From an uncultured Phocaeicola sp. (lineage in GTDB: Bacteria > Bacteroidota > Bacteroidia > Bacteroidales > Bacteroidaceae), in the NCBI GenBank assembly GCA_947626525.1, contig CANQSM010000030.1:1-34982 (forward strand): a stretch of 34,982 nt of DNA. Reading direction: 5' to 3'. The notes under the pieces are model-generated. The model saw only the letters and a list, made by a program, of their open reading frames with translations, was not told the DNA's origin and made no database searches. A program made the position numbers and the translations under genes. Of this stretch, positions 1 to 34,982 are shown piece by piece. Numbering within the stretch: position 1 is the first letter of the stretch; every line of letters starts with the position of its first letter.

Positions 1-1
1 G

Positions 2-73
2 TTTTCTGGCATTTATAGGAGTCTCGCAAGATTCTGCAGCCGTCATCTGCAGCCTTTAACTGAATATCCCTAA
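2..73 (+). other. possible 3' end of an upstream gene
   Basis: Two + strand frames are open from the left edge: one closes with TAA at 57-59 and the other with TAA at 71-73. Either could be the C-terminus of a gene that starts outside the window and runs in the same direction as the lipoprotein genes that follow. Too few codons are visible to identify a family, and it may also be plain intergenic sequence. Confidence 0.2.
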
Positions 74-76
74 TTT

Positions 77-1006
77 ATGGATAATGTGATGCTAAAATAT
101 GGTGTGGCTTTTCTGATGCTATTGTCGCTCTCCTTTGCGGCTTGTTCATCGGAGGAAGATGCTTTGGAACCGAGTCATGCACAGGATAACTTTTTTTCTG
201 TTCCGGAAGGGCAAAATGACCCTGTGTCGCAATTGCGCCGTAATTTCTATAATGAAACAGGGGTACACCTGTTGTTCAATGACACATTGCGTTGTGAGTA
301 TGGAGGAAAGGATGGCAATGGAAACGATTATTGGAATGTGGAAGTTGTGGATTTCAATTATAATCTGAATTCTTATGGAACCATGTCCTATCGTTTTGAA
401 CTTTTGGAGGAACAGCATTATCAAGAATGTGCGGATTTCGTTCGGGAGGCTGTGATTGATCGTATAGGTGGAAGTCTGCGTCCTTATTCGCTATTGTTGG
501 TATCCTCTCTGGATACGAGGACTACCTCATCGAGGTCTTGGACTCCTACTGCGACTATCAGCAACATGCGTTGTATGGGAGTCTCTCTCGGGGATATAAT
601 TGATATGACCGAAGAGGAAAAGGACGCCTATAAAGTTACGCTTTTGGTACAAATTCTTTCTTCACGTATAAGTATTGATGATGAGCGGTTGGCTGATTTC
701 TTTTCTTATGTAGGGGAGTATTATTCTGATTACGGTTATGCTGAGTATATAAGTGATGTTTGGCCTGATTGGGAAAATGGAGATATCGAACGAATAAGGG
801 AAGCCGGTTTTTTTGATTACAATGATCAGGAAGACAGCTATTGGGATACGTTTATTTCAAGAACGAACGATTTCTCTTCATTCATGGAAAAAATCTTATC
901 TATGACCTCGGAGCAATTTGAGGAAGCTTATGGCGATTATCAGAGTATCATGGCTCGATATGGGGTATTGAGAAACATATTGATAGAGATGGGAGTAAAA
1001 CTATAA
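77..1006 (+). CDS. surface lipoprotein of unknown function
   Basis: This is a 309-residue acidic protein with an SPII signal. A hydrophobic stretch ends in LSFAAC, placing the lipidated Cys at residue 23 (19 if the second ATG at 89 is used), and it is followed by SSEED. An acidic tail after the Cys is typical of Bacteroides lipoproteins exported to the surface. The mature part is rich in Tyr, Asp and Glu and has no transmembrane segment. I do not recognise the family with confidence. The general look (an FYNETG region, then an all-helical C-terminal half) recalls Bacteroidales lipoproteins related to zinc metallohydrolases that sit next to SusC/D systems, but no HExxH motif is present. If it belongs there it is a non-catalytic relative. 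It is followed after 12 bp by another lipoprotein gene, so the two are probably co-transcribed. Confidence 0.8.
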   Translation: MDNVMLKYGVAFLMLLSLSFAACSSEEDALEPSHAQDNFFSVPEGQNDPVSQLRRNFYNETGVHLLFNDTLRCEYGGKDGNGNDYWNVEVVDFNYNLNSYGTMSYRFELLEEQHYQECADFVREAVIDRIGGSLRPYSLLLVSSLDTRTTSSRSWTPTATISNMRCMGVSLGDIIDMTEEEKDAYKVTLLVQILSSRISIDDERLADFFSYVGEYYSDYGYAEYISDVWPDWENGDIERIREAGFFDYNDQEDSYWDTFISRTNDFSSFMEKILSMTSEQFEEAYGDYQSIMARYGVLRNILIEMGVKL

Positions 1007-1018
1007 TAAACGGGAAAA

Positions 1019-1717
1019 ATGAAAAAATACATAATGTTATGGGTCGCTTGCACGCTGTCTTTTATGTCATGCGGCGACGATGATAGTGCACCGGCATTAA
1101 TGCCGTCGGAAAGAGGAACTGTAACGGATAATGACGGAAATACATACGGTTGGGTGCGTATCGGCAACTTGGATTGGACCACTTCCAATGCCAAGAACGG
1201 AGTTCCAGTGTATGAATTGACTTATTATAATGGTTTTGAATGGTGGAATGCATTTGATGAGGAAGATGCTGAAGATTTGGCAGAGAACTATTTTCCGGTA
1301 TATGGTAACTTGATGACTTGTGAAGAGGCTATGAATACGGCTCCTGCAGGGTGGCGCGTACCGACAGACGAAGATTGGCAACAGCTTGAGCAGGCGTTGG
1401 GTGCAAGCCAAACCGACAGCAAGGGATGGCGTGGAACAAACCTTGCGGATTTATTCCGTCAGGAGGGAGAAGGTACGGAACTGGCCATGAAACATGGGGG
1501 TGTCTGTACATGGAAGGCCGTATACGGTTGGATGGAATTGGAACTTGAGCATGTAGGAGAATATGGGTACTACTGGACTTCTACTGTGGATCCTTCTTAT
1601 ACGGATTTCGAAGCTGCTTACTATCGTAAGATATGTTACAATAGAGGTTCGGTAGAACGTCAGTGTGGCAAGGTCGATAAGCTGATGTCTGTCCGTTGGG
1701 TACGCGATGCCCAATAA
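1019..1717 (+). CDS. lipoprotein with Fibrobacter succinogenes major paralogous domain
   Basis: This is a 232-residue lipoprotein. The leader ends in SFMSC (Cys18) followed by GDDD, an SPII lipobox with an acidic retention/export tail. The mature domain has the hallmarks of the Fib_succ_major family: DNDGNTYGWVRIGNLDW near residues 37-54, then PAGWRVPTDEDW around 109-120, a WTST segment, and a C-terminal SVRWVRD. The family is widespread in Bacteroidetes as secreted or surface proteins, often near glycan-uptake genes. No enzymatic role is established, and a binding or structural role is inferred. It starts 12 bp after the preceding lipoprotein gene, and the TlpA-like lipoprotein follows on the same strand. 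Confidence 0.85.
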   Translation: MKKYIMLWVACTLSFMSCGDDDSAPALMPSERGTVTDNDGNTYGWVRIGNLDWTTSNAKNGVPVYELTYYNGFEWWNAFDEEDAEDLAENYFPVYGNLMTCEEAMNTAPAGWRVPTDEDWQQLEQALGASQTDSKGWRGTNLADLFRQEGEGTELAMKHGGVCTWKAVYGWMELELEHVGEYGYYWTSTVDPSYTDFEAAYYRKICYNRGSVERQCGKVDKLMSVRWVRDAQ

Positions 1718-1784
1718 TATCAAGTCATGGGAGTTATGAAAAACAGATGCTTGAAAGGTGCCTTTAACTAAAAGATAAAGAAAT

Positions 1785-3017
1785 ATGAATGTGAAATCGG
1801 TGGGGTGGGCCGTGGCCTTGGGATTGGGGCTGGCTGCCTGCGGACAGAAAGAAGAAGGCTTTTCCATAGTAGGGAAGATTGGCGGAGGATTGGAAGACGG
1901 GACGGTTGTCCGTCTGATGGATATGGAGCAAGAGCCCTCTAAAGGAGTGGAAATCGTGCGCGACACGGTGCGTAGCGGCGGCTTCATACTGAAAGGCAAG
2001 GTGAAGTCACCGACATTGTGCCGGGTGGAAATTGAAGTGACACGCTATTATGAGGGTGGAAAACCGTATGAAGCGAAGACACAGACAATGCTGATGGTGG
2101 AGAACGTGCCGATGACGATGGAAGCGGCGCGTCTGGACAGCATCCCTTTGACATGGGAGTTCCGGAAATCACCCTTGCAGAAAGAGCGCAACGTGAGGGT
2201 GATGGCGCAAGGTGGAAGGGCCCAGAAGGAATACAACGAGTACAGAGAGGCATTGCATGCCTTGGAACTGGCTGCCTGGGAGGCGGACAACCGAGTGTGG
2301 ACGTTGCGTTATGCGGACGACCGTATGAAAGAACCGGATACCGACAGTTTGGCTTGGTATACCCGTCTGGCCAAGGAGGCGGAACAAAAAGTGAGCAAGG
2401 CGCGCGACCATTTCGTGCAGGAGCATCCGGGGTATGCTATTTCAGTATACTTGGCACAGCAGAAGGCCGATGCAACCTTTGCCTATACGGTAGAGGAACT
2501 GAATGCGTTGGCAGAGTCGGCAAGCGTGACGTACGACACATTGCGGCTGGTGGCATTGCGACAGGCAGTGGAGGAAGCGAAGGCTTACGCCAAGGGTGTG
2601 GCGTATCACGACTTTCTTGTGGTGACGGAGCAGGGTGTGGAGAAGAACTTCTCGGACTTTTATACACCGGGCAAGTATGTGTTAATTGACTTTTGGGCTT
2701 CGTGGTGCGTTCCGTGCCGGGCTTCCGTCCCACAAGTGAAGGAGCTGGCGGCGGCATGCGGCGACAAATTGACGGTGCTCAGCGTGTCGTTGGACAGAAG
2801 CGAAGCAGACTGGAAGAAAGCTGTACGCGAGGAGCAGATGCCGTGGAGGCAGCTTATCCTTCCTTCCGATAGGGAGAAACAGTGCGAAGCGACCGAAAGA
2901 TACAGATTCAATGCCATCCCCTACATGGTGCTGATTGACCCGGAGGGAAAGGTGCTTTGTGGGACGCATAGTCCGGATGAAGTGTCGGAAGTGCTGGAAA
3001 AGGAATTGCCTCTGTAA
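1785..3017 (+). CDS. DUF4369/TlpA-family thioredoxin-like lipoprotein
   Basis: This is a 410-residue lipoprotein with leader GLGLAAC (Cys19). Residues about 24-120 match the N-terminal beta-rich DUF4369-type domain (FSIVGKI, DGTVVRL). The middle is helical and charged, and the C-terminal 130 residues form a TlpA/AhpC-TSA thioredoxin fold. The active site WCVPC is visible with Cys308 and Cys311, followed by the NAIPYMVLIDPEGKV region that carries the cis-Pro. Family members reduce disulfides or keep apocytochromes reduced on the periplasmic side of the cell envelope. The specific partner here is unknown. The gene is GC-richer than the two lipoprotein genes before it and is separated from them by 67 bp. 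It ends at a convergent hairpin shared with the GH43 gene. Confidence 0.92.
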   Translation: MNVKSVGWAVALGLGLAACGQKEEGFSIVGKIGGGLEDGTVVRLMDMEQEPSKGVEIVRDTVRSGGFILKGKVKSPTLCRVEIEVTRYYEGGKPYEAKTQTMLMVENVPMTMEAARLDSIPLTWEFRKSPLQKERNVRVMAQGGRAQKEYNEYREALHALELAAWEADNRVWTLRYADDRMKEPDTDSLAWYTRLAKEAEQKVSKARDHFVQEHPGYAISVYLAQQKADATFAYTVEELNALAESASVTYDTLRLVALRQAVEEAKAYAKGVAYHDFLVVTEQGVEKNFSDFYTPGKYVLIDFWASWCVPCRASVPQVKELAAACGDKLTVLSVSLDRSEADWKKAVREEQMPWRQLILPSDREKQCEATERYRFNAIPYMVLIDPEGKVLCGTHSPDEVSEVLEKELPL

Positions 3018-3060
3018 GGGGCCATTCTTTGGGATACCGTCCCGATAGTATAATATAAAG

Positions 3061-3093
3061 ATAGGCTTGGCAATCTGCATTTGTCAAGCCTAT
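3061..3093. terminator. convergent hairpin terminator between TlpA-like and GH43 genes
   Basis: The perfect arms ATAGGCTTG (3061-3069) and CAAGCCTAT (3085-3093) enclose a 15-nt loop region whose outer bases can also pair with one mismatch. The hairpin sits between two convergent genes. The T-runs on either side are poor, so it is a plausible but not textbook bidirectional terminator. Confidence 0.6.
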
Positions 3094-3125
3094 TCTATAT
3101 GGGTATAGTTAAATCTCGCTACCTT

Positions 3126-4799
3126 TTATTTCTCTACACGATACCAGTCGATATCCGCCCAGCCGCCATCGTTGGTGACAATGGCCGGACGTGTACAGAA
3201 GATACCGGTCTTGGCACCTATCCATTTGCCTTCGCGAACCTGTAACGGTTGTCCGAAGGATTGGTACTTCTTGCCATCGAGGCTGTAGCTGAATTGGCAC
3301 ATTACAATCTGGTCGCTGCCTCCTTCGCTGGCTGCAATCTTTTTGCTGGTGTCGTACACTTTGGCTCTTAAATAGATTGTAGGATCTTGCAACGGGAGTG
3401 TGGCGTTTACTGTCTCCTTGCTTCCGCGGTCGGCTTTTTTACATTCTACCTGAGAGAGAACGAGGCCTTCTTTGGTACTTTCCATGACCAAAGCGGCATA
3501 ATCCATACCCATTACCACTAATCCTGTACGTTCGCCTTGGTATTTGTTGATAGGCTTGAACGTGATTTTGGTGCTGATGGTCTGGGATGGAGCCGTTGTC
3601 TTTTGCAACAACAGGTTCGATACGTCCCACAAGTTCTTGTAGTCGTTCGGCACCGGATAGGAATATAGACGAAGCATACTCTGATCACCGGCACAATAGT
3701 ACCACTTCTCATTGATGTTGGCATGCCATTGCCATTGTAGTCCCAAAGTATAGCCGTCGAACTCGTCACTTTCTTGCGGAGTACAGATAGGGTAGGTCTT
3801 GCCTACGTTGGGTTTCTTGTATGTCAATACCGGGTCTCCGCAACCGTCGCCGTCCTTGTCCACGCCGATAACCGGCCAGTCGTTTACCCATTTCATCGGT
3901 TGCAGGTGCACCAGACGACCGTATGCTCCCACATCCTGGAAATGCATGAACCAGTCTTCGCCTGTCGGAGTGTCCACCCAACCGCCTTGGTGAGGACCGT
4001 TGACGTTGGTTTTGCCTTGTGCCAATACGGTTTTCCACTCATACGGGCCATATACGTTTTTGGAACGGAGTACTACCTGCCAGCCGGTGGCTACACCGCC
4101 TGCCGGATGGAAGATATAATAATAGCCGTTTCGCTTGTAGAATTTCGGACCTTCGCAAGTCTGGTGCGCTTCGTGGCCATCGAAGATGATACGCGACTGG
4201 GTAATGGCTTTTGTCGCCTCCTTGTTCAGTTCGCAAATGGCAATGACGCTTTTCAGCTGCGCACGGCTTCCTGCGTAGGCATGTACCATGTATACACGTC
4301 CGTCGTCATCCCACAAAGGACAAGTGTCGATGATTCCTTTGCCTGCCTTCACCAATACCGGTTCGCTCCAGGGGCCTTTCACGTCTTTGGCCTTTACCAT
4401 GAACGCGCCTTGATCGGGGTCGCCCCAGAAAATATAGAACTCCCCGTTGTGGTGGCGTATACTGGGTGCCCATACCCGGTTCCCGTGTTCCGGACGCTCG
4501 TCTGTAACGGGAGGCAGTGCGTAAGGTATCGCCGCTCCGGCAAAACTCCAGTTTACCAAATCCTTGGAATGGAGCACCTGTAATCCCGGCAGACAGTTGA
4601 AACTGGATGAGGTAAGGTAGTAATCGTCTCCCACCCGGCATATATCGGGGTCGGAATAGTCGGCATATAATACCGGGTTTTTATAGGTGCCGTTTCCTTG
4701 GTCGGCTACCCATACTTTGGATACGTATGGCTCTTGCGCACGAAGGCTTGGCACAGTCAGCAAGGAGCAAAGAGCCAATGCGATAGTTGTTTTTTTCAT
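3126..4799 (-). CDS. glycoside hydrolase family 43 enzyme (exported)
   Basis: This is a 557-residue protein with a Sec signal peptide (MKKTTIALALCSLL, likely cleaved after LRA, about residue 21). The N-terminal about 320 residues form the five-bladed propeller of GH43. The general base is visible in DYSDPDI (Asp50), the pKa-modulating Asp in GIIDTCPLW (Asp158), and the general acid in HQTCEGPKF (Glu216). The C-terminal about 210 residues form a beta-sandwich of the kind found in beta-xylosidase/arabinofuranosidase-type GH43 members. GH43 enzymes remove arabinose, xylose or galactose residues from plant polysaccharides, and the exact substrate cannot be read from sequence. It is the last gene of an apparent operon with GH28 and DUF4861, which points to pectin or a pectin side chain. 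All three catalytic acids are intact. Confidence 0.93.
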   Translation of the reverse strand: MKKTTIALALCSLLTVPSLRAQEPYVSKVWVADQGNGTYKNPVLYADYSDPDICRVGDDYYLTSSSFNCLPGLQVLHSKDLVNWSFAGAAIPYALPPVTDERPEHGNRVWAPSIRHHNGEFYIFWGDPDQGAFMVKAKDVKGPWSEPVLVKAGKGIIDTCPLWDDDGRVYMVHAYAGSRAQLKSVIAICELNKEATKAITQSRIIFDGHEAHQTCEGPKFYKRNGYYYIFHPAGGVATGWQVVLRSKNVYGPYEWKTVLAQGKTNVNGPHQGGWVDTPTGEDWFMHFQDVGAYGRLVHLQPMKWVNDWPVIGVDKDGDGCGDPVLTYKKPNVGKTYPICTPQESDEFDGYTLGLQWQWHANINEKWYYCAGDQSMLRLYSYPVPNDYKNLWDVSNLLLQKTTAPSQTISTKITFKPINKYQGERTGLVVMGMDYAALVMESTKEGLVLSQVECKKADRGSKETVNATLPLQDPTIYLRAKVYDTSKKIAASEGGSDQIVMCQFSYSLDGKKYQSFGQPLQVREGKWIGAKTGIFCTRPAIVTNDGGWADIDWYRVEK

Positions 4800-4826
4800 G
4801 TGTATTACAATATTAATGTTTAATGA

Positions 4827-6068
4827 TTACTTAATCGTTATCCGGCATGGGTGTTGCAAGGCTTGTTGCCATTGGCGAAGATAAGCGAACCATGCGTCGG
4901 GTCCTTTGAATCCGTTCTCTTCTTTGGCGGCGCAGAAGGTCAGGTGGTAGGAGAGGGAGCGGTCTCCGTCCGTATTCACCACTACCAGATAGTTGGCATC
5001 GTCTTCCACGGTCTTGCTCACATGGCGTTTCGGTACACATACGCCCAATCCCACCGTTTCTCTGGGGTTGTTTATCGTATCGGTTTTTTCCGGCAGATTG
5101 GTTCCCCACGAACCAGCCAGTCCGTCAGGTTGCAGGAACCCGATGTTGTTTTCTTCCACTTTCATCACTCCGGTACAGAATGTGTTTTCTTTCACGGAGG
5201 GTTCTTTAAATGAAACATTTACCTGTAAATCCCGGTGTCCGGCATACAAGATATAATGTTGTGTCATGTTCAATTTTTTACCTTGATACTCCCAATTGCG
5301 GTCATCCACTTCGACAACCGTACGGATGGGGCCGTAAGCTAAAATGCCTTCACTTCGCAGGCTTACCTTATCTATATATTGCGGTTCGTTGTTTTCCCAT
5401 CCACGGAATGAACCGGCACTGACTGTCTTACCTGCCCACAGGACATCGTTGCCATAGCCTTTTTCCTTGCGCAGCGCCTGACTGCTGTAATAGTTGCCGG
5501 TCTCTAATTCTAACTGACGAAGCTTTTTGCCGTATATGTCAATGGATTGGCGGTTGTCGAAATATATACGGTAAGCTACCAGGTCTGATTCGAATGCCGG
5601 ACCGTGATGCGCCAATGCACTGTATATTTGTTTGGGAGGTGTTGTGCCGGGTACGGAAAGATACTGGATAGGCGGGTGTTTCTGGCCTTTATCATTCAGT
5701 TTCATTTGGGCGTATACCTGTGCCGGATAAGTGGTAAGGGCAGACGCCGATGAAAATCTTACTTGTAAAGTCTTGCTGCTTTGAGCCGGCAGGTCTATGA
5801 CAAAAGCAAGTTCATCCGCTTCGCCATCTCGGTTTAAATCGTCTGTTTGTGACGGAATTTCCTTTGTTCCATCCCAGACCGTTGCTGAATGAATGGTGAA
5901 GTCTGCGTGAATTTGATTTAGTTTGATGACTATCGGTTCATTTTTTTTCTCTTGGGTCCAATCATTCTGAACCGTGACCGATATGTTCTGTTCTTTGGTT
6001 TGTCCCCAAACAGATTGTGAGAGATTACATGCGATGCATGTAACGAAAAAGAGAGCTGTTTTCTTCAT
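4827..6068 (-). CDS. DUF4861 family exported protein
   Basis: This is a 413-residue protein with a signal peptide (MKKTALFFVTCIACNLSQS, cleavage likely after VWG). I prefer the ATG at 6068 over one 21 bases upstream because the MKKT leader then starts directly. The body is beta-rich, with ATVWDGTKEIPSQTDDLNRD near the N-terminus of the mature protein and a conserved-looking core around residues 170-330, matching the DUF4861 family. Members occur in Bacteroidetes polysaccharide-utilisation loci next to pectin-active hydrolases. I know of no firmly assigned reaction. It lies between GH28 and GH43 with short gaps, so a role in pectin-fragment breakdown is inferred from context only. Confidence 0.85.
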   Translation of the reverse strand: MKKTALFFVTCIACNLSQSVWGQTKEQNISVTVQNDWTQEKKNEPIVIKLNQIHADFTIHSATVWDGTKEIPSQTDDLNRDGEADELAFVIDLPAQSSKTLQVRFSSASALTTYPAQVYAQMKLNDKGQKHPPIQYLSVPGTTPPKQIYSALAHHGPAFESDLVAYRIYFDNRQSIDIYGKKLRQLELETGNYYSSQALRKEKGYGNDVLWAGKTVSAGSFRGWENNEPQYIDKVSLRSEGILAYGPIRTVVEVDDRNWEYQGKKLNMTQHYILYAGHRDLQVNVSFKEPSVKENTFCTGVMKVEENNIGFLQPDGLAGSWGTNLPEKTDTINNPRETVGLGVCVPKRHVSKTVEDDANYLVVVNTDGDRSLSYHLTFCAAKEENGFKGPDAWFAYLRQWQQALQHPCRITIK

Positions 6069-6100
6069 GGTTACAAATTGTTTTGACACTTGGTATGGCT

Positions 6101-7696
6101 TTAGAAATTCAATTCTTCTCCTTTTGCATCGATATCTTTATAAGATTTACCGTTGATGGTTATGTTTTGCACGTTCTTCATGCGGACTGTTGGAGACGGT
6201 TGCAATGTCCGGATGGTTACATTGTTAATCTTCACACTGTCCGCTTGGCTCAGTACAATGCCTTCTTTGGCATCGGTCACGACAATCTGGTCGATATTGA
6301 TGTTTTGGATAGGCATTTCAGGCAATCCGTTGAAGAAGATGGCACGTCCGGAACCTTTGCATGCGATATTGGAAATGTAAATATTGCGGAAGGACGGAGT
6401 CTCTTCTGTTACAGGAGGAACTACGGGAGCCTTGTCTTTCGTATCTTCTGCCGTCACTTCCGTTGGAGAGAGGCCGCCATAGAACAAGTCGAACAGGATG
6501 GCTTCCGCGGGAATGTCAATCATATTGATGTTGCTGATATAGATGTTTTCTACTAGACCGCCGCGGCCGCGTTTACTCTTGAAACGAAGACCTACGTCTG
6601 TGCCCAGGAAGGTGCAGTTGTCAACGTAAATGTTCCGTACGCCTCCTGACATTTCGCTGCCCACAACAAAACCTCCATGTCCGTGTAATACGACGTTGTC
6701 TTTTACGATAACATTTTGGCAGGGTTCACCACGATGGCGTCCTTCCTCATCTTTACCGGATTTCAGACAAATCGCGTCATCTCCCGCATCGAACGAGCAG
6801 TTGATGACCAAGGCGTTGTTGCAGGATTCCAGGTCGAGCGCATCGCCATTCTGTGAATACCAAGGATTGGAGACACTGACTTTATTTAAAGTAATCTCCT
6901 CGCAGGAGAGCGGATGAATGCACCAGGACGGCGAGTTTTTGAAAGTCACCCCTTCCATCAATACTTTTTTGCACTTTACGATGCTGACCATTACCGGACG
7001 GAGGAAATCCCGTACGCTTTCCCATTGTTCATCACCTGCCTTGCCTTGTTGGAAATTATGCGCATTCATGTATCCGTTTCTTCCGCTTTCACTTGGAAAC
7101 CATATATCACCCTTTTCATTGGTCACACCTCCGGATTTGAGCAGACTGTTCCATTGGGAGTCGGTCAGTTTGCCTTTTTTTACCGGACGCCACGTGTCTC
7201 CGTTTCCATCAAAAGTACCTTCTCCCGTGATGGCGATGTTTTCGGCGTTTCGTGCGGAAATAGGAGATTGGCAGCGGCGGGTTTCCCAACCTTCGAAAGA
7301 AGTCTTGACAATGGGGTATAAGCTATGGTCGGGTGAAAAGACCACCAGTGCATTCTTTTCCGTATGCAGGTTGACGTTGCTCAGAATCTCAATAGGGCCC
7401 GTCAGCCATAAGCCTGCCGGGATGATTACTTTGCCTCCACCTTTTTCGCTTACGTCTTTAATCGCATTGTTGATGGCTTCGGTATTCAATTCCAAACCTC
7501 CGGATTTGGCTCCGAAATCGACGATATTCACTTCGTAAGAATTGAATGAAGGCTGGATGACTTTTTCCATCTCGAACGGAAGGTTTGCGTACACGTTCGG
7601 ATTGATCATTTCCGAAGTTGCCTGTTGGACAGGTTGGTTACAGGCAGTCAAAGCCATGAGGGCGCAACTGACTGCATAGGTACATGTTTTTTTCAT
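6101..7696 (-). CDS. glycoside hydrolase family 28 (polygalacturonase-like) lipoprotein
   Basis: This is a 531-residue protein with an SPII lipobox (ALTAC, Cys19), so it is anchored in the cell envelope. The fold is a right-handed beta-helix: DFGAKSGG (about 61-68) and AINNAIKDVSEKGGGKVIIP are the typical start, and the GH28 active site follows with NGDALDLES, SFDAGDDAICLKSG (the Asp pair), GHGGFVVGSEMSGG (His-Gly) and LRFKSKRGRGG (substrate-binding Arg/Lys). GH28 enzymes hydrolyse alpha-1,4 galacturonosyl or related linkages in pectin by inversion. In Bacteroides some act as exo-enzymes on rhamnogalacturonan fragments. It is the first gene of the operon GH28-DUF4861-GH43 and has its own -7 element upstream. 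A long insertion around residues 170-240 may shape the substrate pocket. Confidence 0.95.
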   Translation of the reverse strand: MKKTCTYAVSCALMALTACNQPVQQATSEMINPNVYANLPFEMEKVIQPSFNSYEVNIVDFGAKSGGLELNTEAINNAIKDVSEKGGGKVIIPAGLWLTGPIEILSNVNLHTEKNALVVFSPDHSLYPIVKTSFEGWETRRCQSPISARNAENIAITGEGTFDGNGDTWRPVKKGKLTDSQWNSLLKSGGVTNEKGDIWFPSESGRNGYMNAHNFQQGKAGDEQWESVRDFLRPVMVSIVKCKKVLMEGVTFKNSPSWCIHPLSCEEITLNKVSVSNPWYSQNGDALDLESCNNALVINCSFDAGDDAICLKSGKDEEGRHRGEPCQNVIVKDNVVLHGHGGFVVGSEMSGGVRNIYVDNCTFLGTDVGLRFKSKRGRGGLVENIYISNINMIDIPAEAILFDLFYGGLSPTEVTAEDTKDKAPVVPPVTEETPSFRNIYISNIACKGSGRAIFFNGLPEMPIQNINIDQIVVTDAKEGIVLSQADSVKINNVTIRTLQPSPTVRMKNVQNITINGKSYKDIDAKGEELNF

Positions 7697-7729
7697 TGTC
7701 TGTATTTCTCCTTTTAGTTACTTTGGAAG

Positions 7730-7737
7730 CAAATTTA
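7730..7737 (-). promoter_or_regulatory. putative Bacteroides -7 element for the GH28 operon
   Basis: The - strand reads TAAATTTG, a match to TAnnTTTG, 33 bases before the GH28 start codon. A possible -33 TTTG lies at 7762-7765, with a 24-base spacer that is slightly long. AGGAG is present about 11 bases before the ATG. Confidence 0.5.
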
Positions 7738-7832
7738 ACATAAACCCCTTTACCGGACAATCAAAACACATCTTTTTTTGTTGTATTAGGGCAATTTAAT
7801 TGATATTTTTCGATTATTAATTTAAATAATCT

Positions 7833-7840
7833 TATCTTTG
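7833..7840 (+). promoter_or_regulatory. putative Bacteroides -7 element for fabI
   Basis: TATCTTTG on the + strand matches TAnnTTTG and is followed by 26 bases before the fabI ATG at 7867. The -33 region is AT-rich without a perfect TTTG. Together with the GH28 element this makes the 170-bp gap a divergent promoter region. Confidence 0.55.
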
Positions 7841-7866
7841 CAAACAAATTTAACATTGGTTTGGGC

Positions 7867-8724
7867 ATGAGTTATAATTTGTTGAAAGGAAAACGGGGCA
7901 TCATATTTGGTGCGTTGAACGAACAGTCTATCGCATGGAAAGTGGCTGAAAGGGCTGTAGAGGAAGGGGCTGTGATTACTTTATCCAACACTCCGGTTGC
8001 CGTAAGAATGGGTGAAGTGTCTGCCTTGTCCGAGAAATTGGACTGTGAGGTAATTCCGGCGGACGCTACTTCTGTGGAAGATTTGGAAAATGTTTTCAGA
8101 CGTTCGATGGAAGTTTTGGGAGGTAAAATGGACTTTGTATTGCATTCAATCGGAATGTCTCCGAATGTACGTAAAAAACGTACGTATGATGATTTGGATT
8201 ATGACATGCTGGAAAAGACATTGGATATTTCGGCCGTTTCATTCCATAAAATGATTCAGTCGGCTAAGAAGCTGGAGGCCATTGCGGAAGAGGGCTCCAT
8301 TCTGGCATTGAGTTATGTGGCCGCGCAACGTACTTTTTACGGCTATAATGACATGGCTGATGCGAAAGCTTTGCTTGAATCGATTGCGCGCAGTTTTGGA
8401 TATATTTACGGACGTGAGAGTAAAGTACGTGTCAATACCATTTCTCAGTCTCCGACGATGACCACTGCCGGATCGGGTGTGAAAGGTATGGACAGGCTGT
8501 TTGATTTTGCTAACCGTATGTCTCCTCTGGGCAATGCTTCGGCTGCGGAATGTGCCGATTATTGTATTGTGATGTTCTCGGATTTGACCAAAAAGGTAAC
8601 AATGCAGAATCTTTATCATGACGGAGGCTTTTCCAGTGTAGGTATGAGTTTGCGCGCGATGGCTACCTATGAAAAGGGCCTTGACGAGTATAAGGACGAA
8701 AACGGAAAAATCATTTACGGTTAA
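7867..8724 (+). CDS. fabI: enoyl-[acyl-carrier-protein] reductase (NADH)
   Basis: This is a 285-residue cytosolic enzyme of type II fatty acid synthesis that reduces trans-2-enoyl-ACP. The N-terminal nucleotide-binding region GIIFGALNEQSIAWKVAERA (11-30) replaces the classical GxxxGxG, as is normal for FabI. LHSIGMSPN (92-100) lines the cofactor site. The active-site Tyr-x6-Lys is YNDMADAK (Tyr160, Lys167). ISQSPTMTTAGSG and the C-terminal YHDGGFSSVGM are also typical. I chose ATG 7867 rather than TTG 7861 because the family starts at MSYNLLKG. It is followed after 4 bp by gldB, so the two are co-transcribed. It is a housekeeping enzyme and could supply acyl-ACP chemistry in general, but it is not part of the capsule module downstream. 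Confidence 0.97.
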   Translation: MSYNLLKGKRGIIFGALNEQSIAWKVAERAVEEGAVITLSNTPVAVRMGEVSALSEKLDCEVIPADATSVEDLENVFRRSMEVLGGKMDFVLHSIGMSPNVRKKRTYDDLDYDMLEKTLDISAVSFHKMIQSAKKLEAIAEEGSILALSYVAAQRTFYGYNDMADAKALLESIARSFGYIYGRESKVRVNTISQSPTMTTAGSGVKGMDRLFDFANRMSPLGNASAAECADYCIVMFSDLTKKVTMQNLYHDGGFSSVGMSLRAMATYEKGLDEYKDENGKIIYG

Positions 8725-8728
8725 AGAT

Positions 8729-9730
8729 ATGTGGTGTAAATCTTATATCCTGTTGGTATGCTGTCTGTGTCTGGCCGCTTGTGAGTGGGGAGCCGGAGGG
8801 GAGAAAAAAGGCACTGATGTGGATATTAAGGTTTGTCGGTTTGACAAGCTGTTGAGCGAGTATGTCTCACTCAACAGCTTTTCTGCCTTGCAAAAGATGA
8901 ATACGGAATACCCTCAGGAGACTAAAATCCTGGTAGAGGACGTGCTGACGGTCGGTGAAGTGGATGATGACCGTATCAATAGTTTATTGAAAGCCTATTA
9001 TGCGGATTCCACTATTCGTGTACTGATGCAGGACGCACTGGAAAAGTTCGGCGATATGAAAGACATTGAGCGGCAGTTGACGAAAGGATTCCGCCGCTTG
9101 AAAAAAGAAATCCCGTCGCTTAAAGTACCCAGGGTGTATGCGCAGATTTCGGCATTGAACCAGTCGGTGGTTGTGGGTGACAGTATTTTAGGTTTCAGTA
9201 TTGATAAATATATGGGGGCGGACTATCCGTTGTATAAGAAATATTATTATGATTACCAGTGCCGCACCATGGAACCTTCCCGTATTGTTCTGGATTGTTT
9301 TATGTATTATTTGATTAGTGAATATCCTTTTCCGTGGGAGTGGAACCGTTCTTTGGTCGACCGTATGATGTATAGCGGTAAGATGCATTGGATTATTTCA
9401 CGGATATTGGATTATGACTCGTTGGAAGAGGAGATAGGATATACGAAAGCTGAGGCTGCCTGGTGCGAGAAAAATCGGAAGGAAATATGGAATTATGTCA
9501 TACAGAACCGTCATTTGGATGCCAAGGATCCGATGTTGCTTCGTATGTATTTACGTCCGGCCCCCTGTACGGCTTGCTTCGGGAATGATTCTCCTTTTGA
9601 ACTGGGAGTATGGATAGGGGCCCAGATAATAGATGTGTACATGAAGAAAAACAAGGAGGTAACGATTGCCGGATTGCTGGAAGACAATGATTACAGAAAA
9701 ATGTTGGCTGATATACAGTTCAAATTATAA
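8729..9730 (+). CDS. gldB: gliding motility lipoprotein GldB
   Basis: This is a 333-residue lipoprotein with leader LCLAAC (lipidated Cys18). The start at ATG 8729 is chosen because the lipobox then sits at the normal distance; an upstream in-frame ATG at 8669 would overlap fabI by 56 bases. The mature sequence carries features of the GldB family: DVDIKVCRFDKLL near the start, an FSIDKYMGADYPLYKKYYY segment, and PAPCTACFGNDSPFELGVWIGAQI near the C-terminus. GldB was defined in gliding Bacteroidetes, where it supports gliding and type IX secretion. Non-gliding Bacteroides keep it, and its role there is unclear. It lies between fabI and the rsmI-like gene with short gaps (4 and 14 bp), indicating an operon. 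Confidence 0.92.
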   Translation: MWCKSYILLVCCLCLAACEWGAGGEKKGTDVDIKVCRFDKLLSEYVSLNSFSALQKMNTEYPQETKILVEDVLTVGEVDDDRINSLLKAYYADSTIRVLMQDALEKFGDMKDIERQLTKGFRRLKKEIPSLKVPRVYAQISALNQSVVVGDSILGFSIDKYMGADYPLYKKYYYDYQCRTMEPSRIVLDCFMYYLISEYPFPWEWNRSLVDRMMYSGKMHWIISRILDYDSLEEEIGYTKAEAAWCEKNRKEIWNYVIQNRHLDAKDPMLLRMYLRPAPCTACFGNDSPFELGVWIGAQIIDVYMKKNKEVTIAGLLEDNDYRKMLADIQFKL

Positions 9731-9744
9731 TATACCTGATTCTT

Positions 9745-10449
9745 ATGGAAACTGCGCTGTATTTATTGCCTGTTACGTTGGGCGATACTTCAATTGAGTC
9801 TGTTTTGCCTGCTTATAATCGGGAAATCATTCTTGGCATGAGGCATTTTATTGTAGAAGACGTGCGTTCAGCCCGCCGTTTCTTGAAGAAAGTGGACAAG
9901 GACATAGACATTGATACGCTCAGTTTTTATCCTTTAAACAAACATACTTCTCCGGAAGAAATTTCAGGTTATTTGAAACCGTTGGCCGAAGGACATTCCA
10001 TGGGAGTCATTTCGGAAGCAGGCTGTCCGGCTGTGGCAGACCCTGGGGCGGATGTCGTAGCCATTGCGCAACAGAAGAATTTGAAAGTGGTTCCATTGGT
10101 AGGCCCTTCATCCATTATTCTTTCTGTCATGGCTTCCGGATTTAACGGACAAAGTTTCGCTTTTCATGGCTATCTTCCGATAGAGCCGGGGGAGAGAGCG
10201 AAAATGCTGAAGCTGCTTGAACAGAGAATCTATTCGGAAAACCAGACACAGCTTTTCATAGAGACCCCTTACCGGAATAACAAGATGACGGAGGAGATAT
10301 TACGGACATGTCGGCCGCAGACAAAAATGTGCATTGCCGCTAATCTGACATGTGAGGGCGAATATATCAAGACCCGTACGGTCAAGGAATGGAAAGGAAA
10401 AGTGCCTGACCTTTCTAAGATTCCTTGTATCTTTTTGCTTTATAAATAG
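9745..10449 (+). CDS. SAM-dependent methyltransferase, RsmI-like (tetrapyrrole methylase fold)
   Basis: This 234-residue cytosolic protein matches the RsmI family (16S rRNA C1402 2'-O-methyltransferase). LYLLPVTLGD replaces the usual LYxVxTPIGN at the start. GVISEAGCPAVADPG (about 88-102) corresponds to the family signature VSDAGTPxISDPG, and GPSSIILSVMASGF and FHGYLP follow as in RsmI. It is shorter than E. coli RsmI (about 286) because the C-terminal extension is absent. The deviating N-terminal motif and short length are common in Bacteroidetes paralogues, so methylation of 16S rRNA is probable but not certain. It is the last gene of the fabI-gldB operon and ends 22 bp from the convergent peptidase gene. 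Confidence 0.85.
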   Translation: METALYLLPVTLGDTSIESVLPAYNREIILGMRHFIVEDVRSARRFLKKVDKDIDIDTLSFYPLNKHTSPEEISGYLKPLAEGHSMGVISEAGCPAVADPGADVVAIAQQKNLKVVPLVGPSSIILSVMASGFNGQSFAFHGYLPIEPGERAKMLKLLEQRIYSENQTQLFIETPYRNNKMTEEILRTCRPQTKMCIAANLTCEGEYIKTRTVKEWKGKVPDLSKIPCIFLLYK

Positions 10450-10471
10450 CGTGGGCAGGCGCTTTCATGGC

Positions 10472-12679
10472 TTATTTTAAATGAGTCTTGAAAAATTTGG
10501 CTATGAGCGAGTAAATATGGTAACTTGTATTTCCTCCCCGAATGCCATGATTGCGATTTGTATATACTTGCATCTGGAATTGGATACCCGCTTGCACCAA
10601 TGCTTCACTGTACTCTGCCGTATTACGGAAATGGACATTATCATCGGCCATTCCATGTACCAGCAACAACTCTCCGTGTAAGTCGTTTACACGCTCCAGT
10701 GCGGAAGAGCTACGATATCCGTCTCCATTTTCTTTAGGAGTACGCATATAACGTTCTGTATAGACGGAATCATAATATTTCCAGCAGGTTGGAGGGGCTA
10801 CGGCCACTCCCGCGGCAAAAACGGGTGTTCCTTCACTCATGGCCATTAATGTGTTGTATCCTCCGAAACTCCATCCCCAGATACCTATCGCTTCTTTGTT
10901 TATATAAGGCAGGGAACCTAAATATTTGGCTGCTTCCACTTGGTCTTTTGCTTCCTTGACTCCCAGATTCATGTAAGTGCATTTTTCGAATTCCGCGCCT
11001 CGTCCTCCGGTTCCCCGTCCGTCAATGCATACACTGATAAATCCTTCCTGGGCCAGATAAGCTTCCCAGATGCATCCTTCACCTTTCTCACCTATGTTCC
11101 AGCTGTCTTTTACCATTTGTGAACCCGGACCGCTGTATTGGTACATGATGACCGGATATTTCTTGGATGAATCAAAATGGGCTGGTTTCACCATCCATCC
11201 GTTAAGTTGGATTCCATCAGATGTGGTGAACTGGAACAACTCTTTTTGTGGCATGTCCAGTCTTTTCAGTTTTTCTTTCAAAGCCTGGTTGTCCAGCAAG
11301 GTGACGAGTGTTTTTCCGTTATGGTCATGGAGCGAATAGACCGGTGGCGTGTTCAGGTCCGAATAAGTATTCATGAAATAGCGGAAGTTGGTACTGAAGA
11401 TGGAACTGTTGCTTCCATGCCCTTTGGTCAATTCTGTTTTTCTGCCTTTGGCATCTATTTTATAGGTCGCATTATGCAACGGATTTCCTTCGTTGCTCTC
11501 AAAATAGAAAGAATTGGTAGTTTCGTCCCATCCGATGAATGAGGTGACTTCGTAATCTCCCCGGGTGACTTGCTTTACCAGATTGCCCCCTAATGTGTAC
11601 CAGTATATATGATTGTAGCCGTCCCTTTCACTCATTAGAGCAAAGTGATCCTTGTAGAATACGATGTTCTCGTATGCGTTTTCTTTGATATATTGGGGCG
11701 CTTCATCGCATACTATTAGTTTGCAGACCGTAGAGCGCGGATTGGCCATATATATGTCGAAACGGTTCTGGTTGCGGTTTAGAGTCATGATAGCCAGCAT
11801 GTCCGGATTTTGCGTAAACTTGATGCGCGGAATATATCCGTCGGTTTCTAAGGGCAGTTCCATTTTACGCGTTACCCTGCTTTTTATATCAAATGTATGT
11901 ACTGTGACATCCGAATTTTTAGCTCCGGCAACCGGATACTTGTAACTGTATGCCCCCGGGTATTCATCAAACTGGTTCAGGGAAGGCTCCATGCCCTTAT
12001 ATAGAGGAAAGGAGAACATCGGGACTTTGGACTCGTCGAAACGGATGTACGCAATCATTTTACTGTCTGCGCTGAAATCAAAGGCCCTGTTGTATCCGAA
12101 CTCTTCTTCGTTTACCCAGTCGGGTATACCGTTGAGTATTTCATTGAATTTGCCGTCTTTGGTTATCTGCGACTCACTGTTGTTGAACAATAATTTTACA
12201 AGGAAAATATTGTTTTCCCTTACAAAGGCGATATTATTTCCGTCCGGCGAGAATAAGGGCACTTGCTGCGGCCCGTTTTTGGATAGGGGCTCCAATGTAT
12301 TATTCTTTACAGTGTAAAGATAATATTGGGCTGTGAACGAGCGGCGGTAAATGAGTTTGGTCTCTGTCTGAATGAGGATACGGCTCTCATCCGGTGACAT
12401 GATGTATCCCTCAATCCTCTTTAGCTTATGGTTACGCGCGGTTTCTATATCGAATATGATTCCGGCTTCCTCTCCGGTTTTGAATGAATATTTGACGATG
12501 CGTTTGCCGTCGGGACTGATTTGGGCGTAATGCTCTCCGTCGAGTAATGGATTGACTCCATATATGCGTTGTGAACGGTAAGTGCCGTTGATGACGTCTT
12601 TTAGGCTCAGCTTATCGGCCGCCTTTGTAAGCAACGTGGACAAGAGGCATAATATGACTATAAAGGTTGTCTTTTTCAT
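10472..12679 (-). CDS. dipeptidyl peptidase IV-like S9 family serine peptidase
   Basis: This is a 735-residue secreted/periplasmic peptidase with a Sec signal (KKTTFIVILCLLSTLLTKA). Residues about 90-450 form the DPPIV_N beta-propeller (SPDGKRIVKYSFKTG, WVNEEEFGYNRAF). The propeller residues WVNEEEF carry the Glu pair that binds the substrate N-terminus. The C-terminal alpha/beta hydrolase domain has the nucleophile in WGWSFGGYN (Ser604), the acid in MADDNVH (about 679) and the base in NRNHGI (His711). The family removes X-Pro or X-Ala dipeptides from peptide N-termini, and in Bacteroides these enzymes can act on host peptides. All residues needed for activity are present. It is a monocistronic gene with its own -7 element, divergent from the radical SAM gene. 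Confidence 0.95.
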   Translation of the reverse strand: MKKTTFIVILCLLSTLLTKAADKLSLKDVINGTYRSQRIYGVNPLLDGEHYAQISPDGKRIVKYSFKTGEEAGIIFDIETARNHKLKRIEGYIMSPDESRILIQTETKLIYRRSFTAQYYLYTVKNNTLEPLSKNGPQQVPLFSPDGNNIAFVRENNIFLVKLLFNNSESQITKDGKFNEILNGIPDWVNEEEFGYNRAFDFSADSKMIAYIRFDESKVPMFSFPLYKGMEPSLNQFDEYPGAYSYKYPVAGAKNSDVTVHTFDIKSRVTRKMELPLETDGYIPRIKFTQNPDMLAIMTLNRNQNRFDIYMANPRSTVCKLIVCDEAPQYIKENAYENIVFYKDHFALMSERDGYNHIYWYTLGGNLVKQVTRGDYEVTSFIGWDETTNSFYFESNEGNPLHNATYKIDAKGRKTELTKGHGSNSSIFSTNFRYFMNTYSDLNTPPVYSLHDHNGKTLVTLLDNQALKEKLKRLDMPQKELFQFTTSDGIQLNGWMVKPAHFDSSKKYPVIMYQYSGPGSQMVKDSWNIGEKGEGCIWEAYLAQEGFISVCIDGRGTGGRGAEFEKCTYMNLGVKEAKDQVEAAKYLGSLPYINKEAIGIWGWSFGGYNTLMAMSEGTPVFAAGVAVAPPTCWKYYDSVYTERYMRTPKENGDGYRSSSALERVNDLHGELLLVHGMADDNVHFRNTAEYSEALVQAGIQFQMQVYTNRNHGIRGGNTSYHIYSLIAKFFKTHLK

Positions 12680-12710
12680 TGCAGTAACAGTTTGTTTTTA
12701 ATAATTGCTG

Positions 12711-12718
12711 CAAAAGTA
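12711..12718 (-). promoter_or_regulatory. putative -7 element for the S9 peptidase gene
   Basis: The - strand reads TACTTTTG (TAnnTTTG), 31 bases before the peptidase start codon. No clear -33 TTTG is visible. Confidence 0.45.
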
Positions 12719-12752
12719 ATGAAAATTCGGTGGATACCTTTTTATATTTTGT

Positions 12753-12760
12753 TATTTTTG
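12753..12760 (+). promoter_or_regulatory. putative -7 element for the radical SAM gene
   Basis: TATTTTTG matches TAnnTTTG and ends only 8 bases before the preferred ATG at 12769, implying a very short or absent 5' leader. Confidence 0.5.
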
Positions 12761-12768
12761 CGTTGGTT

Positions 12769-13719
12769 ATGGATAAAAATAAGATAGATACATCGCTTCT
12801 TTACAATGAGTTCAATGCGTTTCTGAAAAAACATTTTCCTTATAAGGTTCAGAAAATCTCCCTGGATGCCGGTTTCTCTTGCCCGAATCGTGACGGGTCC
12901 GTAGGATGGGGAGGCTGCACCTATTGTAATAACCGGACTTTCAATCCGGCATATTGTCATACGGAAAAGAGCATTGCCCTTCAGATGGAGGAAGGCAAGG
13001 CTTTTTTTGCTCATAAATATCCAGAAATGAAATATTTGGCTTATTTTCAGGCATACAGCAATACGTATGCGGGACTGGACGAGTTGAAACGGAAATATGA
13101 AGAGGCTTTGTCGGTGGAGGATGTGGTCGGATTGGTGATTGGCACCCGTCCGGATTGCATGCCGGATACGTTGCTTGATTATCTGGAAGAGCTGAATAAA
13201 TATGTTTTTTTAATAGTTGAGTATGGCATAGAAAGTACGAACGATGTAACTTTGCGGCGTATTAATCGTGGACATACCTATGCCGTGGCGGCTGAAACTG
13301 TTTGCCGGACTGCGGCGCGGGGCATTTATACGGGAGGGCATGTGATTTTAGGATTGCCGGGAGAAGAGAAAGAGGAGCTGATTGAACAGGCCGGCATATT
13401 GTCAGCGCTTCCGTTGACAACTTTGAAGCTTCATCAGCTGCAATTGATAAGAGGAACCCGTATGGGCCATGAATATATGCGGAGTCCGGAATCGTTCCAT
13501 TTGTATACGGCGGATGAGTATGCGGATTTGGTCATCGATTATATCGAGCGCATCCGGCCGGACTTGATTCTGGATCGTTTTATGTCGCAGTCGCCGAAAG
13601 AGCTGCTGATAGCTCCCGATTGGGGATTGAAGAATTATGAGTTCACCAATATGGTGAAAAGTCGCATGCGGCAGCGTGCGTCATATCAGGGAAGATATTA
13701 TGAAGATAAATTTAAATAG
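12769..13719 (+). CDS. TIGR01212 family radical SAM protein
   Basis: This is a 316-residue cytosolic radical SAM enzyme. The cluster-binding cysteines lie in FSCPNRDGSVGWGGCTYC (Cys38, Cys50, Cys53), the spaced arrangement typical of TIGR01212/YtqA-like proteins rather than CxxxCxxC. LVIGTRPDC, VEYGIEST and GHVILGLPGE are the usual radical SAM barrel motifs, and the C-terminal LIAPDWGLKN is a family feature. The reaction is not firmly known to me. The start at ATG 12769 is preferred over 12730, because the earlier ATG would precede the promoter-like element and adds a hydrophobic stretch foreign to the family. It is followed after 8 bp by the flavodiiron gene, so the two are probably one transcript. 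Confidence 0.92.
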   Translation: MDKNKIDTSLLYNEFNAFLKKHFPYKVQKISLDAGFSCPNRDGSVGWGGCTYCNNRTFNPAYCHTEKSIALQMEEGKAFFAHKYPEMKYLAYFQAYSNTYAGLDELKRKYEEALSVEDVVGLVIGTRPDCMPDTLLDYLEELNKYVFLIVEYGIESTNDVTLRRINRGHTYAVAAETVCRTAARGIYTGGHVILGLPGEEKEELIEQAGILSALPLTTLKLHQLQLIRGTRMGHEYMRSPESFHLYTADEYADLVIDYIERIRPDLILDRFMSQSPKELLIAPDWGLKNYEFTNMVKSRMRQRASYQGRYYEDKFK

Positions 13720-13727
13720 TTGGAACA

Positions 13728-14909
13728 ATGAAAATAAAAGGTAACGTACATTATGTAGGTGTGAACGATCGGACGAAGGCCCTTTTTGAAGGAATGTGGC
13801 CATTGCCTTACGGTGTTTCGTATAACTCGTATTTGATAACGGATAAGAAGATTGCGTTGGTAGATACCGTAGAGGTGGATTTCTTCGAGCGCTATTTGCG
13901 CAATATAAGGCAAGTGATAGGGGATAGGCCCATTGATTATTTGATTATCAACCACATGGAACCGGATCATTCCGGTTCCATCAATTTGATTCGGAAATAT
14001 TATCCGGAGATTACATTGGTGGGGAATAGGAAGACATTCGACTTTTTGACAGGATTTTATGGTACGGCGGAAAATTGTCTGGTCGTTTGTGAGGGAGATG
14101 TACTTTCTTTGGGACGTCATCATTTGAGATTTTACATGGTTCCCATGGTGCATTGGCCCGAAACGATGGTTTCTTTTGATGAGACGGAAGGCATACTTTT
14201 CTCGGGTGACGCGTTTGGATGTTTCGGAGCGTTGAACGGAGGAGTGTTGGATACCTCGATGGATACCACTCCTTACTGGAGCGAAATGGAGCGTTACTAT
14301 TCCAATATTGTCGGAAAATATGGCTCACCGGTTCAGAAAGCTTTGCAAAAGCTGAAAGGATTGGAGATAAACGTGATAGCTTCTACGCATGGGCCTGTAT
14401 GGACGGAACAGATATCCCGCGTTGTTACGACTTATGATCGTCTGAGCCGTTATGCTACGGAGCCGGGGCTTGTTATTTGTTACGGAAGCATGTATGGCCA
14501 TACCGGGTTGATGGCTGAGGCGATTGCGGAAGGAGCTTCAGAACGGGGAGTAAAAAAGATTGTGATGCATGATGTCACACGCGCCAACCATTCGTATATC
14601 ATAGCGGATATTTTCCGTTATAATGGATTGGCGGTCGGTGCTCCTACCTATAATGGGACGTTGTTCCCGGAAATGGAAGCTTTGTTGGGCAAGATTGTTT
14701 CCAGAGATATCAAAGGCCGCTATCTGGGTTATTTCGGCGGATGCAGTTGGGCAGGTCAGGCCGTGAAGCGGATTGCCGAGATTAATGAGCGTTTGAAATT
14801 TGAAGTAGTCGGCACTCCGGTCGAAATTAAGCATGGCGTCGATTCGGACAGTCTTGAACAATGTAAAATACTGGGAAGAGCCATGGCTGATAAGATCATG
14901 GCAGATTAA
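13728..14909 (+). CDS. flavodiiron protein (FprA/FDP-type O2 or NO reductase)
   Basis: This is a 393-residue cytosolic protein. The N-terminal metallo-beta-lactamase domain (about 1-245) carries the diiron ligands: HMEPDH (His76, Glu78, Asp80, His81), VHWPETM, GDAFGCFG and STHGPVW. The C-terminal flavodoxin domain (about 250-393) has the FMN phosphate loop YGSMYGHTGLM, APTYNGTLFPEM and FGGCSWAG. Flavodiiron proteins reduce O2 to water or NO to N2O and protect anaerobes. No rubredoxin or flavin reductase domain is fused, so an external electron donor is needed. Length and all ligands are normal. It ends before a strong bidirectional terminator. Confidence 0.95.
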   Translation: MKIKGNVHYVGVNDRTKALFEGMWPLPYGVSYNSYLITDKKIALVDTVEVDFFERYLRNIRQVIGDRPIDYLIINHMEPDHSGSINLIRKYYPEITLVGNRKTFDFLTGFYGTAENCLVVCEGDVLSLGRHHLRFYMVPMVHWPETMVSFDETEGILFSGDAFGCFGALNGGVLDTSMDTTPYWSEMERYYSNIVGKYGSPVQKALQKLKGLEINVIASTHGPVWTEQISRVVTTYDRLSRYATEPGLVICYGSMYGHTGLMAEAIAEGASERGVKKIVMHDVTRANHSYIIADIFRYNGLAVGAPTYNGTLFPEMEALLGKIVSRDIKGRYLGYFGGCSWAGQAVKRIAEINERLKFEVVGTPVEIKHGVDSDSLEQCKILGRAMADKIMAD

Positions 14910-14971
14910 GGAGTTAAGAAGATGTTCTCTAAGCCTTTTTCTTATGTCTGAGGGTTACCGCTTCAACTTAT

Positions 14972-15021
14972 AAAAAAGCCTTGCGAAAGTGTTGACACAC
15001 GATTCGCAAGGTTCGTTTTTT
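14972..15021. terminator. bidirectional rho-independent terminator
   Basis: The stem arms CCTTGCGAA (14979-14987) and TTCGCAAGG (15003-15011) are perfect and enclose a 15-nt loop. A6 at 14972-14977 and T6 at 15016-15021 give a U-tract in both directions. It ends the flavodiiron transcript (+) and the long polysaccharide operon (-). Confidence 0.88.
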
Positions 15022-15053
15022 ATCTGTAATAGTGCTGCGTGTAGTTTCATTAT

Positions 15054-16073
15054 TTATTCCAGACATAGTTTGCCATTGTCATCAAACCAGTCAGCAATCG
15101 CCTCTTCAAACGTGTAGCGGAAAGAGTACCCCGAATCGGCAAGCTTCTTGCCGCAAATGTTTGTGGATATCTGAAGTTTCCTCACACGAGCCGGACAGAT
15201 GCCCATCGGGCTGCCCAAACATTGGGCCATGTAAGCGGCCGGCATAATCAGGAGATTGGGGATATAGGGTACGGACCGCGTCAATCCTGTCACCTTTTTC
15301 ATGGCCTGTACGATGTGGTCGATTGTGTAAGCCGGCTCGTAACAGCAATTATACAGCTCTACCCCCTGTCCATGATGCTCCAGCCGATAGAGCATGAAAC
15401 GCACCAGTTCCTTTACGTATATGCAAGCCTTTATCGTATCCTTGCGTCCCGGATAAGCAAACGTATGCTTGCGTATGCCCCAATAAAGACGTGTAAAGTT
15501 CCCGTTCTCCCCCTTGCCGAACACCACGCCCGGGCGGACAATGGTCAGCTGCCTGTTCATTGCATCCTTCGCCTGCCATATCTGATGGATTTTCTCTGCC
15601 ACCAGCTTGGATATGCCGTATGGCGTATTCGGTGTGGGCAATGTCGTTTCCTCTTTCAGCTCCTCAGCCGCCCCGTAAGGAGCAATGGAAGAAGTAAACA
15701 CGATTTTCCTGATGCCATGTCTCTCCGCGAAGGCGCATACATTCTCCGCGCCGCGTATATTGGTCTCAAAATATTCATGATCCGGATGTCCGGGAGTACG
15801 ATGCACTGCCGCAAAGTTGAAGATGGCATCTTCCGGAGTAGGGACAAAAGGCACCTCCGCAACAGGTTTGCGCACATCACAATAGACAAAGGTGGATTTT
15901 AACGTCTCATCCTTCCGTAGCGGAGAATGATAATCCCTCTTTACGGCCGGAAGTGGAGTGCCGGGTGCTACGATATCAAGGTTATAAATAGTCGCTTCAG
16001 GGTGTACTTCTTTTAATAATTTAGTGAGATGTGTACCGATGAATCCGGTACCGCCAGTGATAAAATAGTTCAT
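15054..16073 (-). CDS. NAD-dependent epimerase/dehydratase (extended SDR)
   Basis: This is a 339-residue cytosolic extended SDR acting on a nucleotide sugar. The cofactor loop TGGTGFIG (6-13) is at the N-terminus, catalytic TSS sits at 127-129, and YGISK gives Tyr152 and Lys156. The C-terminal part (VRPGVVFGKGENGNFTRLYW, then the VYVKEL-like segment YVKELVRFM) is that of GalE/UDP-sugar epimerase relatives. The substrate is not readable from sequence. It is the last gene of the polysaccharide operon, starting just after the DUF4422 gene and ending at the bidirectional terminator. It probably makes or interconverts one of the sugar donors for the repeat unit. Confidence 0.9.
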   Translation of the reverse strand: MNYFITGGTGFIGTHLTKLLKEVHPEATIYNLDIVAPGTPLPAVKRDYHSPLRKDETLKSTFVYCDVRKPVAEVPFVPTPEDAIFNFAAVHRTPGHPDHEYFETNIRGAENVCAFAERHGIRKIVFTSSIAPYGAAEELKEETTLPTPNTPYGISKLVAEKIHQIWQAKDAMNRQLTIVRPGVVFGKGENGNFTRLYWGIRKHTFAYPGRKDTIKACIYVKELVRFMLYRLEHHGQGVELYNCCYEPAYTIDHIVQAMKKVTGLTRSVPYIPNLLIMPAAYMAQCLGSPMGICPARVRKLQISTNICGKKLADSGYSFRYTFEEAIADWFDDNGKLCLE

Positions 16074-16081
16074 ATCAACGA

Positions 16082-16858
16082 TTAAAAACTTTGTTTATAC
16101 TTTTTCCTGAAAAACTTTGCCATAATAAAGCCAATCACTTTCTTATGGAAATTCTTTTTCCCAAAATAGATATAATCAATCTCTTTATACGAAAGCCGGT
16201 TCTTCATTACCCATACATCCAAAAGCCGTTCGCTGACCCTTCCTATCAATCTGGCTTGAAACGGATCCATCCCGGGCAAATCATAATAAGTCTCTAACTT
16301 TTGTAATATCGGGAACATCCATTCACAATATTGATGAAATAATTCCCGTTTCATGATAAACATGTTGAATAAATGTTCACACCGTCTTTGCATGGCTTTA
16401 TCAAAGAAAGGCAGGTATTCCGGACATAGTCGTGAAATAACAATGCGGGTATTATCAAACTGTTTCCCGTCAAACGTATGGTCATAGTGCGAATATACCG
16501 TTTCAATATACAGCCTGCGCATTTTAGGTAATATCAAATCATATTTTTCACAGAGTGTTTGCGCTTCTTTCGATGTCAAAATGCTGTCCCAATCATTCTT
16601 TTTATGTTTGAAACAGAAATGCCTGCGGTAATGCGCTAACCCGATATAATCCGTCTCCAGATTCTTCCACGCCCAATAAACAGCGGTCAGTTCACTGTAA
16701 TAAGGATTCTTCTCTGAGATATTCTCCCCGTCATTGTCAGGCTGGTAGCCTAAGTCTGAATCAGGATGCAGTGCCTTGCCCACCTGTACGGGCAGGTACA
16801 CGTCGTCCTTGGGCATCTCACACTGCTTGTGTGCCGCCACCAAAATCTTGATGTTCAT
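16082..16858 (-). CDS. DUF4422 family polysaccharide biosynthesis protein (putative glycosyltransferase)
   Basis: This is a 258-residue cytosolic protein. The start at ATG 16858 is preferred because the family begins with MNIKILVAAHK; an in-frame ATG 69 bases upstream would add a basic, atypical leader. KILVAAHK, the ENISEKNPYYSELTAVYWAWKN region and IGLAHYRRHF are the DUF4422 signatures. Members occur almost only in capsule, O-antigen and LPS clusters and are treated as glycosyltransferases. Donor and acceptor are unknown. It lies 8 bp from the epimerase start, in the same operon. Confidence 0.88.
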   Translation of the reverse strand: MNIKILVAAHKQCEMPKDDVYLPVQVGKALHPDSDLGYQPDNDGENISEKNPYYSELTAVYWAWKNLETDYIGLAHYRRHFCFKHKKNDWDSILTSKEAQTLCEKYDLILPKMRRLYIETVYSHYDHTFDGKQFDNTRIVISRLCPEYLPFFDKAMQRRCEHLFNMFIMKRELFHQYCEWMFPILQKLETYYDLPGMDPFQARLIGRVSERLLDVWVMKNRLSYKEIDYIYFGKKNFHKKVIGFIMAKFFRKKYKQSF

Positions 16859-17024
16859 ATATGATGATTTTGTTCGATAGTTTCTATTCAAACAAGAAGG
16901 TCGGCATGGTTTCAGCAATAAGCCCATCTTTTAAATTCTGAATGAATACGAAAGACCTGTTCAACTTTGAATTTCAAACAGATAAATAAGTCACAAATGG
17001 AATTTTCATCAGAATGTATGTGCT

Positions 17025-18145
17025 TTAATCCGCATGATGAATATCGTGCAATATAAAAGATTTCAATTTCCTAAGTCCATATATGAAAGCAACAGGAAAG
17101 AATAATCCGCACAGCGTATAGACTATCAACAAGATTATATTATTCCCCAGTTTTGGAGTCATCAAATATTCCAATCCGCCGTCTACAACACCCAAGGCCA
17201 TCAACAGCATCGTACAAAGTTTGAAGCCAACGATATGCAATCCCATGATATAGAATGATTCCCTGCCACATACTTCCAATACTTTTCCGATACGCAGCTT
17301 TACCAGTTTCTTCGAGATAAAACATACGGCATAAAGTGCAGCCGTACATCCTACGGTAAGCTGCAATACATCTTTATATCCGTTGTGATTCATACCAATT
17401 GTGCCAATCAATAACGAAGATTCATACACAATCAATACGGCTGCTGCAAACAGATAAGGATTATCAAACTTCACTTTCAACCTGCCATGCAACTGCTGCC
17501 CAATGTATAACAATAACATTACCGATATGGCATTGCTGAATCGAGGTATCGTGATTCCATATACATTAGTCACCACACAGGAAACGGTTTGTAATACCAG
17601 TAATATAAGTGGGATGATGTACTCCCCCCCCCCCGTTTGCATTTATTAACAATATAACTGATAATACTATAGCCGCATAAAGCAAACAGCAAAGCATATA
17701 CAAACCACATCGCTCCCATTATCGGTTCACGTCCAGCACACAGCAAGGTCTTGATAATGCCTATCGCATATTCCTTCATATCCCATTCGGCAATCATTTT
17801 TTCTCCATATACTACGCCAGGCGAGTACCAGCTTAACTTGAAAAGCATGTTATGCAGCAGGGTGGCAGGCAGATAAATATAAAGAGCCGGCAAATAAAGC
17901 GACTTGAATTTTCCCTTGATGAAAGAAACAGGCTGCAACAACCGTTCGTCTTTCAAAAAGAATCCGCCAATCAAGAAGAATACCGGAACATGCCAGTACC
18001 ACCCCAGCATGGCACTGATATTGATAAACGAAAGTTTAGGATAAACAAAGTCTACGTGAAGTAAGACTACAGCTAAGATGGTAATGCCTTTGGCTATGTC
18101 GACATAGGCAGTACGGTTAGATACGTTTAATGATAGCGCATTCAT
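17025..18145 (-). pseudogene. acyltransferase family 3 membrane protein, frameshifted at a G11 tract (candidate phase-OFF state)
   Basis: The 5' part (from ATG 18145, MNALSLNVSNRTAYVDIAKG) and the 3' part (through the stop at 17025) are two halves of one acyltransferase_3/OafA-like integral membrane protein. They are broken by eleven G on the coding strand at 17624-17634. Upstream of the tract the frame reads NKCKRGGG and then runs into an unrelated 18-residue tail. Downstream, the other frame reads GGGEYIIPLILLVLQTV, a natural transmembrane continuation. With 9 or 12 G the two frames join. DIAKGITILAVVLLHVDFVYP carries the family's N-terminal helix with its His. Such proteins O-acylate surface glycans. 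A remote ATG at 18232 is less likely to be the start, since it would overlap the next gene. Because the only lesion is a long homopolymer, I read it as a reversible switch, not decay. Assembly error is the alternative. Confidence 0.88.
17624..17634 (-). repeat. poly-G (G11) tract inside acyltransferase gene
   Basis: Eleven consecutive C on the + strand are G11 on the coding strand. The tract sits mid-gene and sets the frame between the two halves of the acyltransferase. Lengths of 9 or 12 restore the full reading frame, while the present 11 does not. Confidence 0.95.
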
Positions 18146-18149
18146 ATTA
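18091..18149 (-). repeat. 59-bp segment duplicated at 19769-19827
   Basis: This 5' segment of the frameshifted acyltransferase gene (start codon plus first about 18 codons) recurs 1.7 kb away with four mismatches by my count. The two copies are direct repeats that flank the intact acyltransferase gene and the IS66 remnant. Confidence 0.85.
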
Positions 18150-18177
18150 GAGTGACTAATTGAAAAATGTTGCTCTG

Positions 18178-19164
18178 CTACAACACATACTTTTTCATAA
18201 ACGGAATCTTCATCAAGATGTATGTGCTGCACAAGGACAAGAGCGTGAATAGCAGGAAGAATGCCATGAAATGGTGAATCGGAACAACCAATTCTTCATC
18301 TATTTCCAGAAACTTATAAGCAAAATTGATAAATATAGGATGCATCAAGTAAATGCCAAAACAATAAGGTGCTAGTTTATTTGCCAACTTCCAGTTCACA
18401 TTCAACGACTTAAATAAAAGGAATAAAGCTGAAGCCAGACAGATTGCGACAGGTGTTGCATAACCGTAAACATTAAAACCATAATAGCATTTTGCGATAA
18501 TAATCCCTAAGCACAGAATGACGATTACGGCCAGAAGCATCTTGTTTCCACAAATCTTTTGCGGTGCTTTCCAACACAGCCAATATCCTAACATGTAAAT
18601 AAATAGATATGGAGTGGCAAAAATCATATAGCTTTTCAATTCAGCCCCGCAAGCATTCAAGGTGGGGAATAAAGATGAAAGCACGAACAGAAGTCCCAAT
18701 GCAACCAGCCAATCCTTGTCCGAAGCTTTTATGACAAACGGCTTAATAATAGGCGTAATCAGGTAAAGTCCTATCAGCATGTATAAATACCACATGTGTA
18801 CCCATGAATTTCCTGTAATGAAATGTATAATACTGTTAATTACCCCCCCCGATTTACTAAAATACGTTTCGATCAAACACATAGGTAAGCCGAATATCAG
18901 CAAAGCAAGTGCTATTCGTTTCACATATTTATGCCAAAACAAATTGAATCCCACTTCTTTTGCCGGATTAAGGAACAATGCACCCGAAATCATGATAAAG
19001 ATAGGAACGCCGAATTGCATGGTAAATTGATAACATGTCAATATAAAAAAATCATTGTTATCTGAAAAAGCTCTAGTCTCCCGTATCCCTGCACTAGTAT
19101 GCAGAAATACCACACTTAATGTTGCCAGTAAACGTAAACTGTTAAGATAATTAATTCTTTTCAT
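18178..19164 (-). CDS. acyltransferase family 3 (OafA/WecH-like) membrane protein
   Basis: This is a 328-residue polytopic membrane protein with about ten predicted helices. RINYLNSLRLLATLSVVFLH at the start matches acyltransferase_3 with the conserved His at the end of the first helix. FGVPIFIMISGALFL, WYLYMLIGLYLITPII and GIYLMHPIFIN are further family motifs. These proteins carry acyl groups (usually acetyl) across or at the inner membrane to polysaccharide hydroxyls. The codons for SGGV in a loop near residue 106 contain a G8 run, shorter than the others in the locus but of the same type. It starts downstream of the IS66 remnant and its stop lies 32 bp before the second acyltransferase. 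Confidence 0.92.
   Translation of the reverse strand: MKRINYLNSLRLLATLSVVFLHTSAGIRETRAFSDNNDFFILTCYQFTMQFGVPIFIMISGALFLNPAKEVGFNLFWHKYVKRIALALLIFGLPMCLIETYFSKSGGVINSIIHFITGNSWVHMWYLYMLIGLYLITPIIKPFVIKASDKDWLVALGLLFVLSSLFPTLNACGAELKSYMIFATPYLFIYMLGYWLCWKAPQKICGNKMLLAVIVILCLGIIIAKCYYGFNVYGYATPVAICLASALFLLFKSLNVNWKLANKLAPYCFGIYLMHPIFINFAYKFLEIDEELVVPIHHFMAFFLLFTLLSLCSTYILMKIPFMKKYVL
18843..18850 (-). repeat. poly-G (G8) tract inside intact acyltransferase gene
   Basis: Eight C on the + strand are G8 in the coding strand and encode part of SGGV. It is in frame at the present length. It is the shortest of four such tracts and the least likely to slip often. Confidence 0.85.
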
Positions 19165-19184
19165 GATTTGATGTAAGCACTCAA

Positions 19185-19228
19185 TTTAGGGCATCCCCCT
19201 TTGAAAGTGCACTTTTTAGTGCCCTAAA
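19185..19228. repeat. nested inverted repeat near the IS66 remnant
   Basis: TTTAGGGCA (19185-19193) and TGCCCTAAA (19220-19228) are perfect inverted arms. Between them AAAGTGCACTTT (19204-19215) is itself a palindrome. The element lies just upstream of the intact acyltransferase on the - strand, next to the transposase remnant. It could be an insertion-sequence edge, a terminator-like structure or a regulatory hairpin. The sequence alone does not decide. Confidence 0.6.
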
Positions 19229-19267
19229 CCGAGCTTTGTTAATTAATTAGTTTTGAATTTAACATTG

Positions 19268-19767
19268 TCAGGTAGCCAAAGTGATTTTGTCAGGAACCAT
19301 GTTGACATAATCCCTGCACTCGTTAAAGATATTTTTGAAAAAAGTTCCGATAAAGTTCCAGACAGAACTGCCGTGAAGCTTTACCGTTCCTATTACACTA
19401 TGATAAGTCGCAGCCATCTCAGCACCGGCATCACTACCATAATGCAGTGAATTGTTGCGTTGAGCAGTCAGTTTTCGAATGGTCCGCTCAGCGAGATTAT
19501 TGTCTATCGGGAGTTCACCGTCATCCAAGTACACAAAGATCTCTTTCCAGAATTGATTCAGATAATTAAGAGCTTCTGTATAATACCGACTTCTGAATTC
19601 TGAATCCTTTGACAGTTCACTGTCTAACAAGCTACGCAATTCTATCAGGAGTTCTTTCGTTTCCAGGCTTTGCCTTTCCCGTAACCTCTCTTTCGGGGTA
19701 AATCCGGCATCATCACATTTATGCTCCCTCATAAAGAATTCCTTTAAGATGTTGGAAAAGTGTTCAG
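19268..19767 (-). mobile_element. IS66-family transposase remnant (C-terminal part)
   Basis: The - strand encodes the C-terminal about 155-165 residues of an IS66 transposase. ELPIDNNLAERTIRKLTAQR, YGSDAGAEMAATYHSVIGTV and the final NECRDYVNMVPDKITLAT are diagnostic. The frame remains open upstream of the ATG at 19732 (AEHFSNILKEFF) to about 19767, where it abuts the acyltransferase fragment. The catalytic DDE N-terminal two-thirds and the accessory genes are missing, so the element is dead. It lies within the polysaccharide operon between GT2 and the acyltransferases, and it records an insertion followed by deletion. Confidence 0.9.
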
Positions 19768-19768
19768 C

Positions 19769-19827
19769 TGGCTATGTCGATATAGGCAGTACGGTTAGAT
19801 ACATTTAATGATAACGTATTCATATTT
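19769..19827 (-). pseudogene. 5' fragment of an acyltransferase gene (duplicate)
   Basis: This is a near-copy of 18091-18149 and would encode MNTLSLNVSNRTAYIDIA before meeting a stop at the junction with the IS66 remnant. It is the start of a second, lost copy of the acyltransferase whose body was removed when the IS66 element and its flanks rearranged. It is 12 bp downstream of the GT2 stop, the position expected for the next gene of the operon. Confidence 0.8.
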
Positions 19828-19839
19828 TTCCACGATTGT

Positions 19840-20910
19840 TTAAAGACCTCTCCCCGTCATTCTAAACAAGAGATTTTTGCAATGATGCAAAAAGTACAAT
19901 ATAAGCGAAGAACGTGTTCTTGCAGCCAAATAAAAAACTACTTCCACACGATTCAGATAGTGCATATTAATCTCGCTTATCGGTAAGCTATAAAACTCAT
20001 TCCTTAGCAACCTTTTAAACGAAGATAGCCTGAACCTCATGGGCTGCGGATTACGTGGATGGAAATATTTCATTTTCCCATAAACATAAATACTGTTTAG
20101 AACCTTTATGTTGAATGCGTCCATGAATATGTGTGGTTTATTTTCCTCTGTTATGAATCTATATAATTCTTGAAAAAACAATTCATAACTATGTTCGATA
20201 TTGTCAGTAAACTGTGAGAATCCTGAATGTATACTTTTTCTGTAATGATACAAATAGTTGTTTACATAACAGATTGAATGAGACCTTTCATAAGCGTAAA
20301 GATTAAAAGTATTATCCTCCATCCTACTCAATTTCGGATTGAATCTCAAATTGTACTTATCAATCAAAGACTTCTTATATATTTTTGCCCAAAGAGAACC
20401 AGAGTCGGCAGTGCATAAGTTATCCCTATAAATGTTGCCACATAGGAATTGCAATAGAAATCTGTCTTTGTCTTTACCACGGGCATAGATATAATCATCT
20501 TTAAAAAAAGGCTTCGCATCTTGACGGTACTGGTAGTTTACATAGGTCGAACATAGAATAATCTCCGCATCAGTCCGACTTGAATATTCCGCAAAAGAAC
20601 TTAAATATATCGGTTCTATCCAATCGTCAGGGTCAACAAAAACTATCCATTCGCCATTGCTGATGTCAAGACCTGAATTTCTTGCAGCCGCCACCCCTTC
20701 GTTAGTCTTATGAATGACGGTTATTCGAGAATCAGTAGATGCATATTTATCACAAAACACTCCGCAGTCATCAGGAGAGCCATCGTCAACTAATATCAAG
20801 GAAAAATCGCTGAAAGTTTGATTTAAGATACTATCTATGCATTGCTCCAAATATGGTATGGGTGTTTTATATATTGGAACAATAATGCTAAATATAGGAA
20901 TCCGTTTCAT
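19840..20910 (-). CDS. family 2 glycosyltransferase
   Basis: This is a 356-residue enzyme with a GT-A fold at the N-terminus. FSIIVPIYKTPIPYLEQCID is the usual start, LVDDGSPDD (41-48) binds the nucleotide, GVAAARNSGLD follows, and FVDPDDW (91-97) contains the metal-binding DxD. The C-terminal about 130 residues are less conserved and define the acceptor. It transfers a sugar from a nucleotide donor to the lipid-linked repeat unit at the inner membrane. Specificity is unknown. It starts 2 bp after the polymerase gene stop, so the two are tightly coupled. Confidence 0.94.
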   Translation of the reverse strand: MKRIPIFSIIVPIYKTPIPYLEQCIDSILNQTFSDFSLILVDDGSPDDCGVFCDKYASTDSRITVIHKTNEGVAAARNSGLDISNGEWIVFVDPDDWIEPIYLSSFAEYSSRTDAEIILCSTYVNYQYRQDAKPFFKDDYIYARGKDKDRFLLQFLCGNIYRDNLCTADSGSLWAKIYKKSLIDKYNLRFNPKLSRMEDNTFNLYAYERSHSICYVNNYLYHYRKSIHSGFSQFTDNIEHSYELFFQELYRFITEENKPHIFMDAFNIKVLNSIYVYGKMKYFHPRNPQPMRFRLSSFKRLLRNEFYSLPISEINMHYLNRVEVVFYLAARTRSSLILYFLHHCKNLLFRMTGRGL

Positions 20911-20912
20911 GA

Positions 20913-21968
20913 CTATTTAAATAAAATTGTTCTATATGGGTATACAGAAGAAGTTTCAATAGTGTCGATACTCCGCATATTTCTTGTTGCTTTGTGCTGA
21001 ATATAAATAGTAGATGAGAATAGCAATATAAGGATGACAGTCACAATACTTCTTTTCATTTTTAGGCATAACATCAATTGAGGAAAATACCCCAGTATTG
21101 CAATAAAAAAGTAGGTACATATTCTCATGGCCGTATGAGAGCTTATACTTAACACGTTTATAAAAAAACACCCTAAGCAGACACAACCGATATAATATTT
21201 GAAATTATCATCAGTTTTGGATAGCCTATTGTAAAATATTAGCGATAGAAATGTGAGCAGATAGACCAAGTCTTTAATTTTTCTACCTCCTTGAAAGAGG
21301 TCATCTCCCAATTCAATATACTGATGGAGTCTTACAAACAAGGTGATATCGTTAGGAAGAAATGTCAAAATCCTAAATACAAACATTTCTATTAGAAATG
21401 ACAATACAACGATTACCCATAGATATATCTTGTTGACTTTGTCCCATGGGATTAGAAACAAAATGCCGATAATTGCCGAGTTATGACACAGACTTGCCAC
21501 AACCAAACAAATAACGAACTTTAATGGACGATTCCTAAATCTGCATATACCCCAAAATAGCATGGCAATGGCCATAAATTGTCTAACGATACTTAGGGAG
21601 TTGGCAAAAAAGAAAGGAAAGCACACAAATAGGATCACACTTAAACTATAATTTTTAACATTCCCCTTGCACATGAATGCTATTCCATCGTTTATTAACC
21701 CGTAGATGAAAACCGATGTGAACAGGAAAAACAAATATGGATTTGTTTTACTTGTACAAATGCCTAAATATGTCGGTATAAGCTCAACCTCTCGAGAACT
21801 TGTTCCTTTGGCAAGTTCCCAATAAAAAAAATAGTCATAGCCTATGCCGTCCCGAATGGATGCGAAAATAACCAATAAAACAAATATTTTTATCTGCTTC
21901 GCTTTAATCGAACTGCCATCGAGTATAAAGAAGATGAGAAGAATAAAAAAAATCAGGTAGCCTATCAT
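20913..21968 (-). CDS. EpsG family polysaccharide polymerase (Wzy-type)
   Basis: This is a 351-residue polytopic membrane protein with about ten hydrophobic segments. IRDGIGYDYFFYWELAKGTS near residue 50 is the typical EpsG region (RxxxGxDYxxY), and SIVRQFMAIAMLFWGI matches the conserved helix with Arg-Gln. The protein matches the size and layout of Wzy-like polymerases that link undecaprenyl-linked repeat units in the periplasm. I chose ATG 21968 because it overlaps the TGA of the preceding GT4 gene as ATGA; the upstream ATG at 22010 would overlap by 46 bases. With the flippase upstream it defines a Wzx/Wzy-type pathway. Confidence 0.88.
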   Translation of the reverse strand: MIGYLIFFILLIFFILDGSSIKAKQIKIFVLLVIFASIRDGIGYDYFFYWELAKGTSSREVELIPTYLGICTSKTNPYLFFLFTSVFIYGLINDGIAFMCKGNVKNYSLSVILFVCFPFFFANSLSIVRQFMAIAMLFWGICRFRNRPLKFVICLVVASLCHNSAIIGILFLIPWDKVNKIYLWVIVVLSFLIEMFVFRILTFLPNDITLFVRLHQYIELGDDLFQGGRKIKDLVYLLTFLSLIFYNRLSKTDDNFKYYIGCVCLGCFFINVLSISSHTAMRICTYFFIAILGYFPQLMLCLKMKRSIVTVILILLFSSTIYIQHKATRNMRSIDTIETSSVYPYRTILFK

Positions 21969-22960
21969 ATATGGAGTTTCTTGTAACCACAAATCAATTT
22001 GTCTATACAAGTGTCAAGAGAAAATTCTCTCTGCACATATTGCATCAATATAGGTTGCATCTCTTTATCGCATAAGGCATGAATTATTTTTCCCCCTATA
22101 TCATCTATATCATAAGGATTGACAGTATATGCCATACCTCCATAATATTCTTTTGGCCCTCCTTTCTCCGTTATGACGATGTTGCAACCATAAACAGCGG
22201 CATCAAGTGCAACCATCCCTACACCTTCATTTATGCTTGGCAAGGCAAACACTTTTGCCTCGGCGTATAAAGTTTTAAGCCTTTCATCGCTCACTTTACC
22301 GAGGTATGTAATATTGTCAGTTGATTCTATCAATATCTTAAAGGGAGCAAATTTATCATGTTCTACACTACCGGCTAAAACCAAATTAAAATTGTACTTA
22401 ATAGCGGCTTGCATAAGCCTCATGACATTTTTGCGTTTTTGAGTCAAGATGCTTACGCTCAGACAAAAATTTTGTTTTGAAGGCATTGTATTTAGAGGGG
22501 TAAGCCTATAAGACAACGGCACAACCTCAATTTTCGAATATGGTTGAGAATAGCAATAGTGGACATATTCTGCTTCATACTTGCTTCTAACATAAATTTG
22601 TTTAATGAATTTCAATGCCATTCGAACATCATGATTATAACTGCTGAGCCTTAAATTTTTTATACCCCAATATGAAGCCAGTTTGTATTTCCATTTTGAT
22701 TGAATGGTATCAATTATGGGTGAAAACACTATGCTCGAATTTAACTTATAAGCATCTGCTGCAAATTTCAGAATAAACTCACAAGGGCCGATGATATGTA
22801 TGATGTCAAACTGATTCCATAAATATCTTTGCCACGGATTTATTTTAACCACCTTGTGACCTTTGGCTTCAAGTGCTTGTGCCCATGTTTCCGCTTGTAT
22901 TCTGATGCCATTAAATTCATCTAATGAGAAAGTCTCACTTATAACAAATGCAATATTCAT
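21965..22960 (-). CDS. family 4 glycosyltransferase (GT-B)
   Basis: This is a 331-residue cytosolic or membrane-associated glycosyltransferase. MNIAFVISETFSLDEFNGIRI and the following AQALEAKGHKVVKI form the N-terminal Rossmann half. LSVSILTQKRKNVMRLMQA begins the C-terminal half, and FALPSINEGVGMVALDAAVYGCNIVITEKGG contains the EGVG...D region that corresponds to the EX7E donor-binding motif, with Asp in place of the second Glu. That substitution may be tolerated. Its stop codon overlaps the polymerase start (ATGA). Donor sugar is unknown. Confidence 0.9.
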   Translation of the reverse strand: MNIAFVISETFSLDEFNGIRIQAETWAQALEAKGHKVVKINPWQRYLWNQFDIIHIIGPCEFILKFAADAYKLNSSIVFSPIIDTIQSKWKYKLASYWGIKNLRLSSYNHDVRMALKFIKQIYVRSKYEAEYVHYCYSQPYSKIEVVPLSYRLTPLNTMPSKQNFCLSVSILTQKRKNVMRLMQAAIKYNFNLVLAGSVEHDKFAPFKILIESTDNITYLGKVSDERLKTLYAEAKVFALPSINEGVGMVALDAAVYGCNIVITEKGGPKEYYGGMAYTVNPYDIDDIGGKIIHALCDKEMQPILMQYVQREFSLDTCIDKLICGYKKLHI

Positions 22961-22984
22961 AAGTTAATTCTTTATTCATATGTT

Positions 22985-24097
22985 TCATCCATTTTCTTCA
23001 AGTGCGGATTTTAGAGCATTAAGATAATCGTATTTATTCGACATATCTGGTTCAAGGAATGCCCCTTCACCCCATTCATTCCATGCTGTAAGGAATATAT
23101 ATTCTTTATTTTGAGCTTGACTAATCTTGATAAGTCTACTCATATATTTATGAAATTTTGAGGGTGTGGCACCTTTTATCAGTTTGCCTCGTGTTCCTCG
23201 TCTTGGCGTATCGTCATATGCGACAAAAGCACCTAATGAAATGTTTTTTGATTTTGCGTTTTTGGCTGACCTCAATATATTCCGCCATACACCGTCATAT
23301 GAGTATATTTCGAGAAACTTCATACCAGCTATCTGCATGGCTTTGTAAGCAATCTTGCGAATAGAAAAACGATTTCTCCAACTACAATGTAATGGTTCGT
23401 AAAAATATTGATGATAAGATTTTGGGATATGAAAATCAAAGACATGATGAAAGATGAAATGTATGCCATCAAATCCATATTTTTTGGCCAGACTATCCCA
23501 ACAATCCATCATTGGTTCCAATTCTTTACTATAATTGTAAATTCCAAAAACAGGACGATTATTAATTTTTATATGCCTACAATCATTGAAATACGGAAGG
23601 AGATAATTGAAATGCCTTGCCCAGTCTGTTTCTGTTCCTAAGATATAGGGGATAAGTACAGCTTTTCCTTTGTGGGTTTTCTCCTTGTCCCCCTCAAAAA
23701 AGGGTGCCCAATCGTTTCCCGGAATATTACTCCAACTACGTGCCCAATTACCATTATCCCAAATATAAAAATAATTTATGTCTATATCTTTATTGTCTAA
23801 AATAATTTGTGCCGGTTTCGTAAGAATATTCTTATCACTATTGAACCAATAATGATAAATGCCGAAACCATAAACACCATATTTCTTAGCTAACTCAGTC
23901 TGCCATTTAACATTTTCTTTCTTTGATAGGTCGTAATAATTATTATCTAGAGGAACCTTTGGTTGGTCATGTCCTTCATATAAGGACTTAGCTTTCTTTA
24001 CAGTTACCCAATCTGTGAACCCCTCACCCCAGAACTCATTATTTTCGGGTATCTCATGAAACTGAGGTAGATACATTGCTATTATTTTTGTCTTCAT
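22985..24097 (-). CDS. WbsX-family glycan protein (putative glycosyltransferase, GH99-like fold)
   Basis: This is a 370-residue protein that begins KIIAMYLPQFHEIPENNEFWG, the clear signature of the WbsX family, followed by FTDWVTVKKA, GFGIYHYWF, and near the C-terminus FLTAWNEWGEGAFLEPD. No signal peptide is present, so it acts in the cytosol. The family is found in O-antigen and capsule clusters and is annotated as glycosyltransferase. Its fold resembles GH99-type TIM barrels, so the chemistry is less certain than for the GT2 and GT4 genes. It follows the KAS III gene on the - strand after an 82-bp gap that shows no promoter. Confidence 0.88.
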   Translation of the reverse strand: MKTKIIAMYLPQFHEIPENNEFWGEGFTDWVTVKKAKSLYEGHDQPKVPLDNNYYDLSKKENVKWQTELAKKYGVYGFGIYHYWFNSDKNILTKPAQIILDNKDIDINYFYIWDNGNWARSWSNIPGNDWAPFFEGDKEKTHKGKAVLIPYILGTETDWARHFNYLLPYFNDCRHIKINNRPVFGIYNYSKELEPMMDCWDSLAKKYGFDGIHFIFHHVFDFHIPKSYHQYFYEPLHCSWRNRFSIRKIAYKAMQIAGMKFLEIYSYDGVWRNILRSAKNAKSKNISLGAFVAYDDTPRRGTRGKLIKGATPSKFHKYMSRLIKISQAQNKEYIFLTAWNEWGEGAFLEPDMSNKYDYLNALKSALEENG

Positions 24098-24179
24098 GTT
24101 TCCTCTATTTTAACAAATGCGGCGTACTTATGCATTAATTGGAGGCTTACATTCATTGTTCATACTATTTGAATGAAAA

Positions 24180-25238
24180 CTATATTTCCACGATTTCGCT
24201 GATGTGACAATCAACGAAAGGAACGATTGCCGTAGCCCATGTCATGCCAACGCCGAAAGCACTTAGCATCAACCGTTTTTCTCCCTGCATACAATCTCGC
24301 AGACAATCCGCTATGGTCAGCGGAATCGACACCGACGAGGTGTTGCCGTATTTGTGTATTGTCGAGGGTATGCGCAAGGTATCGAGTTTTAATTTTCTGG
24401 CAATGTAACTGTTGATGAAATTGTTTGCCTGATGAAAAACATACCAGTCCATATCCTCGATGCGTTCGCCGGAGGCTGCAAACAACCGCTTTATGTCTTT
24501 GGGGATTTCGCCAATTACAAAGTTGAAGACATCGCTGCCTTTCATATATCCCTGCTCGTCGCTGCGGATGTTTCCGTACTCATCGACCACCTTTTCCCGC
24601 AGTGTCTCCTCGCTGCTCGGATGGCGGTAACCGCCTCCGGGTATCATTATCAGGTCGCCTCGCGAGCCGTCGCTGTTCATCGAAAACCAACTCGTTCCGA
24701 ATCTCTCGTTCCTCTCAATCAACGCCGCAATTCCTCCGTCACCGAAGATGAATGCCGAGTGCCGGTCTTTTGGGGAATAAACTTTCGAGCGTGTTTCGCC
24801 GTCGAGCAACAAGGCTTTTCGCAGTCCGCACCGCTCCATGAAAGCATACATGACGCTCAATCCGTATATGAAACCGGAACAACCCAGATTGATATCGAAT
24901 GCCATCGTACTTGACGGCAAACCCAACCGCGATTGCAACAGAATGGAAGTAGCCGGCATGCGATAATCAGGAGTTTGCGACACGAACACCAATAAATCTA
25001 TCTCGTCGCGGGATATGCCGTTGTCTTCAATCAGCCGTTCCGCCGCCGCTTGGCACAAATCCGATGAACAAGTGGAAGCATCGGCAAAGCGCCGTTCATA
25101 GATACCGATTTTGTCGACCACTTTGCGGACATCTTCTTCCGGAAAATATTGCGTATAACGGTAATTGTCGATTACCTGTTTCGGAACACAGCCCGCCAAT
25201 GCCGTAATTCCGACTTGCGAATATTTAATGATTGCCAT
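24180..25238 (-). CDS. 3-oxoacyl-ACP synthase III family protein (KAS III, copy 1)
   Basis: This is a 352-residue thiolase-fold condensing enzyme. The catalytic triad of the FabH family is complete: Cys120 in NLGCSGF, His269 in VFHQAN and Asn299 in YGNTSS. FVSQTPDYRMPATS and FGDGGIAALIE are typical. FabH enzymes condense an acyl-CoA with malonyl-ACP to start acyl chains. At 352 residues it is longer than housekeeping FabH (about 317) and belongs to the sub-branch seen in secondary acyl clusters. It starts 16 bp after the SDR stop. With the ACP, SDR and second KAS III it forms a dedicated acyl-synthesis set inside the capsule locus. It has no homopolymer tract. Confidence 0.93.
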   Translation of the reverse strand: MAIIKYSQVGITALAGCVPKQVIDNYRYTQYFPEEDVRKVVDKIGIYERRFADASTCSSDLCQAAAERLIEDNGISRDEIDLLVFVSQTPDYRMPATSILLQSRLGLPSSTMAFDINLGCSGFIYGLSVMYAFMERCGLRKALLLDGETRSKVYSPKDRHSAFIFGDGGIAALIERNERFGTSWFSMNSDGSRGDLIMIPGGGYRHPSSEETLREKVVDEYGNIRSDEQGYMKGSDVFNFVIGEIPKDIKRLFAASGERIEDMDWYVFHQANNFINSYIARKLKLDTLRIPSTIHKYGNTSSVSIPLTIADCLRDCMQGEKRLMLSAFGVGMTWATAIVPFVDCHISEIVEI

Positions 25239-25254
25239 TTTTGATTAATTGTTA

Positions 25255-26016
25255 TCATTCTGATTTAGGGTCACAAGATTCCCCCCCCCCATCAATAACG
25301 ACGCTTGTTCCTGTAACCCAGCAACTTGCGCTGGATAATAAGTATATAACGCCCCATGCTATGTCGTTTGGATGCCCGAATCTCTTGAGCGGATATTTTG
25401 CCAAATACCGATCTAACTGTTCTTCGGATATGGTTCCCCTGTGAATCAACGGAGTTTCTACCATACCGGGAATAATGCTGTTCACCCGGACTTTTCTCAC
25501 CGAGAATTCATGAGCGCAATACTGCATAAACGAATTCAACGCCGCTTTGGAAGTTCCGTAAATACCGTTGCCGTAGTTGAACGAATATATACCTCCGATG
25601 GAAGCGATAAAGACCAACGAGGATTCAGATTTCAGAATTTTTTTCTTGTACAGCAATCGGGTCGTCTCTACGGGTGAAAAGAAATTCGTGTTGAAAATTC
25701 TGTCGAATTTTTCTCGTGTGGAAAACTGGACGGGCAGGGTCAGTCCGATACCGGCGCAAAGGGCGGCGCCGTCAAGCGGCGGAAGTTGCCCGACCAACGA
25801 CTCGATACCCTCCTGCCCGGAGAGGTCGGCAATCACCCGCCGATGGCCTTCTCCTTCGAGGGCATCGAAAGTCTCTTGCAGCCGTTCGGAATTACGACCC
25901 GTAATGACTACCGTCGCGCCCATTTTGGAACACTCGATGGCAGTGGCGCGTCCGATGCCCGATGACGCACCCGTTACGAGGACAGTCTTGCCCTCCAATG
26001 AAAATGGATTATACAT
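25255..26016 (-). CDS. short-chain dehydrogenase/reductase, FabG-like ketoreductase
   Basis: This is a 253-residue classical SDR. The NAD(P) loop TGASSGIG (15-22) is intact, TGRNSE follows strand 2 and suggests NADPH preference, and the catalytic residues are Ser139 (FIASIGG), Tyr153 and Lys157 (YGTSK). The C-terminus has VTGTSVVIDGG as in FabG-type proteins. The likely role is reduction of a 3-ketoacyl-ACP made by the neighbouring KAS III enzymes, with no dehydratase or enoyl reductase nearby, so the product would be a 3-hydroxyacyl-ACP. A G10 tract at 25281-25290 encodes the final glycines. Slippage there would only replace the last 9 residues, so it changes the tail, not the active site. 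Confidence 0.92.
   Translation of the reverse strand: MYNPFSLEGKTVLVTGASSGIGRATAIECSKMGATVVITGRNSERLQETFDALEGEGHRRVIADLSGQEGIESLVGQLPPLDGAALCAGIGLTLPVQFSTREKFDRIFNTNFFSPVETTRLLYKKKILKSESSLVFIASIGGIYSFNYGNGIYGTSKAALNSFMQYCAHEFSVRKVRVNSIIPGMVETPLIHRGTISEEQLDRYLAKYPLKRFGHPNDIAWGVIYLLSSASCWVTGTSVVIDGGGESCDPKSE
25281..25290 (-). repeat. poly-G (G10) tract at the 3' end of the SDR gene
   Basis: Ten C on the + strand are G10 in the coding strand and encode the GGG after Asp in VVIDGGG. The present length gives the tail ESCDPKSE. With 11 G the protein would end GIL soon after, and with 9 G it would read NLVTLNQNDNN and stop nearer to the next gene's ATG. Confidence 0.92.
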
Positions 26017-26030
26017 AGTATTATTATTCT

Positions 26031-27074
26031 TTATTTACATTCAACCAAATCCGAAATTACGATATGGTCGGTCGCAAACGCCACCGTTCCCCACGACAGC
26101 CCGACACCGAATCCGCAGCAGACAAACTTCGTCGAACGCTCTTCTACCTTCCCTTTCAACTGCGTGACAATCGTCAGCGGTATTGATGCAGACGAGGTAT
26201 TGCCGAACCGGTACATGCACGACGGGACTTTCGCCTCGTCCAGTTTCAGTTTCTTGACAATCAGGTTGTTCATTTTCATGTTTGCCTGATGGAAGACATA
26301 ATAATCCGCCGTCTGATAGTCGAATCCGAAATGCTCCGCCAGTTTCCTGACCGATTTGGGGGCTGTCGATATGCCGAAGGCAAAAACGTCCATGCCTTTC
26401 ATACGGGTTTGCAGCCGATTGTATCGGCGCCCGTCGATGACCTCCTCCTTGAATGATTCCAGGGTTATTTGGTTCCTCGCACCACCGTCGGGAATCATGA
26501 TGGCATCGTATCCGCTGCCGTCTGTACCGAAATGGAAACGGAAACCTTCAGCTCCTTCCTGATATTCAAGCGCTGTTGCCGTACCGGCGTGTCCGAACAG
26601 CGGGTCATTGAAAGGTACGCGCCGTTTGGCGTCTCCGCACAATAGCAAGGCTTTTCGGATATGCCCGTTCTGAAAGAGCGACACCGCACTGCTCAATCCG
26701 TAGACCCAGCCCGAGCAGCCCAAAGGAATATCTATGGCGTAGCATTCGGTAGAGAGGTGTAAGCGATTTTGCAGGATACACGCCGTTGCCGGAACAATAT
26801 AATCGGCATACTGCGATACGAAAATCAACGCATCGATTTCCGACTTCTCCCATTCCAAATCGGAAATCAATCGTTCGGCGGCATCATAACATAAATCGGA
26901 GGTGGTATGCGTTTCATCATAACGGCGCTCCAAAACGCCCGTTGTCTTCACAAAGTCTTCTTCGCTATAGTCTTGCGATATTACCCCCCCCCCCCTCAAA
27001 TTGCTGACGATGGTGGCGGGTACACCGGCAGAAAAGCCGGCGACCCGCACATTCCGAAATTCCAAAAATGCCAT
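26031..27074 (-). CDS. 3-oxoacyl-ACP synthase III family protein (KAS III, copy 2), with G12 tract
   Basis: This is a 347-residue KAS III with a complete triad: Cys120 (PLGCSGW), His262 (VFHQAN) and Asn292 (FGNTSS). It is clearly a paralogue of the KAS III 0.8 kb downstream (same length up to Cys120, shared GVxERRYxx and FVSQxxDY motifs), probably an old duplication with divided function. The G12 tract at 26984-26995 encodes part of LRGGGV at residues 26-31, an insertion relative to the usual N-terminus. At 12 G the gene is in frame and ON, whereas 11 or 13 would stop translation early. It starts 3 bp after the ACP stop, so the two are co-translated. Confidence 0.93.
   Translation of the reverse strand: MAFLEFRNVRVAGFSAGVPATIVSNLRGGGVISQDYSEEDFVKTTGVLERRYDETHTTSDLCYDAAERLISDLEWEKSEIDALIFVSQYADYIVPATACILQNRLHLSTECYAIDIPLGCSGWVYGLSSAVSLFQNGHIRKALLLCGDAKRRVPFNDPLFGHAGTATALEYQEGAEGFRFHFGTDGSGYDAIMIPDGGARNQITLESFKEEVIDGRRYNRLQTRMKGMDVFAFGISTAPKSVRKLAEHFGFDYQTADYYVFHQANMKMNNLIVKKLKLDEAKVPSCMYRFGNTSSASIPLTIVTQLKGKVEERSTKFVCCGFGVGLSWGTVAFATDHIVISDLVECK
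26984..26995 (-). repeat. poly-G (G12) tract near the 5' end of the KAS III gene
   Basis: Twelve C on the + strand are G12 in the coding strand at codons 27-31. It is the longest homopolymer in the window. Its position near the start means that a one-base change would abolish the enzyme, so it is the best placed on/off switch of the four tracts. Confidence 0.95.
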
Positions 27075-27077
27075 AGT

Positions 27078-27308
27078 TTACATCTTGCTTTGAACGGCCT
27101 TGAACAAATCCTCGATGGTTTCAGCTTTGCGGATATCATCGCCTTTGAGGGTAACATCGTACTCCTCATCGACCATGGCGATAACCGACAGTGCCGTCAG
27201 CGACGACCACTCGTCCAAATCGTGAAAACGGGTCGCAGGGTTAAATACACTCGCATCGGTATCTTCAAACTGCGATGCAAAATTCTCGATAAATTCTTTC
27301 AGTTCCAT
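27078..27308 (-). CDS. acyl carrier protein
   Basis: This is a 76-residue acidic four-helix protein. DEWSSLTAL around residues 32-40 is the phosphopantetheine site, with Ser36 as the likely attachment residue (WSSL replaces the usual DSL). The following IAMVDEEYDVTLKGDDI matches helix III of ACPs. It is a specialised ACP separate from the housekeeping AcpP, encoded between the hexapeptide acyltransferase and the KAS III genes. It probably carries the acyl group made by the cassette and presents it to an acyltransferase. It needs a phosphopantetheinyl transferase from elsewhere in the genome. Confidence 0.92.
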   Translation of the reverse strand: MELKEFIENFASQFEDTDASVFNPATRFHDLDEWSSLTALSVIAMVDEEYDVTLKGDDIRKAETIEDLFKAVQSKM

Positions 27309-27418
27309 AATGATTTGTAATTAATGGTTTATTTGTAACTATATCATAATCAATAATCCGTGTCATTTATGTGCGTTGGAATCCGGATTCATGACAAAAT
27401 CTGAGCCGTCATCCAGTT

Positions 27419-28216
27419 TCAACATCTATTTTTCAAGAAGGAAATAATCTCCTTTCTCCGCTCCAAATAATATTTCCGATAATTTCGCTCCAGCTTCTCC
27501 ATGGGGATTCTTTGTTCGGGAGGATATATCTTCGCCTCTTGTTCGTATATTTCTTCCGGAGTATATACGAATCCGACCACTTTTGTCGGATTTCCGACGA
27601 CAATCGAATAGGGAGGCACCGACTGTCTGACAACAGAAGCTGCGCCTATGACGCTTCCTCTACCGACCGTCACATTGGGCAGAACACAGGAATGTTCCCC
27701 TATCCATATATTGTCCTCGATTATTACCGGTCCTTGCGAAAAAAGACGTTTTGCCCCGACCCGGCAGTTAAATTCATCGGTGTCGCCATATCCATGCGAG
27801 TTGTCGGTTATTAGTATGAAATCCCCCATACCCACATTATTGCCTATGACAATCTTGTTTATTGCCGTAATATGGGAATAGGCACCGATACTGCAACAAT
27901 CACCAATCCTGATTTCCGGATGGAACGTTTGAGAATTATACTTATCCCATGCCGTCAATTTGGTTTTTTCACGGAAAACGCATCTTGAACCGACGGTTAT
28001 GTATCTGGCTCCGAGAAGATGCCGAAATGAGGGCTCAAATCTGGTTCCCTTGCCGACTGCCCTAAAACCGCTCTGTATGTAGCCGGTATAAACCGCCCTG
28101 TAAATCGACCGAGATATATCCGCAATCTTAAAAGGATGCAGAAAACTGTATAGGATGACTCCGGATAAACGCAAAAAGCCCTTTAATAATTTCTTCATAG
28201 TTGCTAAGATATTCAT
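27419..28216 (-). CDS. left-handed beta-helix (hexapeptide) acyltransferase
   Basis: This is a 265-residue protein. After an amphipathic N-terminal part, residues about 70-225 show hexapeptide repeats ([49 protein letters not shown]) ending in [12 protein letters not shown], the WbbJ/LacA-type signature. DNSHGYGD near 137-144 contains the catalytic His. These enzymes O- or N-acylate sugars, normally from acetyl-CoA. Here the gene is directly upstream of an ACP and KAS III set, so an ACP-borne acyl donor is a reasonable alternative. It starts the acyl module in transcription order and is followed by a 110-bp gap before the ACP. Confidence 0.9.
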
Positions 28217-28303
28217 TCCTTAATAAGTGTTTGATTATCATAATTCGATGGCCGAACGAATTGTCTTAATTGTCTTGAGCACTAAAATATATAGACGACT
28301 ACC

Positions 28304-29812
28304 TTATTGACGTTTGTGCGACAATAACGAAGCATAATATACAAACTCGTTTGTTTTTCGGAAAAACAAAACAAAGGTCGTTACAAGCAAAATAGAAATC
28401 AGTATTCCTTTTGCTATAAAATGCACCCAATTATCTACATAGACATATCGGGATATCCCATAACACAAGATTAAAAGTATTATAAAAAAGAATATATAGG
28501 GTATGTTAAATACCCAAAATTCTTTGGATGTTTTCTTGAAACCATAACGATACAACATGAGTGGCTCTATCCATAACGACACCAATCCACACCCTAATAC
28601 CGTTCCGATAAGAACACCGGCGAACCCCCATATTTTAACTAAGGCTAGCGATAATCCTAAATTGATAATACATTCAAATATCCCTTTATATCGATCGTAA
28701 CGAAAAATTCCTAAAACATTGCGTGTAATCAGTGTGGGGTATCGGAATATAGATATGCAGAAATCCATTATTATTAACGTGACGACCACTATCGACGCTT
28801 CGTATTCTTTTCCATATACCAGATTAATGAAATCATTAAACAAGCACAATAGATTAACGCCAAAAAAAAGTATTATGAAGTGTGTCAGGAATAATATCCG
28901 CTTGAACATTATCAGCTGCTGTTCTATGTTTTTTTTATCGGATATATAATTTCCTAAGGTCGATGTAATGGAAGAGAAGCCATTAAGCAAAAAACTTCGA
29001 AGGGCGAATACAATAGATGTATAGTTCGTATAAATTCCTACCCAAACCAATCCTAAGAATTTAGATATGATAATATTGTCCGTTCCAGAAAATACGATTC
29101 CGCTTACATTATTAATAAAAAGAGCCTTGGCATTTCCTTTTATTTTTGTTTTAGTCTCTTTATCTAATTCCGGGGTTGAAGGAGACGGTCTAAACAGTTG
29201 ATTTGATTTTATAATGATAACGGCGTTATTTATTAAAGTCGCAAGAAGCATAATTCCGATAAACAATATATAATTACGGGTAAAGTAAAGTACAATAAGC
29301 TGTATGAGTATTTGTGTAATTTTAATACCGCTACTATAAATATTCAGAAGATATTCTTTTTGAGCTACAACTATTAACGATTTTTTATCGGCTACGAAAT
29401 ATGGCGAAATAAAATTGGCCAGAAAAATCAAATATATAATTGTGATATTGTCTATCTCATTGGCATCTTTAATGGCATATGGAATGAGAGGTATAAATCC
29501 TATACCACAAAATAACATAACACCAATGACACGCAAATAGATTTTCTTAAAGTATAGAACAATCGATGCAAGTTTTGATGTATCAGATTCAGCCATAGGC
29601 TTGTACATTACTTGCACAAGCGCATAGCTGAATCCCATTTCTGCAATTGAAAACAGAAATAAAATATTAGCAAACAACCCATTGATACCCAAATATTCCA
29701 CACCCAAGATTTGGATGATCATTATGCGCGTTGCCACATTGAAGAATAATTCCAATATGCGGCTTCCACTTGCTGTCAGTGTATTGAATATGGAATTCCG
29801 TAATCGACCCAA
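28304..29812 (-). CDS. Wzx-type polysaccharide flippase (MOP superfamily)
   Basis: This is a 502-residue integral membrane protein with about 12-14 hydrophobic helices. RILELFFNVATRIMIIQILGVEYLGINGLFANILFLFSI at the start (positions about 18-56) and AEMGFSYALVQVMYKPMAES are the usual polysaccharide-transporter (Polysacc_synt) features. It moves the lipid-linked repeat unit across the inner membrane for the EpsG-type polymerase. The codon use is AT-rich compared with the acyl module that follows. It lies 51 bp after the SIS gene, and its stop is 87 bp before the hexapeptide acyltransferase. Confidence 0.92.
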   Translation of the reverse strand: MGRLRNSIFNTLTASGSRILELFFNVATRIMIIQILGVEYLGINGLFANILFLFSIAEMGFSYALVQVMYKPMAESDTSKLASIVLYFKKIYLRVIGVMLFCGIGFIPLIPYAIKDANEIDNITIIYLIFLANFISPYFVADKKSLIVVAQKEYLLNIYSSGIKITQILIQLIVLYFTRNYILFIGIMLLATLINNAVIIIKSNQLFRPSPSTPELDKETKTKIKGNAKALFINNVSGIVFSGTDNIIISKFLGLVWVGIYTNYTSIVFALRSFLLNGFSSITSTLGNYISDKKNIEQQLIMFKRILFLTHFIILFFGVNLLCLFNDFINLVYGKEYEASIVVVTLIIMDFCISIFRYPTLITRNVLGIFRYDRYKGIFECIINLGLSLALVKIWGFAGVLIGTVLGCGLVSLWIEPLMLYRYGFKKTSKEFWVFNIPYIFFFIILLILCYGISRYVYVDNWVHFIAKGILISILLVTTFVLFFRKTNEFVYYASLLSHKRQ

Positions 29813-29863
29813 AACTTGAAAGATAATTTATTGAAAAATAATGATATGTAAATTGTTTATCGA

Positions 29864-30436
29864 CTACTCTAAATTTGCATGATATTGCCAAAGGCCTTTA
29901 AGGTCAATCGCCCTTTTATCGATAATTATTTTTGCCAAAATATCGCCAACCAATAACAGCGATTGCTCAAATAAAGTGGTCATTGGTTGGCAGGAATCGA
30001 TTTCATCTTTCAAATACAGTTTTGTCCGAACGGGAATCCGAACCATATAATCGGCAATACTTTCCATATCCCCATGTGGATTAGAGCCGATATGTACAAC
30101 TTTTGCATTAAAAGTTTTTGCTTTTCTCCCAATGGCGACAGGGAACAACGACATTCCGCTTCCGGAGCCGACAATCAGCAAATCATTTGCTGTAATGGCT
30201 GGCTCACAGACATCACCGACACAGTGGGCATCGATACCTAGATGGCTCATTCGTTTTGCAATGGATTGGAGCGCCATTTCCACACGCCCCACCCCCACAA
30301 AGAAAACTTTTTCCGCCGTGAATAAATCTTCAGATAACCGTTCTAAGGCTTTGACATCAACACTTTCTAATGTCCTGGAAAGCTCCCTCAATACTTCAGA
30401 GCGACACACTGTGTATTTTTCTTCAAATGTTTCCAT
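29864..30436 (-). CDS. SIS-domain sugar-phosphate isomerase (6-phospho-3-hexuloisomerase-like)
   Basis: This is a 190-residue single SIS-domain protein. KVFFVGVGRVEMALQSIAKR, then GSGSGMSLFP and VHIGSNPHGDM, match the HxlB/PHI group more than GmhA or KdsD. PHI isomerises hexulose-6-phosphate and fructose-6-phosphate. I chose ATG 30436 (METFEEKY), 7 bp after the stop of the Rpe-like gene; an earlier in-frame ATG would overlap it. Its pairing with an Rpe-like epimerase, a nucleotidyltransferase-kinase and a HAD phosphatase points to synthesis of a ketose- or uncommon sugar-nucleotide for the polysaccharide, not to the ribulose monophosphate pathway. Confidence 0.85.
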   Translation of the reverse strand: METFEEKYTVCRSEVLRELSRTLESVDVKALERLSEDLFTAEKVFFVGVGRVEMALQSIAKRMSHLGIDAHCVGDVCEPAITANDLLIVGSGSGMSLFPVAIGRKAKTFNAKVVHIGSNPHGDMESIADYMVRIPVRTKLYLKDEIDSCQPMTTLFEQSLLLVGDILAKIIIDKRAIDLKGLWQYHANLE

Positions 30437-30443
30437 AAATGAA

Positions 30444-31142
30444 TCAGATAATATGATTGCGAATTTCAAATAGTCTGGCGGCAGAGCCCTTTATGTCTTG
30501 TCGTGACAGACATGTCGTTCCACATACAAAGATATCCACTACTCCGGCTCCATAGCATTCGATATTTTTTTGCGAAATCCTCCCGTCTATTTCTATTTTT
30601 GTTTGCAGGCCTCTTTTGTCAATCATTTCGCGCAACCCCCTAATTTTTCGGTCTGCATAATCAACCTGTGCCTCTTTTGCGCTCGAGGCATATCCGGGAT
30701 TGATAAGCATCAATAAAACAGTATCACACTTATCAAGAATATATTCTACTGTCGATAAAGGGGTTGAAGGCTTTAATGCCACACCGGATCTTACTCCGGC
30801 TGCATGAATTTTATTGGTTAAGCCATCAATATGCGAGGCCGTTTCAGCATGAAATACTATTTGTTGGACTCCGATATTCAACAGTTCATCGACATAGTAA
30901 TCCATTCCTTCTGTCATCAGATGGCAATCAAATTCGAGATTTGTGATATTTCTTAGCTGTTTTACAACCTCGAACCCAAGAGGCATTGAGGGACTAAAAT
31001 GCCCGTCCAGAATATCTATGTGAAGCATTTTTATTCCTGCGTTTTCGATTTGTCGTATCTGATCTTCAAGGTGTAAGAAATCAAGACAAATCAGAGATGG
31101 AGAAAACACACATTTCTCATTCCAAATTTCTTTCATATCCAT
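30444..31142 (-). CDS. ribulose-phosphate 3-epimerase-like protein
   Basis: This is a 232-residue TIM-barrel enzyme. FSPSLICLDF, MLHIDILDGHFSPSMPLGF (metal ligands His and Asp), FDCHLM and VLLMLINPGYA are the Rpe family motifs in order, and KIEIDGRIS plus VDIFVCGTTCL close the barrel. Rpe interconverts ribulose- and xylulose-5-phosphate, and relatives (AlsE) act on allulose-6-phosphate. In the capsule locus it is a second, specialised copy; a housekeeping rpe is expected elsewhere. It overlaps the end of the nucleotidyltransferase-kinase gene by 26 bases, so the two are translationally coupled. Confidence 0.9.
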   Translation of the reverse strand: MDMKEIWNEKCVFSPSLICLDFLHLEDQIRQIENAGIKMLHIDILDGHFSPSMPLGFEVVKQLRNITNLEFDCHLMTEGMDYYVDELLNIGVQQIVFHAETASHIDGLTNKIHAAGVRSGVALKPSTPLSTVEYILDKCDTVLLMLINPGYASSAKEAQVDYADRKIRGLREMIDKRGLQTKIEIDGRISQKNIECYGAGVVDIFVCGTTCLSRQDIKGSAARLFEIRNHII

Positions 31143-32712
31143 ATTCTTTAAGATTGTTATAAAGCATTTCTTTCCCTAACGCATACAAAACCAAGCTATA
31201 AGGGTATTCATGGAGACCACAGATATTTAAAAATATAAGTGCTGCCATGAGTTTGGTTTTCCTATCATCGAATCCGTTTTCTTTGAGCCATTTATAGTAA
31301 AACGCTTCACATTGTACAAGTATGTGTTTTCGATTAAAATCATATCTTATTGTATTTCCTTGCCACGAAACTTCAAAGAGATTTTTTGCCACCAACTCAT
31401 GACACATGATAAGTCCGTGCAGCATTTTCCCTAAATCGTAGTATATGTCGCCAACCGAAATAGATTTGTCAAAACTCTGTCTCCAGTCTAAGAAACAGAA
31501 TGTATTCTTTTCTTTATCGTATAGGATATTCTCAAAATGAAAATCTCCATGAAATTGTCCCGGCATTCCATCTGCAACATATTCCCAGTCCACGCTGTCA
31601 AGCATGAATTGCAAGGTGGGATATTTTTTATCATTAATTATCGTGACAGCATCCGTTTTATTAAAATTCTTATAAAAAAGTTGAACACGTTCGTAGGTTT
31701 TATCTTTATAGAATTTCATGCATGAACGATGAAACTCTTTTTCCCCGTCTTCTGTCAAATCAGCCAACGTCCAGAAATGCTTCGAATAATCAAGAAGTTT
31801 TGAAAATACCGGCAAAGTAACACACTTTGACATCACATCGCCATTTACATAGGCGTAACTATACATGTGTTTTGTATGCCCCATTATCTTGGGGACAAAA
31901 CTTTCGAGCAAGGAGGCTCTCCTTACCCTGTTTGCTATAAAGCTTGTATTATCGGAAAATTTTATTACCCTGTCGTTCAAAAACCATATCGTTTCATCTG
32001 CTTTGGGTAAAATGTTGGGATCTCCACTTTGGTGATATCTTTTTTGTGTTGCTTCCAGTTCCACCGTTATTCCCGTATCAAACCAGGTGAATTTTTGTGC
32101 CGAGATCCCATGTGGAAGAAGTTGCCGTAGCCCAAGTGCTTCGCCCTCCATAATCGCTTGTTCCCGATGATTTTCCATCGCATTCCAAAACGATTTATAA
32201 TCATGTATGCCTGCCAATCCGATATATGGCTCGGGGGAAGTCCCTAAATTTTTCCCCTTTTCGTTGATTTGCCAGACTTTACTTTCCGATGTAAAAGAAA
32301 TCGTTCTATATTGGGATAAATTATCTCTGGAATCGTACCCCATCCAATTATGATCAGGTGCTGGAATATGCTCCGTTACCAATGTATCACAAGAACAGAA
32401 TATGAACGGCTCTTGAAGGTACTTTTCACAACACAACATAGTGAAACCCAAACCGGAACCAGGACCTTCATAAGGATAGACATCGACCAAAGTAATATCC
32501 TTTTCCGGATGGGCGAGGGATAGATATTCGCGAACAAGCTCGCCTTTATAACCCAGACCCATCACAAATTTTGTATCCTCAGGGAACATCTCAAAGATAC
32601 GGGTTATGGTAGGTTTGTTGCCAATGCTTACCAATGATTTGTTTAGATATTTTGTAATGCCTCCAAGTCTTGAACCTGTTCCGGCTGTTGGAATAAAAAC
32701 AGTATATGACAT
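31117..32712 (-). CDS. bifunctional nucleotidyltransferase / APH-like kinase
   Basis: This is a 531-residue fusion. The N-terminal about 240 residues are a nucleotidyltransferase (VFIPTAGTGSRLGGITKYLNKSL is the GxGxRL...K signature; FIFCSCDTLV carries the metal-binding Asp). The C-terminal about 290 residues are a phosphotransferase of the APH/choline-kinase fold (QFHGDFHFENILYD is the catalytic HGDxxxxN, and FLDWRQSF supplies the DFG-like Asp). Such fusions activate a sugar or alditol by phosphorylation and then transfer a nucleotide. The substrate is unknown. It is adjacent to the Rpe-like, SIS and KdsC-like genes and overlaps the Rpe-like gene, forming one module. Both active sites appear complete. 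Confidence 0.9.
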   Translation of the reverse strand: MSYTVFIPTAGTGSRLGGITKYLNKSLVSIGNKPTITRIFEMFPEDTKFVMGLGYKGELVREYLSLAHPEKDITLVDVYPYEGPGSGLGFTMLCCEKYLQEPFIFCSCDTLVTEHIPAPDHNWMGYDSRDNLSQYRTISFTSESKVWQINEKGKNLGTSPEPYIGLAGIHDYKSFWNAMENHREQAIMEGEALGLRQLLPHGISAQKFTWFDTGITVELEATQKRYHQSGDPNILPKADETIWFLNDRVIKFSDNTSFIANRVRRASLLESFVPKIMGHTKHMYSYAYVNGDVMSKCVTLPVFSKLLDYSKHFWTLADLTEDGEKEFHRSCMKFYKDKTYERVQLFYKNFNKTDAVTIINDKKYPTLQFMLDSVDWEYVADGMPGQFHGDFHFENILYDKEKNTFCFLDWRQSFDKSISVGDIYYDLGKMLHGLIMCHELVAKNLFEVSWQGNTIRYDFNRKHILVQCEAFYYKWLKENGFDDRKTKLMAALIFLNICGLHEYPYSLVLYALGKEMLYNNLKEYGYERNLE

Positions 32713-32727
32713 TTCTACTAATATAAA

Positions 32728-33258
32728 TTATACAGTCCAGTCTCGTGAATCGTTAATATTGTCTTCCGGCAGTTTGGTCGGATTATATGGCTTGAAAAAT
32801 TTCTCTAAAAGATGAAGAGCCGCTTCAGCAACTGCCCTGTCGCCACCTTTCCGTTTGCATATATAATCTGCAGCATTTTTCGTGTTCTCATCAGAATTAG
32901 CGGGCGCAATTCCATAACCGACTTCTTTCATTACATAATGATCAAATATTCCGTCGCCCATATATACGACTTTTGCCGGATCGAATCTCTCTTTTATCCA
33001 ATCGATACGTTTAATGGTGCTTACAAGGAATATTTCGAGCTTCATATCAAGGACCCTTCGCTCCGAAATCTTAAAGCCCCTTTTGTCGCCTGTCACAAAA
33101 AGAATTTTACAATACGGCTTCAGCAGACTGAGAGCGTCATTATCATCTGCACCAAATTTTTTCATGGCTTTCCCTTCCTCACTGTAATAGAAAGAGCCAT
33201 CAGTCAAGACACCATCTATATCCAAGATAAATGCCTCCGGAATTTGTTTTTCTGACAT
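32728..33258 (-). CDS. KdsC-like HAD phosphatase
   Basis: This is a 176-residue HAD hydrolase. The nucleophile motif AFILDIDGVLTDG has Asp13 and Asp15, FVTGDK is motif II, MGDGIFDHYVM is motif IV and KRKGGDRAVAEAAL is the KdsC-type C-terminal signature. KdsC-family members dephosphorylate KDO-8-phosphate or other acid- and sugar-phosphates, typically as tetramers. No KdsA or KdsB gene is next to it, so its substrate is more likely the sugar-phosphate handled by the neighbouring SIS and Rpe-like enzymes. It is 15 bp from the nucleotidyltransferase-kinase start. Confidence 0.9.
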   Translation of the reverse strand: MSEKQIPEAFILDIDGVLTDGSFYYSEEGKAMKKFGADDNDALSLLKPYCKILFVTGDKRGFKISERRVLDMKLEIFLVSTIKRIDWIKERFDPAKVVYMGDGIFDHYVMKEVGYGIAPANSDENTKNAADYICKRKGGDRAVAEAALHLLEKFFKPYNPTKLPEDNINDSRDWTV

Positions 33259-33303
33259 TATTACAATTGTTAATTATTATAAAATAATAGTTTAGACATG
33301 TGT

Positions 33304-34461
33304 TTACAAATGGTGGGCATAGCTCTTGTAAGAACTAATTAGCTGATTTCTGAACTTTTCAGCAACATTGGACATATTGAAATTTTCACGCACATATTCG
33401 CAACCCTGTTCTGCTATTTTTTGAGTCTCATTCGGGCATTGCATATAATATTGAACGACTCTCCTTAAATCTTCCAACGTGCCGTTATAGGTAATGTAAT
33501 GATAACCGGGAATTAGGCCAAGGCCTTTATACATATCATGGTCTAATCCAATATAGGCACACCCGCACGCCATTCCCTCAATAAATCCGATTCCCGGCAT
33601 GCCAACCAATTCCTCGGGGCACACGAACATTTTGTATCCGTTGAAAGTTTCTACCATATCGAAAGACGTGTATTTTGTCTGCCTTCCATGATTCTCCAAT
33701 ATTGAACCGATATAACAGTCAATGATGTCGGATAATTCGTCTTGTTTCTCGAAGATTAATTGTCTCATTGGCTGTATCAGTTCTGTCTTAAAAAAAGCGC
33801 GATAAAGTTTGTACCGATTCGGCACAATAGAACAAGTCGAAGATGTACCTATCGCCATCACTTTGTTTTCTCTTTCCGAAAAGTCTTTATTTACGACAAA
33901 ACGGTCTTGATATGTGTAAGGAACGATTAAATTATCTACCCCATTTAAATTAAAATAGGCCCTTACAAATTCGTTATTGGAAAGATCTATTTCATTCACA
34001 AATGCGTTTATACCCAACTTTTCTAAACTCAGTGGATTGTTTACGCTTATAAAGTGATTCCCGAATAAGACTTTATAACAAACTAATTTTTTTAGAACAT
34101 CTATTTGATAATCGAACACAAGGTATCCTATTACAATATCATTTGGAGTTATCTTTTGCTTATTTGTTAGAACTTTAAAGTGTGGTAAATGATTTACTTT
34201 TTCTACAAAAATAGATTCAAGATATCTACCGATACGGCTTTTTGCAAATATTCGGAATCGACCTGTATTTCTTGTCCCATATCTTGTAATATAATTACAT
34301 ACCTCATAGCCATTCTTATGAAAATAATCAAGTAAAAATTGATGTTTAAACGATTTAACATGATTTTTTCCTATTATTCTTCCGTAATGTCTCACAAAGA
34401 AGTCATTACAATGTATATCTATAAAAATAATTCTTGGCTTTATCTGTTCCCTATTTTTCAT
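33304..34461 (-). CDS. glycosyltransferase (GT-B, family 1/4-like)
   Basis: This is a 385-residue protein. The N-terminal half is diverged (KPRIIFIDIHCNDFFVRHYG), and the C-terminal half contains YKMFVCPEELVGMPGIGFIEGMACGCAYIG, the donor-binding GFIEGMACG region seen in GT-B enzymes, then a YHYITYNGTLEDL strand and helices. No signal or membrane segment is present. It is the first recognisable gene of the polysaccharide operon inside the window. The gene is AT-rich and unusually low in similarity to common families, so its donor cannot be named. Confidence 0.85.
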   Translation of the reverse strand: MKNREQIKPRIIFIDIHCNDFFVRHYGRIIGKNHVKSFKHQFLLDYFHKNGYEVCNYITRYGTRNTGRFRIFAKSRIGRYLESIFVEKVNHLPHFKVLTNKQKITPNDIVIGYLVFDYQIDVLKKLVCYKVLFGNHFISVNNPLSLEKLGINAFVNEIDLSNNEFVRAYFNLNGVDNLIVPYTYQDRFVVNKDFSERENKVMAIGTSSTCSIVPNRYKLYRAFFKTELIQPMRQLIFEKQDELSDIIDCYIGSILENHGRQTKYTSFDMVETFNGYKMFVCPEELVGMPGIGFIEGMACGCAYIGLDHDMYKGLGLIPGYHYITYNGTLEDLRRVVQYYMQCPNETQKIAEQGCEYVRENFNMSNVAEKFRNQLISSYKSYAHHL

Positions 34462-34485
34462 TCTACTGGTAGTTTGATTTTAAGT

Positions 34486-34513
34486 TTTGGATATTCCTAT
34501 TTTCGTAATTTTG
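34486..34513 (+). promoter_or_regulatory. Bacteroides-type promoter pointing away from the polysaccharide operon
   Basis: TTTG at 34486-34489 and TAATTTTG at 34506-34513 are separated by 16 bases, a near match to the Bacteroides -33/-7 pattern, reading to the right. It lies just upstream of the first glycosyltransferase but in the opposite orientation, with no + strand gene of size in the window. It could drive a gene beyond the right edge, an antisense RNA, or be an invertible promoter in the OFF state. Confidence 0.4.
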
Positions 34514-34531
34514 CACCCATATAAATAGTCG

Positions 34532-34556
34532 AATTCCCGCCATATCTCGGGGAATT
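34532..34556. repeat. short hairpin AATTCCC / GGGAATT
   Basis: The 7-bp inverted arms at 34532-34538 and 34550-34556 enclose 11 bases. It lies between the short ORF and the first glycosyltransferase, 70 bases before its start on the - strand. Its function is unclear. Confidence 0.4.
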
Positions 34557-34592
34557 GTCCCACCCGACATAAGCTCCCGGAATATTCTTTAG

Positions 34593-34721
34593 TCACCCAT
34601 GATGTTCGCCCTTCTCCGCATCGGGCAGTATCCGGTTACTGCCACCGTAAATATTAATCGTGGTTTCTGACATATCACTTCCTTTGAAACGAAGGCCGGC
34701 ATAACGCATAAGCCAAGACAT
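34593..34721 (-). CDS. possible small ORF (42 aa) in the leader of the operon
   Basis: A 42-codon frame starts at ATG 34721 (MSWLMRYAGLRFKGSD) and contains a second ATG at 34673 preceded by AAAGGAAG at a good ribosome-binding distance, then MSETTINIYGGSNRILPDAE and a stop at 34593. The NIYGGSNRILPDA segment resembles the N-termini of small Bacteroides proteins I have a vague memory of, so this may be a truncated gene or a leader peptide. It is the only frame in the 520-bp gap with a good Shine-Dalgarno. No function is assigned. Confidence 0.35.
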   Translation of the reverse strand: MSWLMRYAGLRFKGSDMSETTINIYGGSNRILPDAEKGEHHG

Positions 34722-34860
34722 TATAGTTATTGTTTTACATCTGCCAATTGGATTAGGAACAACAGAACAAAACTGTAAAGCTTCTTAGAAAACCATTGCA
34801 GAATCTGTGAAGTAAAACAGTAAATAAACAAATAATCTGGCAAGTAAAATCAGTCATAGT

Positions 34861-34868
34861 CAAAGTTA
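34861..34868 (-). promoter_or_regulatory. putative -7 element reading into the polysaccharide operon
   Basis: The - strand reads TAACTTTG (TAnnTTTG). It lies immediately downstream, in that direction, of three phased palindromes. No good -33 TTTG is present, as might be expected for an activator-dependent promoter. Transcription from here would give a leader of about 390 bases before the first glycosyltransferase. Confidence 0.35.
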
Positions 34869-34879
34869 ACTTCAAATGG

Positions 34880-34940
34880 CAATGCAGATAGCTGCATTGG
34901 CCAATGCACATAGCTGCATTGCCACTTGCAGCTATCTGCG
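34880..34940. repeat. three palindromes with exact 22-bp spacing
   Basis: GCAGATAGCTGC (34884-34895), GCACATAGCTGC (34906-34917) and GCAGCTATCTGC (34928-34939) have centres at 34889.5, 34911.5 and 34933.5, so the period is exactly 22 bp, about two helical turns. The first two sit in 20-bp direct repeats (34880-34899 and 34902-34921, 19 of 20 identical), and the third is the first core in opposite orientation. In addition GGCAATGCAG (34879-34888) and CTGCATTGCC (34914-34923) pair over the first two. The array resembles an operator for a dimeric regulator, or it could form alternative RNA hairpins. Confidence 0.75.
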
Positions 34941-34982
34941 TAAAAAAGTCCGGTATCAAAGTCGGGAATGTCCGCATGGCCG

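Follow-up and report, generated by a model that had tools for sequence, protein, structure and literature searches.

Poly-G tracts with the anatomy of homopolymer contingency loci in receptor and acyltransferase genes of a Bacteroidaceae genome

The window, by which we mean the whole stretch of 34,982 nucleotides of an uncultured Phocaeicola sp. that was analysed, carries a polysaccharide locus on the minus strand, the start of which may lie past the contig end. In reading order, its tract-bearing part begins with a cassette of four genes: an acyl carrier protein (ACP)-like ORF (27078..27308, 76 aa, PF00550 at its cut-off), the KAS III (FabH-like) gene KS1 (26031..27074, 347 aa, PF08541/PF08545, with the NCBIfam KAS III models below cut-off), an SDR resembling 3-oxoacyl reductases (25255..26016, 253 aa, PF13561, E 2.8e-45), and a second KAS III gene, KS2 (24180..25238, PF08541/PF08545). 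Sugar-transfer and EpsG-type polymerase genes follow, and then two acyltransferase-3 genes. Acyltransferase A (18178..19164, 328 aa) matches nearly the whole PF01757 profile (E 6.3e-35). Acyltransferase B is present as two ORFs in different frames, an N-terminal part (17570..18232) that matches positions 2-150 of PF01757 and a C-terminal part (17025..17642) that has no Pfam match when taken alone. The minus strand also encodes a hexapeptide acyl/acetyl transferase (27419..28216, PF00132, with WbbJ-type models below cut-off). The combination of two KAS III proteins, SDR and ACP suggests that a short hydroxy-acyl-ACP is made for a sugar, and the acyl group could be transferred by the hexapeptide protein or by the acyltransferase-3 enzymes. 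An ORF at 28304-29812 has no Pfam and no NCBIfam match, and its flippase-like label is a guess from its place and look.

An IS66 transposase remnant (19268..19732, minus strand, positions 187-283 of the 284 of PF03050) adjoins acyltransferase A. Megablast of positions 17000-28300 against plasmid records returned a single match of 590 bases, to a Bacteroides uniformis plasmid, and its coordinates are those of this remnant. The same region has no match in phage records, and a pattern scan of viral contigs with the flanks of the KS1 tract found none.

Four long homopolymeric tracts lie in these genes, while KS2 and the hexapeptide gene have none. They read on the plus strand as C11 (17624-17634), C8 (18843-18850), C10 (25281-25290), and C12 (26984-26995), hence as G on the minus strand, which is the strand of the polysaccharide genes. 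A sequence-only reading of this DNA had described them as the only G/C runs of at least eight in the window and as confined to acyl-related genes. Both statements are borne out: the Pfam assignments stand (two PF01757 proteins, an SDR, and a KAS III), and there is in fact no other run longer than five, as the window holds 86 runs of four, 17 of five, none of six or seven, and then one each of 8, 10, 11, and 12. The reading had overlooked that the gene with the G11 tract is frame-broken at that tract (ORFs 17570-18232 and 17025-17642).

A change of one unit in tract length would alter the product, as in contingency loci, although not equally in the four genes: KS1 and acyltransferase A would be truncated, acyltransferase B is already split, and the SDR would be changed in its tail only. 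The G12 tract (26984..26995) follows codon 26 of KS1, which is in frame through it, and is followed by an out-of-frame TAA; the other frames meet a stop 0 or 5 codons past the tract, giving a slipped product of ~30-36 residues. The G8 tract (18843..18850) follows codon 104 of acyltransferase A, again in frame and with an out-of-frame TAA next, and the other frames stop 0 or 1 codon past it. In both genes a frame change would bring in a stop 0-5 codons past the tract, which would make these two tracts true on/off switches. The G11 tract (17624..17634) is the point where acyltransferase B splits, each part being open for ~200 codons with no other stop, and the gene would be in its off state in this assembly. 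The G10 tract (25281..25290) spans the codons of a C-terminal DGG within the last eleven codons of the SDR, which is in frame; reading in either other frame terminates after 2 or 11 codons. A simple on/off role is excluded for this tract, and the exchange of the last residues may modulate the enzyme or have little effect. All in-frame and broken states given here rest on assembled homopolymer lengths, and no feature of an assembly is less reliable than these.

The 3.77-Mb genome holds 61 tracts of at least eight G, 50 of which have at least nine. An independent-base model predicts 24.7 such runs per genome and ~0.2 per 35 kb, and the tracts are longer and commoner than chance, as expected of contingency loci. 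Their length spectrum is two-humped, with G6-G7 nearly missing and a second peak at G9: 404 kb of sequence around the tracts contains 159 runs of G5, 15 of G6, 1 of G7, 11 of G8, 28 of G9, 16 of G10, 4 of G11, and 2 of G12, in a sample made up of loci chosen for their tracts, whose counts for at least eight G are those of the whole genome. At the genome's own tract density, 0.57 tracts are expected per window, the probability of four or more is 0.0027, and ~0.29 windows with at least four are expected across the whole genome. The cluster of four is therefore moderately unusual, within a genome that has many of them.

The sequence directly behind the tracts is also distinctive. TA follows 30 of the 61 tracts and TAA follows 20, versus 8.7% and 2.3% after runs of G3-5 in the same DNA. 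For tracts of at least nine G, TA follows 129 of 208 in nine genomes of the genus (this one included), with the mirrored AT in front of 26 of 208, and outside the genus the corresponding counts are 245 and 110 of 689. Within this genome, the TA excess is greater among tracts that we sorted as coding (24 of 36) than among the others (6 of 25). An immediate stop for one of the three frames would make the off state tight, but this does not account for the six cases elsewhere. Eleven of the 61 tracts have the minimum length of G8, and 10 of these lack the following TA typical of longer tracts, the exception being the tract of acyltransferase A; these shortest tracts could partly be due to chance.

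TonB-dependent receptor genes, identified as a blast cluster, hold 15 of the 61 tracts and are the main targets together with surface acyl/acetyl transferases. Plug and CarboxypepD_reg domains were confirmed in two receptors (L031 and L032), and the others were assigned by similarity to these or to L038, a receptor cut by the contig end that shows N-terminal domains without Plug. Genes with a Plug match carry a tract in 14 of 44 cases (2.3 expected for 3.2-kb genes), and acyltransferase-3 genes over the cut-off in 6 of 8 (A and B of the window and those on contigs C10, C12, C82, and C89; 0.14 expected for 1.1-kb genes). Three of these six tracts lie at or inside the profile match and three lie 19-47 nt beyond it. 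A further acyltransferase-3 gene on contig C144, below the cut-off, has no tract. By contrast, none of the 24 GT2 matches in the whole genome has one, the nearest tract being 1.7 kb off (Fisher test, P = 3e-5 for acyltransferase-3 versus GT2 and P = 0.001 for Plug versus GT2). Tracts are also found in a hexapeptide transferase (L081) and in two AlgX/SGNH-type genes (L079 and L085, only the latter reaching the Pfam cut-off), and acyl-related genes, with KS1 and the SDR included, account for 11 of the 61 tracts. The remaining tract-bearing genes include a TAGT glycosyltransferase (L056), a cytosine methylase (L054), an AraC-type regulator (L044), FecR (L059), and a channel (L083). The targets are thus largely surface or interaction genes, as in contingency loci, with exceptions such as a PgpA-like gene (L040). 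We considered whether PgpA is a broken core gene and rejected this, as it is matched in just 2 of 15 genomes of the genus.

These results change the scope of what had been proposed from the window. The sequence-only reading missed the 57 further tracts outside it, and its view of a layer confined to one locus does not hold for a genome with 61 tracts, 15 of them in receptor genes. Its bias towards acyl genes survives in the acyltransferase-3 to GT2 comparison, but a restriction to acyl decoration does not, given the receptors, methylase, regulator, FecR, TAGT glycosyltransferase, and channel. A decoration-only layer is also too narrow in view of a tract-bearing GT4 gene in a relative and of a tract in the leader of a NusG/UpxY-like gene, both described below. 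Long G runs at similar density in unrelated genes had been named in advance as one finding that would count against the proposal; such runs are indeed present in other genes, but the set of genes is non-random.

We sorted 25 of the 61 tracts as inside a single open frame, 11 as marking the junction of two frames, and 25 as other or unclear, so that both states are seen across genes, albeit in different genes of a single assembly. In an acyltransferase (L039), PgpA (L040), and the channel (L083), the pieces on the two sides of the tract belong to the same family, with the second piece of L039 and the first of L083 below the Pfam cut-off. Receptors are mostly in frame (13 versus 2 broken) and acyltransferase-3 genes mostly broken (5 versus 1 in frame; P = 0.006, by our sorting), where the C89 tract is a C tract near the gene start read off the sequence and the verdicts for C12 and C82 rest on a profile match that ends near the tract. 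This contrast bears on whether acyltransferase B is a plain pseudogene or a homopolymer assembly error, with the other window tracts being stable. Assemblies are error-prone at homopolymers, and in another genome of the genus (G123, locus L161, 50% and 39% identical) the homologue of acyltransferase B has its frame interrupted at about this position too, with no long tract nearby. However, both parts of B have stayed open for ~200 codons with no further stop, and, by our sorting, a tract interrupts the frame in five of the six acyltransferase-3 genes that have one, while 13 of the 15 receptors are in frame. We consider this explanation unlikely. Two more distant loci (L162 and L163, identities 24-29%) match both parts of B in one frame, and thus intact distant relatives of acyltransferase B exist. 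Another locus (L160, 79%) matches its C-terminal part only.

The window tracts are of limited distribution among homologues. Most of the 43 loci related to KS1 come from Bacteroidales MAGs, and a few bear the label Kiritimatiellae or Thermoguttaceae; the nearest named one is from a Bacteroides MAG. The host of the window probably lives in the gut. ACP matches are present in 42 and SDR matches in all 43 of these loci; the KS2 query also matches KS1, so its 43 of 43 says little, and KS2 is a separate gene in loci L086 and L096. The KS1 tract, which sits in a loop of variable length among homologues, is missing in all 42 homologues with the N-terminus present, including the nearest one, L086, from a rabbit Bacteroides MAG (84% identical in the SDR comparison). 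The SDR C-terminus is reached in 41 of 43 homologues, and the G10 tract is found in L086 and in none of the other 40, where the longest G run is 5. Since the SDR tract is common to L086 and the window and the KS1 tract is found in no homologue, the former is apparently the older of the two, barring two independent origins. L086 also bears further tracts in an aldo/keto reductase gene, which is split at C8, and in ATP-grasp and Fe-ADH genes, both of which are in frame. A Prevotella MAG (L096) has an acyltransferase-3 gene directly behind the same KS cassette, split at G10, while the other 11 of the 12 acyltransferase-3 genes that a home-made profile detected in the homologue loci have no tract.

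Abundance of tracts is uneven in the genus. Fifteen genomes contain 50, 17, 15, 9, 12, 6, 1, 6, 11, 0, 11, 16, 8, 34, and 57 tracts of at least nine G, and 142 sampled genomes of the family outside the genus have a median of 4 and a maximum of 26. Acyltransferase-3 genes carry tracts in two of the three loci examined in genome G094 (four matches) and in three of five in G123, two of these being only G8. None of the 22 loci examined (of 32 matches) in 12 other genomes of the genus has a run of at least eight G. One polysaccharide locus of G094 (L200, 16.8 kb) contains seven tracts, in a GT4 gene, an AMP-binding gene, two acyltransferase-3 genes, a hexapeptide gene, and an apparently split unassigned gene, with one outside the listed ORFs.

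Taken together, the tracts probably are homopolymer contingency loci. DNA polymerase would slip on G8-G12, and daughter cells would gain or lose a G, reversibly, far above the rate of ordinary mutation. The acyl groups on the polysaccharide of the window locus would then vary from cell to cell within a clone, and TonB-dependent receptors and other acyltransferases encoded elsewhere in the genome would be switched in the same way. The anatomy fits the slippage-type contingency sites that were proposed from the window, but the proposed limits, one locus and acyl decoration, are not supported.

Some observations sit less easily with contingency loci: the unevenness of the genus (0-57 tracts of at least nine G), the SDR tract that is not an on/off switch, the lack of the KS1 tract in L086, the PgpA-like gene, the eleven tracts of only eight G, and the tract-free acyltransferase-3 genes of the 12 other genomes of the genus and of most homologue loci.

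A lineage-specific mutation bias may instead have left long G runs as neutral by-products, with ordinary decay accounting for the broken genes. Counts vary widely among close relatives (0-57 in the genus; median 4 and maximum 26 outside it), and some tract genes, such as the pgpA-like one, have no visible surface role, both of which favour this reading. However, plain bias would not leave G6-G7 nearly empty, the tracts are spread over gene classes in a strongly non-random way (acyltransferase-3, 6 of 8; Plug, 14 of 44; GT2, none of 24), and TAA stands straight behind 20 of 61 tracts versus 2.3% after G3-5 runs. Neutral bias therefore appears quite improbable. G runs can be slippery for the polymerase and the ribosome alike. 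Programmed transcriptional or ribosomal slippage, by which split genes would still yield some full protein and a TAA or TAG directly past the tract would define two products, is nevertheless very improbable, as 25 of the 36 tracts sorted as coding lie in one open frame, where slippage only wastes product, and tract lengths range from 8 to 12.

Homopolymer contingency loci are known from other bacteria. Campylobacter jejuni NCTC11168 has 29 poly-G/C phase-variable loci with tracts of seven or more (PMC4965091). As in that species, G tracts are found genome-wide, many in surface glycan genes, with on/off states set by frame, but the genome studied here belongs to another phylum, and the largest class among its 61 tracts of eight or more is TonB-dependent receptors. 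Poly-G switches within TonB-dependent receptor genes are represented by Neisseria HmbR and HpuAB (PMC3786947; receptor type, PMC3352162), two haemoglobin receptors, compared with 15 tracts in SusC/TonB-like genes here. Slippage in the Escherichia coli K1 O-acetyltransferase similarly alters capsule acylation without loss of the capsule, but it involves a heteropolymeric repeat in one gene, and the same 2010 source floated slippage as a possibility for Bacteroides fragilis capsule acetyltransferases (PMC3090145). Among gut commensals, the Akkermansia muciniphila cps1 acyltransferase amuc_2098 has long mononucleotide repeats at the gene end for which slippage was suggested, although this is another phylum, one gene is mentioned, and the demonstrated capsule switch is an invertible region (PMC13343947). 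Bifidobacterium breve switches pili on and off by replication slippage, in two pilus clusters of a Gram-positive bacterium (PMC9187656). The invertible capsule promoters of Bacteroides likewise vary surface polysaccharide at random, and in the same group, but by site-specific DNA inversion and at the level of whole-locus expression; inversion is the mechanism that passages of a 2025 review name for Bacteroides (PMC11868660).

The mechanism is thus already known, and its scale and targets in Bacteroidaceae were not found in the searched literature: among the matches listed from open-licence literature, judged by title and opening of the abstract, no paper describes a poly-G phasome in this family. 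We lean towards the view that a Bacteroidaceae genus, probably of gut commensals, has a large phasome that is driven by slippage and separate from DNA inversion. In it, G8-G12 tracts with a TA or TAA directly behind them would switch nutrient receptors, and the acyl groups that decorate surface sugars, independently of one another, and each clone would have many combinatorial surface states. About sixty slippage-type tracts in one genome would bear directly on the inversion-centred view of variation in Bacteroides. If the slippage reading is correct, receptor and acyltransferase genes may be misread as pseudogenes in assemblies, and phage, antibody, and glycan-uptake phenotypes can vary within one clone.

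Finally, the NusG-family (UpxY-like) gene of L058 is preceded, at a distance of 214 nt, by a G11 tract that could affect a whole locus. A general claim of promoter-type tracts is too weak to be made, as TAnnTTTG occurs within 40 nt of tracts five times versus 1.9 expected. At L033 and L058 this motif lies at an identical distance of 21 nt.

Across nine genomes of the genus, the dinucleotide TA directly follows the 3' end of 129 of the 208 tracts of at least nine G and is often extended to TAA; the mirror-image flank, AT just ahead of the tract, occurs at 26 of the 208. In the window's own genome, the TA-flanked tracts are for the most part coding ones. The same TA(A) 3' flank is seen at two tracts of the window, those at 26984-26995 (G12, in the KAS III gene KS1) and at 18843-18850 (G8, in acyltransferase A).

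Elsewhere in the window's own genome, two genes are split at a G10 tract. The two pieces of a pgpA-like gene, each matching PF04608, meet at the tract (L040 3757-4264, contig 11); in another genome of the genus (G123) this gene is a single open frame without any G6 run, and 13 of the 15 genus genomes have no match to it. An ion-channel gene is broken at G10 on contig 168 (L083 245-990), with PF00520 in both pieces, the match of the shorter piece being below the cut-off.

Tracts are also present in the loci of relatives. A 16.8 kb polysaccharide locus of G094 (contig 9, 128000-144805) carries seven G/C tracts of lengths 9-11. Locus L100 has a G9 tract at 18080-18088, followed by TAACT; beginning 8 nt past it, tblastn aligns a stretch of L100 weakly with acyltransferase A (22%, E 5e-6), and our home-made acyltransferase-3 profile did not pick up this stretch.

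In a further locus of the window's genome (L058, contig 38), a G11 tract at 3995-4005 lies 21 nt upstream of TACTTTTG; TAnnTTTG is the Bacteroides -7 consensus. A NusG-family gene, which we take to be UpxY-like, starts 214 nt past the tract. This G11 is possibly a slippage switch acting on an entire polysaccharide locus.

Contigs 7, 9 and 12 of this genome each have a tract at bases 641-710, that is, 640-700 bases from the contig start in all three.

Within the window, consecutive genes at 29864-33258 are labelled epimerase, SIS, HAD phosphatase and, for a protein whose C part is APH-like, nucleotidyltransferase-like. Some of these labels come from matches below the cut-off; together the genes form a putative unusual sugar-nucleotide pathway. 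An IS66 transposase remnant (19268-19732) separates a GT2 gene from acyltransferase A, and a Bacteroides uniformis plasmid has a stretch resembling it (88.9%).
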